DNA of 64,000 nt from Candidatus Nitronauta litoralis (GTDB taxonomy: Bacteria > Nitrospinota > Nitrospinia > Nitrospinales > Nitrospinaceae): assembly GCA_015698285.1 (NCBI GenBank), contig CP048685.1, positions 2,170,001 to 2,234,000 of the forward strand, read 5' to 3'. This document shows positions 1 through 64,000 of the stretch, one piece after another. Position numbers and translations under genes: made by a program. The notes below the pieces were generated by a model. That model was not told the DNA's origin. It was given only the letters and a program-made list of their open reading frames with translations, and made no database searches. Positions within the stretch are counted from its first letter, which is position 1. Every line of letters starts with the position of its first letter.

Positions 1-467
1 CCACGAAAGTTGGAATTTATGAATACAAAATTGATAGTGACATTGACCATGGGAAAATAAGCCTGGAAAATCCAGCTCAACACACCTTGAAGTGCTGCGA
101 TGGAGGTCAATAGCCAGAACAATCTTCTCACCTGTTCCAGAGTTTTAAGTGTCCGATGAAGAAATAATAAGAGGGCGATGCCGGTAATGTATTTCAAAAA
201 AAACTGGAGGCTCATCTCGGGGCGGACTGAATAGAAAAAACCGATCATTCCCCAGAAGAAAAATAGGGCCAGCCAGATAGATCCTGCAAAATCAGGTAAT
301 ATCTCTTCCTTTTTCTGTTTTTGCTCCAGAAGGCAAAACAAAAGGCAGGACAGAGCCAGGAAAAGAAACAAGCAGGTGATTTCAAGTTGGTCAAATGGAA
401 CGTGAATGGAGCCCACGCCGATGGTGTGGAGAGCGATCAAAAAGAGGGAAAAGATAAAGCCGCTCAT
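1..467 (-). CDS. O-antigen ligase/polymerase-like membrane protein, N-terminal part (cut by window edge)
   Basis: An ATG at 467 on the minus strand opens 155 codons that run off the left edge, so only the N-terminus is seen. The product is very hydrophobic, with about five membrane segments (near residues 3-19, 30-47, 63-80, 90-104 and 116-136). A polar stretch (YSVRPEMSLQFFLKY, about 79-93) resembles the loop found between early helices of Wzy/WaaL-type O-antigen ligases and polymerases. Next to sugar-nucleotide genes, a role in polymerising or attaching a surface polysaccharide at the inner membrane is likely. This is inference, because the diagnostic large periplasmic loop would lie outside the window. 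No good ribosome binding site precedes the ATG, so the start could lie elsewhere. It is divergent from manC. Confidence 0.6.
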   Translation of the reverse strand, partial: MSGFIFSLFLIALHTIGVGSIHVPFDQLEITCLFLFLALSCLLFCLLEQKQKKEEILPDFAGSIWLALFFFWGMIGFFYSVRPEMSLQFFLKYITGIALLLFLHRTLKTLEQVRRLFWLLTSIAALQGVLSWIFQAYFPMVNVTINFVFINSNFR

Positions 468-631
468 GGGCGTGGAGGAAGAAATTAGAAAAAGGTGCTG
501 GTTACCCTGGGAAGGCGACGACTGCCAACGAGTATAGCTAATATTAAATCCCGTTTACAGGAAATAAAGGGAACCGTACCTTTGACGGAAGGTGTTGTTG
601 TGTTAGAATTTTGGTAATTCTGCCACTCTTG

Positions 632-650
632 TTGGTGGCAATGCCACCAA
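632..650. promoter_or_regulatory. 19-bp near-perfect palindrome upstream of manC
   Basis: TTGGTGGCA and TGCCACCAA flank a single central A, a perfect 9-bp dyad 31 bases before the manC ATG. It sits in the 213-base divergent gap between the O-antigen ligase-like gene and manC, so it could be an operator or a small leader hairpin. No T-run follows on the plus strand, which argues against a terminator. The function is inferred only from symmetry and position. Confidence 0.35.
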
Positions 651-680
651 TTCTTCTCCACTTTTTCCCATTCCAGATTG

Positions 681-2117
681 ATGAAAGCCGTTCTGCTTGC
701 CGGGGGAAGCGGTACCCGATTCTGGCCGCTGAGCCGGGAGATGCACCCCAAACAATTCCTGAAGTTTGCAGGTGACCGGTCCCTTTTACAAGGGACGATG
801 GAAAGGTTGTTGCCTGTGGTTCCCGCTGCAAATATTCACGCGATCACCCACCGCGATCAAGCCGACGAAACCTGTCGTCAATTGGAGTTCCTTGGTTTCG
901 ATGCCAGAAACCTGGTTGCTGAACCGATAGGACGCAATACCTCGGCTGCCGTGGCTTTGACCACCCGTTTGTTCGAAGCCGACCCTGATGAGGTTGTTGG
1001 AATTTTCCCAGCCGACCATTTGGTAGAAAACACCAAAGTTTTTGAAAAAGGAATCAAGGATGCTGAAGAATTAGCCAGGCGAGGTTACCTGGTCACCCTC
1101 GGTGTTCCTCCCCTCCGGGCCGAGACTGGATACGGTTATATTGAATCCGGTGAGGCAATCTCTAACTCGACGGGGTTTAAAGTAAAGTCCTTTCGGGAAA
1201 AACCCGATGTTGCAACCGCGAATACCTATCTGAAAAAGGAAGGGTTCTTCTGGAACTCCGGGATGTTGTTTGGAACGGTCGGTGTGTTGTTGAGGGAGAT
1301 CCAATTGTGGATGCCAGAGCTCAGTCAATCTCTGGAAGGTGTTGATGCGCATCTTCGAAACGATACCGGTTTTTTCCCCTTTCAGGTTTTTGACGATACG
1401 GGTGGAAGTCTTTACGAAAAGCTGCCGGAGTTATCCATCGATTACGGTGTGCTGGAGCGATCTCAATGCGTTGCAGTGGTGCCCTGCGAAATGGACTGGT
1501 GTGATGTGGGGTCCTGGGAAGTGCTAAACGAACTGTTTGATTCTGATGAAGATGGCAATGTGAAACCGGACGGAGTAGAACTGCTCGACTGCACTAACAA
1601 CCTCATTCATGTGGATGGTCGACTCATTGCCGCGTTGGGAATTGACAACCTGATTGTGGTCGACACACCCGATGCCCTATTGGTTTGCAGGCGGGATCGC
1701 GCGCAGGACATCCGAAAGCTGGTCGATAAACTGAAAGCACATCAGCGCGAAGAAGTTATAAGTGATTCAACGGTTGCCAAGCCCTGGGGCAGTTATACCG
1801 ATCTCATTCGCCAAAAGGATTATCTGATCAAACGCATCACCGTGATGCCGGGGCATCAGCTCAGCCTGCAGGCGCACGATCATCGTTCCGAACATTGGGT
1901 GGTGGTTTCGGGAGAAGCGGAGGTGGAATGCGACGGTTCGAACCAGCAGCTCAAGGTGAATGAGTCGACCTTCATTCCAAAAGGGGCCAAACACCGTTTG
2001 TCCAATCCCGGGAAAGAACCTCTGGTGCTGGTAGAAATTCAGATTGGGCCTCTTTTAAGCGAAGACGATATCACTCGCTTTGAAGATCGTTATGGCCGTG
2101 CTGATTCCCCTGAATAG
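681..2117 (+). CDS. manC: Mannose-1-phosphate guanylyltransferase / mannose-6-phosphate isomerase (bifunctional type)
   Basis: This enzyme makes GDP-mannose from GTP and mannose-1-phosphate in the cytoplasm, for O-antigen or capsule synthesis. The N-terminal nucleotidyltransferase domain (about 1-345) opens with the signature [14 protein letters not shown] followed by HPKQF. The C-terminal cupin domain (about 365-478) carries the type II phosphomannose isomerase pattern, with KPWGSY and the metal-ligand region QAHDHRSEHWVVVSGEAEV. At 478 residues it matches the usual length of the fused ManC/AlgA family. A TTG three bases upstream could also start it, but the ATG at 681 is preferred. The gene stands alone on the plus strand and converges on gmhA with a gap of only 26 bases. 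Isomerase activity is not certain, as some family members only make GDP-mannose. Confidence 0.93.
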   Translation: MKAVLLAGGSGTRFWPLSREMHPKQFLKFAGDRSLLQGTMERLLPVVPAANIHAITHRDQADETCRQLEFLGFDARNLVAEPIGRNTSAAVALTTRLFEADPDEVVGIFPADHLVENTKVFEKGIKDAEELARRGYLVTLGVPPLRAETGYGYIESGEAISNSTGFKVKSFREKPDVATANTYLKKEGFFWNSGMLFGTVGVLLREIQLWMPELSQSLEGVDAHLRNDTGFFPFQVFDDTGGSLYEKLPELSIDYGVLERSQCVAVVPCEMDWCDVGSWEVLNELFDSDEDGNVKPDGVELLDCTNNLIHVDGRLIAALGIDNLIVVDTPDALLVCRRDRAQDIRKLVDKLKAHQREEVISDSTVAKPWGSYTDLIRQKDYLIKRITVMPGHQLSLQAHDHRSEHWVVVSGEAEVECDGSNQQLKVNESTFIPKGAKHRLSNPGKEPLVLVEIQIGPLLSEDDITRFEDRYGRADSPE

Positions 2118-2143
2118 GATTTTTAGAAGTGAGAATTGGAGAG

Positions 2144-2710
2144 TTAAAACTCGTCGTCCAGTATTTCGCAGATGATATGGCCTATTGTGATGTGTGCCTC
2201 CTGAATACGTGCGGTTTCGCTGGAAGGAACCACAAGGGCAAGGTCCACGATATCTTTTAGTTTACCGCCATCTTTTCCTAATAGCCCGATGGTGTGGATT
2301 CCCATTCCTTTGGCCTGCTGAACGCCACAAACAACATTTTCCGATTGTCCGCTGGTGCTGATTGCAAGAATGGCATCACCTTTTTGACCAAGGCCCTCAA
2401 TCTGCCGCGAGAAAATTTCCTCAAATCCATAGTCGTTGCCAATAGCCGTCAAAGCCGAAGTGTCTACCGTCAGAGCCAACGCGGGAACCGATTGCCGCTC
2501 CTTCTTGTAGCGTCCCACCAGTTCAGCGGCAATGTGTTGAGCATCTCCAGCGCTTCCTCCATTACCCATGAGGAGAAGCTTGCCGCCACCCTTCAGGCTT
2601 TTCCGGACAATTTGGACCGCCTGGTCGATGTCTTTCGCCATGGTGTCCGCGATAGTTCGCTTTAAATCTGCGCTGCTGTTAAGGAAAGTTCGAATCCGGT
2701 CCTGGCTCAT
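2144..2710 (-). CDS. gmhA: Phosphoheptose isomerase (sedoheptulose-7-phosphate isomerase)
   Basis: GmhA converts sedoheptulose 7-phosphate to D-glycero-D-manno-heptose 7-phosphate, the first step to ADP-heptose for the LPS core or to GDP-heptose for O-chains. The 188-residue protein is a single SIS domain: GNGGSAGDAQHIAAELVGR (about 50-68) and STSGQSENV (about 118-126) hold the phosphate, and the C-terminal helix with TARIQEAHITIGHIICE carries the usual Glu/His catalytic residues. It is the last gene of a minus-strand block. Its ATG overlaps the rfbA stop by one base (TAATG), which implies translational coupling. The other heptose enzymes (HldE, GmhB) are not in this window. DiaA-type SIS proteins are similar, but the sugar-nucleotide context favours GmhA. 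Confidence 0.88.
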   Translation of the reverse strand: MSQDRIRTFLNSSADLKRTIADTMAKDIDQAVQIVRKSLKGGGKLLLMGNGGSAGDAQHIAAELVGRYKKERQSVPALALTVDTSALTAIGNDYGFEEIFSRQIEGLGQKGDAILAISTSGQSENVVCGVQQAKGMGIHTIGLLGKDGGKLKDIVDLALVVPSSETARIQEAHITIGHIICEILDDEF

Positions 2711-3597
2711 TACTTAAGAGGCTTTCCGCTCTTGGCGAGTTTTAAAAGATATTGTCCGTAATTATTTTTACCCAGAGGCTCTGCCAGTTTCGCCAATTGG
2801 TCGGCATCGATGGTTCCCATATTGAAGGCGACTTCCTCGGGACAGCAGATTTTTAATCCTTGCCGTTTTTCGATGGTTTCAATGAAGTTGGAGGCCGCCA
2901 GCAAAGCATCGTGGGAGCCGGTGTCGAGCCAGGCGTAGCCGCGTTGCATGATTTCCACTGTAAGTTGTCCGCGTTCCAGATAAACCCGGTTCAGGTCTGT
3001 GATCTCCAGTTCACCACGTGCCGAAGGTTTCAGGTTGGCGGCAATGTCGAGCACCTGGTTGTCGTAGAAATACAGCCCCGTGACCGCATAATTGGATTTC
3101 GGATTCGCCGGTTTTTCTTCCAGACTGATGGCGCGTCCGGCATCATCAAATTCCACGACGCCATAAATTTCCGGATTGTTTACCCAATACCCGAACACGG
3201 TAGCACCCTCGGTCCGGTTTCGTGCATTCGCCAAAAGATCAGTCAGTCCGTGTCCATAGAAAACGTTGTCTCCAAGAATCAGACTGCAACTATCGCTACC
3301 AACAAAATCGCGGCCGATGATGAATGCTTGCGCAAGACCATCGGGGCTGGGCTGCTCTGCATATTGGATTTTAATTCCCCATTGAGTGCCGTCTTGAAGT
3401 AACGCTTCGTATAAGGGACGGTCCTGCGGAGTCGTGATAACCAGGATTTCATTGATCCCCGCCAGCATCAACACGCTCAGGGGATAATAGACCATGGGTT
3501 TGTCATACAGCGGCATGAGTTGTTTGCTCACCACCTGTGTCAGCGGATACAGCCTGGTCCCTGAACCACCTGCGAGAATAATTCCTTTTTTAACCAT
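2710..3597 (-). CDS. rfbA: Glucose-1-phosphate thymidylyltransferase
   Basis: RmlA/RfbA joins dTTP and glucose-1-phosphate into dTDP-glucose, the first step of dTDP-L-rhamnose and related deoxysugars. The 295-residue length is typical. The N-terminal nucleotide-binding motif [16 protein letters not shown] is followed by [18 protein letters not shown], then LGDNVFYG in the active-site region and [21 protein letters not shown] with the conserved lysine. It lies 30 bases after rfbB and overlaps gmhA by one base, in an operon-like row. rfbC and rfbD (epimerase and reductase) are absent here, so the final sugar may be a 4-keto or amino deoxysugar made with the adjacent aminotransferase, or the missing genes lie elsewhere. 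Confidence 0.96.
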
Positions 3598-3627
3598 TTG
3601 TATTGAATCCTGTGAATTGAAGTATTG

Positions 3628-4686
3628 CTAATCCGTTGTTCCCAGGCGCTCACCGCGATAGGCACCCGAGGTCACCCGCTCCAGCCATTCCGTGTTGTCG
3701 AGGTACCAGCGCATGGTTTTGCGCAAACCCGATTCGAAATCGTTTTCCGGTTTCCATCCCAGTTGATTTTTTATTTTGGAAGCATCAATGGCGTATCTTC
3801 GATCGTGCCCGGGTCTGTCTTTCACGAAAGTAATTAATTCCTCGTGGGGAACGGGGCCGCGATCGGGGGCCATTTCATCCAGCAGACGGCAGATGGTTTT
3901 GACCACTTCCAGGTTGGGCTTCTCGCTGTCGCCACCAACGTTGTAAACTTCTCCGGGGGTTCCTGCTTCCAGTACCCGTTGGATGGCACTGCAATGATCC
4001 TCTACAAATAACCAGTCGCGGACCTGTTGTCCGTCTCCATAGACAGGAAGGGGTTCTCCAGCCAGTGCTTTGCCGGTCACCAATGGAATGAGTTTTTCCG
4101 GAAACTGGTAAGGACCGTAATTGTTTGAACAGTTTGTAGTGAGAACAGGCAAACCAAACGTCCTGTTATAAGCCCGCGCCAGATGGTCGGCTCCTGCTTT
4201 TGAGGCCGAGTAGGGCGAATTGGGGGCATAGGGTGTGGTTTCGGTGAACAATCCAGTTGCACCCAGTGAACCGTAAACTTCATCGGTCGAGACATGGAGG
4301 AAACGGAAGTCATCTTTGGCTTTACCTTCCAGCGACAGCCAATGAGCCCTGGCAGCTTCCAGCATTTCAAAAGTACCCACCACGTTAGTCAGGATAAAGT
4401 CTCCTGGAGAATCTATTGACCTGTCCACATGGGATTCAGCCGCGAAATTGACAACATAGTCCGGCTGGTGTTCTTTGAAGAGGGAACGGACCAGTTCACG
4501 ATCCCGTATATCACCTTCCACGAACACATGGTTGGGGTTGTCGTTGAGGGATTGCAAGGTGTCCAGATTCCCTGCATAGGTGAGGGCATCCAGATTGATA
4601 ATTTTTACATCTGGCCGTTGCATTGTCAGCAAAACAAAGTTGCCGCCTATGAAACCGGCTCCGCCTGTTACTAAATATGTTTTCAT
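3628..4686 (-). CDS. rfbB: dTDP-glucose 4,6-dehydratase
   Basis: RmlB/RfbB is an extended short-chain dehydrogenase that turns dTDP-glucose into dTDP-4-keto-6-deoxyglucose with bound NAD. The Rossmann motif [12 protein letters not shown] is at the N-terminus (about 7-18). [12 protein letters not shown] and the catalytic [15 protein letters not shown] (Tyr-x-x-x-Lys) follow in the middle. [17 protein letters not shown] and [15 protein letters not shown] are typical of the substrate domain. At 352 residues it has the normal family length. It sits between the PIN-DegT fusion (24 bases upstream) and rfbA (30 bases downstream), as in many O-antigen operons. Its 4-keto product is the usual substrate of a DegT/DnrJ-type sugar aminotransferase, the class of its upstream neighbour. 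Confidence 0.96.
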
Positions 4687-4709
4687 GGACGAATCATCTC
4701 ATGGAAGGT

Positions 4710-6233
4710 TTAGGAAAAAAAGTCCTGAATTGCAGCGACCACATATTCCTGTTGTTGTGGAGTTACTTCAAAAGAATTGGGTAGAGCCAGGGTTTCCGCT
4801 GCGGCTTTTTCAGAAACCTTGAAATCACCTGTCTTGTAGCCTAAGTCCCGGAAACATTCCTGTTCATGCAGGGAAAGCGGATAATACACTTCGCAACCAA
4901 TTCCGTTTTTCTGAAAATGCTGGCGCAGCGCATCGCGTTTTCCATCCGCCACCCGAAGGACAAACTGATTGTAAATATGGCGAGTCATGACCTCTTGCGG
5001 GGTCTGAATGTGATCATCCAGCTTGGCGTCAGAAATGAGTTTGCGATAACGGTCGGCATTGTCCTGCCGCTTTTGGGTCCATTTATCGAGGTACGGCAGC
5101 TTTGCCGCGACCACAGCCGCTTGCAGGGTGTCGAGACGAAAGTTCCCGCCAACCCATTTGTGGTAATACTTCGGATGCGAGCCGTGAACGCGGAGGATCT
5201 TGAGCCGCTCGAAAAGATCTTCCGAGTTGGTGGTGACGAGTCCACCATCTCCCATTCCTCCTAGATTTTTTGTCGGGAAAAAGGAAAAGCAACCCATATC
5301 CCCGAGTGACCCTGCCCGCTGATCTTTGTATTCAGAACCGATCGCCTGTGCGGCATCTTCAATGACAACCAGATTGTTTTCTTTTGCAATGGAGTTAATA
5401 GCCTCCATCTCTGCACACTGTCCATAAAGATGAACGGGAATGATGGCTTTTGTTTTTTCATTAACGGCTGCGGGAATCAGGCTTGGATCAAGGTTGAAGG
5501 TCACCGGGTCGATATCAACGAATACCGGTTTTGCTCCAACGCGGACAATGGAACCTACCGTTGCAAAGAATGTGAAAGGGGAGGTGATGACCTCATCACC
5601 CGGGCCGACATTGGCTGTCATCAGAGCGATCACCAGTGCATCGGTTCCGGAAGATACCCCCACTGCAAAACGCGACTGACAATACTCGGCAATCTTGTCT
5701 TCAAGGTCCTTGACTTGGGGGCCGAGTATGAATTTACCGGAGCGAATGACTTCATACATTTCCCGTTCAGCATCGTTCAACCATTCGTGATAGGAGCCCG
5801 GGATGTCGAGCAGCGCGACACTTTTTAAAGGGGCGGCTGGTTGTTCCAGACGGATTTTAAGTTCGGCCGGGGTGAGTGCCAGAACTTCCAGCGTCTTAAA
5901 TGATTCAGTGTCCAGGGTCAGTACCAAATCAAGATTGAGTCGATGCAAGGTTTTTGCGGAAAGAGATTCTGAAAACCCGCCACGGTTGTCCGAAAGAGAA
6001 TCTGCGATTTCCGGGTTTGATATTGGAGTCAGGGAGAAGCGGGACAGTATCGTTGCCAACCGTTCCCGGGCCGTTTTGTCATCCAGGGATTTTTGAATTT
6101 GCCTGGAGGCATCGGGGACACAGGCACCAAGTACCCAGGCCTGGATCCCATCGCGGCAAAGTAATTGAAGAAGGTCGTCGTTAGGATTTACTGCCAGGTC
6201 GACGATGACATCGGTATGAATTAACAGTTTCAA
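4710..6233 (-). CDS. PIN-like domain fused to a DegT/DnrJ/EryC1/StrS sugar aminotransferase
   Basis: The C-terminal part (about 150-507) is a complete PLP-dependent sugar aminotransferase: VSSGTDALVIALM, VIEDAAQAIGSEYKDQRAGS, and CFSFFPTKNLGGMGDGG with the Schiff-base lysine at residue 322. It probably transaminates a nucleotide-linked keto sugar such as the product of the next gene, rfbB. The first 150 or so residues are not part of this family. They begin MKLLIHTDVIVDLAV, contain LNLDLVLTLDTESFKTL and then LALTPAEL, a layout like single-domain PIN proteins (early Asp, late acidic Leu-Thr-x-Asp region, closing 'LTP-E/A-E' strand). The usual DegT length is about 370-400, so the excess is a real extra domain with no stop or frameshift. 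The PIN assignment is from pattern only; nuclease activity is not implied. Confidence 0.85.
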   Translation of the reverse strand: MKLLIHTDVIVDLAVNPNDDLLQLLCRDGIQAWVLGACVPDASRQIQKSLDDKTARERLATILSRFSLTPISNPEIADSLSDNRGGFSESLSAKTLHRLNLDLVLTLDTESFKTLEVLALTPAELKIRLEQPAAPLKSVALLDIPGSYHEWLNDAEREMYEVIRSGKFILGPQVKDLEDKIAEYCQSRFAVGVSSGTDALVIALMTANVGPGDEVITSPFTFFATVGSIVRVGAKPVFVDIDPVTFNLDPSLIPAAVNEKTKAIIPVHLYGQCAEMEAINSIAKENNLVVIEDAAQAIGSEYKDQRAGSLGDMGCFSFFPTKNLGGMGDGGLVTTNSEDLFERLKILRVHGSHPKYYHKWVGGNFRLDTLQAAVVAAKLPYLDKWTQKRQDNADRYRKLISDAKLDDHIQTPQEVMTRHIYNQFVLRVADGKRDALRQHFQKNGIGCEVYYPLSLHEQECFRDLGYKTGDFKVSEKAAAETLALPNSFEVTPQQQEYVVAAIQDFFS

Positions 6234-6262
6234 TATGACCTCTGTAGATTAAGGAGAGAAAT

Positions 6263-7567
6263 TCAGGCTTTGATGATTTTGTCAGATTGGATGTGTTCGC
6301 AGGCGTTTCGCGTGTCGAGCACCATTTGTGCGGCTTCCACAATAGTAGAATAATCGAACATCGTGTGGTCCGTTAGGATCAATACGGCATCGAAATCGGG
6401 AACGGTAGACAGATCTACCGATTCCTTTCCCGTAAACATTGGGTATTCCCGCGAAGGGCCAATGCGGGGTATGTAAGGATCATGATATTCCACCTGGGCA
6501 CCCGCGTCCTTAAGTAATTGCATGATTTTCAGGCTTGGTGATTCGCGATAGTCGTCGACATTTTTTTTATAAGCCATACCGAGGATCAGTAACCGGCTTT
6601 TCCCGAACGCAATGCCTTTTTTATTGAGTGCCCACATGAGTCGTTGCACAACGTAGGTCGGCATTTGCAGGTTGATTTCACCAGCAAGTTCGATAAAACG
6701 CGTTGTGATTCCGTATTCGCGTGCTTTCCAGGTCAGGTAAAAGGGATCGATTGGGATGCAGTGCCCCCCCAGGCCGGGGCCGGGATAAAACGGCATATAA
6801 CCAAATGGTTTGGTACTGGCAGCGCGGATCACTTCCCACACATCGATGTCCATTCGGTCAAAAATGACTTTCAATTCGTTGACGAGTGCAATGTTGACGG
6901 CACGGAAGATATTTTCCATCAACTTCGTGGCTTCTGCAGTGGAGGTTCCGGAAACCGGTACGATTTCTTCGACGATCTGGCTATATAAAGAGATGGCAGC
7001 CTCACGTCCAAATTCTGTGTCGGCTCCAACAACTTTCGGGATGGTCCGGGTACTGAAATCCTGATTATTCGGGTCTTCGCGCTCTGGAGAATACGCGACA
7101 TGAAAGTCTTCGTTTGCTTTCAGATGGGATCCTTTTTCCATGAGTGGAATCAGCACGTCGCGGGTGGTTCCGGGATAGGTGGTCGATTCCAAAAGAATCA
7201 ATTGCCCTTTTTTCAGGTGTGGAGCGATGGAGCGTGCCGTGTTGGCCACATACCGCATTTCAGGTTCCCGGTTTTTGGTCAGGGGAGTGGGAACGCAGAT
7301 CAACAGGCAATCCATCTGATTGACCATGGAAAAATCCGTGGTCGCAGAAAACTTTCCGGAAGAGACCAGATCGCCGATGGCTTCACCTGGAAGATGGCGG
7401 ATATAACTTTTACCTGACGAAAGCTGTTCAACCTTGGACTGGTCGATATCGAAACCGGTAACGGTAAATCCCGCCTTGCCAAACTCAATGACCAAAGGGA
7501 GTCCGACGTAACCAAGGCCGATGACACCGATGTTGGCCTTTTGCTCTTTTATCAGGTTAATGAGCAT
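6263..7567 (-). CDS. Nucleotide sugar dehydrogenase (UDP-GlcNAc/ManNAc 6-dehydrogenase type)
   Basis: The enzyme oxidises C6 of a UDP-sugar to the uronic acid using NAD. The N-terminal Rossmann domain has VIGLGYVGLPLVIEFGKAGF (about 15-34). The centre carries TSTAEATKLMENIFRAVNIAL. The catalytic cysteine lies in GPGLGGHCIPIDPFYLTWKA, and a C-terminal UDP-binding domain follows (LGMAYKKNVDDYRESPS). The HCIPIDP form and 434-residue length fit the WbpA/TviB/WecC branch, which uses N-acetyl sugars, rather than UDP-glucose dehydrogenase. It is the first gene of the minus-strand block that continues with the PIN-DegT fusion, rfbB, rfbA and gmhA, so it should share their promoter in the 250-base divergent gap before the GT9 gene. 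Exact substrate unknown. Confidence 0.87.
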   Translation of the reverse strand: MLINLIKEQKANIGVIGLGYVGLPLVIEFGKAGFTVTGFDIDQSKVEQLSSGKSYIRHLPGEAIGDLVSSGKFSATTDFSMVNQMDCLLICVPTPLTKNREPEMRYVANTARSIAPHLKKGQLILLESTTYPGTTRDVLIPLMEKGSHLKANEDFHVAYSPEREDPNNQDFSTRTIPKVVGADTEFGREAAISLYSQIVEEIVPVSGTSTAEATKLMENIFRAVNIALVNELKVIFDRMDIDVWEVIRAASTKPFGYMPFYPGPGLGGHCIPIDPFYLTWKAREYGITTRFIELAGEINLQMPTYVVQRLMWALNKKGIAFGKSRLLILGMAYKKNVDDYRESPSLKIMQLLKDAGAQVEYHDPYIPRIGPSREYPMFTGKESVDLSTVPDFDAVLILTDHTMFDYSTIVEAAQMVLDTRNACEHIQSDKIIKA

Positions 7568-7818
7568 GCGTTGGGCCGGAAATCCTGATCAAAAGGTTGT
7601 TTTTTTATGGGGCGGAGTGGCCAATAAGGCTGAAGAGAGTCTAACAAAAATCAGGGTTCAACTCAATGCGCTCCGCCTGTCGCCAATGGGAGGTACATTT
7701 TTACGAGCTTTTAATTTATTGGGGCAGGTTTTTTGAGACTTTGCCGGTATCCTTAACATTTGCTAGAGTGACGCGTGTAAAGGATCGCGTGTATTTAGTT
7801 GAACTTTGGGGAGATTAA

Positions 7819-8829
7819 ATGGCAGGTGCACAGAAAATTCTGGTGGTGAGACAGGGGCGGGCGGGAGATATGGTCATGATCACCCCAGCACTCACTCAAA
7901 TTCTGGAAGGTTACCCTGGAGCGGAGGTACATCTTGTCACCAGTCCGGACGGACGTCGGGTCCTCAAAGGATTTCATCCAAGATTGGCCCGGTTTTTTCT
8001 TTATTCAAGACGGATTCCAAAAACCTGGTGGATTGGTCCCAGACTGGTCAAGGAGTTGAAAGCAGAGAATTATGAGCGAATCTTCCTGTTTGAAACGAAT
8101 CCCCATTACACAGATTTGCTGAACGGAGTTTGCTCTAACCTGCACAGGATCACCAACCTGGAACCGGACGTGCACTATTGTGTCCGCTGTATTGAAGTAG
8201 TGGAAAGCAATATGGACAATGCTCCGAAAAGGAGTTGGCTCACTCTACCGGTTACGGAAAACGGACAGACTAAAGCGGAGGACCTGCTGGGTCGACATGG
8301 TGTGACCGAATCGACTTTCCTTGTGGGAATGCATCCCACATACAGTGGAATGACGTTGCCATTTTATCGTCAATGGGGTGGCAGGAAAAAACACCGTACC
8401 TGGCCGCAAGCGTATTTTGCCCGACTTGCAAATATGCTTAACCAACACGGAAAGGAAAAGGGGGTCGACCTAAAAGTCCTGGTTGATATTTTGCCTGAAG
8501 AAAGACCTTTACTCGAAGAACTGATTGAGAAGAACAACAATACATTAATCGTTTTATCGGAGCCGCCAGACTTTGAGCGCTACAAGGCCATCATCGCACG
8601 TATGAATCTGTTTGTAGCGCCAGACACAGGTCCCATGCATATGGCTGCTGCACTGAGGACTCCATTGGTAGCCTTGTTTTCAGGGAAGTCACCACTGGAT
8701 TGCGGCCCCTATGTGGATCCATCCCAATTTGAAGTGGTGGAATCAAAAGGCATGCCAGATGCCGAAAAAGGTTTGTCGGCTATTTTGCCAGAAACCGTGT
8801 TCGAAACCTGTAAACGATTTTTGCCCTGA
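7819..8829 (+). CDS. Glycosyltransferase family 9 (heptosyltransferase-like)
   Basis: GT9 enzymes transfer heptose from ADP-heptose to lipid A-core or other acceptors on the cytoplasmic face of the inner membrane. The N-terminus KILVVRQGRAGDMVMITPAL is the GT-B pattern of WaaC/WaaF/RfaQ proteins. The C-terminal domain has the family signature FVAPDTGPMHMAAALRTPLVALFSG (about 268-293), whose Asp-Thr-Gly-Pro-x-His binds the donor nucleotide. The length of 336 fits. It heads a plus-strand run with a GT2 gene and nadE, divergent from the sugar-nucleotide block that includes gmhA, which supports a heptose donor. A long opposite-strand reading frame over its end is not credible as a gene. Confidence 0.87.
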   Translation: MAGAQKILVVRQGRAGDMVMITPALTQILEGYPGAEVHLVTSPDGRRVLKGFHPRLARFFLYSRRIPKTWWIGPRLVKELKAENYERIFLFETNPHYTDLLNGVCSNLHRITNLEPDVHYCVRCIEVVESNMDNAPKRSWLTLPVTENGQTKAEDLLGRHGVTESTFLVGMHPTYSGMTLPFYRQWGGRKKHRTWPQAYFARLANMLNQHGKEKGVDLKVLVDILPEERPLLEELIEKNNNTLIVLSEPPDFERYKAIIARMNLFVAPDTGPMHMAAALRTPLVALFSGKSPLDCGPYVDPSQFEVVESKGMPDAEKGLSAILPETVFETCKRFLP

Positions 8830-8883
8830 CTCCTTCCGGTAACAATTGTCACCTTCCCATGGTTTTGTTACATTGCAGGCACC

Positions 8884-9885
8884 ATGCAAACGGACACCGT
8901 TGCGGTTATCATCGTAAATTATAATGCCGGGAAGCATCTCACGAGATGTCTTGAGGCACTGGGTAGACAAACACGTAAGCCGGACCGAATTTTGCTGATT
9001 GATAACGCGAGCACGGACAGTTCCCTGGACGGTATTACCGCTTCCTGGCCTGACGTAGAAATTTTTATCCAGGAAAAAAACACGGGTTTCGCTGCGGCTA
9101 ATAATTTTGGTATCGCCAAAGCTGACAATTGTGAGTGGGTTGCCTTGCTCAACCCGGATGCTTTCGCTGACCCTGATTGGCTGGAGCGTTTGATGGACGC
9201 GACTCAGGCGTATGCCGAGGACTCGTTTTTCGGTAGCCGCATGTTGTGTCATGGCCAGCGTGACAGGCTCGATGGGACAGGTGATGTATATCATGCCAGC
9301 GGAGTCGGGTGGCGGCGCGATCATGGTTTCAAGGTGTCGGAGGGCCATATGGCAGATGAAATTTTTTCTCCCTGTGCGGCGGCGGCTCTCTATAAACGAC
9401 AAGCGATTTTGGATGCAGAAGGATTTGACGAAGATTTTTTCTGCTACTTTGAAGATGTGGATCTTGGTTTCCGCCTGCGTCTGCTTGGCCATCGCGGACG
9501 TTATATTCCTGAAGCGATTGTAGAGCATGTGGGGTGGGGGACAACGACCAAAAGCAGTGACTTTTCTATTTACCATGGTCATCGCAACCTCGTCTGGGCT
9601 TATTTTAAAAACATGCCTGGTCCCCTGTTCTGGAAGTTTTTACCGTTGCACCTGATCTGGAATTTTATTTTCCTGATTGTGTTTTCCCTGAGGGGGCAGC
9701 CGGGGGCTATATGGAAAGCGAAGTGTGATGCCTTGCTCGGGTTGCCTGCTGTTATGGATAAAAGGCAGCGGGTACAATCGAAAATAAAGGTGAATCAAAA
9801 AAGGTTGTTGCCGGTTATTGATTGCGATGCATTGGCACCTTACCGCCAGTTTCGTAGTCGAAAAATTAATGGCCCAAAAAAATAG
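8884..9885 (+). CDS. Glycosyltransferase family 2 (rhamnosyltransferase-like)
   Basis: This is a GT-A fold transferase. The N-terminal VAVIIVNYNAGKHLTRCLEAL and VLLIDNASTDSSLDG-like region (LLIDNASTDSSLDG) form the nucleotide-binding part. NTGFAAANNFGIAKA and ALLNPDAFADPDWLERL carry the DxD-equivalent Asp. FCYFEDVDLGFRLRLLGHRG is the acceptor-side ED motif typical of WbbL/RfbF-type rhamnosyltransferases. A hydrophobic C-terminal stretch (FLPLHLIWNFIFLIVFSL) probably anchors it at the membrane. It follows the GT9 gene after 54 bases and precedes nadE by 8. It probably adds one residue of the O-antigen or core; donor and acceptor cannot be read from the sequence. Confidence 0.88.
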   Translation: MQTDTVAVIIVNYNAGKHLTRCLEALGRQTRKPDRILLIDNASTDSSLDGITASWPDVEIFIQEKNTGFAAANNFGIAKADNCEWVALLNPDAFADPDWLERLMDATQAYAEDSFFGSRMLCHGQRDRLDGTGDVYHASGVGWRRDHGFKVSEGHMADEIFSPCAAAALYKRQAILDAEGFDEDFFCYFEDVDLGFRLRLLGHRGRYIPEAIVEHVGWGTTTKSSDFSIYHGHRNLVWAYFKNMPGPLFWKFLPLHLIWNFIFLIVFSLRGQPGAIWKAKCDALLGLPAVMDKRQRVQSKIKVNQKRLLPVIDCDALAPYRQFRSRKINGPKK

Positions 9886-9893
9886 AGGCACTT

Positions 9894-11540
9894 TTGAAAT
9901 TTGCACTGGCACAGGTCAATCCGACCATCGGTGATCTCGAAGGGAACGTTGAAAAAATCCGTGAGGCCATAGAAAAGGCTGCAGAAGGGCAGGCCGATTG
10001 TGTTCTGTTTCCCGAGATGGCGGTGTCGGGTTACCCTTGCCGGGATTTACTGGACAAGCCGGAGTTCATCCAAACGCATTCCCGGGTAGTCCAACAGTTG
10101 ATTCAGCAGACTCGTGGGCCGGCAGTTCTTCTCGGACATTTTGATGAAAGCCAGAGTGAAACCGGCAAGCGACTGGTCAATTGTGCGACCCTGTTTCAGG
10201 ATGGCAGGGTGCTGGCACGCCACGAAAAAATATTATTGCCTGCTTACGATGTGTTTGATGAGCTGCGTTATTTTCAATCCGGCGATGCGCCTGTGGTCGC
10301 CACATTGAATGGGATGAGAATCGGAATCACCATTTGTGAGGATATCTGGAATGTTCCCGGGTTTTACGATCGCGATTGCTACACACGTCAACCGGTAACA
10401 GAACTGGTGGAATCAGGCATTGATTGCCTGGTAAACCTGTCGGCTTCTCCCTACCGTCTGGGGCGTGGTGCGAGACGCCAGGAGCTTGGCCGCGCTATTG
10501 TCAAAGAAACAGGGGTCCCGTTACTTCTGGTCAATCAGGTTGGTGGCAACGACGATTTATTATTTGACGGTCACAGTTATGTATTGGATGCCGATGGAAA
10601 AGTGTTGGCCCAGTCTCCCGGGTTCCAAGAAGATCTGTTAGTAGTTGACCTGAATCAACCCCCACAGGAATTGACACCCTGGACCGAGAATACGGAAGAA
10701 GAAATGTTCATGGCGCTGACCCTTGGAGTGCGCGATTACCTGAACAAATGCGGGTACAAACGTGCCGTGATAGGTCTTTCCGGTGGGATCGATTCTTCCG
10801 TCGTTGCAGTACTCGCTGCCGAGGCTCTCGGTGCAGAAAACGTGACCGGAATCAGTATGCCTTCCAGTTACACAGCGACCGCAAGTAAAGAGGATGCGGA
10901 AGCACTGGCACGTTCTTTGGCAATAAGGTTTGAGACGATTCCAATTCTCCCCCTGTTTGAACAGTATAAGGAAACCCTCAGGCCGCTGTTTGGTGAGGGA
11001 CCAGAAGATGTGACCGAGGAAAATATTCAAGCAAGAATTCGCGGCAATCTACTCATGGCGGTGTCCAATAAATGGGGAAGCATGGTGCTCTCAACCGGAA
11101 ATAAAAGTGAAATGTCGGTTGGATACTGCACTTTATATGGAGATATGGCCGGCGGCCTTTCTGTGCTGTCCGATGTACTCAAAACCCGTGTCTATCAACT
11201 GGCGCGATGGATCAATCGAAATGGAGAGGTGATTCCCCAACGCGTTATAGATCGGCCTCCAACAGCCGAACTGAGACCGGATCAAACCGATCAGGACAGC
11301 CTGCCACCCTACGAAACGCTGGACGCGATTCTTGAGAGTTATATCGAGCGGCATCTGAGTCTAGAGGAGATTGTCGCGCAGGGGCATGACTCGAAACTGG
11401 TGAGCGAGATCACGTCCAAGGTGGACAATAACGAGTACAAGCGCAATCAGGCGGCTCCGGGACTAAAAGTAACAGGCAAAGCCTTTGGCAGTGGCCGCCG
11501 AATCCCCATTGCCCAGCGGTTCAGGAAAAAAAGTTCTTAA
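9894..11540 (+). CDS. nadE: Glutamine-dependent NAD+ synthetase
   Basis: The protein amidates deamido-NAD to NAD with ammonia drawn from glutamine. The N-terminal nitrilase-fold glutaminase (about 1-260) has the Glu-Lys-Cys triad in VLFPEMAVSGYP, RHEKILLPAYDVFDE and GITICEDIW. The C-terminal synthetase (about 270-548) has the ATP-pyrophosphatase loop IGLSGGIDSSVVAVLA and TGNKSEMSVGYCTLYGDMAGG. The start is a TTG at 9894, with GAGG just upstream and MKFALAQVNP as the natural N-terminus. The 548-residue length is usual for the two-domain form. It sits 8 bases behind a glycosyltransferase, so it may be co-transcribed with it; there is no functional link beyond that. Confidence 0.95.
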   Translation: MKFALAQVNPTIGDLEGNVEKIREAIEKAAEGQADCVLFPEMAVSGYPCRDLLDKPEFIQTHSRVVQQLIQQTRGPAVLLGHFDESQSETGKRLVNCATLFQDGRVLARHEKILLPAYDVFDELRYFQSGDAPVVATLNGMRIGITICEDIWNVPGFYDRDCYTRQPVTELVESGIDCLVNLSASPYRLGRGARRQELGRAIVKETGVPLLLVNQVGGNDDLLFDGHSYVLDADGKVLAQSPGFQEDLLVVDLNQPPQELTPWTENTEEEMFMALTLGVRDYLNKCGYKRAVIGLSGGIDSSVVAVLAAEALGAENVTGISMPSSYTATASKEDAEALARSLAIRFETIPILPLFEQYKETLRPLFGEGPEDVTEENIQARIRGNLLMAVSNKWGSMVLSTGNKSEMSVGYCTLYGDMAGGLSVLSDVLKTRVYQLARWINRNGEVIPQRVIDRPPTAELRPDQTDQDSLPPYETLDAILESYIERHLSLEEIVAQGHDSKLVSEITSKVDNNEYKRNQAAPGLKVTGKAFGSGRRIPIAQRFRKKSS

Positions 11541-11568
11541 ACTTATTTTTTAAAAAATTTCCACACCT

Positions 11569-13644
11569 TTATTCGGACTCTATCTCGGTCAGCAGTGCCT
11601 CTGCTTCAAGTGTCAGTGCAGGATCTAAATGAAGCGCCAATGCCTCGCGTATGTGTTTTTCCGCTTTCGCTCTATTGTCATGTTCCCAAAACAGTTTTCC
11701 GAGAAAGTATTGCCGTGGTCCATTTGTGGGGTCAAAAGTTAAGGACCGCTCAAGTGCTCCAATGGCCTGTTTCCACTGCTCATGGTTCAAGTGAATTCGG
11801 GCAATGGAGGCTTCTATCCTGGCTGAAAGATGTTTTTCTTTTATTTTTGTTCGGATCGACTGGTACCAGTCCAATGCCTCCTGGGACTTTCCGCCTTCTT
11901 CAAGTATTTCACCCAGTAGCAACTGGCCATCGATATGGTTTGGCTTTTCCTTGAGGAATCTCCGGGCTTCTTTTTCTGCCCTGTCGTACCTTTTCAGATT
12001 GAGCAGTACCCGTCCCTGATACAGCGCAATTTTTGGAGGAAGGAGATGTTTCTGCGGATGATATTTTTTTGCCGCCCGTGCCCGATTGAAAGAGAGGTGG
12101 GCTTCTTTGTCCATTCCCCGGGTTGCAAACAGAACACCGAGGTTGAAATGGCCTGAAGGCAGACGAGGATAGATCTGGACGGCTTGAACAAATTCCCGTT
12201 CGGCATTCGCCATGTCACCCCACAAAGCGTAGATATTGCCAAGGTTGGTGTGGGCATAGGAGCGGTAATAGGGAGTGGCGTTTGATGCAGCAAGTTTTTT
12301 CAACATGATGAAGGCGTTGTCGAAATCTTTTCTTTCTGTGTAGAAATGACTGAGGTTGTGATAAATACGGGGCTTACCCGGATTTTTTTTCAGTGCGTCT
12401 TCCCAGAGGGAAATATTTGATTCGTAAACGGCGTTGCGGTGTATCAGCAAAGTCATGAAACAAACCACAACGATGGCTGCGCAAACGGTGACCAGCAGAC
12501 GCGCAATTTTGCTGCTACGGGCACCAAATCCAACACACTCTGCAGTAGCAGCACCAATCAGAAGTAATCCGAAAGACGCAAGGTATAGATTGCGCTCGCT
12601 CAGCAAATCCATTCTTGGAAGAAAACTGTTTGTTGGTGAAAGAATCAATAAGAACCAACCGACTCCAAACGCTGCCAGTGGAAAGGCACGATAAAGTTTC
12701 AGCCAGATTCCTGAAAAAATACCAACGGCTAACAGGGAGCTGAAGATACGGAGGGTGTCGGTTGAAAGGCTTGAATAAGGCCAGTCATAGTCGAACACCT
12801 GGTTGATGGGAAACAGGACCATTTTTGCGCCAAATGGAATTACCGTCAGTTGTTGAAGGGCATAACCCGGATTGATTTTTTGTGACCAGGTAACCACATG
12901 TTCCCACATGGACGGGGATAGGAAAAATAGACAGGAGATTGAAAGGAGTACAGGCCCGTACACCCAGAGGATGCGAGGTTTAAAGGTGCGAAAATTTTTG
13001 TTTCGCATGAAACAAACATCGTAAAGCAGTAGTGCTGCAGGGAGGGTGATGGCGGTTTCCTTGGACAAAATAGCAGATGCGCCGGCAAGAAAACACAGGC
13101 TGTAGCAGAACACTCGACCTTTCCATGAGATTTGTCGGGTTTCTGCCTGGATAAAACCCATCAGCGATAACAGGTAAAACATAGCCATTAGTGAACTGGT
13201 GCGTCCGGAGATGTAGGACACGGCTTCGGTCTGGATCGGGTTGAATGCAAACACCAGGGCGGTGAGTGTGGCTATGCGCATCGCGGAACTACGACCCCAG
13301 TCGCAACCTTTTTCTACCGTGATGCGAACCACGGCAAAGACCAGCAGGCTGTTGACCAGATGAACGCCAATGTTGAAGAGATGGTAACCAAATGGATCTT
13401 CCTGTCCCAGATGGTAGTTGAAAGCAAAGGTAAGGTAAAACAGGTGACGATAGTGAATTGTGTGGAGCTGGAAAAAAGTAGCCAGATTGAGGATTGCCCG
13501 ATTATTGAGGACCACCAATCCATCGTCAAAATTGAAAGGAGAATGCAGGACGGAGGAATAACCCAGAGCGACACCAAGACTGATGGCAGCCACAATAAAG
13601 ATAAAGACCAGACGATGCTGGTTGGGTGTGTTAATTGAGGGCAT
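11569..13644 (-). CDS. TMTC-like GT-C membrane glycosyltransferase with C-terminal TPR repeats (copy 2)
   Basis: The N-terminal half (about 12-400) has about ten membrane helices and the features of TMTC/DUF1736 proteins, the GT-C family that in animals O-mannosylates cadherins: an acidic pair in FNFDDG (Asp40-Asp41) on the first external loop, PIQTEAVSYISGRTSSLMA and LLSERNLYLASFG. The C-terminal half consists of TPR helices (for example AHTNLGNIYALWGDMANAER and GHFNLGVLFATRGMDKEAH). The start is set at the ATG at 13644, because a TTG at 13677 would lengthen the overlap with the upstream paralogue. The two genes overlap by 14 bases and are clear paralogues. A role in glycosylating exported proteins or glycans with a lipid-linked sugar is inferred; substrate unknown. 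Confidence 0.82.
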   Translation of the reverse strand: MPSINTPNQHRLVFIFIVAAISLGVALGYSSVLHSPFNFDDGLVVLNNRAILNLATFFQLHTIHYRHLFYLTFAFNYHLGQEDPFGYHLFNIGVHLVNSLLVFAVVRITVEKGCDWGRSSAMRIATLTALVFAFNPIQTEAVSYISGRTSSLMAMFYLLSLMGFIQAETRQISWKGRVFCYSLCFLAGASAILSKETAITLPAALLLYDVCFMRNKNFRTFKPRILWVYGPVLLSISCLFFLSPSMWEHVVTWSQKINPGYALQQLTVIPFGAKMVLFPINQVFDYDWPYSSLSTDTLRIFSSLLAVGIFSGIWLKLYRAFPLAAFGVGWFLLILSPTNSFLPRMDLLSERNLYLASFGLLLIGAATAECVGFGARSSKIARLLVTVCAAIVVVCFMTLLIHRNAVYESNISLWEDALKKNPGKPRIYHNLSHFYTERKDFDNAFIMLKKLAASNATPYYRSYAHTNLGNIYALWGDMANAEREFVQAVQIYPRLPSGHFNLGVLFATRGMDKEAHLSFNRARAAKKYHPQKHLLPPKIALYQGRVLLNLKRYDRAEKEARRFLKEKPNHIDGQLLLGEILEEGGKSQEALDWYQSIRTKIKEKHLSARIEASIARIHLNHEQWKQAIGALERSLTFDPTNGPRQYFLGKLFWEHDNRAKAEKHIREALALHLDPALTLEAEALLTEIESE

Positions 13645-15850
13645 ATTCCCCGGAGATTTGAGATAACAAAAGTTCAACCATCTTGATTTTATTTTGATCC
13701 GATGTGCTTTTTAATATGGTTTCAAGATGGTGACGTGCGAGATTTTTATCGCCTCCATGCTCAAGAATAAGTTTGGCCAGGTTAAAGCGTGCCGCCAGGT
13801 TTGAAGGCGATAATTGCAGGGTTTTTTTGAGTTCTGTTTGTGCTTCTGCGATCCTGTTTTGCTGGATATGAACCATTGAAGTTTTAAACAGGGCTTCAGC
13901 TTTTATTAGTTTTGGGGTCGTAACGAGTTGCCAGTGTGCAATAGCCTTGTCCGGGTGTCCCTGAGCCATCTCAATATCGCCAAGCAACAAATATCCTTCA
14001 CTATTTTTGGATCCAGTTTTTAAGAATTGTCTCACCTCTCGTTTGGCCTCTTCGAATTGTCTCTGGCTGAAAAAAATCCGGGAATGTGTGAGATGCCATC
14101 GAGGCACCAGGTCAGGAGACAGGTCCATTTTATCCTTTGCCCGTTCCATTTCATTGAAAGCCTGCTCCGTTTCTCCCCTTCGGAGAAAAAGTGCGGCCAG
14201 GTCAAGATGTGCATGAGGCAGGTGCGGGCGGGCCGTTAAGGCTTTTCTGAACTCGACCTCCGCAGGTTGCAACCTGCCCTTGTTGGCCAATTGTGCTCCC
14301 ATAAAAAGCCTGGTGAAATATAAAGGGGCAGAGTTTCGATACAACCCGGCCAGTTCCCGGTAAACCTGCCCGTACATTTTGAACTGACCCGGGTCCGATT
14401 GCACGACCTGTTTCAGGTTTTCCAGCAGCTTCAGGTAGCTTTCCAGTTGTTTTTGTGATTCCTCAACGGAGGCAGTGATTTTTTTTGCAAGGGATGGATC
14501 TTTCTTTGACAAACGCGTAATTTCAAGCCGTGAAGCGGCAGGGTCTCCGGCCAGATAATGTGCCATGGCCAGATAGTAATGCACTTCACTTTTGTTAGGC
14601 GATTTCGTAAGGGTATCCTGCCACAGGGTGATGTCATTTAGATAAACCCTGTTTCGCTGGTAGGTTAATAATCCATAACAAAGACACACAATGGCCAGGG
14701 CAGACGCTACAACTGGAACCAGACGAAAAGAGGATTTTTTTTCTAAAAGACTATTGAACAGCATGCCCCACCACCAGCAAAATCCGATCGAAGGCAGGTA
14801 CAGATTTCTTTCACTCAGTAAATCCATGCGAGGCAAAATGCTGTTGGTGGGTGAGAGAATGATCAGAAACCAGAACACGGCGAAGGTGAAAACCGGAGGG
14901 CTTTGTTTTCGAAATTTCCAGGCGGCAAAAAGTATCAACGCCCAGAAAAGGATCGCCAGGTTTTTAAAGAATCCACTCAGAAAAGTGTTTCGGGGAAAAT
15001 CGTAATCGAAGGTCAGGTTAACGGGCAGGAACATTAATTTGAATGCGTAAGTCAACACCGGCAATTGATCAAGTATCAGGTTCCATTGGATACGGTTTAA
15101 CCAGATTGACACCTGGGTTGAAAAGGTTGGAGAGATCAAAATAATTATTACGGAGCCTGCGGCCAGAGGTCCGTATAAAAATTTCCACCTGTTTGACCGT
15201 GGCATCCAGTAATTGTTTTGCATGAAGCAAAAATCGAATAACAGGAGGCCGAGGGGCAGGGTCAGGCAGGTTTCTTTGGTTAAAAGGGCTCCCATTCCTG
15301 TCAGGAACACCATGAATATCGCGAGAACCTTTTTTACATAGCGATTACTTTTTAATTGTGAAGTCGCAAAAAAGTACAGTGCGGAAATATAAAGCAAGGA
15401 CGACATTCCACTGCTGCGACCGGAAATATAAGTTACCGTTTCGGTATGAACCGGGTGCAGGGCGAACAAGGCTCCTGAAATTAAGGCAACCCTGTAAGAT
15501 TTTTGCGCAGTCCAACCGGACCCTTCCTTGAGGGTCAATCGGATCAGGGCTATCAACATACAGGTTGTCAGTAAATGGAGAGCCAGGTTGACTGCGTGGT
15601 ACCCAAACGGATCAAGCCCTCCCTGGGCAAAATTCAGCGCATAGGAAGTGGTCAGCCATTGCCGATAGTGAGGAGGAAAACGCCAGAATAACCCGGGTTG
15701 TTCTATCTCAGAATGGTATTGAATGGAGGAGTAATCGTCGGAGTGAAATGAACCTTCAAAACTGTTTTGATAGACGAAACCTGCTGCCAATAAAAAAAAC
15801 AGAAGGGTGAACCAGTTACGAATATGAAGAGATCCCGGATCGTTGTTCAT
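13631..15850 (-). CDS. TMTC-like GT-C membrane glycosyltransferase with C-terminal TPR repeats (copy 1)
   Basis: This 739-residue protein is the paralogue of the next gene. The first helix is followed by GSFHSDDYSSI with the acidic pair Asp38-Asp39. HPVHTETVTYISGRSSGMSSL and MDLLSERNLYLPSIGFCWWW match the conserved TMTC/DUF1736 blocks very closely. About ten hydrophobic segments reach to residue 410, and TPR-type helices fill the rest (LPHAHLDLAALFLRRGETEQ, SEGYLLLGDIEMAQGHPDKA, LAARFNLAKLILEHGG). It starts five bases after the WecA-like gene ends (transcription order), so lipid-linked sugar synthesis and these transferases are probably one operon. Catalysis is expected at the periplasmic face using a polyprenyl-phosphate sugar, by analogy with the GT-C class; not shown here. 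Confidence 0.83.
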   Translation of the reverse strand: MNNDPGSLHIRNWFTLLFFLLAAGFVYQNSFEGSFHSDDYSSIQYHSEIEQPGLFWRFPPHYRQWLTTSYALNFAQGGLDPFGYHAVNLALHLLTTCMLIALIRLTLKEGSGWTAQKSYRVALISGALFALHPVHTETVTYISGRSSGMSSLLYISALYFFATSQLKSNRYVKKVLAIFMVFLTGMGALLTKETCLTLPLGLLLFDFCFMQNNYWMPRSNRWKFLYGPLAAGSVIIILISPTFSTQVSIWLNRIQWNLILDQLPVLTYAFKLMFLPVNLTFDYDFPRNTFLSGFFKNLAILFWALILFAAWKFRKQSPPVFTFAVFWFLIILSPTNSILPRMDLLSERNLYLPSIGFCWWWGMLFNSLLEKKSSFRLVPVVASALAIVCLCYGLLTYQRNRVYLNDITLWQDTLTKSPNKSEVHYYLAMAHYLAGDPAASRLEITRLSKKDPSLAKKITASVEESQKQLESYLKLLENLKQVVQSDPGQFKMYGQVYRELAGLYRNSAPLYFTRLFMGAQLANKGRLQPAEVEFRKALTARPHLPHAHLDLAALFLRRGETEQAFNEMERAKDKMDLSPDLVPRWHLTHSRIFFSQRQFEEAKREVRQFLKTGSKNSEGYLLLGDIEMAQGHPDKAIAHWQLVTTPKLIKAEALFKTSMVHIQQNRIAEAQTELKKTLQLSPSNLAARFNLAKLILEHGGDKNLARHHLETILKSTSDQNKIKMVELLLSQISGEYALN

Positions 15851-15854
15851 GGGG

Positions 15855-16925
15855 TCACGATTTCAGGTCCCGCTCCTTGCGGCGCAGCCAGGTGATCAGA
15901 AAAACCAGGTGGACGACGATGAATATAAAGAAAATCGGAGTGAACTTGGGGATCAGGTTGATGTTGAAGGCCGGAATCAATGACCAGAGATCGAAATAGA
16001 ACGCAATACCGAGCAATATGAAAATGGTTTTGGTGGGTGTTTGTCCCAACCGTTCAAGTCGATGGTGGAAATGTTCTGCATCCCGGCTGAAAGGACTGAT
16101 CCCTTTGCTTACCCGGCGCACAAAGGCCCAGATCGTGTCTGTAATGGGAACCAGTAACGTTACCACAGGAATGAGGTAGTAAATTTCATCGGTGAACCCT
16201 TGTGCCAGTGGGAGTAAAGTTACAAGTGAAATAATCAGCCCCAATGGCAGGCTTCCTGTGTCTCCCAGAATTATTTTTGCTGGCGGATAGTTGAATAGAA
16301 GAAAGCCGAAGACACTTCCGGATAGAATCACAGATAAAAATGAAGGACCAAAAATTTTTCGTTCCAGATAAACCAGGGTTAAGGTAAGGCAGGAAAGAAA
16401 AATCAGGCCGCCGGCAAGACCATCTTTACCGTCAATCAGGTTGAGGGAGTTGGAAATCCCCACGATCCACAGAACGGTTACCACAGGCGACAACGGTCCC
16501 AATTCCCACCAGTCCCCAATACGGTCAATCCTGAATCCGAAATAGTACAAACCAATGGCGATGGCGATCTGCGCTACGAGTTTTGTCCAGGGTCGTGCAA
16601 CCACGAGATCATCGTATATTCCGAGGAGAAACATGAGGGCACCGCCGAGGGTGATCCCCAGGAATAATGTGTTGTAATCCGGGTGGAGGCTGAGCAGATA
16701 GGGGGCTGTCCAAAGAGTGAAAAAAAATGAAACCATCACCGCTACACCCCCAAATGAAACCACCCCGGGCTTGCCAGTATTAACCTGGGTGTGGATCAAT
16801 TTGGCCAGACGGCTATCCCCTTTCAAAAACACAATAGTGGTGTAGGCAATTCCCCCTGACAATACCAGAGTCAATAGATACGCAGCGAGGAAGGTAGGAC
16901 CTGAAATAGGGTGGTTGGCAATCAT
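15855..16925 (-). CDS. Polyprenyl-phosphate sugar-1-phosphate transferase (WecA/TagO-like, GT4)
   Basis: WecA-type enzymes load an amino-sugar phosphate from a UDP-sugar onto undecaprenyl phosphate, starting O-antigen or related glycans. The 356-residue protein has about ten membrane helices and all the family blocks: GIYDDLVVARPWTKL, GISNSLNLIDGKDGLAGG (Asn-Asp motif), PPAKIILGDTGSLPLGLII, and the cytoplasmic loop GISPFSRDAEHFHHRLERLG with the HxHH signature. Family length fits (about 340-370). It lies between a GT2 gene upstream (30 bases) and the two TMTC-like genes downstream (5 bases). This suggests that its lipid product feeds the nearby glycosyltransferases. MraY is a relative but lacks this exact HFHHR form. 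Confidence 0.9.
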   Translation of the reverse strand: MIANHPISGPTFLAAYLLTLVLSGGIAYTTIVFLKGDSRLAKLIHTQVNTGKPGVVSFGGVAVMVSFFFTLWTAPYLLSLHPDYNTLFLGITLGGALMFLLGIYDDLVVARPWTKLVAQIAIAIGLYYFGFRIDRIGDWWELGPLSPVVTVLWIVGISNSLNLIDGKDGLAGGLIFLSCLTLTLVYLERKIFGPSFLSVILSGSVFGFLLFNYPPAKIILGDTGSLPLGLIISLVTLLPLAQGFTDEIYYLIPVVTLLVPITDTIWAFVRRVSKGISPFSRDAEHFHHRLERLGQTPTKTIFILLGIAFYFDLWSLIPAFNINLIPKFTPIFFIFIVVHLVFLITWLRRKERDLKS

Positions 16926-16955
16926 ATTTGGGTGTTTCTTTATAGGGCAATTAAG

Positions 16956-17804
16956 TCAGCGAAAAAAATTCAACATAAGTTGAAGGCCGCATCGCAAGGT
17001 GATCATTCCGTCAAGAATTGTGCGGGTTAAAATGTTTCCTTTTATGTGTTTGCGGTGGTAATGGCTCATGCCTTGATGTCGTTTAATAATTGAATTGATC
17101 GAGGCGCGCTGGTTCATTGAAGAGATGTGAGTGATCGATGTTTCAGGATGGTAGACAACCTCGAATCCATTTGCCCAGATGGTTTTGCACAAATCGACAT
17201 CCTCGATAAAAAGAAAAAACTTTTCATCAAACATCCCGGCTTTGTTAAACACGTCGTTCTTTACCATCAGACAGCAGCCTGAGATCCAATCAACAGTTTG
17301 CGTTGCATTATGGTCCATATAAGACATCAGGTAATGTCGGCTGTATTTATTATTGGGAAACAATCGAGTGAAGAGTGAATAACGATTGAAAAGCCCCGAC
17401 CAGATAGTAGGGAAACGCCTGCAGGAGAATTGGAGAGTTCCATCCTGGTTTAAAACTTTTGGACCTGCAGCACCTGCATTCGGATGGTCGTCCAGATAAC
17501 AGGAAAGGCTGGCTGTGGTTTGCGGGTCCAGAGTCGCATCCGGGTTAACGAAAAACAGATGCCGACCCGTGGCCAACTTTGCAGCCTGGTTGCAGGCACG
17601 GCCAAATCCGATATTCTCCTCATTTCGAATCAAATTAATTTCCGGAAATGTTTCACGGACAATCGGGATGCCGGAATCGACATCGCTGTTGTCGATCACC
17701 AGGATCTCTTTTTCCCCGGAGAATTCTGATGCACGAATGGACTCCAGGCAGCGCAATAGTTTGCGACTGCTACGATAATTGACGATAATATAAGAAAGGT
17801 CCAC
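16956..17804 (-). CDS. Glycosyltransferase family 2 (rhamnosyltransferase-like)
   Basis: A 282-residue GT-A transferase beginning MDLSYIIVNYRSSRKLLRCL. EILVIDNSDVDSG and NIGFGRACNQAAKLATG are the nucleotide-binding parts, and FFVNPDATLDPQTTASL holds the donor/metal Asp. FFLFIEDVDLCKTIWANGFE is the conserved ED motif of the WcaA/WbbL group, and a hydrophobic C-terminal tail (LDGMITLRCGLQLMLNFF) suggests membrane association. It is the first gene of the minus-strand row that continues with the WecA-like transferase and the TMTC-like pair, so it may add the second sugar to the lipid-linked primer. The exact sugar is unknown. Confidence 0.86.
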   Translation of the reverse strand: MDLSYIIVNYRSSRKLLRCLESIRASEFSGEKEILVIDNSDVDSGIPIVRETFPEINLIRNEENIGFGRACNQAAKLATGRHLFFVNPDATLDPQTTASLSCYLDDHPNAGAAGPKVLNQDGTLQFSCRRFPTIWSGLFNRYSLFTRLFPNNKYSRHYLMSYMDHNATQTVDWISGCCLMVKNDVFNKAGMFDEKFFLFIEDVDLCKTIWANGFEVVYHPETSITHISSMNQRASINSIIKRHQGMSHYHRKHIKGNILTRTILDGMITLRCGLQLMLNFFR

Positions 17805-17978
17805 GGCGGTTTCGAGCCGGTCAGGAGCCGGCGGTTGAAGGCGGGATCACCTGCCTGTCATTATCGGGGAAAACGCCTTTGTTTTCAAGGATGTCGATGT
17901 CGCTCTTTTTAATCTGTCCGAGAGATTATTTTATTTGTGGAAAATAAGTTTAGCTGGTTACTTAAGGAGCAGAAAATT
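17805..17978. other. Gap before small ORFs; probable promoter region
   Basis: No gene is seen in this 174-base stretch between the minus-strand GT2 gene and a small plus-strand ORF. The right half is AT-rich (from about 17915) and could hold promoters for both directions. No repeat or terminator-like hairpin stands out. Confidence 0.4.
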
Positions 17979-18107
17979 ATGATTACCAGATTAGTAAAAT
18001 ATTATTTTGAAATATTGGTTCTGTGTTATGCGCATAGTGGCGTTGACCTGGATGATTTAGAAAGATTGAAAACCTGGAGGAGTTTTGATGGGCTGCTTCT
18101 GACCTGA
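17979..18107 (+). CDS. Possible small protein, 42 residues, strong ribosome binding site
   Basis: The ATG at 17979 follows AAGGAG with a spacing of eight bases, one of the best ribosome binding sites in the window, and opens a 42-codon frame ending at a TGA at 18105-18107. The product starts MITRLVKYYFEILVLCYAHS and continues with an acidic then basic helix (VDLDDLERLKTWRSF). The N-terminus could be a short membrane helix. No family is recognised. It stands in an AT-rich 700-base gap where no longer gene fits, followed 125 bases later by another small ORF. Coding status is inferred from the ribosome binding site and amphipathic composition only. Confidence 0.4.
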   Translation: MITRLVKYYFEILVLCYAHSGVDLDDLERLKTWRSFDGLLLT

Positions 18108-18231
18108 AGCCTTTTGAACTATTTCTATATAGGGGGAAAACTCTTCTGGGAAAAACCGGATAGCTCATTGTAAACTGTTCAGGACAAATTCATTACAAGT
18201 TTTTCTTGGAAAAAATCCTGGGAAAAGTGCC

Positions 18232-18402
18232 ATGATTGATGAAATAGACTTTTTTGACCGTCGTAACAACTTCCAGAAAAAACGGGCCAAAGGTGATGAT
18301 TGGAACGAATTGAAAGAACTCAAACTGAAACAGGCTAAACCGACCAAAAAAAAGGAACCTCAGAAGTCTGAATCCCCACCTGAAGATAAACCGGAACCCT
18401 GA
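18232..18402 (+). CDS. Small charged hypothetical protein (56 residues)
   Basis: A 56-codon frame runs from the ATG at 18232 to a TGA at 18400-18402. The product is strongly hydrophilic: an acidic start (MIDEIDFFDRRNNFQKKRA), a Trp-containing helix (GDDWNELKELKLKQAK) and a Lys/Pro/Glu-rich tail. Composition and codon use look coding rather than random, though the ribosome binding site is modest (GGGAAAAG). No domain is recognised; such short basic/acidic proteins are often cytosolic. It precedes the exported FGE-like gene by 114 bases on the same strand. Confidence 0.5.
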   Translation: MIDEIDFFDRRNNFQKKRAKGDDWNELKELKLKQAKPTKKKEPQKSESPPEDKPEP

Positions 18403-18516
18403 TACTCAAACTGGAATGAAACCTTATTTCCCCGGCAATTCCATTATGGGGAAAGCGGACAGTGTTATATACTGCGCCCATTCCATATTTCAAACCTTTA
18501 CATCCTGGGGGACCTG

Positions 18517-19800
18517 ATGCTCTGGATGAGAAAATTTAACTGTTTATATACTGCAGCTTTTGCTTTGTGGGCTCTGACTGGACTCCTGACAACAACGGGT
18601 TTTGCGGCGGATGCTGTCAAACTTGATGCCATGATCCGTGCGGCGGATGATGCCCTTGGGAAAAAAGAGTTGGAAAAAGCCCGTAAACTTTATTCAGAAA
18701 TTCTGGAGAAAGACCCCAAAAACTGGCGGGTGATGTTTGCTCTTGCTGGAATCTATTTTGATACCAAGCAGTACCAGGCGTCTCAGAATCTGGTGAATAA
18801 AATTCTGGCGATGCCGGTTGCAAACGGTCGCAATGTTAAAGTTTTTTATCCTGACTCAGCTGAAGGTGAACCGGCGGAACTGGTAGATGAAATCGTTTTG
18901 CCGCCCCAGCGTACAAAAAACAACATGCGCAATTATCTTGATGTAAAAGGCAACGCGCCCATTCCCCATTACCGACTGTTCTTTAAAAATACCGACAAGA
19001 TGGAACTGGTACCCCAAAGCGTGGTTCGCATAGAATACGATGGGGTTTTAAGAAGGGCCTACGAGGAAGTCCAGGAGTTTTCACTAAAAGTTGATCGTGC
19101 GCTTGTTGCAAAGGGTGGGACAAGTGGAACGACTGAAGTTGTCAAGATCAAGGGAGGGTGTTTCCAGATGGGCAACAAGGAAGGCACTCCCCTGGAAAAA
19201 CCCGTCCATGAGGTTTGCCTTAATGATTTTGACATGGATAAATATGAGGTCACCCAGGCCCAATATCAAGCTGTGATGGATGACAACCCTTCACAAGTGA
19301 TTGGCGCAGACAGACCGGTTGAGCATTTGACCTGGTTTGAGGCGGATCGTTATTGCGCCAATGTGGGTCGCCGTCTGCCCACTGAAGCTGAATGGGAATA
19401 TGCCGCTCGTGGTAACACCACGACCAATTTTTACTGGGGTGATACGGTGAAAGGCAAGGAAGCTAACTTTTGCGATAAAAACTGTACGCTCAATATTCGT
19501 GTTGCCAGTATTGACGATGGGTACGAGACAACTGCACCGGTAGGCAAATTCCCGCCTAACCCATTAGGGTTGCACGATATGGCGGGCAATGTGGCTGAAT
19601 GGGTGAGTGACTGGTGGGATCCGAATTATTACCGATACAGTCCAAAGGATAATCCGAAAGGACCCCGCCCGCTGGATCACAAAATTATTCGCGGGGGTGG
19701 CTGGCACAATACAGCCGGTTTTATTCGGACATCAAACCGCACCGGTTTCTGGCCCAACTTCAGGAGTGATGGACTCGGTTTCCGCTGTGTCTCCAAATAG
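18517..19800 (+). CDS. Exported TPR + formylglycine-generating-enzyme-like (SUMF1-fold) protein
   Basis: An N-terminal signal peptide (about 1-31, ending TTTGFAADA) is followed by a TPR-like pair of helices (DDALGKKELEKARKLYSEIL, NWRVMFALAGIYFDTKQYQ). From about residue 207 comes an FGE-sulfatase domain: KGGCFQMGNKEGTPLEKPVH, DKYEVTQAQYQAVM, RRLPTEAEWEYAARG, GLHDMAGNVAEWVSDWW and the closing DGLGFRCVSK. The catalytic cysteine pair of true FGEs, expected between RGGGWHN and the end, is absent (the stretch reads HNTAGFIRTSNRTGFW). It is therefore more likely a binding or structural member than an enzyme that oxidises sulfatase cysteines. Periplasmic or surface location is inferred. GGGGGA lies four bases before the chosen ATG; a second ATG at 18526 is possible. 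No sulfatase gene is nearby. Confidence 0.85.
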   Translation: MLWMRKFNCLYTAAFALWALTGLLTTTGFAADAVKLDAMIRAADDALGKKELEKARKLYSEILEKDPKNWRVMFALAGIYFDTKQYQASQNLVNKILAMPVANGRNVKVFYPDSAEGEPAELVDEIVLPPQRTKNNMRNYLDVKGNAPIPHYRLFFKNTDKMELVPQSVVRIEYDGVLRRAYEEVQEFSLKVDRALVAKGGTSGTTEVVKIKGGCFQMGNKEGTPLEKPVHEVCLNDFDMDKYEVTQAQYQAVMDDNPSQVIGADRPVEHLTWFEADRYCANVGRRLPTEAEWEYAARGNTTTNFYWGDTVKGKEANFCDKNCTLNIRVASIDDGYETTAPVGKFPPNPLGLHDMAGNVAEWVSDWWDPNYYRYSPKDNPKGPRPLDHKIIRGGGWHNTAGFIRTSNRTGFWPNFRSDGLGFRCVSK

Positions 19801-19812
19801 GAGGATAGCGCG

Positions 19813-20211
19813 TCACTGATTCCCCAGATTCATTTGTGCGTCGAGGTCGCGCCGCATGCGTTCGGGGGAAACCATCACCGCACCGGCTTTGGGTACGGGA
19901 AAGACGGAGATAAATTTGTTTGCACTGTGAATACCGGAGATCCATCGTTCCTGCCAGGCTTTTAGGGTGATCACTCTGGGATGATACCCGGTCCAGTTGT
20001 TTGTGCGGCAACGATTCGCAAGATCCGGATGTGGCCAAATAGGCAGAAATTGTCGGCCCATCGGGTCCTGACCTACAGCCCACAACTGGTCCTCCGCAAG
20101 GCTCCACACTTCCTCCGTTTCAATAAACTTTTGGATGGCGAACCGGTAGCGTTGACCAGGGTCAAGTTTTATTAGTGTTTGAAACTGATTTTCGTCCATT
20201 TCCTGAGACAT
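19813..20211 (-). CDS. DUF2750-like hypothetical protein
   Basis: A 132-residue soluble protein. The middle part, VWSLAEDQLWAVGQDPMGRQFLPIWPHPDLANRC, resembles DUF2750 proteins, whose core has the order Trp, then an acidic 'x-D-x-x-G' turn, then 'LPLWPH-x-x-x-A'. An N-terminal helix (ENQFQTLIKLDPGQRYRFAIQKFIE) and the FPVPKAGAVMVSPERMRRDLD end also fit that layout. The function of the family is unknown. It converges with the FGE-like gene (12 bases apart) and lies 30 bases downstream of the acyl-CoA synthetase on the same strand, so it may be its operon partner. Confidence 0.65.
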   Translation of the reverse strand: MSQEMDENQFQTLIKLDPGQRYRFAIQKFIETEEVWSLAEDQLWAVGQDPMGRQFLPIWPHPDLANRCRTNNWTGYHPRVITLKAWQERWISGIHSANKFISVFPVPKAGAVMVSPERMRRDLDAQMNLGNQ

Positions 20212-20241
20212 ACAAGCTCCAAAAAGTGAATAGAATCAAAC

Positions 20242-21783
20242 TCAGGTGTTAGCAGCTTCTCCCCTGAGTTGAGTTTTCAAGACCTTGCCCGTCGGGGTTT
20301 TGGGAAGTGCCTCGTATAATTCAAAGCTGTCTGGTGTCATGAATGCAGGCATTTTTTCCCGACAGTAATTGCGCAGGTCCTGTATGGTTGCCTCTGCTCC
20401 TTCCCGCAGAACCAGACAAACCTTTACCTGTTCGCCCATTCGTTCATGCGGAACCCCAATAGCGGCAACTTCTGCTACGGCAGGGTGGTTCATGAGTACA
20501 TTTTCAATGGCGAGTGGTGAAATATTTTCACCGGCACGGATGATGAGGTCCTTCTTGCGCCCGGCAGAAATATACAATCGCCCTTGTTCGTCCAGATGAC
20601 CGAGATCCCCGGTTTTCAACCAGCCATCTTCTGTTAATACTTCTTTAGTTTCCTCCGGTTTTTTCCAGTAACCCTGCATCACGGTTGGCGCTTTACACAG
20701 AATTTCACCCACCTCGCCCTGTGTAACTTCTTTTCCCTGATCATCCACAATTTTAACGTCAACATTTGGGAGAACCGGGCCTACCGATCCGACGACACTA
20801 CCGTGCTGCATGGTATTGACAGCGATCACCGGCGAGGTTTCTGTGAGGCCATAGCCTTCCAGCACTGTGCAACCAAGAGTTTTTTCGACTTGGTGCAATA
20901 AGGCATGGGGCAGGGCTGCTCCTCCCGATATGCAATAGTTCAAGGAAGTGGCATCGTATTCTCCACGCTGGTAGAGCTGGACCAGAAATGAATAGATTGT
21001 TGGGACCAGTGGCAACACCGTAGCCTTGTGTTCCGTAATGCCCTGCAAAATTGACTTTGGCTGGAACTGTGGAATCAAAATCAAAGTACCTCCAGCTCTT
21101 AAAAACACAAGCGCGATGATGTTTCCGAAGGAGTGAAACAGCGGCAATGCCATAATGGCACGGTCTTCCGGAGTGAAGGGCAGGTGTTCACGAACACCAC
21201 TGGTATTATCGTAAAACTGGGATTCATTCAGTCCTACTCCCTTGGGACGCGCTGTGGTACCGGAAGTGTAGAGAATCATATCTGGTACCTGATCGGGCCG
21301 GGAAATACGTACTTTCCCTTTTTCCCGATCGCCTTGTTCGACAAACGTGGTGAAAGAATGGGTCGCTTCTTTGGGAAAATCATGGCCTTGTTCAGGGCCG
21401 GTAAGAATGCGGTGGCGAAAACTTTTAAAGAAAGGACTGGTTTCATCCTTGATGAAAGCAGGATTGACCATCATCAAGTCGACTCCTGCATCCTGAGTGA
21501 TGTACACCAGGTCGTCGGGTGTGAGCAAATAATTATAGGGAACGACTGGTACTCCCTTTAAAAAAGCTCCCAACATGGAAATCAGAGTTTCGCTCTGGTT
21601 CAATCCCATAATGGCCAGTTTGCTTTCGGGGCCGGGATCAAGTGCATCCAACCCTCCAGCGAACCTCTCCACCCGGTCCAGAAGCTGTTTGTAGGTAATA
21701 GTTTCCTGAGTTTCAATAATGGCCGGATGATCCGGCTGGTTTTGTGCGTGTTCTTGTAGTTCTTTGTAGAATTCCAGGGCCAT
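20242..21783 (-). CDS. Long-chain fatty-acid--CoA ligase / AMP-binding enzyme
   Basis: This ANL-superfamily enzyme activates a carboxylic acid to acyl-AMP and then acyl-CoA. Motifs run in order: ILYTSGTTARPKGVGL (P-loop), GYGLTETSPVIAVN, DGWLKTGDLGHLDEQGRLYI, GRKKDLIIRAGENISPLAIE, and the C-terminal lysine in LPKTPTGKVLKTQLRG. The 513-residue length is usual for FadD-like enzymes. The ATG at 21783 is chosen because GGGAGG stands four bases upstream; a TTG twelve bases earlier lies before that site and is unlikely. Substrate chain length cannot be read. It is divergent from the RND adaptor gene. Confidence 0.9.
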   Translation of the reverse strand: MALEFYKELQEHAQNQPDHPAIIETQETITYKQLLDRVERFAGGLDALDPGPESKLAIMGLNQSETLISMLGAFLKGVPVVPYNYLLTPDDLVYITQDAGVDLMMVNPAFIKDETSPFFKSFRHRILTGPEQGHDFPKEATHSFTTFVEQGDREKGKVRISRPDQVPDMILYTSGTTARPKGVGLNESQFYDNTSGVREHLPFTPEDRAIMALPLFHSFGNIIALVFLRAGGTLILIPQFQPKSILQGITEHKATVLPLVPTIYSFLVQLYQRGEYDATSLNYCISGGAALPHALLHQVEKTLGCTVLEGYGLTETSPVIAVNTMQHGSVVGSVGPVLPNVDVKIVDDQGKEVTQGEVGEILCKAPTVMQGYWKKPEETKEVLTEDGWLKTGDLGHLDEQGRLYISAGRKKDLIIRAGENISPLAIENVLMNHPAVAEVAAIGVPHERMGEQVKVCLVLREGAEATIQDLRNYCREKMPAFMTPDSFELYEALPKTPTGKVLKTQLRGEAANT

Positions 21784-21941
21784 GATGCCTCCCAAAAAGT
21801 TTTGGTGATTATACCGGAAATATGATCTAACGAAGTGACAGGGTTGCTTTTACCGATCCCTTTTTCATTGTTTTTGAAATTGAAATTGAATGGGAAATAT
21901 AGGATAATAAAATCAAATACTTAAATGAGGTTTGGTGGATT

Positions 21942-23468
21942 GTGAAGCTATTTGGAACCGGGGATACCCGGTATTTTTTTGTTGTAATAGTTCTAATATT
22001 ATCGGCAATTTTGTGTTTACCGGGTTGTTCCGATAAGCCGGAAGAGGGTGGTTCGTCGGGAAGAGGTGGAATGATGCTGCCTGTGGAAATAGGCAAAGTG
22101 GAATTCCGTTCCATTGTTGACGAGGTGCGTGCAGTTGGAAATATTGTCGCGGACCAGCGGGTCATCCTGAAATCAGAAGTGAGAGGCAAGCTTGTCGAGT
22201 TTCCGGTTAAGGAAGGGCAGCGTGTTCGGGCGGGTCATCTCGTCGCCCAGATCGACCCGAGAGAATACCGTTTACAGGTAGAACGATTGCATGCTGATTT
22301 GGTCAGCGCGCAAAAAGATTTGGATATGGCGGAGGAGGGTGCGCGTCCTGAAGATCAGGCCCGGTTGAAAGCCCAGGAACAGGCAAGAGCCAGTGCTCTG
22401 GACCTTGCAAGGAAAGAAGAAATACGTTTCCGCAAGCTGGTTGAAGAAGGGGTGATCTCACAATCCCAGTACGATACTGTAAAGGATCGTGTTCTTCAGG
22501 CTGAAGAAAGTTTCCGAGCGAGTAAGGCTGAGCTTGCCGCAGGGAAAAAAGGACGGGAAGAAGACATTCACAAAATGCGCGCCCAACTGGAGTCGATGAC
22601 CAAACAACTGGAAATGGCTGAACTGGATCTGGAGAAAACATCGATTATAGCTCCTTACAATGGAGTTCTCCTGTCGCGTGAGGTGGAAGTAGGGGCCTAC
22701 CTGAAAGATGGCGATAGTGTTGCCGAAATGATCGGCGCTTCATCATTAAAAGCCCTGATTGAATTGCCTCAATCGTATCGTTCCCGCTTAAGGGAATTGA
22801 GAGAAATAGAATTTTATATTCCGGAACTGGGTATCCGCTTTAAGGAAAAGTCGCGGTTGAAATCGCGGGTCCGGATTATTCCGGATGCGAGTATTTTTTC
22901 CGGCAACATTCAAGCTCAGGTGGAGTTGAGCAATCCGGATCCCAAACTGTTTCCCGGTGTCACGCTGGAAGCCTATCTTCGGTTCAATGTTCGAAAAAAT
23001 GTCAAGCATGTGCCTTCGATATCCCTTGTAATCGGTGAACAAGGAACCATTGTTTATGTTGCCCGTGATGGCAAAGCTGCCCTCGTTCCGGTTAAGGCAG
23101 GACTGGAACGGGATGGTTGGGTAGAGGTTACCGATTTCACTAACCAACTTACTCAACAGACAAATTTGATCATTCGTGGTTCAGGAGCGGTTTTCCCCGG
23201 GGCCAGTGTAATGGCAACCATCGGGGGGCCAAAAGGACCGCCTGGTGGAGGACCCCCGGGAGCGGGTCCGCCAGGAAAACCCAAAGGCAAAAAACCAGGT
23301 GGTGGTCCGCCTGAAAAAGGCAAAGGTCCAGGAAGCCCCTCAAAAGGGCCAGCCAAAGGTCAATCCAAAGAAAACCCTCCAGCCAGGAATGCTGAAAAAC
23401 CGGCAAGTAGTTCCCCGGCGAAAGCTTCGGGCCAGCCGGAAACCAAACCAACCGGGAAACCCTCATGA
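21942..23468 (+). CDS. RND efflux adaptor lipoprotein (HlyD/MFP family) with Pro/Gly/Lys-rich tail
   Basis: The adaptor links an inner-membrane RND pump to an outer-membrane channel. It starts with a GTG; a lipoprotein signal ends in the lipobox LPGC with Cys29 as the lipidated residue. The barrel-sandwich and coiled-coil order is clear: VDEVRAVGNIVADQRVILKS, GKLVEFPVKEGQRVRAGHL, a helical hairpin (about 100-215), EKTSIIAPYNGVLLSREVEVG, then beta-barrel and membrane-proximal parts. Residues 428-508 form an unusual low-complexity tail, with repeated Gly-Pro-Pro/Gly-Gly-Pro runs followed by Lys/Ser/Pro-rich sequence, not normal for this family (usual length about 370-420). The stop overlaps the next gene's ATG (ATGA), so adaptor and pump are translationally coupled. 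Confidence 0.9.
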   Translation: MKLFGTGDTRYFFVVIVLILSAILCLPGCSDKPEEGGSSGRGGMMLPVEIGKVEFRSIVDEVRAVGNIVADQRVILKSEVRGKLVEFPVKEGQRVRAGHLVAQIDPREYRLQVERLHADLVSAQKDLDMAEEGARPEDQARLKAQEQARASALDLARKEEIRFRKLVEEGVISQSQYDTVKDRVLQAEESFRASKAELAAGKKGREEDIHKMRAQLESMTKQLEMAELDLEKTSIIAPYNGVLLSREVEVGAYLKDGDSVAEMIGASSLKALIELPQSYRSRLRELREIEFYIPELGIRFKEKSRLKSRVRIIPDASIFSGNIQAQVELSNPDPKLFPGVTLEAYLRFNVRKNVKHVPSISLVIGEQGTIVYVARDGKAALVPVKAGLERDGWVEVTDFTNQLTQQTNLIIRGSGAVFPGASVMATIGGPKGPPGGGPPGAGPPGKPKGKKPGGGPPEKGKGPGSPSKGPAKGQSKENPPARNAEKPASSSPAKASGQPETKPTGKPS

Positions 23469-26400
23469 AGCTGGTCGATTACTCTATTCGTAACTACCAT
23501 ACTGTGACGGTTGCCATTGTGATGGCGGCAGTGATCGGGACGTTGTGTTACGAAATTCTGCCGCGCCAGCTCACGCCAACTGTCGATAAGCCTCTCATTG
23601 AGGTGACCACTTCCTACCGCGGTCTCTCCCCCAACGAAGTCGAACGCAACATCACCCGCCGTCTTGAAGACCAGTTGGAAAATGTTGAGAGTCTGAAAAA
23701 AATGACCTCGCGTTCCCAGCACGGTGAAAGCTCGATCACCCTTGAGTTCGATTGGGGGGTGGACAAAAAGACCACGATGATCGATGTGAACAACAAGCTG
23801 CAACAGGTGAAGGACCTGCCGGTGCTTGCGGACAAGCCCACCATGAAATCGGTGTCTTCGGATAACTCCCAGCCGATCATGTGGATTATCGTGCAAAAGC
23901 CGAATGAAAAAATGCAGGAACTCGGCAAGAACAAAATGTTCGAGATCGGTGAAGATCTCATCAAACCCGTACTCAATCGTGTCGAAGGGGTTGGGGATGT
24001 CTGGCACTTTGGCGGTGAAGAACGCGAGATGCGTGTGGAGTTTGACCCCTATGCGATGGCGCGGCTGCACTTAACCTATTCCGAGGTAATTTCCCGTCTT
24101 TCCAATGAAAACCAGAACACGCGCGCAGGTTTTCACGATGAAACCAAACGCGAATACACGGTACGCACACTCGGAGAGTTTAAAAGTCCAGAAGATATTA
24201 TGGACACGGTGGTCAAACGCGATGGTGAAAAAACCATCCGGGTACGCGATTTTGCCACAGTGGTCGATGGTTATAAGAGGACGACCTCTATCGTTCGAAT
24301 CAATGGTCAAATGTCGAACGCTTTCGGTGTTATTCGTGAAGCGGGTGCCAATGTGGTCAAGACCTGCAACCTGGCACGGGAAACGGTGGAGGAACTCAAT
24401 CAGGAGTTGATCAATCGCGGTATCCCGATGCGGCTGAAAATTGTTTATCAGGACGTGGACTATATCAATGAAGCCATGGAGCTGGTGAAAGACAATCTCG
24501 GTCTGGGGGCAATTCTCGCGATTGCAGTCCTCCTGTTTTTTCTGGGTTCTTTCCGCTCGGTTCTCATCATCAGCATCAGTATCCCGGTCAGTCTGGTCAG
24601 TGTGTTCATTGTTCTTAAGTTACTCGACCGTTCAATCAATATTATTTCTCTGGCGGGTATGGCGTTCGCAGTGGGAATGGTGGTCGACAATTCAATCGTG
24701 GTTCTCGAAAATATTTATCGTCACCTCACCATGCGTAAAGGCGTGCTTCGTGCTGCTTACGATGGAACGGTTGAAGTTTGGGGTGCAGTCCTGTCTTCCA
24801 CATTGACCACGCTTGCGGTTTTCTTGCCCATTGTTTTTGTGCAGGAGGAGGCCGGACAATTGTTTCGCGATATTGCGATCACTATCAGTGCCAGCATAGC
24901 GTTGTCCCTTCTGGTTTCCATTACAGTGATTCCAACTCTCGCAACCCTTTTGATCAAATTGAAGCCGGGGGAAGAATACGATACAGGATTTTTTAATAAA
25001 GGCTGGTTTCGACCCTTCTTGTGGATCGGAAACAATACGAAAAAGGGTTATGACCGATTGTTACGTTTTTTGCTGGGGAAGGGATTTGCGAAAACAGTTT
25101 TAAAGGGAGCCATCATCACAGGAATTTGTTCCCTGCTGGTATTGAGTACCAAAATATTGCCGGATCGTGATTACCTTCCCTTTGGTAACAGCAATATGGT
25201 GTTTATGTTCATCGAGCCGGTTGCAGGTATGCCAGTCGATCAGAATATGAAGTTCATGGCTCCTTATGAAAAAAAGATCACGCAGATGGAGGATGTGGAA
25301 CATAATTTTCTGGTGTTCTCCAATCGTTTCAATGGTGGGGGGGCTATTATTTACCCTGAGTTGGCTGGGGGGCAGCGCGGCGAAGTTAAAATGGCTGTTA
25401 AATCCAGGGAAATGGGAGGAGAAATATTCACCATACCCGGTTACCGGTTTGCTTTTGCCTCACAACGTCCCATCTTCTCTTCAGCTAATAAAACATTTGA
25501 TGTGGAAATCGTTGGGCCCGACATGCTGGTGTTGAAAAACACAGCCATCTCCCTGATCGGTCAGATATCCCAAACTAAAGGCGTTCATTCAGTTCGGCCG
25601 GAGTTCAAGTTTGGAAACCCGGAACTTCGATTTCTACCGAAACGGGAATTGAGTGCGCGTCTGAATATGGGGGTGCCCGAGGTGGGGCGGGTGGTAGAAG
25701 CTCTCAACGCAGGAACTTATCTTGGGGAATTTAATGACCGTGGGGAGCCGATTGATTTTGTCCTGGTGCAAAAAAAGGACGGAAAGAAGATGGGTCTCCA
25801 GGACTATCGCGACCTTCCTGTCTGGTCTGCCGGTGGACGCATGACGCATCTGGGTCATCTGGTAAATGTCGAAACGGCGGCAGGTCCAGCGCGAATCGAT
25901 CACATCGAAAAGGAAAGGTCGATCAAACTGTTGGTGCAGGTGAAAAAAGAGTTTCCCATGCAGAAAGTTATCGATCAGGTAGAAGATAAAATCCTGGATG
26001 GACAGCGTTTATCTCTCGGTCCGGAGTATGGGCTTCGGGTAGGCGGTTCGGCGGATGATCTGGCCTCGACCACCCAGTCCCTGCTCAACAGCTTCTGGTA
26101 TGCCGTCGGATTTATTTATCTTCTGCTGGTGGCCTTGTTCAAGTCATTTTTACGGCCCTTTATTGTGATGCTGACTGTTGCCTTGGCGGTGAGTGGATCG
26201 TTTTTCGGAATTGCGGGGAACAATCTCTGGCAAAAAGGGAGCATTCGGAGGTACCTCGAAGATTTTAATGTGCCGAACCCGGAGCAGATGCTGGACGGTT
26301 GGAACTGGATCACGTTTGATATTTTGACCCAATTAGGCATAATCATACTTGCCGGGATTGTGGTGAATAATGCGATATTGATTGTTCATCAGATGCTCAA

Positions 26401-26719
26401 TAATATTCGGGAAGGAATGGACGAAAGGAAAGCGTTGCTGGAATCCTGCGAAACCCGTTTGCGGCCCATCATGATGACGGTTATTTCCAGCATTTCAGGC
26501 ATGATTCCGTTGGCATTTGGTGAGGGATCCGGGACAGAATTGTACCGGGGGATGGGAACGGCACTTATTGGAGGGTTGGCATTTTCTTCGCTGTTTACTT
26601 TATTCCTGATACCCGTTTTAATATCTTTTATGACAGACCTTGGATTTCACACCAGGCGTGAAGACCTGGTTAAAGAATCGCTGGCGGACAATGAAGCTGC
26701 TTCTGCTGCGAATCATTAG
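23465..26719 (+). CDS. RND efflux transporter, inner-membrane pump (AcrB/MMPL-type)
   Basis: A 1084-residue proton-driven pump with the two-fold RND layout: helix 1 (RNYHTVTVAIVMAAVIGTLCY), a large periplasmic loop, helices 2-6 with MAFAVGMVVDNSIVVLENIY (the proton-relay Asp in helix 4), then the second half with its own loop and GIIILAGIVVNNAILIVHQML. The helix-4 sequence reads Val-Asp-Asn, not the Asp-Asp pair of AcrB; this variant is common in many HAE-like pumps. An extra segment near residues 925-950 (WQKGSIRRYLEDFNVPNPEQ) lengthens the loop before helix 10. It forms an operon with the adaptor upstream. No outer-membrane factor gene follows, so the channel must come from elsewhere. Substrate unknown. 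Confidence 0.92.
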   Translation: MKLVDYSIRNYHTVTVAIVMAAVIGTLCYEILPRQLTPTVDKPLIEVTTSYRGLSPNEVERNITRRLEDQLENVESLKKMTSRSQHGESSITLEFDWGVDKKTTMIDVNNKLQQVKDLPVLADKPTMKSVSSDNSQPIMWIIVQKPNEKMQELGKNKMFEIGEDLIKPVLNRVEGVGDVWHFGGEEREMRVEFDPYAMARLHLTYSEVISRLSNENQNTRAGFHDETKREYTVRTLGEFKSPEDIMDTVVKRDGEKTIRVRDFATVVDGYKRTTSIVRINGQMSNAFGVIREAGANVVKTCNLARETVEELNQELINRGIPMRLKIVYQDVDYINEAMELVKDNLGLGAILAIAVLLFFLGSFRSVLIISISIPVSLVSVFIVLKLLDRSINIISLAGMAFAVGMVVDNSIVVLENIYRHLTMRKGVLRAAYDGTVEVWGAVLSSTLTTLAVFLPIVFVQEEAGQLFRDIAITISASIALSLLVSITVIPTLATLLIKLKPGEEYDTGFFNKGWFRPFLWIGNNTKKGYDRLLRFLLGKGFAKTVLKGAIITGICSLLVLSTKILPDRDYLPFGNSNMVFMFIEPVAGMPVDQNMKFMAPYEKKITQMEDVEHNFLVFSNRFNGGGAIIYPELAGGQRGEVKMAVKSREMGGEIFTIPGYRFAFASQRPIFSSANKTFDVEIVGPDMLVLKNTAISLIGQISQTKGVHSVRPEFKFGNPELRFLPKRELSARLNMGVPEVGRVVEALNAGTYLGEFNDRGEPIDFVLVQKKDGKKMGLQDYRDLPVWSAGGRMTHLGHLVNVETAAGPARIDHIEKERSIKLLVQVKKEFPMQKVIDQVEDKILDGQRLSLGPEYGLRVGGSADDLASTTQSLLNSFWYAVGFIYLLLVALFKSFLRPFIVMLTVALAVSGSFFGIAGNNLWQKGSIRRYLEDFNVPNPEQMLDGWNWITFDILTQLGIIILAGIVVNNAILIVHQMLNNIREGMDERKALLESCETRLRPIMMTVISSISGMIPLAFGEGSGTELYRGMGTALIGGLAFSSLFTLFLIPVLISFMTDLGFHTRREDLVKESLADNEAASAANH

Positions 26720-26776
26720 CAGATTTATAAAAAAAGAATTTTCTAAAAATTATTTTGCTTGTTGTCAGGTGGGACA

Positions 26777-28033
26777 ATGCCGGTATTTATCAAATTTAAA
26801 GGTTGGTCGGGAAAAGATGTCGCCAGGTCTACACAGCAATTATCGAAAGTCTTCAAGCTAAAAACAAAACAGTCAGAAACGGTGATGGAATTGCTGGCGA
26901 CAGGGAGGACCTGGAAATATGGGGTTCCCGTTGATGATGGTAAAGCTGGACAGGCCAAAACTTTTTTCCAAAAGTTGGGATTTGAAATTGAGTTGCTCCC
27001 TGCCTTGAAACCAGAGCCTGCAGTCGCTACAGTTCAAGCTGCTAACGTTGCGGTTTCTCCTGCCTCTCCTCCGTCCAATACCATCAGTGAAAAAGATTTC
27101 GAAGTTCCAGGAGTCAATTGGGTGCTTGAGGATGCCCCCGAGTTGATAGAGAAAAATGATGACAGGCGTTTACTCGATATAAAAAGGACACCTGTGTTGT
27201 TGGTGATTTTTCTCGGTGTGATCACTCTGGGGCTCTATAACGTATTCTGGTTTTTAAGTCGCCTCCCGTCAATAAACAATCTGGATTCGAAAAACAAACT
27301 GTCTCCGGGTTTGTTGCAGGCTTTGTTTGTGTTGACAGGGTCCCTGGTTGTTTTTGATGTTCTTGAGTTGGCTTTTGACATTAAATTTGGAATCGATTTG
27401 ATCCAGATATTTGTGGCTCTAACGGTTTACATTCTTTTTGTTTTTCAGGCGTTCAAGGTGCGACGGATTTTACTGGATCATTTTGATGCGAACTTATCCG
27501 GATTGAAATTGATTTCCGGTGCACTGACTTTATTTTTGGGCAACATTTATCTTCAATATAAAATTAATGGAATTCATGACTGGTACGCCCGGGAAGAAGA
27601 GGGTGAACTCAAGATGCGGGGGGATGGTCCCGCATGGACCTGGTTTGTTATATTTTTTATTGTCATGCCCATTGCCGTGATGGTGTATTTCGCCCTGGCT
27701 TTTTTCGAGGATTTCGATACAGGAGATGAAGTGACCGGGGGGTTGATGGCCGGCTTTCAACTGGGTAGTTATTACGCCGCTTGTGACAGTTTTTGGCAGG
27801 AAAAAGGGGATGAACAGATTTGCACCCCGGATGTGGCCGCAGACAGTGATCTGCCTTACGTGGAAAACCCGAAGATCATCATTACCGGATCCGGGACGCG
27901 GGCAACTTTTTATGCCGAAGCGGTGTACGAAGGAAGCGACTCGATATACAGCATTAATGGAGAGGGCGAGGTGACGCTTAAAGAAGGGGATGAATCGTTC
28001 ATTATTAATTTTGACGAAAAATCGAGTCCTTGA
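26777..28033 (+). CDS. Multidomain membrane protein with bL12-CTD-like N-terminus and DUF4234-like core
   Basis: The ATG at 26777 with AGGTGGG upstream is preferred over a TTG at 26759, giving 418 residues. Residues 1-75 look like a small bL12 C-terminal-like domain (TVMELLATGRTWKYGVPVDDGKAGQAKTFF), found at the front of various membrane proteins. After a linker come four or more hydrophobic segments arranged like DUF4234 proteins: RTPVLLVIFLGVITLGLYNVFWFL at one end and FLGNIYLQYKINGIHDWY at the other. A further helix (TWFVIFFIVMPIAVMVYFAL) leads to an exported C-terminal domain of about 100 residues with two cysteines (ACDSFW, QICTPD), somewhat pilin-like in ending. The function is unknown. 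It lies 57 bases after the RND pump and may be co-transcribed. Confidence 0.75.
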   Translation: MPVFIKFKGWSGKDVARSTQQLSKVFKLKTKQSETVMELLATGRTWKYGVPVDDGKAGQAKTFFQKLGFEIELLPALKPEPAVATVQAANVAVSPASPPSNTISEKDFEVPGVNWVLEDAPELIEKNDDRRLLDIKRTPVLLVIFLGVITLGLYNVFWFLSRLPSINNLDSKNKLSPGLLQALFVLTGSLVVFDVLELAFDIKFGIDLIQIFVALTVYILFVFQAFKVRRILLDHFDANLSGLKLISGALTLFLGNIYLQYKINGIHDWYAREEEGELKMRGDGPAWTWFVIFFIVMPIAVMVYFALAFFEDFDTGDEVTGGLMAGFQLGSYYAACDSFWQEKGDEQICTPDVAADSDLPYVENPKIIITGSGTRATFYAEAVYEGSDSIYSINGEGEVTLKEGDESFIINFDEKSSP

Positions 28034-28062
28034 TGAACTTGAATTTTCTGAGATGAAGAGTC

Positions 28063-28743
28063 CTAATGAGGTTCCCATTCTGAAGCGGGGGCTTCGAAAA
28101 TAAGCTCCTTATTATTCTGTGGATGTGTCAGGATCAGTTTGCTGGCGCAGAGTGCGATTTTATAGTCTCCCAGCCGGGTTTGGGCGCGGTATTTTAAATC
28201 ACCGACAATAGGGTGCCCGATGAATGACAGTTGAGCCCGAATCTGGTGAAACCTCCCCGTTTGCAAGGCCACCTCAAGCAAAGCAAATTGCTTTTGTTTT
28301 TTGATCACCCGGTACTCCAGGATTGCGCGTTTGGCATCTGGTGCGGCCCTGGGAAAAACCGTGGCCTTCATGGATTTTCCCTTACGGATGAAATGGGTGA
28401 GGCGGTCCTCTTCCTTATCAGGAATTCCTTCCACCAGACAACGATAGAACTTCTTGATGCTGCGCCGGCGAATCTGATCTGACAAGTCGGATGCGGCCTT
28501 GCGGGTTTTAGCAAAAACCATCACCCCTTCAACATTGCGGTCGAGGCGATGCACCAGCCCGACAAAAATATCGTCCTGTTTCCCTTTTTGTTTCGCTTTA
28601 AGGTAATCCCGAATGGCCCCGGTTATTGCAGGGGCGCCAGAGCTGTCTCCCTGGGCGAGCCACCCTGCAGGTTTTATTACGGCAATGAGGTGTGCATCTT
28701 CGAACAGAATAAAGAAGGGAGGCGGGTTTTTCTTTTCGCTCAA
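28063..28743 (-). CDS. RNA pseudouridine synthase, RluA family
   Basis: The enzyme isomerises uridine to pseudouridine in rRNA or tRNA. The catalytic Asp68 sits in LVHRLDRNVEGVMVFAKT, the RluA-family active-site motif (usually HRLDR-D-T-S-G, here with NVEG). LEVALQTGRFHQIRAQLSFIGHPIVGDLKY is the second hallmark. No S4 RNA-binding domain precedes it, and at 226 residues it is a short form like RluA or TruC. Start (ATG at 28743) and stop are clear; the start overlaps the DUF502 gene stop by four bases, so the two are coupled. The target base cannot be predicted from the sequence alone. Confidence 0.88.
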   Translation of the reverse strand: MSEKKNPPPFFILFEDAHLIAVIKPAGWLAQGDSSGAPAITGAIRDYLKAKQKGKQDDIFVGLVHRLDRNVEGVMVFAKTRKAASDLSDQIRRRSIKKFYRCLVEGIPDKEEDRLTHFIRKGKSMKATVFPRAAPDAKRAILEYRVIKKQKQFALLEVALQTGRFHQIRAQLSFIGHPIVGDLKYRAQTRLGDYKIALCASKLILTHPQNNKELIFEAPASEWEPH

Positions 28744-29444
28744 GACTTCACATCCTGTTGGGGGATCATATTGGGGTCGATTTCAACCGTCTGCCCTTCT
28801 TTTAGGGCACTATTCTTAACGAAAGGTGGGGTAACGATGCCGCAGGAGATCACCATTTTGATCCCCTCTTCAACTGTCATGGAAAGCGAAGTCGTGTCAG
28901 CCTTGGGAACAAAAATAAGAAAGCCCGATGTGGGGTTGGGAGTCGTCGGGATGAAAACATTGACCACTTCCTCCTCGGTGATTGCCTGAACCTCGCCGCG
29001 CGTCTGGCTGGTGATAAACCCCATCGACCAGATGCCTTTGCGGGGGAACTCGACCACTACCACCTCATTGAACGCACCGGTGTCGGTTGTGGCGATGGTG
29101 GTGACCACCTGTTTTGCGCCAGTGTAAACATTGCGAACGACGGGGATGCGTTCCAGGATTTTTTCTCCAAGTTGCAACAGTTTCGCGCCCATCACGTTGG
29201 TCGTGATCACCCCGATGAGAAAAATGACGACCAGTGTCATGAAAACGCCCAGCCCGGGAATGCGGTACCCTTCCTGGATAGGAGCGCCCGCCATGATGAG
29301 CAGTTTGGTGAAAGTGGGAGAGAGTGAATCGTCAAGAAGACGGAATAAAAAATTCAGGATAAAGATAGTGAACGCAATGGGCAACGTGATGAGGAGCCCG
29401 GTGATGAAATAATTGCGCAACCGGTTTTTCAGTTTTTTAAACAC
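28740..29444 (-). CDS. DUF502 family membrane protein
   Basis: A 234-residue inner-membrane protein with two N-terminal helices (NYFITGLLITLPIAFTIFIL, about 11-30, and GVFMTLVVIFLIGVITTNVMG) and a soluble domain with the DUF502 pattern: ILERIPVVRNVYTGAKQVV, EVVVVEFPRKGIWSMGFITS, VNVFIPTTPNPTSGFLIFVP and the acidic MTVEEGIKMVISCGI. The function of the family is not established; plant relatives (LCV/COV) act in vascular patterning, bacterial ones are unknown. It is first in a two-gene unit with the pseudouridine synthase. The following 264 bases up to tRNA-Ala hold its promoter and no other gene. Confidence 0.88.
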   Translation of the reverse strand: MFKKLKNRLRNYFITGLLITLPIAFTIFILNFLFRLLDDSLSPTFTKLLIMAGAPIQEGYRIPGLGVFMTLVVIFLIGVITTNVMGAKLLQLGEKILERIPVVRNVYTGAKQVVTTIATTDTGAFNEVVVVEFPRKGIWSMGFITSQTRGEVQAITEEEVVNVFIPTTPNPTSGFLIFVPKADTTSLSMTVEEGIKMVISCGIVTPPFVKNSALKEGQTVEIDPNMIPQQDVKS

Positions 29445-29708
29445 GTGAGGGTCCCCGCGACAAGGGGTTTATTTTCCAATCAGCTTCAATTCCAAAAAAA
29501 TCAAAACACCCGCTCATTGTATAGAAGGAAGGGGGCAGGAACAAGGCAGGAGGTATTTTAATGCCCGGTATTGGGGGTTGCGCAGAATCGAGAATTTCGT
29601 TAGTATTCAATCAGTTTCAATAAAAACCTGCAGATAGTTTTCCCGGTAAGGCTGGAGAGTTTGAATTTTGATCTCAAGGCCTTCCTTTGGAAAACCTTCA
29701 GACAGGCT

Positions 29709-29781
<73 letters not shown>

Positions 29782-29791
29782 TTTTGATTTC

Positions 29792-29826
29792 AAAGGGGTT
29801 AGCTCTTACGAGCTAATCCCTTTTTT
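29792..29826 (+). terminator. Rho-independent terminator of tRNA-Ala
   Basis: GGGGTTAGCTC (29795-29805) pairs with GAGCTAATCCC (29810-29820) around the loop TTAC, followed by six T. Upstream A residues extend the stem. It lies 10 bases after the tRNA. Confidence 0.93.
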
Positions 29827-29969
29827 GTTAAATTGTTTGGCAATTGTGTGATTGAGGGTTTACTCGAAATGGGAGCAGGTAAAAATATCGGGAAGTGACA
29901 ATTATAAAACGGGTACCTCTATCAAGAGGCAGGTCCGTTTTTGCAATATGGACATTCATGCTGGAGGAG

Positions 29970-30887
29970 TCAGCTTTTCTCCTGGTATTTAAACCATTCC
30001 CTGTTTTTCAGGAACTCTTTCCATTCTTTTGATTTTTTGTATTTCTTGCCATGTTTCTTTTTAAATGGTTTTCGGTCCTTATTCCAAACCTTGTTGTAGG
30101 GTCTTGTTGATTTTTTCAGATACAGTTTCGGCCCTTTTTTCTTTTGTTTGATTTTCCAGTCTTCAATGATCAAGGGAGTTTCTTCGGTTTTGCCCTTCTC
30201 TTTTTTTCGATCTTTTAAATTTTCAAGTTTCTGGTCTATGTTGTCTTCAGTCCAATAGTCTTTAATCTTATGGACATTCTTTACCCGTTCATCAAAATTG
30301 AATTCATATTTAGGATCCACAGAAGGTTTAAATGGTGATTTGGGGTGCAGGTGACAGCGTTTGCAAACATTCTTGTAATCCCAGCGTTGACCATGCTTTT
30401 CAGTATCCGCTTTTGCAAAATCCCCCCGTGTATTTTTCATCACTTTGCGAATTTCCGAGCCACCAGCAACGGTGTGACACATTTCGCACCCTACCTGTTC
30501 CTTGTTGGGCTCACTGGGGTCGATGAAACTTGCTTTTTTTGAAGAGGCCGGACGGAACCCGCCGCGTTGACGGTATCCTGTCGTGTGGCACCGAAGGCAA
30601 TTAGGATCATTGGTGTAGTCCTTATCAGCGTCCAGCCCGGCTTTTTTCTTGGCTTCGGTACGTTTCCCTGGCTTTAAAAGGTCGAAGGATTTCCCATGAC
30701 CTGTATTTTTCCAGGCTTGATAATACGCATCATGACAACTTCCGTCGCATTTGAGAGAGCCTACGTATTTTGTTTTGTAATTATCGGGATTCTTTTTGCG
30801 GGCCTCCGACGCTGAGGAGAAGGCAATACAAACGAAGGCGGATAGAATAATCAGGATAGGCCGGTTTCTCAAAATTCTTTGAAACAT
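29970..30887 (-). CDS. Secreted tetrahaem cytochrome c (c-554-like), one CX3CH site
   Basis: The N-terminus has a signal peptide (about 1-29, hydrophobic core PILIILSAFVCIAF, cleavage near SASEA). Four haem-binding sites follow: CDGSCH (47-52, three residues between the cysteines), CLRCH (97-101), CEMCH (134-138) and CKRCH (175-179). The spacing and the YVGS...AYYQAWKNTGHG opening resemble the cytochrome c-554/multihaem 'cytochrome c family' proteins, whose first site normally reads C-x-x-C-H-E. The last 100 or so residues hold no haem sites and are extremely rich in Lys and aromatic residues, perhaps for docking to an anionic partner or surface. Periplasmic or extracellular electron transfer is likely; partner unknown. 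It is monocistronic, with an AT-rich upstream region. Confidence 0.85.
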   Translation of the reverse strand: MFQRILRNRPILIILSAFVCIAFSSASEARKKNPDNYKTKYVGSLKCDGSCHDAYYQAWKNTGHGKSFDLLKPGKRTEAKKKAGLDADKDYTNDPNCLRCHTTGYRQRGGFRPASSKKASFIDPSEPNKEQVGCEMCHTVAGGSEIRKVMKNTRGDFAKADTEKHGQRWDYKNVCKRCHLHPKSPFKPSVDPKYEFNFDERVKNVHKIKDYWTEDNIDQKLENLKDRKKEKGKTEETPLIIEDWKIKQKKKGPKLYLKKSTRPYNKVWNKDRKPFKKKHGKKYKKSKEWKEFLKNREWFKYQEKS

Positions 30888-31232
30888 TGAAATTCCTTTT
30901 CTAAATGAACGGAAGGGAAGTTTTCATTCAAATAAATAAAACTTCAGCTTTCTTTGTTCTTTTCCTCAATCATTAAATTCACAGGTTTCCTTGATTCCAA
31001 TTCTGATTCCAGCTTTGAATTCGTAAGTACCTGCCTCTATAGTCGCCACCGTTTATTTTTGAAATAATTTAATTCATACAAGATCATCAATTCTTTTTGT
31101 GGAGCCAGTTGATTGAGTACGTTCGCACTATATTAAAAAACATATATAATTAAAATTTAATATTTATTTAACTAAAGATAAAAATAAATTTATCTATAAG
31201 CGCGGAGGGGCCTCATTGCCGCAAGAACAATG
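30888..31232. other. AT-rich intergenic stretch
   Basis: The 345 bases between the LysR gene end and the cytochrome start (both minus strand) contain no credible reading frame. The centre (about 31120-31200) is almost only A and T, as expected for promoter or spacer DNA. The cytochrome promoter probably lies near 30900-31080. No clear terminator or repeat was found. Confidence 0.5.
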
Positions 31233-32117
31233 TCAGGGTTTGGATATAAATTTATTAATTGTTTTCTTTACGACGTTTATTTTGGTTGAATCTGAGCGTG
31301 CGAGGGCCCACATATCCGATTTTACATTCTTCAATTCCCCCAGCTTGCAAAGGAGACCCTGACTGATGGCTTCGTTTACCGTATTTTCAGGAAGAACGGC
31401 AACCCCATTTCCACGGATAGCTCCCAGTCGCAGGAGGGTGACGTCATCGGCCTCTCCAATCACCTTGGGGCGAATATTCTGCTCATTGAGGAAGTGATCG
31501 ATTTCTCGGCGAATCTGACTGTGGCCTGTCAATTGAATCATGGGTAAATTGTCGAGTGATTTGGGGAACCCTTTTCGGGCATACGCATAGCTCTCATTTC
31601 CTACAGCGATGATTTTTCGAGGCCGCAATCGATAACTGAAGATTCCCTTCTTTTTATGGACCTCACGATCACTTAAAACAATTTCCAGAGTCCGGTTTTC
31701 AAGCTGATACAGTAATTCGCTTAAATTATTTTCGACAACACTTACCAGAACAGACTTGTCTTTCCATAGCGGTACGACAAAATCGTGTATATGAGTGGAG
31801 GACAGGGAAGGCAGAACACCAATTCGGATCAATGTTTGTTTTCTAGGCTTGATCTGGTTGACCGCAAATTCCATCTCCTCTGCAAGTCCAAATATATTGT
31901 TACAGTATTCCAGTGCTATTTTGCCTACATCATTCAATATTAGTTTTCGGACTTTTCTGTCGAACAGTTTTTTCCCAAAGTAATCTTCCAGGTTTTTCAA
32001 TTGGCCGCTCAATCCGGGTTGAGTGAGGTTCAATTTCTGACTTGCCTTTTTTATAGACCCCTCCTGGGCAATCGTCCAGAAGTAATAAAGATGATTGAAA
32101 TTAGGCAGACGCTTCAT
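31233..32117 (-). CDS. LysR-family regulator (NhaR-like), divergent from NAGGN operon
   Basis: The N-terminal winged helix-turn-helix (about 1-65) reads HLYYFWTIAQEGSIKKASQK then LNLTQPGLSGQLKNLEDYFG, closely like NhaR, the LysR-type activator of the Na+/H+ antiporter gene nhaA. The effector domain fills residues 90-290. The 294-residue length is normal. AAGGAGAG precedes the ATG at 32117. It is transcribed away from the three-gene NAGGN osmolyte operon across a 152-base gap, the usual arrangement for a LysR regulator and its target. Salt- or osmolarity-dependent control of NAGGN synthesis is therefore a reasonable inference, but no operator was identified. Confidence 0.88.
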   Translation of the reverse strand: MKRLPNFNHLYYFWTIAQEGSIKKASQKLNLTQPGLSGQLKNLEDYFGKKLFDRKVRKLILNDVGKIALEYCNNIFGLAEEMEFAVNQIKPRKQTLIRIGVLPSLSSTHIHDFVVPLWKDKSVLVSVVENNLSELLYQLENRTLEIVLSDREVHKKKGIFSYRLRPRKIIAVGNESYAYARKGFPKSLDNLPMIQLTGHSQIRREIDHFLNEQNIRPKVIGEADDVTLLRLGAIRGNGVAVLPENTVNEAISQGLLCKLGELKNVKSDMWALARSDSTKINVVKKTINKFISKP

Positions 32118-32269
32118 TCTTCTCTCCTTATAGATAAGAAAAACATTAATCCAATGTAATGATATTTCAATTTTACTTTATTTGTCCTGGGTGCGACACT
32201 CTTTAATCTGAGTTTTGGAAATGGAAGCTGTGGTCTACTTTTTAAATTTTCAAGCGAGCAGGAATTTAT

Positions 32270-34045
32270 ATGTGCGGAATTTGTGGAGAAATCAGGTTCG
32301 ATGGTCAACCTGCAAACGTGAACCGTGTGGCCCGGATGGTGGAGAAACTGGCTCCACGAGGCCCGGATGCTTCCGGTCAATTTTCCCAGAACAATGTGGC
32401 CCTGGGGCACCGTCGCCTGAAAGTCATCGACTTGAGCGATGCCTCGCAGCAACCCATGGTGGACCCCCATTTGGGGCTGGCCCTGGTGTTTAATGGAATT
32501 ATTTACAATTACGCCGAACTACGCGAGGAGTTGGAAACTATCGGATATAGGTTTTTCAGCCGGGGCGACAGCGAGGTCATTATCAAGGCCTATCATGCCT
32601 GGGGTGAACGTTTTGCAGAACGGCTGCAAGGTATGTTTGCCATCGCATTATGGGAGCGCAAATCTGGTCGAATGATTTTGGCCCGGGATCGTTTGGGAAT
32701 CAAACCACTCTATCTGAATTCCGGAAAAAATCTCCTGCGTTTTGCTTCCAGTCTTCCCGCCTTACTGGAAGGGGGGGGAGTTGATACAGCCATCGACCCC
32801 ATTGCACTTCACCATTACATGACCCTTCACGCTGTGGTCCCGGCCCCTTTTACGTTATTGAAAGGTGTCAGAAAGCTTCCTCCTGCATCCATCCTGGTGA
32901 TTGAGCCCGATGGCAAGGAAAGACTTACTAATTACTGGAGCCTTGAATTCGGTATGAGACCGCAGGATGAGGAACTGAGGGTGGAAGACTGGAAAGAGCT
33001 TCTCCTCAATTCTTTGCGCCTGGCTGTGAGAAGGCGGCTTGTTGCCGACGTTCCCGTGGGAGTCCTGTTGTCCGGTGGTCTGGATTCCAGCCTCATTGTT
33101 GGCCTGCTTGCAGAGGCTGGGCAAACCCATCTCAATACATTTTCTATCGGGTTTGAGGATGTAAATAATGAAAAGGGAAATGAATTTTCGTATTCCGACT
33201 TGATTGCCAGGCATTTCAACACGGAACACCATAAAATTTTTATTCAATCCGAATCTGTCCTGAATGAAATGACCGATTGCGTTCAGGCCATGTCCGAACC
33301 TATGGTGAGCCACGATAATATTGGTTTTTATCTGCTTTCAAGGGAAGTCTCCCGGCATATGAAAGTGGTCCAAAGTGGTCAGGGGGCGGATGAAGTATTC
33401 GGAGGTTATTTCTGGTATCAGGAAATGGATTGCAACATGTCCCCAACCAAAGCCTACTCCAGGGCATTTTTTGATCGAACTCATGAGGAATATTGTCAGA
33501 TCGTGCACCCCGATTTGACAGGAGATGATTACAGCACACGGCTGGTTGAGATGTTTTTCCAGCAACCGGATATCAGAAACCCTGTGGATAAAGCCCTTAA
33601 ACTCGACACCCAGGTAATGCTGGTGGATGATCCTGTCAAAAGAGTAGACAACATGACCATGGCCTGGGGACTGGAAGCGCGGGTCCCTTTCCTGGACCAC
33701 GAACTTGTCGAACTGGCCGCACGAATGCCCCCCGATTTAAAGATCAAGGGAGATGGAAAATGGATTCTTAAGGAGGTGGCCAGGGAGATCATTCCTTCCG
33801 CAGTGATTGACCGTCCAAAAGGTTATTTCCCGGTTCCAGGCTTGAAATATATCCGGGGAGAATACCTGAGTTTTATGCGGGAATTGATGGAAAGTCCTCA
33901 GGCCAGGCAACGGGGGATTTTTAATCAGGATTATGTGGCAACGTTGTTAAAAAATCCTGAAGAACATATTACCCCTCTTCAGGGATCCAAGCTCTGGCAG
34001 GTGGCTCTGCTTGAGTTCTGGCTCCAGACCCACAACATCAAGTAA
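32270..34045 (+). CDS. N-acetylglutaminylglutamine amidotransferase (asparagine synthase-like)
   Basis: This AsnB-type protein opens with the N-terminal nucleophile Cys2 (MCGICGEIRF), the glutaminase domain (to about 210), then an AMP-forming synthetase domain with VLLSGGLDSSLIVGLLAEAG (P-loop at about 267) and GQGADEVFGGY. In the NAGGN trio this homologue amidates N-acetylglutaminylglutamine to the osmoprotectant NAGGN; the next two genes are exactly the other two members of that conserved cluster. The ribosome binding site AGCAGGA stands before the ATG at 32270. At 591 residues it is like the known trio amidotransferases. If considered alone it could be called asparagine synthetase B; the context decides. 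Confidence 0.9.
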   Translation: MCGICGEIRFDGQPANVNRVARMVEKLAPRGPDASGQFSQNNVALGHRRLKVIDLSDASQQPMVDPHLGLALVFNGIIYNYAELREELETIGYRFFSRGDSEVIIKAYHAWGERFAERLQGMFAIALWERKSGRMILARDRLGIKPLYLNSGKNLLRFASSLPALLEGGGVDTAIDPIALHHYMTLHAVVPAPFTLLKGVRKLPPASILVIEPDGKERLTNYWSLEFGMRPQDEELRVEDWKELLLNSLRLAVRRRLVADVPVGVLLSGGLDSSLIVGLLAEAGQTHLNTFSIGFEDVNNEKGNEFSYSDLIARHFNTEHHKIFIQSESVLNEMTDCVQAMSEPMVSHDNIGFYLLSREVSRHMKVVQSGQGADEVFGGYFWYQEMDCNMSPTKAYSRAFFDRTHEEYCQIVHPDLTGDDYSTRLVEMFFQQPDIRNPVDKALKLDTQVMLVDDPVKRVDNMTMAWGLEARVPFLDHELVELAARMPPDLKIKGDGKWILKEVAREIIPSAVIDRPKGYFPVPGLKYIRGEYLSFMRELMESPQARQRGIFNQDYVATLLKNPEEHITPLQGSKLWQVALLEFWLQTHNIK

Positions 34046-34074
34046 TTGCAGACCTAATTCACTGGACACATTGA

Positions 34075-35787
34075 ATGCTTTCAATTCCAAATTTGATTGA
34101 GAAGGAGCCTGTTGCAGGAAGTTTTACCGACCCGTTGTCGAAAGATGTGGTCGTCGACTGTGGTTGGGGTCGTTTAATTTTCGCAAACACCTTCGAAAGC
34201 CAAAAGGATATCGCCGAAATTCTTTGCAATGAAGAACCGGGGAAAAGAGACATTGCAATTTACTCAAAAGATCCTCATGTCATCTTATCGATGGCCCCGC
34301 AGGAATTGTTTCTGGATCCTTCTCACCACTACCGCCTTTTAAAGAAGGATTACAAACCCAGCCCCCATATGGCCCGGGGATTCACCATTCGTCCATGCGA
34401 TCCAAAACGTGATGTCGAAAGGATTAACGAAATAAATCTGTCCAGAGATATGGTCCGGATTTCCAGTTCTTATTTTGAAAAGAATCATAATCCGGAACAG
34501 GTCCTTCTTTTTGTTGCCGAAGAAAATTTATCCGGAAAACTTCTAGGAGTCATAACCTGTGTGGATCACAGGAAAATATTTCAAGATCCGCAAAATGGAA
34601 TCAGTCTCTGGTCATTAGCCGTGGACCCTCAGGCATCACAACCTGGTATCGGTGAGATGCTGGTCCGCCACAGTGTCGAGCAGTTTTTAGAACAAGGAGC
34701 GGAATACATTGACCTGTCGGTCTTGCATGATAACGACCAGGCGATTTCCCTTTATGAAAAACTTGGGTTCTTAAGGTTGCCGCAATTTTTCCTGAAACAT
34801 AAAAGCGCTATTAATGAAGTGTTGTTTACCGGACCGATTCCTGAAAACAGGTTAAACCCCTATGCCATGATCATCATCAATGAAGCCCGCCGCAGGGGAA
34901 TCGGGGTGGAAATCCTGGACGACAAAAGTAATTTATTCAGTCTTTCCTTTGGCGGAAGAACCATTCATTGTCGTGAATCATTGACTGAGCTGACCAGTTC
35001 AGTGGCTCTCCAGATTTGTTCAGACAAAGCATTAACTCACAGAATCCTCAAAAGAAACGATCTCAAAGTACCAGGGCAAATCCTGGCATCGAACCCTGCG
35101 GTCAATGCTGAATTCCTAAATCGCTATGGTCGCATAGTGGTAAAACCGTTGCAGGGAGAACAGGGAACCGGAATCACGATTGATCTGACCGATCCCCAGG
35201 AAATGGAACACGCCATCCGAAGGGCACATGAAGTTTGTGAAGATGTCCTCCTTGAGGAATATATTCAGGGCCAGGATTTACGTGTGCTGGTGATTAAAAA
35301 CGAAGTGATTGCTGCCGCAATTCGTCGACCAGCACAAATTGCAGGGAATAGCCGCCACACTATCCGGGAATTGATCGCAAAACAAAGTAGGCGGCGGGAA
35401 AACGCCACTGGTGGAGAAAGCACCATCCCTCAAGATGAAGAGACAAAACGTTGCGTCGAAATTGCGGGTTATAGTTTCGACACCATATTGCAGGCTGGCG
35501 AGTCCCTTTTCGTGAGGAAAACGGCAAACCTGCACACCGGCGGAACCATCCATGATGTTACCAGTAAACTCCATCCTGAACTTATCAGGGTCTGTCTGCA
35601 GGCGGCCAAGGCGATCAATATTCCAGTGGTTGGCTTTGACCTGATGATTAAGGATATTCAAGAGCCCCAATATCATTTCATAGAGGCCAACGAGCGACCC
35701 GGCCTGGCAAACCACGAACCCCACCAGACTGCGGAACGGTTTATGGACCTGTTGTTTCCTCAAACAACCATTCAAAGCAGAGTCTGA
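34075..35787 (+). CDS. ngg: N-acetylglutaminylglutamine synthetase (GNAT + ATP-grasp)
   Basis: This bifunctional protein makes N-acetylglutaminylglutamine from two glutamines and acetyl-CoA. A GNAT acetyltransferase domain covers about 100-265: WSLAVDPQASQPGIGEMLVRH carries the acetyl-CoA loop and AISLYEKLGFLRLPQFFLKH closes the fold. An ATP-grasp ligase follows (about 290-570): RIVVKPLQGEQGTGITIDL, LLEEYIQGQDLRVLVI and NIPVVGFDLMI...FIEANERPGLANHEPH with the metal-binding Glu and Asn. The N-terminal 100 residues are family-specific. It begins 29 bases after the amidotransferase gene and ends 25 bases before the M42 peptidase ATG. Length (570) and order match the NAGGN trio in osmotolerant proteobacteria. 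Confidence 0.9.
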   Translation: MLSIPNLIEKEPVAGSFTDPLSKDVVVDCGWGRLIFANTFESQKDIAEILCNEEPGKRDIAIYSKDPHVILSMAPQELFLDPSHHYRLLKKDYKPSPHMARGFTIRPCDPKRDVERINEINLSRDMVRISSSYFEKNHNPEQVLLFVAEENLSGKLLGVITCVDHRKIFQDPQNGISLWSLAVDPQASQPGIGEMLVRHSVEQFLEQGAEYIDLSVLHDNDQAISLYEKLGFLRLPQFFLKHKSAINEVLFTGPIPENRLNPYAMIIINEARRRGIGVEILDDKSNLFSLSFGGRTIHCRESLTELTSSVALQICSDKALTHRILKRNDLKVPGQILASNPAVNAEFLNRYGRIVVKPLQGEQGTGITIDLTDPQEMEHAIRRAHEVCEDVLLEEYIQGQDLRVLVIKNEVIAAAIRRPAQIAGNSRHTIRELIAKQSRRRENATGGESTIPQDEETKRCVEIAGYSFDTILQAGESLFVRKTANLHTGGTIHDVTSKLHPELIRVCLQAAKAINIPVVGFDLMIKDIQEPQYHFIEANERPGLANHEPHQTAERFMDLLFPQTTIQSRV

Positions 35788-35812
35788 CCCTGAACAGAAA
35801 GTGCTGAAACCC

Positions 35813-36907
35813 ATGTCAAATTACCCTATCGATAGAGGATATCTGCAGGATACCCTGGTCAACCTGTTGAATATTCCAAGCCCCACCGGAAGAACCGATG
35901 AAATTGTCAGTTACGTGTGCGATGAACTCACCCAAATCGGAATTCGTTTTGAACTGACCCGCAGAGGCGCAATTCGAGCGGAATTAAAAGGTGAACAGGA
36001 AAGCCCGGATCGGGCCGTTGTGGCTCACTTGGATACTCTGGGAGCGATGGTAAAATTCCTTAAAAATAATGGCCGCCTTGAAACCGTACCCATTGGCACC
36101 TGGTCTTCCCGGTTTGCTGAGGGGGCCCGGGTTACCATGTTTTGCGATGATGATCGACAATTGCGAGGAACCCTTCTTCCAAAGAAGTCTTCCGGCCACA
36201 CTTTTAATGAAGAAATCGACACCCAGCAGATTTCGTGGGAAAACCTCGAAGTCCGCATCGATAAACTGTGTAACAGCAAAAGCGAACTTGAATGTCTCGG
36301 AATCAATGTTGGCGATTTTATTGCCCTTGATCCTGGTGCAGAAATTATTGAGAATAATTTTATCGTTTCACGCTATTTGGACGACAAGGCGGGGGTTGCG
36401 GCAATTTTATCCGCTGCAAAGTCGATCCAGGAAACCGGCTTGACTCTGCCTGTTGATTGTCACTTGTTGTTTACCATTTCAGAAGAGGTCGGAGTGGGAG
36501 CGTCCCACGTTCTTCACGGAGATGTTGCAGAACTGGTATCGGTTGACAATGCAACCGTGGCCGAAGGCCAGAACAGCTGTGAATCAGGTGTCACAATCGC
36601 CATGCAGGATTCCAGTGGACCGTTCGATTATCATCTGACCCACAAACTAATTCAGCTATGCGGAGAACATGGAATAGAACACAGCCGGGATGTTTTTAAA
36701 TACTATCGGAGCGACGCCGCTTCTGCCATGGAAGCTGGAAACGATATACGGACTGCGTTGCTTGGATTCGGGCTTGATGCGTCTCATGGTTATGAACGTG
36801 TTCACTTCGATTCTCTTGAAGCCCTGGCAAAATTGCTCATCCTGTATATTCAAAGCCCTCCTACATTTAAAAGCGATAAACATCTGATCGCCCCTCCGGG
36901 CAAGTAG
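35813..36907 (+). CDS. M42-family peptidase of the NAGGN osmolyte cluster
   Basis: The product is an M42 (deblocking aminopeptidase-like) zinc hydrolase. Metal and catalytic residues appear in AVVAHLDTLGAMV (first His-x-Asp), SRYLDDKAGVAAILSA (bridging Asp), TISEEVGVGASH (general-base Glu-Glu), VSVDNATVAEGQ and a late histidine in DASHGYERVHFDSLEAL. It is the third member of the conserved NAGGN trio. Its role there is not proven; turnover or editing of the dipeptide is a guess. The ATG at 35813 gives 364 residues (MSNYPIDRGYLQDTL); a GTG at 35801 is an alternative. No strong ribosome binding site is seen, and it probably depends on the upstream genes in the operon. Confidence 0.87.
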   Translation: MSNYPIDRGYLQDTLVNLLNIPSPTGRTDEIVSYVCDELTQIGIRFELTRRGAIRAELKGEQESPDRAVVAHLDTLGAMVKFLKNNGRLETVPIGTWSSRFAEGARVTMFCDDDRQLRGTLLPKKSSGHTFNEEIDTQQISWENLEVRIDKLCNSKSELECLGINVGDFIALDPGAEIIENNFIVSRYLDDKAGVAAILSAAKSIQETGLTLPVDCHLLFTISEEVGVGASHVLHGDVAELVSVDNATVAEGQNSCESGVTIAMQDSSGPFDYHLTHKLIQLCGEHGIEHSRDVFKYYRSDAASAMEAGNDIRTALLGFGLDASHGYERVHFDSLEALAKLLILYIQSPPTFKSDKHLIAPPGK

Positions 36908-37415
36908 CCCAAACCGTTCTTTTTTCCCTTTATCAAGTATTGAAATGTGGATCATCCTGGGTCATTGGCTTACCAATTGCGCAATGCGTTTGCTTTGTTT
37001 ACGCCAGGTGGTGAAAACCTGGATAGAGACATGTTTGTGCTGAGACCCGGATTTTTCCTGCATCCAGGACCCCTCCTTTTTGAACAAAAGCTTAAAGAGT
37101 TGTTTAAATCAGCCAAAAGTGTGACCTTTCAGGGAAAATATCAAGTTATACTAAGAGTAAAATTACTTCTTGAAGAATGTCCGCTTTCAGCCGACTTATG
37201 ACGACCCAGGGTGGGCATTCAAGCAATACCTGCTCTACTCCTGATCAGGTTTGATGATCTACAATAATTGGAAATAAATTTTTGAAAGTGGGAGATTGAA
37301 CTCCTGAAACCATATATGAAGAATATTTTTAACTACCAGAGGGCAGGTCAATAGAAAGAAAATTTTATTCGTGTGAGGGCAACTTTTTAATTAACCTATA
37401 ACAATCTGAATAATC
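36908..37415. other. 508-base gap after NAGGN operon
   Basis: No convincing gene is present. A GTG-started frame of 84 codons (36947-37201) begins MDHPGSLAYQLRNAFALFTP, but it has no ribosome binding site and resembles no family, so it is not listed as a gene. The right half is AT-rich and probably carries the promoter of the beta-propeller gene. No clear terminator follows the operon. Confidence 0.4.
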
Positions 37416-38429
37416 ATGAATCCAATAAAAAGCATCGTAATATTTACTGTCTTTTCCATGCTGGCCGGGATCATGCTGGCTGTTGAAACCGCGCATGCGG
37501 AAGCAGTTTCAATTACAGAGTGGAAAGTGCCTTGGGATAATTCCCGGCCGCGCGATCCTCATGTCGACCAGAAAGGTCGTGTATGGTTTTGCGGGCAAAA
37601 AGGCGGTTTCATCGCGTATCTGGAACCCGTTTCCGGAAAATTCAAAAAATTCGATTTGGGCCAGGGCGCAGGGCCGCACAATCTGATTGTTGATACAGCT
37701 GGATTCATCTGGTTTGCAGGAAACCGTAACGGCTATATTGGCAAGCTTGATCCTGATACTGGCAATATCACTAAATTCGAAATGCCCCATAAAGAGGCCC
37801 AGGACCCACACACGCTGGTTTTCGATCGCGCAGGCGATATCTGGTTCACAGTCCAGAAAGGCAATTTCATCGGCAAGCTGTTTACTCAGTCGGGTGAGGT
37901 ACGTCTTGTAGAGGTTCCGACTCGGAATTCCCGCCCTTATGGAATCTGGATGGATTCCCGGAATCGACCCTGGGTTGCACTTTTTGGAAGTAATAAAATC
38001 GCCAGCGTGGACCCGGAAACGATGAAACTAAAAGAATACGAACTTCCCCGAAAAGACGCTTTACCCAGGAGACTTGTGGTCACATCTGATGGGATGATCT
38101 GGTATGGAGATTACGCCCAGGGAATACTTGGAAGATTTGATCCCAAAAACGAGGAATTCAGTGAATGGCCTTTGCCCGGTGGTGAAGGTTCAGGGCCTTA
38201 TGCCATGGCCATTGACCATGAAGACAAGGTATGGTTGGTCGAAACCGGGAGCATGCCAAACCGGTTGGTGGGATTTAATACTTCTGCTAAGAAATTCGTC
38301 AGCATCACGGAGATCCCGGAAAGCGGGGGATCGGTGCGTCATATGATGTTCGATGCAAATAAAAGAGCCCTGTGGTTCGGAGAGGACACGAATTTTATAG
38401 GTCGCGCCTTTATAGAAAAACAGGAATAG
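37416..38429 (+). CDS. Secreted beta-propeller protein, virginiamycin B lyase-like (Vgb/NHL)
   Basis: A signal peptide (about 1-28, ending VETAHAEA) leads to a propeller made of repeats of the type 'D-G-x-I-W-F-x...G-x-I-G-K-L-D-P-x-T-G': WFCGQKGGFIAYLEPVSGKF, FIWFAGNRNGYIGKLDPDTG, DIWFTVQKGNFIGKLFTQSG, MIWYGDYAQGILGRFDP. This is the streptogramin lyase/SMP-30 superfamily layout. True Vgb lyase is cytosolic and opens streptogramin B; this exported homologue more likely binds or processes another ligand in the periplasm. The catalytic His/Glu residues of Vgb cannot be placed with certainty. It is monocistronic and converges with the RND operon. Confidence 0.78.
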   Translation: MNPIKSIVIFTVFSMLAGIMLAVETAHAEAVSITEWKVPWDNSRPRDPHVDQKGRVWFCGQKGGFIAYLEPVSGKFKKFDLGQGAGPHNLIVDTAGFIWFAGNRNGYIGKLDPDTGNITKFEMPHKEAQDPHTLVFDRAGDIWFTVQKGNFIGKLFTQSGEVRLVEVPTRNSRPYGIWMDSRNRPWVALFGSNKIASVDPETMKLKEYELPRKDALPRRLVVTSDGMIWYGDYAQGILGRFDPKNEEFSEWPLPGGEGSGPYAMAIDHEDKVWLVETGSMPNRLVGFNTSAKKFVSITEIPESGGSVRHMMFDANKRALWFGEDTNFIGRAFIEKQE

Positions 38430-38569
38430 GGTATCACCGCAAATTTAAGATACAGTTATTTTGGGTTCTGAACCTTTCCACCTTTGTCAGTTTTCGGCCA
38501 GCTTCCAACGATTTTTAATTACAATAAGGATGTTGTTTTTGAAATCCAAGGATTAGAAAATAACCTTCT

Positions 38570-41500
38570 TCACTCCTTAGGTTTGGTCCCACTTAATTTT
38601 TCTGTCAGGGATTGAATCATACTGTAAAAAGAGGGGACAAGTAATGTGCCGATAATGGCAGAAGCCAGCATTCCCCCGAACACGATGGTTCCCAGAGATT
38701 GACGACTATTGGCCCCCGCCCCGGTAGCAATAACCAAAGGCAGGACCCCCAGGATAAATGAGATCGCTGTCATCATCACGGCCCTGAAGCGAAGTCGGGC
38801 TGATGTAAAAGCCGCATCGAAAATGGATTTTCCTTCTTCCCTGAGAGTTTTGGCGAACTCCACAATCAGGATGGCATTCTTTGATGCCATCCCTACCAGC
38901 ATGATCAAACCAATTTGTGCATAGATGTCCAGGTTATGCCCGAACTCACGAGAAGCCAGAAGCGCGCCTCCCAGGGCCAGGGGAACAGAGAAGATAACAC
39001 CCCACGGAATCGACCAGCTTTCGTACTGGGCAACAAGAAATAAATATACCAGGATTAAGGCAAGTGCGAAAATCAAGGGACCCTGATCCCCGGCTTTGAT
39101 TTCCTGGAAGGTCATGCCAGACCATTCGAATCCCATTCCCTCGGGAAGAACCCGCCCGGCCAACTTCTGGACAGATTCAATCGCTTGTCCTGTACTGAAT
39201 CCGGGACCAGGTGATCCATTAACCTTTGCGGACCGGTACATATTAAAACGTGTGAGGGATTCCGGTCCCAGGATGGATGAGGTCTTGGTCAGGGTGTTTA
39301 GAGGAACCATGGTGCCGTCGGCACTTCGGACATAAATTCGTCCGATATCGTCAGGATCATCCCTGTAGTTGGATTCAGCTTGTATCATGACCCGGTAGAC
39401 GCGTCCGAATTTATTAAAATCGTTTACATAGAAGGAACCAAGCTGAGCTTGTAAACTTGAAAAAATGTCCGCGACCGGGATACCCAGTGCTTTGGCCTGA
39501 AGACGGTCAATATCCAGGGTGATTTGCGGAACTTCCGCAGTGAAGGTGCTGAAAACGTTCTGCAATTCCGGAGTTTGGTTGGCCTCGAACACAAACCCCC
39601 GCATGGCAGAGGAAAGATCTTGAGGATCACCTCCACGCATGTCCTGAAGCTGCATCTCAAAACCACTGGCATTTCCCAGGCTGCGAATTGGCGGAGGGGT
39701 GAATGCGATGGCACGTGCTCCCGGTATCTGGCTTGTCATTTGCCAGATTCTTCCGAGTAAAGCATCACTTGAAAGTTCCGGAGTGTTTCGTTCTGCCCAG
39801 GGTTTTAGTACGGCGATAACAGTTCCCGAATTTGGCTTGGTACCACTGATTAATCCCCTTCCAACAAGGGCCACAATATTCTGAACCCCGGGAAGAGTCG
39901 CCACCATATCCTCAACCTGCTGGGTGATTCCATCGGTTCTGTTTAAGGAAGCACCATCTGGTAATTGAAGGTCAACAAACAGGACTCCCTGGTCTTCCTT
40001 CGGAATAAAACCCGTTGGTGAATTATTAAAAACCCAATAGGTTCCGCCGCCAACAATCAAAAATAATAAAAAGCTCACGACCAGGCCCTTTAAAAGCAGC
40101 CTGACAAAAAACAGATAGGCAGAAGAAATTTTCACAAAAACAGCTTCAAACCAACGCAACGCGAACCAGGGCCTGGTTTCCCTCTTTCTTAAAAAAATCG
40201 AACATAACGCCGGGCTAAGCGTCAGCGCATTTAGCGAGGAGAAGGATACGGCAATGGCAATGGTTACTGAAAACTGGCGGTAGAGTTGGCCCGGAATGCC
40301 TGCCATGAAGGCAATCGGCACAAATACAGCCAGCAAAACCAGCGTGGTGGCAACCACTGGGCCGAACACCTCATCCATGGCTTTGCGGGTGGCTTCTTTT
40401 GGAGGTAGCCCTTCTTCAAGGTGTCTTTGGACGTTTTCCACGACGACAATGGCATCGTCCACCACGACACCGATGGCCAGCACAAGAGCAAAGAGCGTCA
40501 AAGAGTTTATGGAATAACCTAACGCAAGTAACAGGGCAAAGGTCCCAATTAATGATACCGGGATCGCTAATGCAGGAATCAGGGTGGCGCGCCAATCCTG
40601 GATAAAGACATAGACCACCAGAATAACCAGCAAAAGTGCTACAAAAAGTGTTTCGATCAGTTCCTGAAGAGAGCTTTCTATAAAAGCGGTGGAGTCATAA
40701 CCAATCGTGTAGTCAATATCATCAGGAAAGTTCTTCGATAACTCAGCTAACTTGTCTCGGATTCTCTGGGCTACATCCAGGGCGTTTGCATCAGGTAATT
40801 GAAAAACTGCAAAACTGACTGCAGGGGAATGATTTAAACGTGTAAACGTTTCATAAGTTTGCGAGCTAAGCTCAACCCGGGCAACATCCTTTATCCTCAC
40901 CGCAGACCCATCCGATTTGGCGAGGATAATTATATTTTCAAATTCTGAAACATCAGACAACCGGCCTTTGGCTTGTATGGTGTATTGAAATTGCTGGTTG
41001 GGAGATGCCGGTGCCTGTCCCACCTTTCCCGCTGCCGCTTGAAGGTTCTGGTCACGGATGGCTGAAATAACATCATTGGTGGTGATGCCTCGATCCACCA
41101 TCTTCGCCGGGTCCAACCACATCCGCAATGAGTAATCCAGGGCGCCAAAAATGACCACCTGGCTCACTCCCGGAACGCGGGATAGAACATCCTTGATATT
41201 TATCGATATGAAATTACTTAAAAATAACTGGTCGTATGTTTTATCAGGTGAATTAAATCCAATGATCTGAAGCATCTCCGGTGACATTTTCCTGACCGAA
41301 ACTCCGGATCGATTCACCTCTTCTGGCAAAGAGGGTGTTGCCAAAGACACCCGGTTCTGAACATTGACCGCTGCCATATCGGGATCAGTTCCGACCTCAA
41401 AAGTGATGTCCAGCGTGTAGGTACCACTATCAGTACTATTTGAGGACATATAGAGCATGTCCTCCACGCCATTGACCTGGGTTTCAATGGGAACTGCAAC

Positions 41501-41683
41501 GGTGTTTTCGAGTACAGCAGCACTGGCTCCGGGATAACTTGCAGAAACCTGGACTACGGGAGGTGCGATTCGCGGATAAAGGGATACCGGCAGTTGAGGG
41601 AGAGCTACCAGTCCGGCAATGACAATGACGATCGATATGACAAAAGCAAAGCGGGGTCGGTTGATAAAGAAATGACTGAACAT
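38570..41683 (-). CDS. RND efflux pump, HAE1 family (AcrB/MexB-like)
   Basis: A 1037-residue hydrophobe/amphiphile efflux pump. Helix 1 is FAFVISIVIVIAGLVALPQL. The proton-relay pair is intact in FALVLAIGVVVDDAIVVVENVQRHLEEG (Asp-Asp of helix 4). The second half has GLIMLVGMASKNAILIVEFA, where the helix-10 Lys and Asn are conserved. FIPKEDQGVLFVDLQLPDGASLNRT and the docking-domain hairpins are typical of AcrB/MexF. Length is normal. It is the last gene of a complete tripartite operon (outer-membrane factor, adaptor, pump) transcribed leftwards, three bases behind the adaptor. It probably exports lipophilic drugs or metabolites. No regulator gene adjoins the operon. Confidence 0.95.
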   Translation of the reverse strand: MFSHFFINRPRFAFVISIVIVIAGLVALPQLPVSLYPRIAPPVVQVSASYPGASAAVLENTVAVPIETQVNGVEDMLYMSSNSTDSGTYTLDITFEVGTDPDMAAVNVQNRVSLATPSLPEEVNRSGVSVRKMSPEMLQIIGFNSPDKTYDQLFLSNFISINIKDVLSRVPGVSQVVIFGALDYSLRMWLDPAKMVDRGITTNDVISAIRDQNLQAAAGKVGQAPASPNQQFQYTIQAKGRLSDVSEFENIIILAKSDGSAVRIKDVARVELSSQTYETFTRLNHSPAVSFAVFQLPDANALDVAQRIRDKLAELSKNFPDDIDYTIGYDSTAFIESSLQELIETLFVALLLVILVVYVFIQDWRATLIPALAIPVSLIGTFALLLALGYSINSLTLFALVLAIGVVVDDAIVVVENVQRHLEEGLPPKEATRKAMDEVFGPVVATTLVLLAVFVPIAFMAGIPGQLYRQFSVTIAIAVSFSSLNALTLSPALCSIFLRKRETRPWFALRWFEAVFVKISSAYLFFVRLLLKGLVVSFLLFLIVGGGTYWVFNNSPTGFIPKEDQGVLFVDLQLPDGASLNRTDGITQQVEDMVATLPGVQNIVALVGRGLISGTKPNSGTVIAVLKPWAERNTPELSSDALLGRIWQMTSQIPGARAIAFTPPPIRSLGNASGFEMQLQDMRGGDPQDLSSAMRGFVFEANQTPELQNVFSTFTAEVPQITLDIDRLQAKALGIPVADIFSSLQAQLGSFYVNDFNKFGRVYRVMIQAESNYRDDPDDIGRIYVRSADGTMVPLNTLTKTSSILGPESLTRFNMYRSAKVNGSPGPGFSTGQAIESVQKLAGRVLPEGMGFEWSGMTFQEIKAGDQGPLIFALALILVYLFLVAQYESWSIPWGVIFSVPLALGGALLASREFGHNLDIYAQIGLIMLVGMASKNAILIVEFAKTLREEGKSIFDAAFTSARLRFRAVMMTAISFILGVLPLVIATGAGANSRQSLGTIVFGGMLASAIIGTLLVPSFYSMIQSLTEKLSGTKPKE

Positions 41684-41686
41684 TCT

Positions 41687-42895
41687 TTATTTATTTCCAG
41701 GCTTGAGCGCGGATGATGAAGTGTCGACGGTTACCCCGGGTCTCACTTTCTGGAGCCCTTCCGAAATGACCCGTTCTCCGACTTCCAGTCCTTCCTTAAC
41801 GATCCACTTCACCCCATGTTTTTCTCCGACCTTGATGGGCCGCTTGTGAACACGGTTCTCGCTGTCGACTATCAGGACGAACTTACCTTGCTGGTCTTCC
41901 TGAATCGCGATCTGGGGAATGACTTTCTCGGAGCGAACTTCATCGCGCTGTACAATCACTTTGACGAACTGCCCTGGCATTAGCAGACGAATAGTGTGGG
42001 GTATATTGGCTTTGCCAGGTATTACATTCTTACTGGGGTTTGAAAATACAGCGCGGATTGTGATTGTCCCCGTTTTTTCATCCACAATATGGCTGACAAA
42101 ATCCTCCAGGCCCTCAAAGGGATAGAAAGTTCCATTGGGCAACATGATCTTGGGAGTGAAGGTTGTGGCCTTTCCTTTCTTTATCTGGTTTTGAAATTCA
42201 GTGAGTACAGCAGCGGAACTCACGGTAAAAAGGACATACATCGGGTCCATTTGAACCAGGGTGGCGAGGGCGCCGGTTTCCGGCGAGACCAGATTGCCTT
42301 CATTGACTGTTACAAGACCTATGCGACCATTGAAGGGGGACCGGATTTCGGTGTAGCTCAGGTTCAACTCCGCTTTTTCCAGATTGGCCTGGGCTTCCAG
42401 CATACTGGCTTCAGCTGTAAGAACATCACTCTGTGCCTTGTCCAGATCGGATTGGGACACAGCCCCTCTTCGAACGGAACGAACGCGCTTTAAATAGGTT
42501 TTGGCATTTTCCAACGTGGCCTGGGCTTTCACTACATTGGCCTCTGCCGCTCTTACCGCGATTCGATACGGCTCCTGTTCTATAATGAAAAGAAGATCGC
42601 CTTTGGCGATATCCTCCCCTTCCTTAAAATTTCTCTTTTCAAGGTACCCCGTCACACGGGCTACCAGCTTCACCGTTTTGACTGGTGTTGTGCGCCCAAC
42701 CAGCTCATGGGTGCGAATGACCTTTTCGAGAACAACGGGAGCCACCGTTACAGCAGGTGGGGGCCGTTTGGGTTCCGGAGTGGCTGCACTTTTTTCCTGT
42801 TGGCATCCCATTAAAGTGGTCGTCAGTAAAATGCCTAAATATATAAAGAACTGATTTTTTTTATTCAGCAAAATTGAATTCCGTTTTTGAATCAT
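41687..42895 (-). CDS. RND periplasmic adaptor lipoprotein (AcrA/MexA-like)
   Basis: The 402-residue adaptor starts with a lipoprotein signal whose lipobox ends at Cys31 (TTTLMGCQQ). Biotinyl-lipoyl-like halves appear in VKLVARVTGYLEKRNFKEGE and GRIGLVTVNEGNLVSPETGA, separated by a coiled-coil hairpin (AEANVVKAQATLENAKTYLK to LEAQANLEKAELNLSYTEIR). A beta-barrel and membrane-proximal domain follow (VIPQIAIQEDQQGKFVLIVD). All this is normal for the HAE1 partner. The ATG overlaps the stop of the outer-membrane factor gene by one base (TAATG), and the pump gene follows after three bases, so the three are coupled. Confidence 0.94.
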   Translation of the reverse strand: MIQKRNSILLNKKNQFFIYLGILLTTTLMGCQQEKSAATPEPKRPPPAVTVAPVVLEKVIRTHELVGRTTPVKTVKLVARVTGYLEKRNFKEGEDIAKGDLLFIIEQEPYRIAVRAAEANVVKAQATLENAKTYLKRVRSVRRGAVSQSDLDKAQSDVLTAEASMLEAQANLEKAELNLSYTEIRSPFNGRIGLVTVNEGNLVSPETGALATLVQMDPMYVLFTVSSAAVLTEFQNQIKKGKATTFTPKIMLPNGTFYPFEGLEDFVSHIVDEKTGTITIRAVFSNPSKNVIPGKANIPHTIRLLMPGQFVKVIVQRDEVRSEKVIPQIAIQEDQQGKFVLIVDSENRVHKRPIKVGEKHGVKWIVKEGLEVGERVISEGLQKVRPGVTVDTSSSALKPGNK

Positions 42896-44409
42896 TATGA
42901 GTTTAGGTTTTCCTCAGGAGCGTCCGCCATCAGAGGTTTCCAACCACCCCCCAGCGCTTTGTAAAGTCGAATCAGATTGGAAACCACTTTCCCCTCGCTC
43001 TGCGCAAGCCTGTCCTGAAAAGTAAAAAGAGATCGTTCTGCCTCAAGAACCCCGAGGAAATCAGATAGTCCGGCTGTATACAACTCGCGTGCAAGCTCTG
43101 CCGCTTCCTGAGCGGATTTTATGGATTTCAATAAAGACTGCCGTCGGACCTGCTCTTCCGCGTAATCGATGAGGGCGTTTTCAACTTCCTGGACTGACTT
43201 CAAGACAGTGGATTCGTAGCGAATCAACGCCTGTTCCTGGATTTCGTCTTCGACTTTGATGTTTTGTCTGATCCGGCCTGCACTGAAAATATTCCAACTC
43301 ACCTGTGGACCAATTTGGTAAGCTGCGGCAGGCCCTGCAAAAAAGCTTGCCGCCGAAATGGTCTCCAACCCCACTGAACCCAGCAAGCGGAGTTTTGGGT
43401 AAAGTTCAGCAGTGGCGACTCCGACCCGCGCGGTTTGCGATGCCAATTCTCTTTCTGCCTGACGAACATCCGGTCTTCTTCGCAAAAGATCGGCTGGAAC
43501 ACCTACAACCACCTCTATCGGGGTTAAAGGAATTTTGGAATCATCATCGAGACTCTGTTTGAGCGCTCCGGGAAATTCGCCCAGTAAAACTGAAAGACCA
43601 TTCTTTCCCTGCTCAATTCCTATTTTCAATGTGGGAATTTCGGACCGGGTACTTTCCAGATTGTATCGTGCCTGTGCGCGGGTCAGTGTTGTGGTTAAAC
43701 CTGCCTTCAGCCTGTCTTCTACGATTTGTAATGAGTTTTCCTGGGATTTCCGGTTTTTTTCTGCTGCTTGAAGCCTGGCCTGAAAAGTACGAATTTCGAG
43801 ATAATTCAAAGCCACCTCAGCAACCAGCGTGACAAGGGTGTCATTGAGTTGTTCCTGACTTGCCTGAAGCGTTGCATCCGCCGCTTCAACGGAACGTTGG
43901 ATGCCGCCAAACAAATCAATTTCCCAACTGGCATCAAATCCGGATGAAACCAGAGTGTTTGTTGAGCTACCACCCCCGACCTGGTTTAATCCTCGTTGAT
44001 TGGTTGTACTTCCACCCAAATTGACATTGGGTTTGTTGCCGGCACTTGCAATTTCCCGGCGGGCACGTTCTTCCCTGACACGGGACTGCGCCAGTTTTAA
44101 ATCCAGATTGTTTTCAACCGCTTTCTTTACCAATTGACTCAACAAGGGATCTTCAAGAGTCTTCCACCAATCAGCCAGCATTTCCGGAGTGACGCGTTTG
44201 ACGGGAATCTCTGGAAGGTTCTGATTGTTATCCTCGTTCGAATGACTGTTTTTGGGTTTGAATGTTTGATCTTCCACCTTGGTATTAAAACTTTCCGGCA
44301 CTTTGGGGTCCGGAGGAATATAATCCGGCCCTACTGTTGTGCAGCCTCCAAAAAGCAAAATAAAGGACAACGCAATGCAATGTGGGGAATAAGTTTTGGT
44401 ATTCATCAT
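42895..44409 (-). CDS. Outer-membrane efflux factor, NodT/OprM family lipoprotein
   Basis: The 504-residue protein begins with a lipobox at Cys23 (LFGGCTTVGPDYIPP), the NodT/OprM opening. The TolC-fold repeats are present: LVKKAVENNLDLKLAQSRVR and its second-half match AADATLQASQEQLNDTLVTL, LRRRPDVRQAERELASQTAR (conserved RRPD motif), and the C-terminal LYKALGGGW. It forms the outer channel of the pump encoded by the next two genes. It is the first gene of the operon; a second ATG follows directly (Met2), so the start could be 44406. Upstream (44410-44672) lies only the probable promoter. Confidence 0.95.
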   Translation of the reverse strand: MMNTKTYSPHCIALSFILLFGGCTTVGPDYIPPDPKVPESFNTKVEDQTFKPKNSHSNEDNNQNLPEIPVKRVTPEMLADWWKTLEDPLLSQLVKKAVENNLDLKLAQSRVREERARREIASAGNKPNVNLGGSTTNQRGLNQVGGGSSTNTLVSSGFDASWEIDLFGGIQRSVEAADATLQASQEQLNDTLVTLVAEVALNYLEIRTFQARLQAAEKNRKSQENSLQIVEDRLKAGLTTTLTRAQARYNLESTRSEIPTLKIGIEQGKNGLSVLLGEFPGALKQSLDDDSKIPLTPIEVVVGVPADLLRRRPDVRQAERELASQTARVGVATAELYPKLRLLGSVGLETISAASFFAGPAAAYQIGPQVSWNIFSAGRIRQNIKVEDEIQEQALIRYESTVLKSVQEVENALIDYAEEQVRRQSLLKSIKSAQEAAELARELYTAGLSDFLGVLEAERSLFTFQDRLAQSEGKVVSNLIRLYKALGGGWKPLMADAPEENLNS

Positions 44410-44605
44410 TTATTCAATGGTTTTCCCTGTATTAGCGGAGATTTTAAGACAATCCATGAGTGGAATTCCAGTACAGTTCCGGAAAACCGGCTTTACCTGG
44501 GGCCATTTGTGGGATGATAAGGATGCCAAAGGTACGTTATTTGGACTTCTACAATTATTTGAAAATTACTGCCTGAGAAAATTGACCCGCCTTCCTGCAT
44601 GCTTT

Positions 44606-44646
44606 CCAAATAAAACAATCCCGGCAATTAAATTACCGGGATTGTT
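44606..44646 (-). terminator. Rho-independent terminator of the 51-residue membrane-protein gene
   Basis: AACAATCCCGG (44614-44624) pairs with CCGGGATTGTT (44636-44646) around an AT loop. Read on the minus strand the hairpin is followed by TTTTATTT. It lies 27 bases past the small gene's stop. On the plus strand no T-run follows, so it works leftwards. Confidence 0.8.
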
Positions 44647-44672
44647 GACTTCCTGGATAAAAATATTAATTT

Positions 44673-44828
44673 TTACAATGAAGACCCCATCAAGGCCATG
44701 ATCATGACTATGAGCGCTGATAGGATTGCAAACCCAAAGCCAATATGGATGAAGACGTTGACCCAATGAGGGGCATTGTCATAGCTGAAATAGTCCCAGA
44801 AACTTTTCTTATCAGAATGTGTGTTCAT
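44673..44828 (-). CDS. Small single-helix membrane protein (51 residues)
   Basis: A short frame below usual annotation cut-offs. The ATG at 44828 has a near-ideal ribosome binding site (GGAGGTGA, five bases upstream), and the frame closes at 44673 just before a strong terminator. The product begins MNTHSDKKSFWDYFSYDNA, then PHWVNVFIHIGFGFAILSAL and a second hydrophobic run to the end (IVMIMALMGSSL), giving one long or two short membrane helices. No family is recognised. The combination of ribosome binding site, terminator and clean hydrophobic profile makes it very likely real. It lies upstream of the tripartite efflux operon on the same strand but is separated by the terminator. A frame listed over the same region in another phase (44566-44766) is its shadow. 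Confidence 0.8.
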   Translation of the reverse strand: MNTHSDKKSFWDYFSYDNAPHWVNVFIHIGFGFAILSALIVMIMALMGSSL

Positions 44829-44901
44829 GACTCACCTCCATTAAGAAATGTCTAATTCTTATTATAGACAGAAATTGCGATTTGTCAAGGGTGGTATGCC
44901 A

Positions 44902-45045
44902 ATGAAACAAAGTTCTTCCTTGCCCAAAAAAAGTCGGTGCTACTCATTTAATAAGATTTTTCTTTCTCTTTGCAAGCTGGGTTTGTCTTTATTGATTGTC
45001 TTGAAAATCCATTTTTTTGTCTCCATATCCACGGTTTGCACCTAA
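44902..45045 (+). CDS. Doubtful small ORF with a hydrophobic segment
   Basis: Frame of 47 codons from an ATG at 44902 (AAGGGTGG lies upstream), beginning MKQSSSLPKKSRCYSFNKIF and continuing into a hydrophobic run (LSLCKLGLSLLIVLKIHFFV). It could be a tiny membrane protein or a chance frame in the leader of the SGNH hydrolase gene 36 bases downstream. No family recognised. Confidence 0.22.
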   Translation: MKQSSSLPKKSRCYSFNKIFLSLCKLGLSLLIVLKIHFFVSISTVCT

Positions 45046-45080
45046 CCTGTATGTTGGACTAATCATTCAGTGGAAATGTA

Positions 45081-46316
45081 ATGAGAAAGATTTTAAAAAA
45101 TATCCTGTTCTGTTTAATGCCTCTGATTATTTTATTTGCTTTGGTTGAAGGAGGTTTGCACCTGAGTGGTTTCCAGGGCAACCGGTTTTACTCCATCCTG
45201 TTTGGTGATGATCGAAACTCTCCCATGTTGTTCCAGGAATCGCCTCGTTTGTGGTGGAAACTGTTTCCCAACACCCAGGTGTCTTTTTTGGGAATTGAGA
45301 CCAGGACAGATGAATATGGAATGCGCATCCATCCTTCCACTCCGGTAGTTGCGAATAAAGGTCCCAGAATTTTATGTTTAGGGGACTCCAGCACCTTTGG
45401 TTGGAGAATGGATTACGAGGACACGTATCCCTATCTTCTCGAAAAAGCTTTGCAGGATTCGCTACCCGGTGTGCAGGTTTTTAATGGCGGGGTGCCTGGT
45501 TACACCTCCCACCAAAACCTGCATCAATTTATGCAATTGGTCGACCAGGTCGAGCCCGACTACGTGATCCTGTATACAGGAAATAATGATGTTTCCCTGG
45601 CGGGCTCAAATGACCTTCAAAAGTTTAAAGAGGCGGAATCCTTGATAGGGGTTCAGGAGTTTTTTAATCATTTCCTTTCCTATCAGTATTTAAAACAGAA
45701 ACTGGTCCCGGTTAAGCCATTTAAAATGCTTGGGGTGTTGTCGCTTGAGGAAGTGCTGAAAAAGCCCGTCAGAGTTGGTTTGCCGGAGTTCACTGACAAC
45801 CTGAATCAATTTCTCGAGGTTGCAAATAAAAAAGGAATTCCCGCATTCATCATAATCGCACCCAGTAATCCAGGCGCTCCCTATTTACTGGAAATCCCGA
45901 ATGGCACAGGCAAAGTAAACGAACTGGTAAGCTCTGCGGGGAAGTTTTTAAAGGAGAGCAATTATAATGAGGTGAAAAAAGTTATCGTCAGGCTTAAAGA
46001 GCTGGCACCTGATTACTACCGGACCAAATTTATAGAAGGGCAGTTGTTGAAGCGACAGGGCCAAAAGGGTTGGCTCCCTTTGTTTGAAGAGGCATTGGAA
46101 CTACATCCATTCCCTTCACGGTTGAAGAAAGCCTATATTCAATCGATGATCGACTTGGGAAAAAAGATGCAGGCCCCCGTTATCAATGCGAACGAAGCCT
46201 TTAAAAAATCTCCTATAGGCCTCGATAAGCTGATGATCGATGGCATCCACCCTTCCAAAGAAGGAAATCGAATCATTTCAAGAAATGTTGTTAAAGCGAT
46301 GGAGAAGAATTTATGA
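45081..46316 (+). CDS. Membrane-anchored SGNH/GDSL-like hydrolase
   Basis: The N-terminal helix (NILFCLMPLIILFALVEGGL, about 7-26) anchors or exports the protein. The SGNH blocks are present: ILCLGDSSTFGWRMDYEDTY with the nucleophile Ser, Gly in FNGGVPGYTSHQN, ILYTGNNDVSLAG with the Asn, and DGIHPSKEGNRI with the catalytic Asp-x-x-His. Such proteins act as esterases or O-acetyl-modifying enzymes on polysaccharides, often linked to surface glycans. The middle segment (about 200-350) includes TPR-like helices (RLKELAPDYYRTKFIEGQLL, GWLPLFEEALELHPFPSRLK), so this is a longer form (411 residues) than simple GDSL enzymes. Substrate unknown. It precedes the RHS module array on the same strand. Confidence 0.82.
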   Translation: MRKILKNILFCLMPLIILFALVEGGLHLSGFQGNRFYSILFGDDRNSPMLFQESPRLWWKLFPNTQVSFLGIETRTDEYGMRIHPSTPVVANKGPRILCLGDSSTFGWRMDYEDTYPYLLEKALQDSLPGVQVFNGGVPGYTSHQNLHQFMQLVDQVEPDYVILYTGNNDVSLAGSNDLQKFKEAESLIGVQEFFNHFLSYQYLKQKLVPVKPFKMLGVLSLEEVLKKPVRVGLPEFTDNLNQFLEVANKKGIPAFIIIAPSNPGAPYLLEIPNGTGKVNELVSSAGKFLKESNYNEVKKVIVRLKELAPDYYRTKFIEGQLLKRQGQKGWLPLFEEALELHPFPSRLKKAYIQSMIDLGKKMQAPVINANEAFKKSPIGLDKLMIDGIHPSKEGNRIISRNVVKAMEKNL

Positions 46317-46393
46317 AATCTTTTTGTTGGAAAATTATCTGAATGGAGGCAGAAAAATTTGGAATTTAAATAGTTGGAATCAATAAAACCTAA

Positions 46394-46421
46394 AAGATGT
46401 CAAATAAAGATTTGACACCTT
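46394..46421 (+). terminator. Hairpin after the SGNH gene, weak terminator candidate
   Basis: AAGATGTCAAAT pairs with ATTTGACACCTT (one mismatch) around AAAG. A TTATT stretch follows. It lies 78 bases after the SGNH stop and directly before the first RHS tip fragment, so it may also mark a recombination boundary. Confidence 0.45.
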
Positions 46422-46458
46422 TATTAAAATAATTAGCGACCACTTAGGTTCTCCAAGA

Positions 46459-47124
46459 TTGGTTGTCAACACGACTTCAGGCGCAATAATCCAGGAACTA
46501 AGCTATGATGAATGGGGAAATATATTGAGTGATACTAATTCTGGCTTTCAACCCTTCGGTTTTGCTGGTGGGCTGTATGATCCTGATACAAAACTGGTCC
46601 GTCATGGTGCACGCGATTATGACCCTGCAATTGGACGCTGGACAAGTAAAGACCCCATTCGTTTGACAGGAAACGATCCTAATTTTTACAACTATGTCGT
46701 CAATGATCCCATCAATTTGATTGATCCTACTGGACTTATTACTTATAAATGCACTAAGCCGTTAGACGCTTTAACAAATAAATTTGGAATTGGCATCAGT
46801 CAGTGGGCCCACGATGAGGTTGTGTACGCTTATCATCAATATTCCTGTATTGTCAATTCTGATGGAGTTCAATGTGGTGGACAAGATCATGAGGGAAGCC
46901 CCGTAAGAAGTGATGGAAAAGCAAGTGATGATCAACTTAGATTTCCAGGTTGTCAAATTTCCGAAGAAAACAACGAATGTTTTGAATCTTGTCTGATTGA
47001 AGAGTGGGCGAAACCTCGCCCGAAATATGGCATACCTTTTGGGCAAGATTGCCAAGAATACGATGATGCAGTAAATGAAAGATGCAGCTTAAAATGTATT
47101 TTGAAAAATCGACCTGGGCTTTGA
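46459..47124 (+). CDS. Displaced RHS tip 1: RHS core end plus Cys-rich toxin-like C-terminus
   Basis: This is only the 3' end of an RHS gene. The reading frame is open from 46408 and homology begins abruptly at [15 protein letters not shown] (46432); a TTG at 46459 is the first possible start. The RHS-associated core is clear: [36 protein letters not shown] and the hinge [12 protein letters not shown], after which variable toxin sequence starts. The tip (about 125 residues) opens [10 protein letters not shown] and has nine cysteines and [18 protein letters not shown] and [19 protein letters not shown] believe similar Cys-rich tips occur on other RHS proteins, but the activity is unknown. No ribosome binding site and no upstream core: probably silent until recombined. 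A membrane protein follows after 6 bases. Confidence 0.75.
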
Positions 47125-47130
47125 TATCAA

Positions 47131-47505
47131 ATGAAATGGACTTTCAATATTCTTCGAACTATTTGGGTATTGGCCGCAGTGGTTATACTTTTGGTTTCAA
47201 TTGCGGGAATTGAAGATAGTCATACGGGAGCATTTTTTTCTTGGAGTATGATTCTCCTAGGGTTTCCAATAAATTATTTGTTATTTGGACTAGTAGGAAT
47301 TTTGATTGAAATTTTTGAGGAGGGTTTTTCTATTCCAGATCCTTTTTTGTATAACTCACATCCCTATTTTCACTACATTTTACTTTGGACCCTTTCATCA
47401 ATTGCAGGTTATTTGCAATGGTTCAAGTTAGTTCCATTTTTATACAAAAAGATTCGCCAATTAATAAACCAAAAATTCAGAAAAATTAAAGAAAACCCAT
47501 CTTAA
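47131..47505 (+). CDS. Probable immunity protein 1 (multi-helix membrane protein)
   Basis: A 124-residue protein with three or four hydrophobic segments: IWVLAAVVILLVSIAGI, FFSWSMILLGFPINYLLFGLVGILIEIF and YILLWTLSSIAGYL, ending in a basic tail (KIRQLINQKFRKIKENP). It begins 6 bases after toxin-tip 1. In all four modules of this array a small gene follows the RHS tip at this spacing, which is the usual place of an immunity gene. A membrane immunity protein suggests that the toxin acts at or crosses the inner membrane. No family recognised; the role is inferred from position. Its stop is immediately followed by repeat copy 1. Confidence 0.6.
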   Translation: MKWTFNILRTIWVLAAVVILLVSIAGIEDSHTGAFFSWSMILLGFPINYLLFGLVGILIEIFEEGFSIPDPFLYNSHPYFHYILLWTLSSIAGYLQWFKLVPFLYKKIRQLINQKFRKIKENPS

Positions 47506-47590
47506 TGTACAAGTATCGTAATTGGCTAACAGAGGCCCTTGTTGGGTTTGGGATTTAGGCGGCTATTTTAGCCGTCTTTTTTTATTTTTG
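47506..47590 (+). repeat. RHS inter-module repeat, copy 1 (with terminator)
   Basis: The repeat starts TGTACAAG directly after the stop of immunity gene 1. It runs through a conserved GGCCCTTGTTGGGT block to GGCGGCTATTTTAGCCGTC followed by seven T, a rho-independent terminator. The same about 80-base unit recurs at 49307 and 53391, with substitutions in the first half and an almost unchanged terminator half. It ends module 1 and probably stops transcription there. Confidence 0.88.
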
Positions 47591-47640
47591 TGATTCTTTT
47601 TGTGAAATTTAATATTTTTTGAGTCAGTCGCCCGTCTGGT

Positions 47641-48819
47641 GTGGACCGTCTGAACAACGGTGCGGTTTATGATGTGCAGGACCGGCTGACGGCAAACTCC
47701 ACCGCCACATACACCTACAACGACAACGGTGAGCTTGCAACGAAGGTCGATGCGTCCGGCACCACGACCTACACCTACGATGTGCTGGGCAACCTCCGGC
47801 AGGTCGACCCGCCTTTAACAAACGATGTAATCGACTACATCATCGACGGTAGCAATCGGAGGATCGCGAAGAAGGTCAACGGGACTATCACAAAGAAGTG
47901 GCTGTATGGCGACCCGCTCAACCCGATTGCGGAACTCGACTTAAACGACAACATCACCAAGCGGTTCATTTACGGCACCCGTTCCAATGTGCCGGACGTT
48001 ATGGTGGATGTGTCGGGGGCAAACCCGGTCGTCTACCGCATCATCTCGGATCATCTTGGAAGTCCGCGTTTCGTTATCGACATCAGCAACGGAACCACCG
48101 CGCTTGAGCTGAGTTACGACGAATGGGGTGTCGAGACCATCGTTAGCGGCAACCGTGACCTCATCCCGTTCGGTTTTGCAGGAGGTCTCTACGACAAAGA
48201 CACCAAGCTAGTTCGTTTCGGTGCTCGCGATTATGACCCGGAGATTGGACGCTGGACCTCCAAAGACCCGATCGAATTCGAAGGCGGTGACACAAACCTC
48301 TTCGGCTACGTCCTCAACGACCCCGTCAACTATATTGATCCTACCGGCAACTGCCCATGGTGCGTCAAAATCGGGATTGAAATTTTAATCGAAATTGCCA
48401 TTCAAATGACCCAAAATGGAGGTAAAATTGAGTGCATTGATTGGGAAGCCGTAGGTAAGGCTGCCGTTGGGGCGGTTTTACCCCCTGGTGTTGCCAGAGC
48501 AGGGAATGGAAGTAAGTTTTTACCTAAAGGAGGTACTTATAAATTAAAAACTCCTGATGGTGGTGTAAAAAGAACAGGACGATCTAAGGATCTTGAGCGA
48601 CGTAAAAAAGAGCACAAAAGGGATCCTCAAACAAAGGACCTTGAGTTTGAAGTTGACAAAAGAACTGATTCTTATGATGCCCAACGTGGTCGAGAACAAA
48701 TTGTTCATGATCAGCACCCGGAAGCGCGAGTGGAAAATGGGGGTTTAAATAAGAAGAACCCTATTGGTGACAGGAATCGCAATCGCAAAAAGTATATGGA
48801 TTCTGGAGGGAAACTTTAG
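47641..48819 (+). CDS. Displaced RHS tip 2 with GIY-YIG-like nuclease C-terminus
   Basis: This is the longest tip: RHS repeats (YDVQDRLTANSTATYTYNDN, DVLGNLRQVDPPLTNDVIDY) and core ([40 protein letters not shown]) end at the hinge NDPVNYIDPTGN. The frame opens after a TGA at 47620, so the 5' part is missing; the GTG at 47641 is only the first possible start. A linker (CPWCVKIGIEILIEIAIQMT) precedes the toxin domain, which reads GTYKLKTPDGGVKRTGRSKD, LERRKKEHKRD, RGREQIVHDQ and GGLNKKNPIGDRN. This matches the order of a GIY-YIG endonuclease (Tyr, Gly-Arg-Thr, Arg-Arg-x-x-x-His, Glu, Asn). A nuclease toxin is inferred. An Imm26-like gene abuts the stop. Confidence 0.8.
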   Translation: MDRLNNGAVYDVQDRLTANSTATYTYNDNGELATKVDASGTTTYTYDVLGNLRQVDPPLTNDVIDYIIDGSNRRIAKKVNGTITKKWLYGDPLNPIAELDLNDNITKRFIYGTRSNVPDVMVDVSGANPVVYRIISDHLGSPRFVIDISNGTTALELSYDEWGVETIVSGNRDLIPFGFAGGLYDKDTKLVRFGARDYDPEIGRWTSKDPIEFEGGDTNLFGYVLNDPVNYIDPTGNCPWCVKIGIEILIEIAIQMTQNGGKIECIDWEAVGKAAVGAVLPPGVARAGNGSKFLPKGGTYKLKTPDGGVKRTGRSKDLERRKKEHKRDPQTKDLEFEVDKRTDSYDAQRGREQIVHDQHPEARVENGGLNKKNPIGDRNRNRKKYMDSGGKL

Positions 48820-49293
48820 ATGCCTAAGAAAACTTTGAACTATTCTGAAGGAGATTGTTTTTCTGTACCTCTATCAGAAGGGGGGTATGCGCGTGGAGTT
48901 GTAGCCAGGATGGATGGAAGTGGTGGTATTTTTGGTTATTTTTTTGGCCCTAAAGTTGAACAATTTAAAAAATTAGTTATCGACGAAAACATATTTCCTG
49001 AAAATGCGGTTCTTTTAGGTCAATTTGGTGATTTAGGTTTTTTAGAGAAAAAATGGGAGGTAATAGGTAGAGTTTCTGAGTGGTCTAGGGAAAAGTGGCC
49101 AATGCCATTGTTTTTAAGGTTTGAGGAGGGTAGTTCAGTTGGTTATTTGAGCCAATATGATGAAAACACTCTAAAAATTATTGGTGAACAAGAAGTAGAA
49201 ATTAAAAAAATTGATAAAAAAAAATATCCTAAAGATTCCCTTATGGGTTACGGTTTTGTAGAAAAAAAAATTGAGATGATTTTATCCTCATAA
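48820..49293 (+). CDS. Imm26-family immunity protein (immunity 2)
   Basis: The ATG follows the toxin stop with no gap. The 157-residue protein starts NYSEGDCFSVPLSEGGYARG and continues VVARMDGSGGIFGYFFGPKV. This is the Imm26 pattern ('G-D-x-F-x-I-P-L-x-D-G-x-Y-A-x-G-x-V'), a family of immunity proteins found behind polymorphic toxin genes. It is soluble and fairly acidic and should bind and neutralise the nuclease tip encoded just before it. Base composition is much more AT-rich than the RHS core, as usual for exchangeable toxin/immunity DNA. Confidence 0.78.
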   Translation: MPKKTLNYSEGDCFSVPLSEGGYARGVVARMDGSGGIFGYFFGPKVEQFKKLVIDENIFPENAVLLGQFGDLGFLEKKWEVIGRVSEWSREKWPMPLFLRFEEGSSVGYLSQYDENTLKIIGEQEVEIKKIDKKKYPKDSLMGYGFVEKKIEMILSS

Positions 49294-49306
49294 ATTAAAA
49301 AAAGGG

Positions 49307-49400
49307 TGTACAAGAATCGTAATTAGCTAACATTGGCCCTTGTTAGATGTTGGAATTAGGCGGCTATTTTAGCCGTCTTTTTTGTTTTTTCCTCTGTATT
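49307..49400 (+). repeat. RHS inter-module repeat, copy 2 (with terminator)
   Basis: Starts TGTACAAG 13 bases after the Imm26 stop and shares with copy 1 the segments ATCGTAATT, GCTAACA, GGCCCTTGTT and the hairpin AGGCGGCTATTTTAGCCGTC plus T-run. The following CTGTATTTT...TCTGG part (to 49412) is also found after copy 3. RHS tip 3 begins at about 49418. Confidence 0.88.
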
Positions 49401-50137
49401 TTTTTTCTGGCTTTTATGTCTACCGCATTATTTCGGATCATTTAGGAAGTCCGCGTTTTGTCATCGATATCAGTAATGGAACCACCGCGCTTGAGCTGAG
49501 TTACGACGAATGGGGTGTCGAGACCATCGTTAGCGGCAACCGTGACCTCATCCCGTTCGGTTTTGCAGGAGGTCTCTACGACAAAGACACCAAGCTAGTT
49601 CGTTTCGGTGCTCGCGATTATGACCCGGAGATTGGACGCTGGACCAGCAAAGACCCGATCGAGTTCGAAGGCGGCGACACTAACCTCTTTGGATACGTCG
49701 ATAGTGTCGGAAAACCCCTGGTTGAGACAAACCTGTATGGGTACACGCCCCAAGACCCCGTAAACTTTATCGATTTAAATGGTTTATGGTACATAGATGT
49801 TGGTGCATCAGGGTCTGCTACTGGTACTACAGGTCCTGGGGGAACTGTTTCAATTCAAATAGGGCCCAAAGGGATATTTTTTACTTATGGGTTTGGATTA
49901 GGAATCGGAAAAGGAGTGTCAGCAACCATTAATACAGGTGATCCTTGTGAAGGAATTGGTTTGGGTATAATTGCAAGAGGTGGTTTTCCTGTTAGAGGCG
50001 TTCCCGTTGGTGCTCAAGGATCGGTGACTGTTGATGATAAAGGGAAATTAAATCTTGGAGCTGGAGCTGGAGTGGGCTTGGGATTCGGTGTATCGATTGG
50101 AGCAACTCAAACTATTAAAATTATTGATTTTGATTAA
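49382..50137 (+). CDS. Displaced RHS tip 3 with Gly-rich C-terminus
   Basis: RHS homology begins at [13 protein letters not shown] (about 49418), nearly the same place as in tip 1; the upstream in-frame codons (TTG at 49382) come from the repeat. The core from 49478 to 49645 is base-for-base identical to tip 2. The hinge is unusual: after DTNLFGY the frame runs [19 protein letters not shown] then [11 protein letters not shown], so two hinge segments follow each other. The variable tip (about 120 residues) is Gly-rich with alternating hydrophobic residues ([38 protein letters not shown]), more like a beta-structured or pore-type domain than an enzyme. The partner gene starts one base before the end of the stop codon. 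Confidence 0.72.
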
Positions 50138-50370
50138 TGGAAACAATAAATAGCATAATATTTATTCTTTTGGGTCTGATTGGATTATTCAAGAGGAAGA
50201 GAATTTCTTCTGCCGTCTTGTCTCACCACTTAAATATTTGGGGGAAAGAGGCTTTTAATAAAAAGACTAATTATCGTAACTTCTTATTAGCTCAGACTAT
50301 TATGGTGATTATTGGAGGGGCTTTTATTATGGGTGGCCTATATCTTTTTTTTCGAGACGCGATAGAATAG
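50137..50370 (+). CDS. Probable immunity protein 3 (77-residue membrane protein)
   Basis: The ATG overlaps the stop of RHS tip 3 (TAATG), so translation is coupled. Two hydrophobic helices (NSIIFILLGLIGLF and FLLAQTIMVIIGGAFIMGGLYLFF) flank a short basic loop (RKRISSAVLSHHLNIWGKEA). No family recognised. Position as the gene directly behind a toxin-like tip, together with small size and membrane nature, suggests immunity against a membrane-active tip. It ends 66 bases before the IS1182 transposase; that gap contains the insertion boundary. Confidence 0.58.
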   Translation: METINSIIFILLGLIGLFKRKRISSAVLSHHLNIWGKEAFNKKTNYRNFLLAQTIMVIIGGAFIMGGLYLFFRDAIE

Positions 50371-50435
50371 CTTTGCAACCTAAGTTTTAAAAGTCGTTTT
50401 AGAAGTTCCCTTCCCCCTCTTTCCCTGGAGGTTTT

Positions 50436-52043
50436 ATGTTGAAGCCTTCTGCCTCTTCCCCGCATTCCGGTCAGGGCAGTTTTTTTGATCCGGAGTATGT
50501 GTGTGACCGGATTATTCCTGAAGACAGTTTCTACCGGCGGTTCAAAGAGAAGATCAATCCGCTCATCAAGGATAAGATGTTCGCTTCGATGTATTGTCTG
50601 GACAACGGTCGTCCGCCGATCTCCCCGGCCTTGCTGGCAAAGGCCACCATCCTCCAGTTTCACCGGAATCTTTCGGACCGCGAGATGGAGCGTGCCTGTG
50701 CGTTCGATATCGAGATCAAGTTTGCATTAGGGTTACGGCTGGACGAACGCCCGTTCGATCACTCTTCTCTCGGCGACTTCAGAAAACGCCTTTTAGAACA
50801 TGAGAAGGAGAAGGAAGTCTTCGACAAACTCCTCGATAAACTGGTCAAGGAGGGATTGATCGGCCGGAATGAAATCCAGCGCATCGATGCGACGCACGTG
50901 ATCGCGGATATCGCGCTTCCCACCATGACGGTGCTGGTGAAGAAGGGGGTGCGGAACGTGCTGATCCCGCTGAAGAAGAAACATCCGAAACTATACCAAT
51001 CACTTGGCAAAAAGATCACGGTGGAGGAGTACGATCACCGCAAGGTGGACCATGAAGTGGATGGTCGTCTGGATTTTGCGGCCAAGGAGAAGAAACTGGT
51101 GGAGGTGGTGACTGATGCCCGGACAGTGCTTCGCAAGGCCGAGTCCGTTAAAGGTGACAAGAACCTTTCGAAATCCGTCGAAATGCTGAAACGTATATTG
51201 AGGGAACACATCACCGAAGATGAGAACAACCAGCCTAAAGAGAAAGTGCGCAAGGAGAAGCCCGCCGACTTGCTGGTGTCACCGGTCGATCCCGATGCAC
51301 GCTTCGGCGCGAAGTCGAAGACGAAGAAGTTCCACGGTTACAAGGCCAATATCACCGAGACCGTCAACAGCCGCTTCATCACCAGTGTGCAGGCAACACC
51401 GGGAAACAAGCGCGACGGATCGGTGACGGTGCAGTCAATAGAAGAACAAAAGCCGCACCGTCTCAAGCCGGAGAAACTGATCGGCGACACGGCATACAGC
51501 GACGGAGGATATAGAAAAGCGCTCAAGGAACACGGCACGGAACTGGTCGCGCCCCTGCGGATCATGAACAACATCACGCGAGCCGTGTATCCGAAGTCGA
51601 TGTTCGATTATGACGCGAAGAAGAACACGCTGACGTGTCCTGCCGGTGTGACGATCAAGCAGAGTTTTCACGATTACCAGAAGGACGTACGGATGTTTCA
51701 CTTTCCCCTGACAAAGTGCGGCCCATGCGAGCACCTGTCAAAATGCACAAAAGCAAAAGAGAAACGGCGTGTGGTGGGGATCGGTCCTGCGCACCAGGAA
51801 CTGAGAGACGCGGAAGTTTATAACAAGACTGATCAGTTCAAGGAAGACATGAAACTCCGGCAGGCGATCGAGGGAAAACTGTCCGAGATGAAGCGGTATC
51901 ACGGGCTGACGCGGGCCAGGTATCGGGGACTAAACAAGATGAAGCTTCAATGTTACTTCACGGCGGTTGCGGTGAATATCAAACGATGGATCAAGTTGGA
52001 GATGGAGAAACTGAAAGTCCAGTCCGATCCCGCACCGACGTGA
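50436..52043 (+). mobile_element. IS1182-family transposase
   Basis: The 535-residue DDE transposase has the IS1182 layout: the N-terminal domain with FDPEYVCDRIIPEDSFYRRF, DNGRPPISPALLAKATILQF and DIEIKFALGLRLDERPFDHS; the catalytic Asp in IQRIDATHVIADI, the second in LIGDTAYSDGGYR and the Glu in the C-terminal IEGKLSEMKRYHGLTRARYR. A cysteine cluster (CGPCEHLSKC) sits before the last motif. The reading frame is intact and the base composition is GC-rich against its AT-rich surroundings, in line with recent arrival. GGAGG precedes the ATG by six bases. Terminal inverted repeats could not be identified; the element's outer limits lie within 50371-50435 and 52044-52225. Confidence 0.92.
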
Positions 52044-52153
52044 TCCCTATAATATAAAACTGGAGTCAGCTTATTAATATAAGAAGCAAACGAAGCAAAG
52101 GAGGTGAAACCGAGGGACTCAGGGAGAACAGGACAGGCCGAGGCTGAAATCAT

Positions 52154-52786
52154 GTGCCCCGGCACACCCAAAACTCCCGATCACTCCACGCCAGGACTGC
52201 ACTATCCGGGGTTTTCAGACGGTATCACGTCCTCAACGATCCGATCAATTTCATTGACCCCACTGGGAATTGTCCAAATTGTTTCTGCCCGTGGTGCGCT
52301 GCTGCGGGTGCCGCTGGAGGCTTAGTATTTGAAATTGGCCTTCAGTTTATGGAGCATGGTTTAAATTTTGACTGCTATGACGGATGGGAAATAGTACAAT
52401 CTACTGTCATGGGGGCCACCGGCGGCGTTTCCCTTGGTGCTATAGTTAAATTTGCAAAAGGAGCAAAAGCCGCAAAAGCGGCTAAAAATAATCGAAATAG
52501 ATTTCCGGAAAACCCGGATGATTTACTTCCGGATTTACCTCGTGACGCAAAAGGGAGAATTTATCCAAGCGACAAGGTTCGTATTCGCCCAGAAAAACAT
52601 CCCGTAAAGCCAGGCGAAACTTACTCTCCAAGGCACCATGGCCAACACTACCATGTTGAAACACGGACAGATCCGACGAAAAGCTGGAACAATAAAAATA
52701 ATACAACTAAGGTAAAGCCTCCCGAGTACCAACGAGGGGAAGGGACCGGCTTTTTACCGGGTGAAAAATTTCCAGGGGCGCAATAA
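52154..52786 (+). CDS. Displaced RHS tip 4 with His-rich toxin-like C-terminus
   Basis: RHS similarity begins at HVLNDPINFIDPTGN (about 52226); everything before it in the frame (GTG at 52154) is non-homologous and belongs to the IS flank. Only the hinge of the RHS core is left, so this is the shortest tip. The linker CPNCFCPWCAAAGAAGGLVF and EIGLQFMEHGLNFDCYDGW is alignable to the linker of tip 2. The end domain (VRIRPEKHPVKPGETYSPRH, HGQHYHVETRTDPTKSWNNK, then PPEYQRGEGTGFLPGEKFPG) has a His-Gly-x-His-x-His cluster like small nuclease-type toxins, but no family is recognised with certainty. The IS1182 insertion or a linked deletion probably removed the upstream core. Confidence 0.65.
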   Translation: MPRHTQNSRSLHARTALSGVFRRYHVLNDPINFIDPTGNCPNCFCPWCAAAGAAGGLVFEIGLQFMEHGLNFDCYDGWEIVQSTVMGATGGVSLGAIVKFAKGAKAAKAAKNNRNRFPENPDDLLPDLPRDAKGRIYPSDKVRIRPEKHPVKPGETYSPRHHGQHYHVETRTDPTKSWNNKNNTTKVKPPEYQRGEGTGFLPGEKFPGAQ

Positions 52787-53130
52787 TGGAAAAAATTGAT
52801 GTTAAAACTCAAATTGGTTTTAATGATTCTGAGTTTGTCTCTTATTTGAAAAAACATAGTTTATTTGTTGTGAAAATTAGGGCATGGAACGAGTCCCAAG
52901 TTACGATAAACTTTAACGATGTGATTCGGGTAGTTGATAACGACGTGAATGGTATTTCAGGTTTTTTTGAAATCATTGGAGATAGCGAAGTATTACAACA
53001 TGCTTTGAGTAGGTTGTATGAAAACGTCATTCCCAGCAATCATCCATATAAATGTTATCAATTCATTGATATTGATGATAATGCTGCCCTAGAAATTGTA
53101 TGTTCTTCCATCGAAATTTTTTATTCGTAA
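52786..53130 (+). CDS. Probable immunity protein 4 (soluble, 114 residues)
   Basis: The ATG overlaps the stop of RHS tip 4 by one base (TAATG). The product is acidic and soluble, beginning MEKIDVKTQIGFNDSEFVSY and ending NAALEIVCSSIEIFYS, with alternating strands and helices as in small immunity proteins. No family recognised. As in the other modules, position directly behind the tip is the evidence for immunity. It is AT-rich. 126 bases further on an IS30 fragment begins. Confidence 0.6.
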   Translation: MEKIDVKTQIGFNDSEFVSYLKKHSLFVVKIRAWNESQVTINFNDVIRVVDNDVNGISGFFEIIGDSEVLQHALSRLYENVIPSNHPYKCYQFIDIDDNAALEIVCSSIEIFYS

Positions 53131-53255
53131 TAGTTTTTGTGAATAATATTTAGGTTTCGTTTGTCCAGTTAGCACCTAACACAAAAAACATGGAAAAAAG
53201 GGAAACCAGTTCCTGGCCGTCCCGATTTAGGAGAACATAATTTTAATGCGCGGAT

Positions 53256-53390
53256 TCATACAATAAGTGCAATTCCTTTGGTAAAAAAGGAGGTAGGATT
53301 GATTTGCGGAAAAATCTTACCCTCACCCAAAGGAATCGCACCTATGAGACATTACCAGCAGTTAAGCAAAGAAGAAAGATTTTATATATG
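53256..53390 (+). mobile_element. IS30-family fragment (left end, truncated)
   Basis: An ATG at 53344 starts MRHYQQLSKEERFYI, the typical N-terminus of IS30 transposases, and then stops being homologous exactly where TGTACAAAG of repeat copy 3 begins (53391). Upstream, GTGCAATTCCTTTGG (53268-) and CCAAAGGAATCGCAC (53326-) form an inverted pair in the leader. Only about 15 codons remain, so it is dead. The 5' limit (about 53256) is approximate. Confidence 0.7.
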
Positions 53391-53485
53391 TGTACAAAGC
53401 TAGTATTTGCCGAACAGTGGCCCTTGTTGGGTATGTGATTTATGCGGCTATTTTAGCCGTCTTTTTTTGTTTTTGCTCCTGTATT
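53391..53485 (+). repeat. RHS inter-module repeat, copy 3 (with terminator)
   Basis: TGTACAAAG at the start, GAACAGTGGCCCTTGTTGGGT in the middle and GCGGCTATTTTAGCCGTC plus seven T at the end match copies 1 and 2. The trailing TTTTTGCTCCTGTATTTTAT matches the tail of copy 2. No RHS fragment follows; this is the right end of the array. The 220 bases to the next gene (53486-53704) contain no credible gene. Confidence 0.88.
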
Positions 53486-53704
53486 TTATCTGGTTTTGGA
53501 AGACCTTCCTTGAAAACGGTTTCCGGTGTCCTTAAAGGGGTCAAGTCTTTAATTGACTACATGTTGATATTTGAGCTTTCTAAACATCAAAAGAGTTGAA
53601 GCGGTTTTCTCAGGATTTATTTCCTCATTAATTGGAATTTACTTCAGGGGGATATTCGAAAACGAGCTCCCTAAACCGAAGATGTGGTTATTAATATGGG
53701 TTGT

Positions 53705-54415
53705 TTATTTTAAGGTCTTAACAGAAGCGATTTCTTCTTTGGGCAAGGTCAAGGTTTTTGCCCCTTTCATTAAGGTAACCGTGTCATTGAGTTCCTTGTA
53801 CACTTTGGACACAATGGTCTTGCCGGATTTCAGTTTAACAAGAAACAAGGATCCTTTTCTGGATGAGGCGCTCCTGGGTTTGGATGCCGCTGAGGCGGTT
53901 TCCCCAGAACTTGATTTGGGCTGATACCCGGGTTTGCCCGTTTTAGATCCCAGATAATCTTCGTAAACCCACCCCTCCTTGCCGACGGCCTCGCCAGTTA
54001 AAACTTTTACCCTGTACATGGTCAAATTGTGTTCGGGAATATCATCGGGAAGTTGTACATAACCCACGCCACCTTCTTCGTAATAATTGTTTGCCGTGCC
54101 TCTTTTTTGGGTGAAGGATTCCTTTTTAATCAACTCAACCGTTTCGACATCTTTAAGATAAGTGTAACTTTCCCGTGCATAGTTGGAAACTGATAGTGGG
54201 ATTTTTTTGTATTGTTTCCACATGGCTCCTTTCAGCCAGTTTTCCTGCTTCTCGCGGTCGTAGTGAAACAGGCCCGTCCCTTTCTTCAATTTGAAATATT
54301 TTGATTTGGAATACTGTTGGCCGAAGGCCGTGGTGTGCCAGGTTAAAGCTGCAAAAAGGACACAAAAGGTAATTATCCAACCGTTTATTTTCTTTTGGCA
54401 AAGTGAGTCAGGCAT
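53705..54415 (-). CDS. Exported hypothetical protein with SH3-like segment
   Basis: A signal peptide (GWIITFCVLFAALTWHTTAF, about 12-31) is followed by a charged region and then an SH3b-like strand pattern (MYRVKVLTGEAVGKEGWVYE, about 133-152) as seen in bacterial SH3 domains that bind peptidoglycan peptides. A Ser/Ala/Lys-rich linker leads to a small C-terminal beta domain (LFLVKLKSGKTIVSKVYKEL, DTVTLMKGAKTLTLPKEEIA) that resembles the short Lsm/SH3-like 'x-L-K-x-G' repeats of periplasmic proteins. 236 residues. The function is unknown; a periplasmic or cell-wall location is inferred. It marks the resumption of ordinary chromosome after the RHS array. Plus-strand frames over it are shadows. 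Confidence 0.68.
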   Translation of the reverse strand: MPDSLCQKKINGWIITFCVLFAALTWHTTAFGQQYSKSKYFKLKKGTGLFHYDREKQENWLKGAMWKQYKKIPLSVSNYARESYTYLKDVETVELIKKESFTQKRGTANNYYEEGGVGYVQLPDDIPEHNLTMYRVKVLTGEAVGKEGWVYEDYLGSKTGKPGYQPKSSSGETASAASKPRSASSRKGSLFLVKLKSGKTIVSKVYKELNDTVTLMKGAKTLTLPKEEIASVKTLK

Positions 54416-54566
54416 TTCAGCTCAACCTTTGGTTGGGAATTAAACAGGGCGTGTATTTAGTGTAATGCGTTATTTGTATATTTCAACAAAAGGGTTCTAT
54501 TGAAATAAGAGCCCAAGAGAAATTTCATCTAAAATGATAGAGGTGGGGTTTCTATGTCTGGCAATT

Positions 54567-54620
54567 GCTAGTCTTTGGCCACTTTATAAATATAGTACTG
54601 CTGGGCGATGGTCCGGGTGT
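54567..54620 (-). pseudogene. Second, diverged copy of the yidC 3' end
   Basis: Read on the minus strand this stretch encodes NTRTIAQQYYIYKVAKD and a TAG stop, matching the last codons of YidC (NILTIAQQYYIYKVAKD) at 55356-55409. The central 32 bases (54578-54609 and 55367-55398) are identical; outside them changes are partly synonymous (GCC AAA against GCG AAG). The ParDE pair lies exactly between the two copies, as expected if a small element entered at the yidC 3' end and left a direct repeat. Nothing of yidC before these codons is present. Confidence 0.82.
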
Positions 54621-54636
54621 TAAATAAGAGGAGAAA

Positions 54637-54945
54637 TTATTTCAGTCGCTCTTTAAGGCGGATCAGCATATCCATTCGCTCATGAAGGACAGCTAATATG
54701 ACAGGTTTCCCGCTTTCGGAATAAAAATAGAAAATAAAATGATGTTCACAGCGGACAACCTGCACCTCTGGAAACTTTTCTGAAAAGGTCCGTGAAGATA
54801 CTTTTCTGGCCGCGATATTTTTTAAACCCTGACTGATTTTCCCAAGATACTTTTTCGCCTGGGCCTCCCCCCACTCTTGGATCGTGTAGCGGGAAATACC
54901 TTCCAGGTCGGCTTCCGCACCTTTGGTCAATTCATATGGAAGCAC
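54637..54945 (-). CDS. ParE/RelE-family toxin
   Basis: The 102-residue protein has the ParE/RelE fold order: YELTKGAEADLEGISRYTIQ, EWGEAQAKKYLGKISQGLKN, then VVRCEHHFIFYFYSESGKPV and ILAVLHERMDMLIRLKERL. The Arg-Cys-Glu-His-His and C-terminal His-Glu-Arg residues are the usual positions of functional groups. ParE relatives inhibit DNA gyrase, RelE relatives cut mRNA; the sequence alone does not decide. The antitoxin gene ends two bases upstream, a normal type II arrangement. The pair sits between two copies of the yidC 3' end. Confidence 0.88.
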   Translation of the reverse strand: MLPYELTKGAEADLEGISRYTIQEWGEAQAKKYLGKISQGLKNIAARKVSSRTFSEKFPEVQVVRCEHHFIFYFYSESGKPVILAVLHERMDMLIRLKERLK

Positions 54946-54947
54946 TA

Positions 54948-55208
54948 TTAGGATTCCTGCCGAACGTCCTCAAAAATTTGTTCAACTGACCGTGTGGCAA
55001 ACTCCCCTCTGCGTGCCCCTTCAATGCGTGGCTTTAAAAACTCTTCCAGTCTGCTGATCGCTTCTTCTTCCGACATGGAGTCCATTTCCGGCAGAGGAGG
55101 CAATACCCGTTCCAGAACATATTCCTTGATAGACTTGCCCTGTAAAGCGGCGACGGCCTTTAGCCGTTTATGTTGCTCCGGGGTAACTTCTATTGATAAG
55201 CGTTGCAT
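54948..55208 (-). CDS. ParD-like ribbon-helix-helix antitoxin
   Basis: The N-terminus MQRLSIEVTPEQHKRLKAVA with ALQGKSIKEYVLERVLP is a ribbon-helix-helix DNA-binding domain. The acidic C-terminal part (EEEAISRLEEFLKPRIEGAR and RSVEQIFEDVRQES) would wrap the toxin. 86 residues, typical. GGAGC precedes the ATG at 55208. Two overlapping palindromes 54-80 bases upstream (55262-55288) are good candidates for its own binding site, giving the usual autoregulation. Cotranscribed with the toxin gene. Confidence 0.87.
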   Translation of the reverse strand: MQRLSIEVTPEQHKRLKAVAALQGKSIKEYVLERVLPPLPEMDSMSEEEAISRLEEFLKPRIEGARRGEFATRSVEQIFEDVRQES

Positions 55209-55261
55209 TCTGTTTGCTCCTGTCCTTATTTCTAACTTTCAGTATGGCGGGAAGCCGTGTA

Positions 55262-55288
55262 ATTGTAAACAATGAACATTTGTTCATT
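55262..55288. promoter_or_regulatory. Candidate ParD operator: two overlapping palindromes
   Basis: ATTGTAAACAAT (55262-55273) and AATGAACATTTGTTCATT (55271-55288, perfect 8-base arms) overlap, 54 bases upstream of the antitoxin ATG. Ribbon-helix-helix antitoxins usually bind such dyads in their own promoter. Assignment by position and symmetry. Confidence 0.5.
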
Positions 55289-55356
55289 TGTGTTCTGGCG
55301 GTCAGGGAGCGGGGTAAAGCATCTTTTTTGAATGAATTAGCAGGGGAATGTGATCG

Positions 55357-57132
55357 CTAGTCCTTCGCCACTTTATAAATATAGTACTGCTGGGCGATAG
55401 TGAGGATATTGTTGATTGTCCAGTAGATGACGAGTCCCGCTGGAAAGGTGATGAACAGGAAGGTGAACACGATCGGCATCATCATCATGATCTTGGCCTG
55501 CATCGGGTCCATGGCAGTGGGTGTCATTTTCTGCTGGAGGATCATGGTGGCACCCATGATAACCGGAGTCACAAAAAACGGATCTTTTTCAGACAGGTCG
55601 GTGATCCACAACATGAATGGAGCGCCACGCAGTTCTATCGAAAAGAATAATGCGTGATACAGCGCGATGAACACGGGAATCTGCAACAACATTGGCAAAC
55701 ACCCGCCCATCGGGCTGACATTGTGTTTGCGGTACAGTTCCATCATCTCTTCTGTCATTTTCTGCCGGTCGCCCTTGTGCCGCTCCTGGATAATCTTGAC
55801 GTAAGGCTGGACCTTCTGCATGCCCTTCATCGATTTGAAACTCTTGTGCGTCAGGGGGAAGAACAGCAGTTTGATGACGAACGTCAGGAAGATGATCGAC
55901 CAGCCGTAATTACCCGTGAGCCCGTAGAAAAAGTTGAGGGCTTTTAAAATGGGTTTCACCAGAAATGCAAACTTGTTTCCAAACCAGCCGTAGTCGATCA
56001 GACGAACCAGGTGGTCGCCAGCATTTTCCAGCACTTCCAGCTCTTTAGTGCCGACGTACACTTTTGCAATCGAGGATGCACTGGACTGCGCCGAATCCAT
56101 CTGCAATCCGACATAAATTTCCTTGTCGCCGTGTTTCTCCACAACTCCGGAATCGATTCCATCAACCGGTAGCAGGGCCGCAGCGAAGTATTTATTTTGA
56201 AACCCGGTCCATTTCAGATCACCCTTATGCTCCACCCGATCCTTTGTCATGTCAGCAGGATTCGTCTCAACCCGTTCATTGTTGAGGAAAGTGGTCGGTC
56301 CGGAAAATATGATGTAATCGGCCTGCGATTCTTTAGAACCCCCAAGTCCCGGGCCCCAAAGGATCCTGTATTGCAGGTTCTCCCCAGCAAATACCCGGCC
56401 ATCTATTTTGTTCTCAACCTTGAACACCGGGTTGCCGTGCTCAAAGGTATAGGTACGGTCGACGGTGAGCCCAGTGGGATGCTTAAGATGAAAACTAATT
56501 ATTACTTTTGAATTGTTTGAATCGAGCATCTGGCTGGGGGGCGCGTCGGTCTGGTAAATCGATTGCGCCAGTGCCTTGTTCATGCCGGTGTGGTCGGTCA
56601 CCAGTGTCATCGGGTGAATTGTGCCTTCTTCGTGTGGCACCAGTTCCGCTGCCTCACCTTTCAGGCTTTTCATGTGGCGACTGCCAACAGACGTGATCAC
56701 CCCGCCACGATTAGACAGAGTATAGGTGAGCGCTCCACTGACCACTTCGATTGTGCGTTCCGGAATTGCAGGAGCTGCGGGTTTGGGGGGAGCTGAGATC
56801 TGCTCTTCTCTTTTACCTTCGGTTTCCAGCATCGCTTCACCAGACAGGCTTTCTCCATTTTCACTCAGCGTATTACTTTTAGCTGGCGGGAGTAGAGACT
56901 CCAGAGTTGCGTCTTCATCAGGTTCCTCGATTTTAGAGGGAACCGGTAAAGCATCGTCTGCTGGTTTAACTTTATTTCGTGATGAGTTCCCGGGAGCTTC
57001 AGCTGTTTGTTCGCTTGCCGTCGAATCCGCATTCCCTTTGGGGGGTTGCGGTTGGACGACGGACATCAGCCATCCCCAGAGCACAAAGACTCCCAGCGAC
57101 AGGACGCAGGCAATGAGCAGTCGGTTTTCCAA
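55357..57132 (-). CDS. yidC: Membrane protein insertase YidC
   Basis: YidC inserts and folds inner-membrane proteins, alone or with SecYEG. The 591-residue Gram-negative form is complete: an N-terminal helix (LLIACVLSLGVFVLWGWLMSVV), a Ser/Glu/Pro-rich linker, the large periplasmic beta domain (about 125-355), and the conserved five-helix core with YGWSIIFLTFVIKLLFFPLT, KSFKSMKGMQKVQPYVKIIQ, NVSPMGGCLPMLLQIPVFIA and FPAGLVIYWTINNILTIAQQ. The linker is longer and more acidic than in E. coli. It is last in the rpmH-rnpA-yidD-yidC cluster, 16 bases after yidD. Its last codons are duplicated at 54567-54620, and a toxin-antitoxin pair lies between. Confidence 0.97.
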   Translation of the reverse strand: MENRLLIACVLSLGVFVLWGWLMSVVQPQPPKGNADSTASEQTAEAPGNSSRNKVKPADDALPVPSKIEEPDEDATLESLLPPAKSNTLSENGESLSGEAMLETEGKREEQISAPPKPAAPAIPERTIEVVSGALTYTLSNRGGVITSVGSRHMKSLKGEAAELVPHEEGTIHPMTLVTDHTGMNKALAQSIYQTDAPPSQMLDSNNSKVIISFHLKHPTGLTVDRTYTFEHGNPVFKVENKIDGRVFAGENLQYRILWGPGLGGSKESQADYIIFSGPTTFLNNERVETNPADMTKDRVEHKGDLKWTGFQNKYFAAALLPVDGIDSGVVEKHGDKEIYVGLQMDSAQSSASSIAKVYVGTKELEVLENAGDHLVRLIDYGWFGNKFAFLVKPILKALNFFYGLTGNYGWSIIFLTFVIKLLFFPLTHKSFKSMKGMQKVQPYVKIIQERHKGDRQKMTEEMMELYRKHNVSPMGGCLPMLLQIPVFIALYHALFFSIELRGAPFMLWITDLSEKDPFFVTPVIMGATMILQQKMTPTAMDPMQAKIMMMMPIVFTFLFITFPAGLVIYWTINNILTIAQQYYIYKVAKD

Positions 57133-57148
57133 GCAGGTGTCTCCCTCG

Positions 57149-57361
57149 TCAGTTCACAGGATCGTAACCACCCTTATGGAAGGGATGGCATTTGGAAATA
57201 CGGAGGAAGATCTTTGGGATCGCGCGCCAGAACGGGAACCGGTCCAGCGCCTCCAGGGCAAAGTGCGAACACGTGGGGTTGAATCGGCAACACGGTCCCA
57301 TCAGCGGAGAAACAAGATAGCGGTAACCACGTACACCAGTTTTCAGGATGGAATTGATCAT
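57149..57361 (-). CDS. yidD: Membrane protein insertion efficiency factor YidD
   Basis: YidD is a small protein at the inner membrane that helps YidC-dependent insertion. The 70 residues contain the whole family pattern: GVRGYRYLVSPLMGPCCRFN, PTCSHFALEALDRFPFWRAI and the C-terminal CHPFHKGGYDPVN, with the three conserved cysteines. It lies 12 bases after rnpA and before yidC, the standard order. The start is an ATG at 57361. Confidence 0.95.
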   Translation of the reverse strand: MINSILKTGVRGYRYLVSPLMGPCCRFNPTCSHFALEALDRFPFWRAIPKIFLRISKCHPFHKGGYDPVN

Positions 57362-57373
57362 TAGGATTTTTGT

Positions 57374-57715
57374 TCAGGACCTGGGTAAATGGGAAAGAAT
57401 ACGACCTTCAATTTCCCCGTACAGGGTTTTCACCATGGGTTTTCCGGATACCACGACGACGTCCGTGCCGGGCTTGAACCGGTCCATATTCAGTCGAAAC
57501 ACTTCCCGGATCTTCCTCTTTGCCCGGTTGCGTTCGACGGCATTCCCTACCTTTTTGGAAGCAATGATGCCGAGCCGTTTTAGACCCGTGTCATTTGGGA
57601 GGAAAAACAGGAGGCAAAGCTTATCGACGCGCCGTTTTCGCCCAAGATCCATCACCCGTTTAAAATCGGGACGGGACAAAAGCCGGTTTTCCTTGGGAAA
57701 CAATTGCTGCCCCAT
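57374..57715 (-). CDS. rnpA: Ribonuclease P protein component
   Basis: RnpA binds the RNase P RNA, which trims the 5' ends of tRNA precursors. The 113-residue basic protein has FPKENRLLSRPDFKRVMDLG, LKRLGIIASKKVGNAVERNR and AKRKIREVFRLNM, which together form the RNR helix region of the family. The ATG at 57715 lies three bases after the rpmH stop; a TTG at 57721 is an alternative. Part of the conserved rpmH-rnpA-yidD-yidC group. Confidence 0.96.
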   Translation of the reverse strand: MGQQLFPKENRLLSRPDFKRVMDLGRKRRVDKLCLLFFLPNDTGLKRLGIIASKKVGNAVERNRAKRKIREVFRLNMDRFKPGTDVVVVSGKPMVKTLYGEIEGRILSHLPRS

Positions 57716-57717
57716 GG

Positions 57718-57852
57718 TCAAACCGTGAGGCTTTTGCGTCCTTTACGGCGGCGGTTGGAGAGTACCCGGCGACCCGCTACAGTGGCCATTCTGGCGCGAA
57801 ACCCGTGGGTGCGCTTGCGTTTCAGGTTGTTCGGTTGAAAAGTTCGTTTCAT
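57718..57852 (-). CDS. rpmH: Large ribosomal subunit protein bL34
   Basis: A 44-residue gene too short for many ORF lists. The product [20 protein letters not shown] continues [20 protein letters not shown] and SLTV, a full bL34. It is the first gene of the rpmH-rnpA-yidD-yidC cluster. Next upstream is not dnaA but a divergent exported protein gene, so the common dnaA-rpmH junction near the replication origin is not present here. Confidence 0.98.
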
Positions 57853-58192
57853 GTCTAATTGATATCGAATTGGGTGGGTTAGCACTATTTCCGGGCATGA
57901 CGAACCATTTCCGGGAGCAAACCACGTTGAAAGTTGAACAGGGATTATTTCATTGCCTCAGGCACCTGTCAAGGGAGAAAACCTGTAAATTTAGGAGGTT
58001 ACATCCAGCCTTTCCAAAAGCCGTTATTTTGAATAAAATCCCATTATCTCTCTGAATTATTTTGACTTGAGGATCTTTTTCAGGTTTACAAACAGGAATA
58101 ATCTGGTACCATCTAATTTACCCAAAAATAATGTAAATTTGGTTAAATTCTGCCCAAGAGGCGGGATATTCCATTTGCAGGAGAACGCGACC
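57853..58192. other. 340-base divergent gap, rpmH / exported protein gene
   Basis: No gene is seen. The stretch must hold the rpmH promoter (left) and that of the plus-strand exported protein gene (right). I looked for DnaA boxes or an AT-rich unwinding region because rpmH is often near oriC and found no convincing set. Confidence 0.5.
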
Positions 58193-59368
58193 ATGCGGCA
58201 CAAAACGCGAAAGTGTTTGGTCTTCAACTATTTGATTGTTATGGGGCTTATGGCTCTTGTGGCTACCGGCCCGGCTCTGGCGGAACCTGAGGTTATGGCA
58301 GAACTGACCTCGGGTTCTGATATGTTGCCCCTTTATCGTGGCGATCTGGAAGAAACGGAAACGCCAGCATCCCAGGCACAATCCGACAACCCTATGCAGG
58401 TTGCGTCTCGGTTACCGGCCCCGGAGGTGATTTCCAAGCAAGTCACCGCAGCCAGCCCGCCGACCCAGTTCTTCAATGAAAACTTGTCCCTCATCACTCT
58501 TGGAGAATACATCCGTTCCGGATATCTGGTGGATGAACACACTCCATTTGGTTCCATTATTCGTAACGAAGGGTTTTGGAGCAATGCGATCAACTATGAG
58601 ATTGTTGACCTCGACATTGGAACGAACAAGGGCTTGAAGCCCGGCGACAAACTGCTGGCCTATCTCATCAATGATAATTTTAACCAGGGGTTTGATCTGG
58701 AAGTTCCCGTGCGCCATCCGGTTCAATCCGACCATCCTTATCTGAAAACCAGAGATGGTGGTGTCGCCAATGATTTGTGGGACATGAAAATCGGCACTGG
58801 AGAAACAGGGATCTGGAAGAAAAAACTGGAATGGTTTGATGAGTTGATGATCGCAAGAGGTGAAGACCGCGGAGACATGGTTCGCGTGGTGGGTATCCTG
58901 GAAGTGAAGCAGGTTGAAGCTGAAAAAGCGCGGGCGCAGGTTACTGAAATGATCGAGCTCATTCCACGCGGATCTTTTGTTGCTCCTTATCCAAAGAACC
59001 TTCCGGCCATGATGACCGAAGATTTTCGAGGTCCCCGTAAAAATCTGTCCGGTTTTGTTATGGAAAACCGGGAAGGCTATCTGTTAAGCAGTGAACGGGA
59101 TATTGTGTTCATCGACCTTGGAAAGACGCATAACGTGGCACCGGGAGACCGCTTCGATATTCTGGCCGCAGCCAGGGAAGAAAAGGAAGTGATCCGCAGC
59201 CTGATCAACCACGTAGAGAAAATTGTCGATCCGGAGCCGCGTTTGTCCATTGACCGGGTTATTGGTGAGCTGGTTGTGGTCAAGGTGGGCGGTAAGTCTT
59301 CGACTGCAATGATTGTCGATGGGTCTGAACCGATATTACCCGGCCACCGCATTCGCAGTAAACGCTAA
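58193..59368 (+). CDS. Exported protein of unknown function
   Basis: The ATG at 58193 is preferred: CAGGAG lies nine bases upstream and a signal peptide follows at once (KCLVFNYLIVMGLMALVATG, cleavage near GPALA, about 31). Starting at a TTG at 58067 would add 42 unlikely residues. The mature protein (about 360 residues) is made of beta-rich repeats of the form 'GL-x-P-G-D-K/R': NKGLKPGDKLLAYLI and HNVAPGDRFDILAAA, with VGILEVKQVEAEKARAQVTE and IGELVVVKVGGKSSTAMIVD. The last motif resembles C-terminal domains of FlgT-like and other periplasmic proteins, but no family is certain. Near the N-terminus of the mature part, SLITLGEYIRSGYLVDEHT is reminiscent of LysM-associated segments. Periplasmic location inferred. 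Confidence 0.65.
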   Translation: MRHKTRKCLVFNYLIVMGLMALVATGPALAEPEVMAELTSGSDMLPLYRGDLEETETPASQAQSDNPMQVASRLPAPEVISKQVTAASPPTQFFNENLSLITLGEYIRSGYLVDEHTPFGSIIRNEGFWSNAINYEIVDLDIGTNKGLKPGDKLLAYLINDNFNQGFDLEVPVRHPVQSDHPYLKTRDGGVANDLWDMKIGTGETGIWKKKLEWFDELMIARGEDRGDMVRVVGILEVKQVEAEKARAQVTEMIELIPRGSFVAPYPKNLPAMMTEDFRGPRKNLSGFVMENREGYLLSSERDIVFIDLGKTHNVAPGDRFDILAAAREEKEVIRSLINHVEKIVDPEPRLSIDRVIGELVVVKVGGKSSTAMIVDGSEPILPGHRIRSKR

Positions 59369-59398
59369 AGGAATCCAAATTGTATTCGGCTACGAGCG

Positions 59399-59417
59399 GG
59401 CCTTTATTTTAAAGGCC
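59399..59417. terminator. Perfect hairpin between convergent genes
   Basis: GGCCTTTA and TAAAGGCC pair around TTT. It lies between the converging exported-protein and tyrS genes, 31 bases after the first stop. There is no T-run on either side, so it is only a possible bidirectional terminator. Confidence 0.35.
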
Positions 59418-59468
59418 TGTGAGTTGCCGGAGCAGATCCAATCATATTTCCCAGGATCTTTGAAACTA

Positions 59469-60680
59469 TCAGCCTGCCTTTATTTTTAGAAACCGCTTCT
59501 TGCCAACTTTGATCAGGCAGTCGCGGTCTCCTGAAAGTTCCTGGTTCTCATCCGCGACTTTCTCTCCGTCGATTGAGACTGCACCCTGCTTAATCATGCG
59601 CCTTGCATCCGATGTACTGGGGCAGAGCGAACTTTCCTTCAGCACTTTCCAGACTGGCCATTTCTCACTACCCCAGCCGGAATACTCGGGTATCTCATCC
59701 GGTAACTGGTGCTTCTTGAACACATTTTCAAATTCCTGAACAGCTTTGTCGGCGATTGCCTCTGAATGGTATCGGGCCACCAGCTCGCGTCCGAGCCGCA
59801 CCTTCGCCACTTTTGGATTGAGCGTCCCGGAGCTGGCATCCTTTTTCAACTCCTCCAGCTCCTCAGTGGAAATATCACTGAGCAGTTCATAGTAGCGCCA
59901 CATCAATTCATCTGAAATGGACATGATTTTCCCGAACATCTCGGTGCCGGAATCGAGCACGCCGATGCTGTTATTCAGGCTCTTGCTCATTTTCTGAACA
60001 CCGTCGGTGCCTTCCAGCAGCGGCATGGTCAGGATGTTTTGCGGTGGCTGTCCATGCGCTCGTTGCAGATCACGCCCCACCAGCAAATTGAATTTCTGGT
60101 CCGTACCACCGAGTTCAACATCCGATTGCATCGCGACTGAATCGTAGCCCTGAATCAGCGGATACAATAACTCATGCAGGGAGATCGGCAGGTTGGCCGC
60201 CAGGCGTTTCTGGAAATCGTCGCGCTCGATCATCCGCGCTACCGTATACTTGGCGGCAAGATTGATGAAGTCGACCGGGGTCAGCTTGTTCATCCATTCG
60301 CTGTTAAACATTACCGTCGTTTTTTCACGGTCCAGAATTTTGTAAACCTGCTCCAGATAGGTCTTCGCATTTTCACTGACCTCTTCCGGAGTGAGGCTCT
60401 TGCGGGTCTCGGATTTTCCCGTCGGGTCTCCGATGATCCCGGTGAAATCTCCGACCAGAAACACCACCTCATGACCCATTTCCTGAAAATGCCGCATCTT
60501 ATGTAGAAGAACCGTATGGCCGAGATGGAGATCGGGCGCTGTCGGATCAAACCCGGCTTTGACGCGCAGGGGTTTCCCTGTTTTGATAGACTTCTCCAAA
60601 CGTTCGGTAAAGTCTTTCTCGTCGATGATCTCGACGGTTCCACGCTTGATGATCTGAAGTTGTTCGTTTAAAGGTCGCAT
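59469..60680 (-). CDS. tyrS: Tyrosine--tRNA ligase
   Basis: The enzyme charges tRNA-Tyr. The class I signatures are HLGH (52-55, in [15 protein letters not shown]) and KMSKS (in [15 protein letters not shown], about 230). The C-terminal S4-like domain (about 335-403: [20 protein letters not shown] and [13 protein letters not shown]) binds tRNA. The 403-residue length and the [17 protein letters not shown] region fit the bacterial TyrRS form with a shorter catalytic domain (TyrZ-like) rather than the E. coli TyrS. It is monocistronic and divergent from a small membrane protein gene. Confidence 0.96.
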
Positions 60681-60780
60681 AAGTTTGTTTGGTTGAACAG
60701 GAATTGAACGCTATCATACCCCCCGGCAAACTGCAATTGAAGGCTTATCCCAAAACCTGATTTTAGTAGAGCAAAAATAA

Positions 60781-61149
60781 ATGACTGATGTCCCATCAAT
60801 AGAAAATGGCAGGATGAAAAAATACAAACAAGCCGCCTGGATGTTCACCGGGATGAATCTGCTGTACCTGGTGATCACTTTTTTTGTGATGCCACCCGTG
60901 GGGCTTGATCCCTTCTACGGTGTCATGTTTTGCCTGGTTGCCGTTGTCCTGAGTGGGGGATTGTCCTTACTGATTGCACGCCAGGGTCGTAAGCTTGCGA
61001 TGTCTCTCGCGCTTATTTACGCCGGGCGGATAGGTGTCTCGGTGTATACACTCATCGCTGGAACTGCATTTCCTATAGTGCCCTGGGTCTTGTCAACGGT
61101 CGTCATTGCCTTTTATTACCTGGGCCGTGCCGCCTGGGACTGGCCGTGA
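60781..61149 (+). CDS. Small four-helix membrane protein, unknown function
   Basis: A 122-residue protein with four hydrophobic segments (WMFTGMNLLYLVITFFVMPP, PFYGVMFCLVAVVLSGGLSL, KLAMSLALIYAGRIGVSVYT, FPIVPWVLSTVVIAFYYLG). No family is recognised. The ATG at 60781 follows an A-rich leader without a clear ribosome binding site; a second Met at residue 12 (GRMKKYKQAAW) is possible. It lies 100 bases from divergent tyrS and is followed by a dispersed repeat. Confidence 0.6.
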   Translation: MTDVPSIENGRMKKYKQAAWMFTGMNLLYLVITFFVMPPVGLDPFYGVMFCLVAVVLSGGLSLLIARQGRKLAMSLALIYAGRIGVSVYTLIAGTAFPIVPWVLSTVVIAFYYLGRAAWDWP

Positions 61150-61225
61150 TGCTGGTAGAAATCTTGTGTGTATAATGGCGGCCTTTCTTTTGTTAGAAAA
61201 TGAATCTTCGGAGTGAGTGTTCTTC

Positions 61226-61333
61226 GTCATAGCGAGTGACAAAAAGGGGCGTGGCGATCCATAGTCATAGCTGAAAATGGATTTTAGGGGTGGCCCGCTG
61301 GATAGCTTCGTCACCACATTTCCTCGCAATGAC
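61226..61333. repeat. Dispersed palindromic intergenic repeat (MITE-like)
   Basis: GTCATAGCGAG (61226-61236) and CTCGCAATGAC (61323-61333) are inverted ends (10 of 11 match). The interior carries GGCGATCCATAG and GATAGCTTCGTCACC. This 'GTCATTGCGAG...CGAAGC' type of sequence occurs as a high-copy intergenic repeat in many bacteria. A relative is at 62624 in this window. No protein is encoded. Confidence 0.65.
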
Positions 61334-61373
61334 AATAGGAAACATTTTCAGAGATTAATATAAGTAAAAAAAC

Positions 61374-62504
61374 ATGAACACATCTGCTGGAATATTTATT
61401 GAAGACCCCAACCGCCTGCCACTGTTAACCGAACGGGGCAGGGCGTTCAAGGGACTCGATAGGTCCAACGCGCCAGACCTCAACGAACGCGTGCGCGACT
61501 TTTTTGAAACGTTGAATGGCCGGCTCGGTTTTCGCGATTCTCCCGAAGGTCAGGTTCAGCAGGAAGCGTTCAACGAACTCCTGCGTTACAGCTATCCCGA
61601 GATCATGATTGATCTTGCCGACCTGTTGTACGTCCAGCATGAGCGGCCCATGGTGTTTCTCAACCTCGATCACCTGCACCTCAACCGCGAAGCCGATGCA
61701 GCAAAGCTGGAACTCGACCCACTATTGCTCAATACGCGCATGGAAGCGGTGTTCTACGCTCTGGCCAATACTCTACGTGCCGACAACCGGTTTTTAAACG
61801 ATCCAACTCTGGTCAAGCTGCTGGCGGAGAGCTACAGTTTTTATCTCTGGCTCACCAAAAATTTTCCCTGGGAAGATCCGCTTCCGCAAGGAGTAGGGCC
61901 CAAGGATGGCCCGGTGCTGGACGTCGCCACCGGTCTTACCGGGTTCAGCCTGATCCACGACTGGCCCGAATCGCATCCTCCCCTGACCCTGTCCGACACC
62001 ATGCCGTTTATTGTGGAAGGGCTCAACCACTTCCGCCAGTTGATGGGAAAACAGCAGGTCACGATTCAGTCATGGAGTTTCCCGCTTGAAAAAGACATGC
62101 AGGGGAAAATGAAGAAAACCTTCGGCAGGATTCACGTCAGTAAATTTTTACATCACCTGCAACGTGAACAGAGGCGCGCATTTCTCGCCTGGGCACAGAC
62201 GGCGTTGAAGCCGGACGGACAACTCATCATCATCGACACCGACCTGGAGTACCGCATCCTGAAAGACGCAGAAGACCCCCTGTATCGAGAAAAACTCATG
62301 CCTGGTTATCTGGAAACCCTGGTTCCTATAGAAGACAAGTTCTGCCACCATATGATAGAAGACGTGCGCGCAGCCAATTTTGCCGTCGAGCATTTTGATG
62401 CGAACGAATATTATGATGAGACCGATGCCTACAGCCACTTCCCCGGCCAGAACCTCCCCCTCAAATTCATGGGCATCGAAATCGTCGCCCAACCAAAGAC
62501 TTAG
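61374..62504 (+). CDS. SAM-dependent methyltransferase-like protein of unknown function
   Basis: The N-terminal half (about 1-165) is helical and unassigned. From about residue 170 a Rossmann-type methyltransferase pattern appears: DGPVLDVATGLTGFSLIHDW (glycine-rich motif I, written 'D-x-A-T-G-x-T-G'), LTLSDTMPFIVEGLNHFRQL (acidic end of strand 2) and LKPDGQLIIIDTDLEYR, the usual 'G-G-x-L-I-I-I-D' post-motif. A conserved-looking C-terminal region follows (PIEDKFCHHMIEDVRAANF). 376 residues. The substrate is unknown. The start ATG at 61374 lies in AT-rich sequence without a strong ribosome binding site. Confidence 0.65.
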   Translation: MNTSAGIFIEDPNRLPLLTERGRAFKGLDRSNAPDLNERVRDFFETLNGRLGFRDSPEGQVQQEAFNELLRYSYPEIMIDLADLLYVQHERPMVFLNLDHLHLNREADAAKLELDPLLLNTRMEAVFYALANTLRADNRFLNDPTLVKLLAESYSFYLWLTKNFPWEDPLPQGVGPKDGPVLDVATGLTGFSLIHDWPESHPPLTLSDTMPFIVEGLNHFRQLMGKQQVTIQSWSFPLEKDMQGKMKKTFGRIHVSKFLHHLQREQRRAFLAWAQTALKPDGQLIIIDTDLEYRILKDAEDPLYREKLMPGYLETLVPIEDKFCHHMIEDVRAANFAVEHFDANEYYDETDAYSHFPGQNLPLKFMGIEIVAQPKT

Positions 62505-62858
62505 CCAGGCGGGCAACGGTGCTTGGCGCACGGCCAGCGTACAACCTTTGGCAATACAATTGGGACATTGAAGAGTTTTTCTATGTGTCCTTCTGCGGTC
62601 GGCAAATAGCAAAAACACCGCATGTCATTCTGAGGAGCCCAAAGGGTGACGAAGAATCTCGCCTTGGATTTTTCAAAATTCCCCCTTCTCCGAAGAGGGA
62701 CGCGAAGGTGCTGGCGCACAGCCAGTAAAGAGCAGGGGGCTTTGACCAATTCCGTGCCGCTGTATCCTGCCTTACTTCTAAAAGATTATTGATAAAAGAT
62801 TTTACGGAAGAAGCCTCCCAGCCCCCTTCGGAGAAGGGGGAGCAAGCCCACCTCGGGT
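62505..62858. repeat. Intergenic repeat cluster
   Basis: No gene is present in this 354-base stretch. GTCATTC...GACGAAGAATCTC (62624-62662) belongs to the same dispersed repeat type as 61226-61333. CCCCCTTCTCCGAAG (62681-62695) is exactly inverted at 62826-62840. GGCGCACGGCCAG (62524-62536) recurs as GGCGCACAGCCAG (62713-62725). Together these look like decayed small intergenic elements. Confidence 0.6.
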
Positions 62859-63587
62859 CTACTTAAACACTTCCTGCAGAATGTCGGTTACGCGGGCCTG
62901 CGGATTGGTGCGGATTTTCTTCTCTTCTTCTCCCACCATGTGGAACACACCGTCCATGGCCTTCTCGGTCACATAAGGTTCGAGGTCCATTGAATCGGCT
63001 TTCATAAAGGGAATCGTGTTGAACTTGTCGACGAGGGCCTGATAACTCCGTGTCACGCCGACTTCATTCATGCTGTTGGAAATGATCGGACGAAACGCTT
63101 CGGCGATCTTGCCTGAAGTTTTTTCGCGGAGGTATTCCGTCGCGGCAGTGTCGCTGCCATCGAGAATCTTTTTGGCATCTTCAAACGTCATCTCCTTAAC
63201 CGCATCCATGAAAATCGGTTTGGCTTTATCGACTGCCGCTTCTGCGGCCTTGTTCATGCTCAATTCAAATTCATCCACCGGTCCATCAAAACCAACCTCC
63301 CGCAGCATGTTGGTCATGCTTCTGATTTTTTCAGGCAGTAGAATTTTCACTGCTTCGTTTTTGAAATAGCCACCCGGGTTCGACAGCACCGAAACCGCAT
63401 TGCCTGTCCCGACAGACAACGCTTCTTTTAATCCTGAAACAATTTTCTCCAGAGATAGGTCTCCGGATGTGACAGCCGGAGCTTTTTCTGTTATGCCACC
63501 AAGTAATTCATCAAAAAAACCGGCCTGAGCCGGTGCAGTAAAAATAAATCCAACGAGTAAAAGGCAGGCAATGGACAAGCGTTTCAT
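62859..63587 (-). CDS. DUF4197 family exported protein
   Basis: The ATG at 63587 is chosen because GGAG stands upstream and a signal peptide follows (MKRLSIACLLLVGFIFTAPA, cleaved near AQA-GFF). A longer frame to 63692 would add 35 unlikely residues. The mature part has the full DUF4197 pattern: EKIVSGLKEALSVGTGNAVS, PEKIRSMTNMLREVGFDGPV, ELSMNKAAEAAVDKAKPIFM, AVKEMTFEDAKKILDGSDTA, LEPYVTEKAMDGVFHMVGEE and EKKIRTNPQARVTDILQEVF. 242 residues, normal size. The function of the family is unknown. It is divergent from guaB, with 267 bases between. Confidence 0.92.
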   Translation of the reverse strand: MKRLSIACLLLVGFIFTAPAQAGFFDELLGGITEKAPAVTSGDLSLEKIVSGLKEALSVGTGNAVSVLSNPGGYFKNEAVKILLPEKIRSMTNMLREVGFDGPVDEFELSMNKAAEAAVDKAKPIFMDAVKEMTFEDAKKILDGSDTAATEYLREKTSGKIAEAFRPIISNSMNEVGVTRSYQALVDKFNTIPFMKADSMDLEPYVTEKAMDGVFHMVGEEEKKIRTNPQARVTDILQEVFK

Positions 63588-63812
63588 ATAAATCTCCGAT
63601 TTAAATTTTTTATCTTCCAGCCACTTTAAAAGTGTCCCATGATCCTGGGGCCAAATCAAAGGTGATATTTCTGTCACTGAAATGACGACCACCTGAAATG
63701 CAAAAAGGGACCCCCAATGCCGTGTAAAATACGGAAATAAAAAGCGTCAAATTTTCCCTTCCCAACCCCCGGTTAGACCGTGCTATTATGCTTTTTCAGG
63801 CGTTTGCGATAG

Positions 63813-64000
<188 letters not shown>

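Follow-up and report, generated by a model that had tools for sequence, protein, structure and literature searches.

Genomes of the phylum Nitrospinota contain a conserved cassette made up of a GT2 glycosyltransferase gene, a WecA-like gene and a gene for a TMTC-like membrane glycosyltransferase of a subfamily that we call W. The cassette was analysed here in the window, a stretch of 64,000 nucleotides from Candidatus Nitronauta litoralis, a Nitrospinota member related to marine nitrite-oxidising bacteria, with a genome of 3.92 Mb in one contig (G000). The genes form one unit, the TMTC-like products are homologous to DUF1736-positive proteins, their residues are conserved and WecA co-occurs exclusively with W; each of these points is directly supported by our analysis. 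The two W enzymes of the window, paralogues A and B, probably attach a sugar started by WecA to something outside the inner membrane, which is possibly protein. What is new is the conserved cassette together with an unrecognised family, and not a new kind of chemistry.

The gene unit and its two TMTC-like enzymes

Four minus-strand genes lie in one run. The first, most upstream gene (16956-17804) encodes a rhamnosyltransferase-like GT2 glycosyltransferase of 282 aa (PF00535, 2.3e-17), which had the TIGR01556 rhamnosyltransferase among its NCBIfam matches with a score below cut-off and in which a membrane part like that of DPM synthases was not apparent. After a gap of 30 bases follows the gene of a WecA/MraY-family polyprenyl-phosphate sugar-1-phosphate transferase (15855-16925, 356 aa) that matched PF00953 (3.8e-32) and ECA_wecA (3.7e-26, below the cut-off of that model). 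The DD, NLIDGKDGL, GDTGS and HFHH motifs read in its sequence are intact, and with PF00953, the catalytic aspartates and the HxHH loop the protein has the features of the PNPT family. Paralogue A (13631-15850, 739 aa) and paralogue B (11569-13644, 691 aa from its ATG) complete the unit. The original prediction of a TMTC-like pair beside a WecA-like gene was confirmed together with the positions of the open reading frames; the tight adjacency of WecA and A stands with a gap of 4 bases (15851-15854) rather than 5, and the unit described as three genes is extended by the GT2 gene, which had been left out. The B open reading frame (702 aa) opens at 13677 with TTG, and the ATG at 13644 is the more likely start; with this ATG, the first 14 bases of B lie within the 3' end of A. 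Downstream, the unit is flanked by a convergent gene for NAD synthase (9894-11540), and upstream by a divergent gene (18517-19800) for a protein with TPR and FGE-sulfatase domains; the latter keeps its place beside the cassette in most relatives and has the gene of an AMP-binding enzyme after it. Scans for promoters and terminators remained at chance level.

The homology of A and B extends from end to end (29% identity, E=2e-94); each joins a membrane glycosyltransferase domain of TMTC-like type, which in A spans roughly residues 1-410, to a C-terminal half rich in TPR matches. Besides these repeats, the only Pfam signal was PMT_2 in B, below threshold (E 0.004), and PF08409, the TMTC model (DUF1736, outer loop 4), gave no match at E<=1 in A, B and 12 W members. 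A PF08409 search of the window genome and 77 Nitrospinota genomes placed two distant proteins above cut-off, L114 and L115. For L114, hhalign gave an alignment with the family profile that covers the entire membrane domain (379 columns, E=3e-39), and BLASTP gave a match to B (1e-16). Since L114 passes PF08409 and aligns with both the family and B, we were able to show the homology of A and B to TMTC-like proteins, and their likeness to TMTC-type enzymes is no chance resemblance. The two proteins that pass the DUF1736 cut-off (L114:388-2502 in G069, L115:340-2586 in G068) look closer to animal TMTCs than A and B do.

Motifs were compared with M1-M7 of the TMTC enzymes as defined by Eisenhaber et al. 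2021 (PMC7801869, Table 4). Like TMTC1-4 (GT105, PF08409), A and B have the DD pair in the first outer loop (M1), KETxxT (M4, KE(T)xxT in the comparison with TMTC1-4), an acidic residue in outer loop 4 (M5, which B fits with DYDW, while A has D-F at the end of its DYDF) and ERxxY in outer loop 5 (M7). They differ in that M2 (SHKSYRP) is cut down to H-Y-R, M3 (RxD/E) has lost its acidic residue (R-T-S or R-S-S) and M6 gave no match as PxxP. Because of the changes in M2 and M3, the match to the TMTC motifs is good but partial. The positions are D38 D39, R145, K192 E193, DYDF 282 and SERNLY 346 in A, and D40 D41, R148, K195 E196, DYDW 285 and E350 R351 N352 Y354 in B (691 aa). The proposed kinship is thus supported for a TMTC-like, GT-C-type enzyme with intact catalytic residues, whereas close membership of the TMTC family proper is not supported, since PF08409 does not match and M3 lacks its acidic residue.

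Hydropathy and the positive-inside rule predict about 11 transmembrane segments with the N-terminus inside and the TPRs outside, an 11-TM topology with a long outward TPR tail as in TMTC1-4; with 13 lysines and arginines inside versus 8 outside, motifs and TPRs would both face outwards. The same outward arrangement of the motifs has been described for TMTC/POMT (PMC7801869, PMC6801728). In the AlphaFold2 model of B, the TPR half (residues 421-690) reached a pLDDT of mostly 80-94 and the membrane domain about 45, the latter because the input alignment held six sequences only. A fold search with the whole model returned TPR proteins only among the matches listed, a PDB sequence search gave no match, and hhalign of the family profile against one E. 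coli ArnT sequence (not an ArnT profile) gave no signal. Since the membrane domain has no confident model, the assignment to the GT-C fold rests on the homology to DUF1736 proteins and on the motifs. The W enzymes resemble ArnT/PMT (PF13231, PF02366) in the acidic outer loop 1, by analogy in the lysine of outer loop 3 and in the weak PMT_2 matches, whereas the TPR tail, the WecA association and the lack of a significant match to E. coli ArnT or a PDB chain set them apart.

Judged by their sequences, A and B fall into one subfamily, W, with E-R-N-x-Y as its diagnostic motif. Invariant in 35/35 W members are D51/D52, R77, R159, K206/E207, E361 R362 N363 and Y365 (numbering of the 702-aa B frame), which include arginines of loops 1 and 2 as well as the acidic residues in the first outer loop and the basic residue in outer loop 3 expected of GT-C/PMT enzymes. 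Beyond W, every member of the family keeps the first aspartate, the lysine and R159; where the position is aligned, D51 was found in 117/117 proteins and K206 in 119/119. All 37 W-type proteins, the A pair among them, have the E-R-N motif, which was absent from the other Nitrospinota proteins and the 29 Desulfobacterota-type proteins checked. Together with K-E, this motif is a feature of W that the A pair has kept; in the non-W groups the lysine is followed by L, Q or E, and E-H-R mostly takes the place of E-R-N. Comparison between species shows purifying selection on both paralogues, with dN/dS of about 0.12 and 0.08 at a nearly saturated dS. It had been named beforehand that a TMTC-like enzyme would be contradicted if most homologues had lost the acidic pair and other catalytic residues. 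No such loss was seen; these residues are kept, and this reading is therefore not refuted. The missing acidic residue of M3 and part of M2 might instead indicate a non-catalytic membrane domain that serves as a TPR-bearing membrane scaffold. Such a role is very improbable, given that no W member, duplicate A included, deviates in DD, KE, ERNxY or R148 and that selection is purifying.

The cassette across genomes and the wider family

GT2-WecA-W is a conserved Nitrospinota cassette. Of 23 neighbourhoods from several Nitrospinota families, 19 have WecA beside the W gene and 17 have GT2 there; three of the four neighbourhoods without WecA belong to a secondary W subclade in genomes with another W copy (G036, G043, G064). 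Close WecA orthologues (E<=1e-89) were found in 12/12 genomes with W and 0/15 genomes without it, counts that ignore kinship among 27 hand-picked, mutually related genomes. In all 12, WecA lies within about 250 bases of a W gene, while the 15 others have no WecA relative or distant ones only (E 1e-31 or weaker). All 12 also have a close GT2 orthologue, adjacent to WecA in 11 and about 2.6 kb away in the sole exception, G004. Since some near-complete genomes without W share their family and genus-level group with genomes that have it, joint gain or loss of WecA and W probably occurred more than once. No WecA neighbours were found for the non-W paralogue groups of Nitrospinota or in 20 neighbourhoods of TMTC-like genes from a second phylum (that of a Desulfobacterales MAG). 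The earlier interpretation is partly supported by these data, and its proposed link to a polyprenyl-PP-sugar transferase has become a stronger and more specific finding, with WecA always adjacent where it co-occurs with W. Many relatives also have genes for a 734-aa TPR protein and an epimerase near the cassette (L040:13868-16072), which are absent from this place in the window genome.

Paralogue B is the widely conserved orthologue of the pair, and A was found only in G000 and in its same-genus relative G011 (70% identity), being missing in G010 of the same genus. In the W tree, A joins the B orthologues of its genus, a placement with weak support (55/85). The simplest reading is that A is a recent, faster evolving tandem duplicate; alternatively, it might be an older copy that was lost elsewhere. 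A and B are 33% identical to each other in their membrane parts and 28% in their TPR parts, and the corresponding means across W are 43% and 40.5% (correlation 0.95). The TPR tail thus evolves under almost the same constraint as the catalytic part, which lends no support to client sets that change rapidly, and its conservation speaks, at the sequence level, for a fixed partner or a structural role just as much as for the choice of clients. Of the suggestion that the TPRs select clients, the outward position agrees with the topology prediction, and the conservation fits these other roles too. The further suggestion that the duplication created two client sets is not supported: the pair is confined to two of three genomes of the genus, and the TPR parts of A and B have diverged about as far as their membrane parts. 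Duplicate A has a narrow distribution.

Of 77 Nitrospinota genomes, 66 contain homologues of the family, and a single genome can give as many as 15 matches; in the second phylum, homologues were found at E<=1e-20 in 67 of the 148 genomes sampled. The window genome has five members. A tree of 119 proteins resolves the orthologous groups W (35 proteins including B, to which the A pair attaches), K1/K2/K3 and G4. The K groups form a tandem triple beside genes that resemble, by reading their sequences, a GAF protein, folD and xseA, and G4 adjoins a GT4 gene. The order K1-K3-K2 was seen at L062:1367-7316, L070:3973-9991 and about 15 other Nitrospinota loci, with gene ends mostly overlapping or touching and a context that gives no hint of function, and five TMTC-like genes stand in a row at L147:5806-15962 in G108 (second phylum), a genome with at least 12 matches. 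Tandem arrays, such as the three genes of the Nitrospinota K groups and the five of this Desulfobacterota genome, are usual in the family. These unnamed bacterial TPR proteins share with the W enzymes the architecture and a homologous membrane domain, and in them, too, Pfam sees the TPRs only: among 54 diverse members, the membrane domain was matched by PMT_2 in two and by the TMTC model in one. Unlike W, they have E-H-R, in many cases without the metal-type E of KE, and none was seen next to WecA. A role of the other paralogues in LPS synthesis was considered, since two of them adjoin KdtA/LpxK in G000, and was rejected because the conserved neighbours across genomes are the GAF-, folD- and xseA-like genes. 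At that locus (L036:11385-13967), two adjacent Kdo-transferase genes lie beside two TMTC-like genes near an LpxK gene, a neighbourhood of K-group genes not seen in the other genomes examined. Scans of viral contigs for homologues gave one doubtful match and a plasmid search gave none, and a literature search of incomplete coverage found no paper on bacterial TMTC-like enzymes.

Donor, acceptor and proposed function

The strict tie to WecA implies that W enzymes would work in a pathway begun on undecaprenyl pyrophosphate, and since the W family is kept beside a WecA gene and found only with it, A and B probably attach that lipid-linked sugar. Our preferred reading, held tentatively, is that A and B are inner-membrane GT-C-type transferases of a WecA-started pathway which use an undecaprenyl-linked glycan in the periplasm, an exported protein being the likelier acceptor. 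WecA would transfer a HexNAc-1-phosphate onto undecaprenyl phosphate, the sugar that GT2 adds next would probably be a deoxyhexose, for example rhamnose, and the product would be flipped across the membrane; flippase-family genes are present elsewhere in the window genome. At the periplasmic face, A and B would use the undecaprenyl-PP-linked glycan, with the D40 D41 pair, K195, R148 and E350-R351 (B numbering) as putative active site and the periplasmic TPR superhelix holding the acceptor or a partner. This acceptor may be an exported protein, in the way in which TMTCs and oligosaccharyltransferases work, with a surface polysaccharide close behind. At the level of genes, the logic resembles that of the PglB/PglL pathways with their WecA- or PglC-type start, namely an initiating transferase, a glycosyltransferase and a putative periplasmic transferase, whereas the W enzymes belong to another transferase family and are tied to such a pathway by their genetic coupling to WecA, so that a sequon or an en-bloc transfer would be hypothetical.

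WecA products are pyrophosphate-linked. The characterised 11-TM GT-C relatives with these motifs (PMT, ArnT, TMTC) use monophosphate donors (PMC7801869, PMC6801728), which counts against an undecaprenyl-PP-glycan as donor; the bacterial, WecA-coupled A and B would in this respect also differ from the TMTCs, to which Dol-P-Man is assigned as the donor of the mannose that they attach to Ser/Thr in cadherins. A and B might accordingly use a separate undecaprenyl-monophosphate sugar, with WecA making the acceptor lipid or acting in a parallel step, and indeed the other paralogue groups without WecA neighbours indicate that the architecture needs no WecA. We consider such a donor unlikely, since the cassette contains no polyprenyl-phosphate-sugar synthase and the strict coupling to WecA would then be harder to explain.

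As to the acceptor, the left flank of the unit is an O-antigen-type cluster with RmlA, RmlB, RmlD, ManC, a UDP-glucose dehydrogenase, a DegT aminotransferase, a GT9, a second GT2, a WbpM-like dehydratase and, at the window edge, a Wzy_C protein, and a glycan acceptor fits this flank equally well. It is quite possible that A and B modify surface polysaccharide or LPS, by adding side sugars to the O-antigen that WecA starts on undecaprenyl-PP or by moving it onto a periplasmic acceptor, in an ArnT- or Gtr-like manner, with the TPRs docking an assembly complex. The dTDP-rhamnose genes, ManC, UDP-glucose dehydrogenase, GT9, GT2 and Wzy_C genes of the flank favour this possibility, as do the neighbouring RmlB/RmlA/GT2 genes conserved together with the cassette and the fact that the window genome has only two PF00953 genes, the cassette WecA and a gene at 382352 that is presumably mraY. 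However, a normal O-antigen WecA should persist without W somewhere, which was the case in 0/27 genomes, and O-antigen modifiers are not known to have TPR tails. Within the window, the DegT aminotransferase (4710-6233) has an N-terminal extension of about 150 residues without Pfam match, and several RHS/YD-repeat-like ORF fragments with differing C-terminal ends and small ORFs between them were found at 46459-52786.

A broader proposal, which we regard as doubtful, is that GT2-WecA-W constitutes a general protein glycosylation system of Nitrospinota, with a TMTC-type TPR enzyme that uses a pyrophosphate-linked glycan made by WecA; it would be a third type of bacterial oligosaccharyltransferase besides PglB and PglL and a bacterial counterpart, by kinship, of the pathway of animal TMTCs. 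Because annotation sees only the TPRs, a very large family of bacterial proteins with TMTC architecture has gone unrecognised, and the W cassette offers a genetic handle on the donor through its strictly co-inherited initiating enzyme. If proteins are glycosylated by the W enzymes, this would reveal how bacteria carry out TPR-guided glycosylation and bear on the origin of the animal TMTCs.

Follow-up and report, generated by a model that had tools for sequence, protein, structure and literature searches.

The region at 46426-53130 of the window, that is, of the whole 64,000-nt stretch that was analysed (Candidatus Nitronauta litoralis contig CP048685.1, positions 2,170,001-2,234,000, forward strand), raises the question of how RHS genes come to exchange their toxin tips, since several fragments of such genes follow one another there, each ending in a different tip. 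From the evidence below we propose that 49700-52226 is occupied by a DNA transposon able to replace the toxin tip of RHS genes, a reading to which we give a probability of roughly 0.82.

Composition of the RHS array

A first-pass annotation had described the locus as an array of four displaced tip/immunity modules. The open reading frames bear out the four tip/small-gene pairs as well as their spacing: the gap is 6 bases in module 1 (tip 1 runs to 47124 and its neighbour begins at 47131) and 0 in module 2 (48819 and 48820), and tips 3 and 4 each overlap the next gene by 1 base (50137/50137 and 52786/52786). The RHS fragments indeed have no ribosome binding site, there being no Shine-Dalgarno sequence at a usable spacing upstream. 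An RHS core end had been assigned to all four fragments; a profile search detected it in modules 1-3 (TIGR03696, E 1.3e-19 for module 3; see Table 1 for the others), whereas module 4 gave no family match and has the hinge only, without a core end of its own. Modules 1-3 each combine a core end, a hinge, a tip and an adjoining small gene with the lack of a 5' part, as orphan RHS modules do. Tip 1 is cysteine-rich and has no Pfam family, and the Imm26 gene of module 2 represents the sole named immunity family found with Pfam among the small genes of the array. We infer that the tips are toxic and the small genes protective.

Table 1. Coordinates of features in and around the RHS array (window positions)
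Feature	Position	Strand	Basis or remark
Dispersed ~33-bp palindromic repeat (MITE/REP-like)	46391..46425	+	directly abuts truncated start of module 1
Module 1, RHS core end and tip 1	46426..47124	+	TIGR03696, E 5e-23
Putative immunity gene following tip 1, small, membrane-type	47131..47505	+	position; no family match
Relic right end, IS481-family, with terminator-like hairpin	47506..47589	+	repeat comparison, family match
Module 2, RHS repeat/core end and tip 2	47641..48819	+	TIGR03696, E 1.1e-21
Module 2 immunity gene, Imm26	48820..49293	+	PF15428, E 7.9e-12
Second IS481-family right-end relic	49307..49390	+	repeat comparison
Truncated host RHS core of the putative transposon	49418..49699	+	94% identity with module 2 core
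Left copy of 5-bp target-site duplication ACGTC	49695..49699	+	flank comparison
Putative tip-swapping transposon, 2527 bp (copy A)	49700..52226	+	identical copy at G000:C1:1549065-1551591
Left terminal inverted repeat	49700..49721	+	in-frame translation DSVGKPL
Conserved left-end adaptor, 77 bp	49700..49776	+	78% identical to copy C
Cargo tip 3, toxin-tip candidate, glycine-rich, 115 aa	49790..50137	+	in frame with host core
Cargo immunity gene (putative), 77 aa, membrane-type	50137..50370	+	position
IS1182-family DDE transposase, 535 aa, intact	50436..52043	+	NF033551
Right terminal inverted repeat GATACCGTCTGAAAACCCCGG	52205..52226	-	pairs with left repeat
Right copy of target-site duplication ACGTC	52227..52231	+	flank comparison
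Displaced old tip (tip 4) of host module	52232..52786	+	begins at hinge LNDPINFIDPTG
Putative immunity gene of displaced tip 4	52786..53130	+	position
Third IS481-family right-end relic	53391..53532	+	repeat comparison

The spacer repeat that the modules were said to share is present in three copies (47506-47589, 49307-49390 and 53391-53474) and proved to be the right end of an IS481-family element, full copies of which (~1.24 kb, ~1235 bp) lie elsewhere in the genome and encode a transposase that matches NF033577 at 249.9 bits against a cut-off of 224. This origin rules out a recombination site, an integron-like attC or an RNA; the folding of the repeat is unremarkable (z -1.35), and a comparison with Rfam gave sub-threshold matches only. 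Modules 1 and 2 are orphan RHS debris of an ordinary kind that IS481-family ends have broken up.

It had further been suggested that the locus lacks a parent RHS gene and may serve as a cassette store, from which displaced modules would return by recombination to a full-length RHS gene at another place in the genome. The absence of a parent gene holds at 46426-53130 only; RHS matches were obtained for three long open frames of the genome (2442, 2317 and 2066 aa, the last below the family cut-off), and the reloading of orphan modules by recombination has been discussed for both CDI and RHS (PMC3150448). However, when the module 2 core (47620-48360) was used in a DNA search, it matched only other orphan fragments, at 94% identity in module 3 and 67-71% in the remainder; the three long RHS genes gave no match, and near-identity between this core and a resident full-length gene was not seen. 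With no DNA match between the module core and any long RHS gene, the sequence lends no support to a cassette store driven by homology in this genome. The site of the array is also devoid of RHS genes in a congener: as far as its yidC neighbourhood can be read, it has no RHS array. We regard the cassette store as exceedingly improbable.

A unit bounded by inverted repeats

Between modules 3 and 4 lies an intact IS1182-family transposase gene, which had gone unmentioned in the first-pass annotation.

The terminal inverted repeats of the 2,527-bp unit pair at 17 of 22 positions in the copy described here (copy A) and in a second copy (B), and at 14/22 in a third (C). A pairing of 17/22 was reached by none of 200,000 random pairs drawn within the unit, and the exact pattern occurs in the 3.92-Mb genome at the four ends of copies A and B and nowhere else. 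The left-end adaptor consists of the inverted repeat and a rebuilt hinge (...ETNLYGY..DP.NFID), and about 0.74 kb of coding cargo precedes the transposase, whose match to NF033551 (348.7 bits, cut-off 270) extends over positions 10-488 of the 488 in the model. The unit thereby shows the inverted repeats and, as described below, the target duplications that differ between loci and the presence in unrelated contexts that are expected of a DNA transposon with a DDE transposase. Judged from its sequence, what had been counted as modules 3 and 4 is a single orphan RHS module that a 2,527-bp transposon has interrupted. The description of four displaced tips fails, since tip 3 was brought in by the transposon as cargo and tip 4 was displaced by it; the longest open frame of tip 4 starts with a GTG at 52154, within the transposon. 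The assignment to orphan polymorphic-toxin modules is retained for modules 1, 2 and the split host of modules 3/4.

The proposed mechanism is as follows. The element would insert between the Tyr-Val/Thr and Leu-Asn-Asp-Pro codons of an RHS hinge in the right frame, and its left terminal inverted repeat would double as coding sequence, the host core being read straight into the element (DSVGKP..ETNLYGY..DP.NFID..GL). This read-through would rebuild the hinge and then enter the element's own toxin tip, which is followed by the immunity gene and by the IS1182-family transposase presumed to mobilise all of it. Just downstream, behind the right inverted repeat, the former tip would remain with its immunity gene as an orphan module. 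The fused protein would presumably be delivered and toxic, with the new immunity gene protecting against it.

Three insertions at the RHS hinge

The known sample comprises three insertions in two genomes. Copies A and B (G000:C1:1549065-1551591) are 100% identical over 2,527 bp, and the left 200 bp of their host cores are 67% identical only. Copy C was obtained by a contig scan with one query sequence, the reach of which is confined to close relatives; it is diverged (transposase 79% identical, 335.7 bits against NF033551) and lies on contig L073 of a Robiginitomaculum MAG. Its layout consists of a long RHS gene, an in-frame left end, a tip, a DUF4288 immunity gene, an IS1182-family transposase, the right repeat and a displaced tip. 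Since the RHS frame (at least 1,861 aa) runs open to the end of this 10.4-kb MAG contig, both its start and the organism assignment are uncertain.

The tip and immunity genes of copy C are unrelated to those of copy A: the two copies match in the first 77 bp (78%), show no significant similarity across the tip and the immunity gene, and align once more in the transposase. Differences between A and C in the first 90 bp fall on the three codon positions in the ratio 8/2/14, as expected for a translated end. All three copies are inserted at the same hinge nucleotide, between Gly-Tyr-Val/Thr and Leu-Asn-Asp-Pro, and each fuses its own tip in frame and leaves the old tip stranded downstream. The target duplications are ACGTC/ACGTC for A, ATGTC/ATGTC for B and ATACC/ATACC for C, the variable base being equal on both sides of each copy.

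The standing proposal for tip acquisition by polymorphic toxins, the new-tip model of Jackson et al. 2009, invokes homologous recombination between near-identical cores, within one RHS clade and through a hypothetical circular intermediate (PMC2935791). Applied to this array, recombination in the core would have brought in the tips and shunted the old ones downstream, and the transposase would be a bystander IS. This published model fits modules 1 and 2 and a three-module locus at 3062-3066 kb, where no transposase lies between the modules, and the 94% identity of the module 2 and 3 cores also speaks for it. However, the block shared by copies A and B ends exactly at inverted repeats and target duplications and not at variable points in the core, and their host cores have diverged beyond what the high-identity recombination of the displacement model would allow. 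In addition, the tip and immunity gene lie inside the inverted repeats, and the same layout recurs with other cargo in another genome. Displacement of this kind is already disfavoured for modules 3/4, and we consider it very unlikely as an account of the array. An IS1182 element that merely happens to lie between modules was rejected, in that the unit with repeats and duplications takes in both the tip and the immunity gene, and it recurs. We also rejected a segmental duplication, or gene conversion, as the source of the identical copies: on either side the breaks fall at the repeat ends, and each locus has its own duplication.

Inverted repeats, locus-specific duplications, in-frame fusion, conserved ends, exchangeable cargo and a target nucleotide used three times can all be read from the DNA itself. 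Tip replacement at this locus does appear to happen by transposition and not by homology of the core.

Does the transposase choose the hinge? The unit might instead be moved by its transposase to near-random sites, with insertions elsewhere being lost or harmful, or with in-frame fusions being selected. From three insertions, target choice and selection are inseparable, and relatives in the IS1182 family have no known sequence-specific targets (inverted-repeat targets are reported for IS1272). On the other hand, copies A and B must be recent because they are identical, yet they sit at the same nucleotide of different hinges. No copy or end was found elsewhere in the 3.92-Mb genome, in which the transposon is present only at two RHS hinges, and little selection for a delivered fusion is to be expected when both host modules are truncated orphans. 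Near-random insertion is a rather doubtful explanation, and we favour a transposase that, not selection alone, would determine the choice of the hinge. Since the RHS fragments that host A and B have no delivery part, these two fusions may be inert.

No further close members were found in the family of this genome, in 77 genomes of the same phylum, in a sample of ~780 alphaproteobacterial genomes that included the class and order of the copy C host, or in plasmid, phage and viral collections; the plasmid-borne IS1182 relatives are only ~30% identical.

Relation to known mobile and toxin systems

As in RHS C-terminal displacement and in the orphan cdiA-CT/cdiI modules of Poole et al. 2011 (PMC3150448), a conserved core acquires a new tip together with its immunity gene, and the previous pair is orphaned downstream. 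Unlike in those systems, the swap unit has inverted repeats, target duplications and a transposase, and it joins cores that are 63-67% identical. With the IS1182 family (NF033551) it shares a full-length family transposase and inverted repeats at its ends; it differs from the family in having coding cargo, a left end that is translated in the target gene, and known copies only in the RHS hinge. IS1272, a member of this family, is reported to replace inverted repeats and to make no target duplications (PMC5678879). The 5-bp duplications set the transposon apart from IS1272, whose behaviour is that of one member and not a family-wide definition.

Transporter IS carry, between short inverted repeats, a transposase together with passenger genes that are not needed for transposition. 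The element described here has the same arrangement of passenger genes and transposase, but its passenger is a partial gene that would function only as an in-frame fusion with the target gene. In Burkholderia thailandensis, CDI genes are reported to be carried by a transposon (Ocasio and Cotter 2019). There too a polymorphic toxin system is moved by a transposable element; in that species it is the whole CDI gene set, whereas here it would be a tip and immunity gene only, dependent on a resident RHS core. The H-rpt of E. coli is another insertion sequence linked to rhs tip regions; it is not known to enclose a tip between its ends or to use the hinge as an insertion site, as the present element appears to do. 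No description of a tip-swapping element of this kind was found in the literature.

A wider reading, to which we give about an even chance, is that these copies represent a family of self-mobile, domain-swapping transposons. Their transposase would target the RHS hinge, the left repeat would act both as transposase binding site and as protein adaptor, and the slot behind it would accept different toxin-immunity pairs, allowing lineage-crossing re-arming in one step without homologous DNA and with the old immunity gene kept. A transposon that lands in the hinge and restores the frame would offer a specific mechanism, independent of homology and able to cross lineages; bacteria could in this way change weapons without similar DNA, by insertion at one spot in RHS genes. 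Toxin and antidote would arrive together and the old pair would be left behind, which would explain why old immunity genes stay beside new tips. The translated inverted repeat and the duplicated hinge form a two-part signature that can be searched for in other genomes.

Another repeat, palindromic and outside the modules, accompanies RHS fragments in this genome: within the window it is present at 46391..46425 only, and similar copies lie in at least 10 places near other RHS fragments.

An orphan RHS module interrupted by a transposon

At positions 46426–53130, the first-pass annotation described four RHS C-terminal ends with directly adjoining small genes (gaps of 6, 0, -1 and -1 bases), and this arrangement was recovered in our analysis. 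It had also placed an RHS core end in all four modules; a TIGR03696 match supports this for modules 1–3, whereas module 4 retains only the hinge, the conserved motif between the RHS core and the variable C-terminal tip. A family search identified the small gene adjoining module 2 as Imm26. An intact IS1182-family transposase gene, absent from that annotation, was found between modules 3 and 4. When module 3 was compared with an orphan module at 1.548 Mb of the same genome, perfect identity extended from 49697 to 52227 and was abruptly lost on either side. The transposon within this block (copy A, with its counterpart copy B) begins with GATAGTGTCGGAAAACCCCTGG and finishes with the inverse of GATACCGTCTGAAAACCCCGG. 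Its terminal inverted repeats pair at 17 of 22 positions, a value not reached in 200,000 random pairs drawn from the unit, and the pattern GATANNGTCNGAAAACCCC, with zero mismatches, occurs in the whole host genome only at the four transposon ends.

The left host flanks of the two copies are 67% identical. Copy A lies between two ACGTC motifs and copy B between two ATGTC motifs. The variable base is the same within a locus and differs between loci, from which we conclude that each copy arose by its own insertion with its own target-site duplication, and that the flanks do not mark the edges of a recombined segment. The sequence gives good support for a structure of one orphan module, split into modules 3 and 4 by a putative tip-swapping transposon, rather than two of four separate displaced modules. 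Modules 1 and 2 represent ordinary RHS orphan remnants.

Coordinates of the transposon copies and of associated features (window positions unless prefixed G000:C1, the host genome contig)
Feature	Position	Length	Remark
Transposon copy A	49700–52226	2,527 bp	Block identical in copy B
Transposon copy B	G000:C1:1549065–1551591
Transposase gene of copy A	50436–52043
IS481 relic/RHS core joint	47586–47648	63 bp	Recurs at G000:C1:3428057–3428118 (86%)
Palindromic repeat GATGTCAAATAAAGATTTGACACC	46391–46425		Abuts broken start of module 1
IS30-like fragment	53251–53390	140 bp	95% identical to reverse strand of G000:C1:1548312–1548452
Small gene pair beside yidC	54637–55208		Resembles RelE/ParE-type toxin and antitoxin
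Long RHS-type gene	G000:C1:1510816–1517766		SpvB, TcdB and pretoxin-HINT domains
Tandem orphan RHS modules	G000:C1:3061523–3066141, minus strand		Three modules, tips differ

Anatomy of the element and a third copy

A transposase search led to one contig, JAJFFN010000023.1, from the MAG Robiginitomaculum sp. OFTM87 (Alphaproteobacteria), although the binning behind this assignment may be wrong. Here copy C lies in an RHS gene of at least 1,861 aa with teneurin-like TTR, FN-plug, NHL and YD-shell domains, the 5' part of which may be incomplete because the open frame runs off the end of the contig. The RHS gene continues in frame via GATAGTGTCGGAAAACCCG and leads to a tip that has no relation to tip 3, the toxin-tip candidate inside copy A, followed by an overlapping DUF4288 gene, an IS1182-family transposase (79% identical to that of copy A), the right repeat and, beyond it, a displaced tip beginning LNDPINLID; ATACC is present at each side. 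The insertion point is identical in all three copies, past the codon following the hinge Tyr (between NLFGY-V/T and LNDP), and the target duplication takes in bases 2 and 3 of the Tyr codon together with the whole of the codon after it.

The left inverted repeat reads DSVGKP and is followed by a rebuilt hinge (ETNLYGY..DP.NFID..GL) and then by the element's own tip. Copies A and C share 78% identity over their first 77 bp, show no significant match through the tip and immunity region, and resemble each other once more in the transposase; the element thus consists of a coding adaptor that is conserved, a slot whose cargo varies, and the transposase. Differences in the first 90 bp fall at codon positions 1, 2 and 3 in the numbers 8, 2 and 14, which reads as the mark of translated sequence. 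Downstream, the stranded old tip is still in the same phase with respect to the codons that were duplicated. In copy A, where this is the tip of module 4, its longest open frame starts from GTG 52154, inside the right end, and no usable ribosome-binding site was seen ahead of it.

Proposed mechanism and target choice

From this anatomy we infer that the transposase would cut the unit and insert it into an RHS hinge. Ribosomes translating the RHS core would read across the inverted repeat and on into the new tip, whose immunity gene would be brought in with it, and the old tip and immunity gene would persist downstream. The element is thereby predicted to transpose and re-arm RHS cores, and hinge transposition would produce the same orphan layout that is generally attributed to recombination. 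The two copies in the host genome favour recognition of hinge DNA by the transposase: copies A and B are identical, hence recent, both lie at hinges of truncated modules, and no copy occurs elsewhere in the host genome. Alternatively, insertion may be less specific and hinge insertions alone retained, which three insertions cannot separate from recognition.

Jackson et al. 2009 (PMC2935791) proposed that homologous recombination acts through circular intermediates and only between closely related cores, and Poole et al. 2011 discussed recombination at conserved sequences, with insertion sequences appearing only as disruptors (PMC3150448). Part of the text of Zhang et al. 2012 (PMC3482391) has tips replaced through recombination with cassettes, and that part names no transposon. 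In a review, CDI is listed with transposons and Rhs with prophages (PMC10047993). IS1272, an IS1182-family member, reportedly replaces inverted repeats without target duplications (PMC5678879), in contrast to the 5-bp duplications flanking copies A, B and C. The element is a variation on two familiar types, the insertion sequence that carries passenger genes and the displacement of RHS tips; we found no description in the open-access literature of a hinge-inserting transposon with a tip inside its own ends, which may have been reported elsewhere.

RHS fragments and dispersed repeats in the host genome

The host genome contains three long open frames that match RHS families (2442, 2317 and 2066 aa, one being the long RHS-type gene tabulated), and additional orphan modules at 1.54, 1.55, 1.75, 2.38, 3.06 and 3.43 Mb. 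The first-pass annotation had envisaged a full-length gene matching the module core; in a genome DNA search, the module 2 core matched none of the three long genes, and its identity was 94% to module 3 and 67–71% to other orphans. Comparison with a relative, which it had also suggested, showed that the array is absent from the conserved yidC neighbourhood of the congener, where, for the toxin–antitoxin-like pair, the downstream gene is kept at the same place (71%). The tandem orphan modules near 3.06 Mb have no transposase between them; one tip gives a weak YkuD-like match, and an IS481 right-end relic lies a few bases past the last small gene.

The three 84-bp spacer repeats of the array belong to a set of ~15 copies scattered over the 3.92-Mb genome and are relic ends of an IS481-family element, matching the right end of six full ~1,235 bp copies with the transposase on the opposite strand. 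Two of the array relics begin 0 and 13 bases past a small-gene stop codon. The tabulated relic/RHS joint was itself copied as a unit, since it is found at two loci; the RHS cores diverge immediately after it. IS481-family ends at G000:C1 2217506, 2219307, 3061518, 3421341 and 1747662 lie between 0 and ~100 bp past a small gene trailing a toxin-like or RHS open frame, and a target preference for toxin-immunity operon ends is possible.

One possibility is that the palindromic repeat is a MITE and that breakpoints lie where it inserted. Copies occur near G000:C1 1067774, 1533607, 1745018, 2382202, 2385208, 3060211, 3066355, 3426144, 3427249 and 3429957, in the vicinity of many other RHS fragments. 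Finally, the IS30-like fragment encodes the start of a transposase, and its counterpart lies beside copy B.
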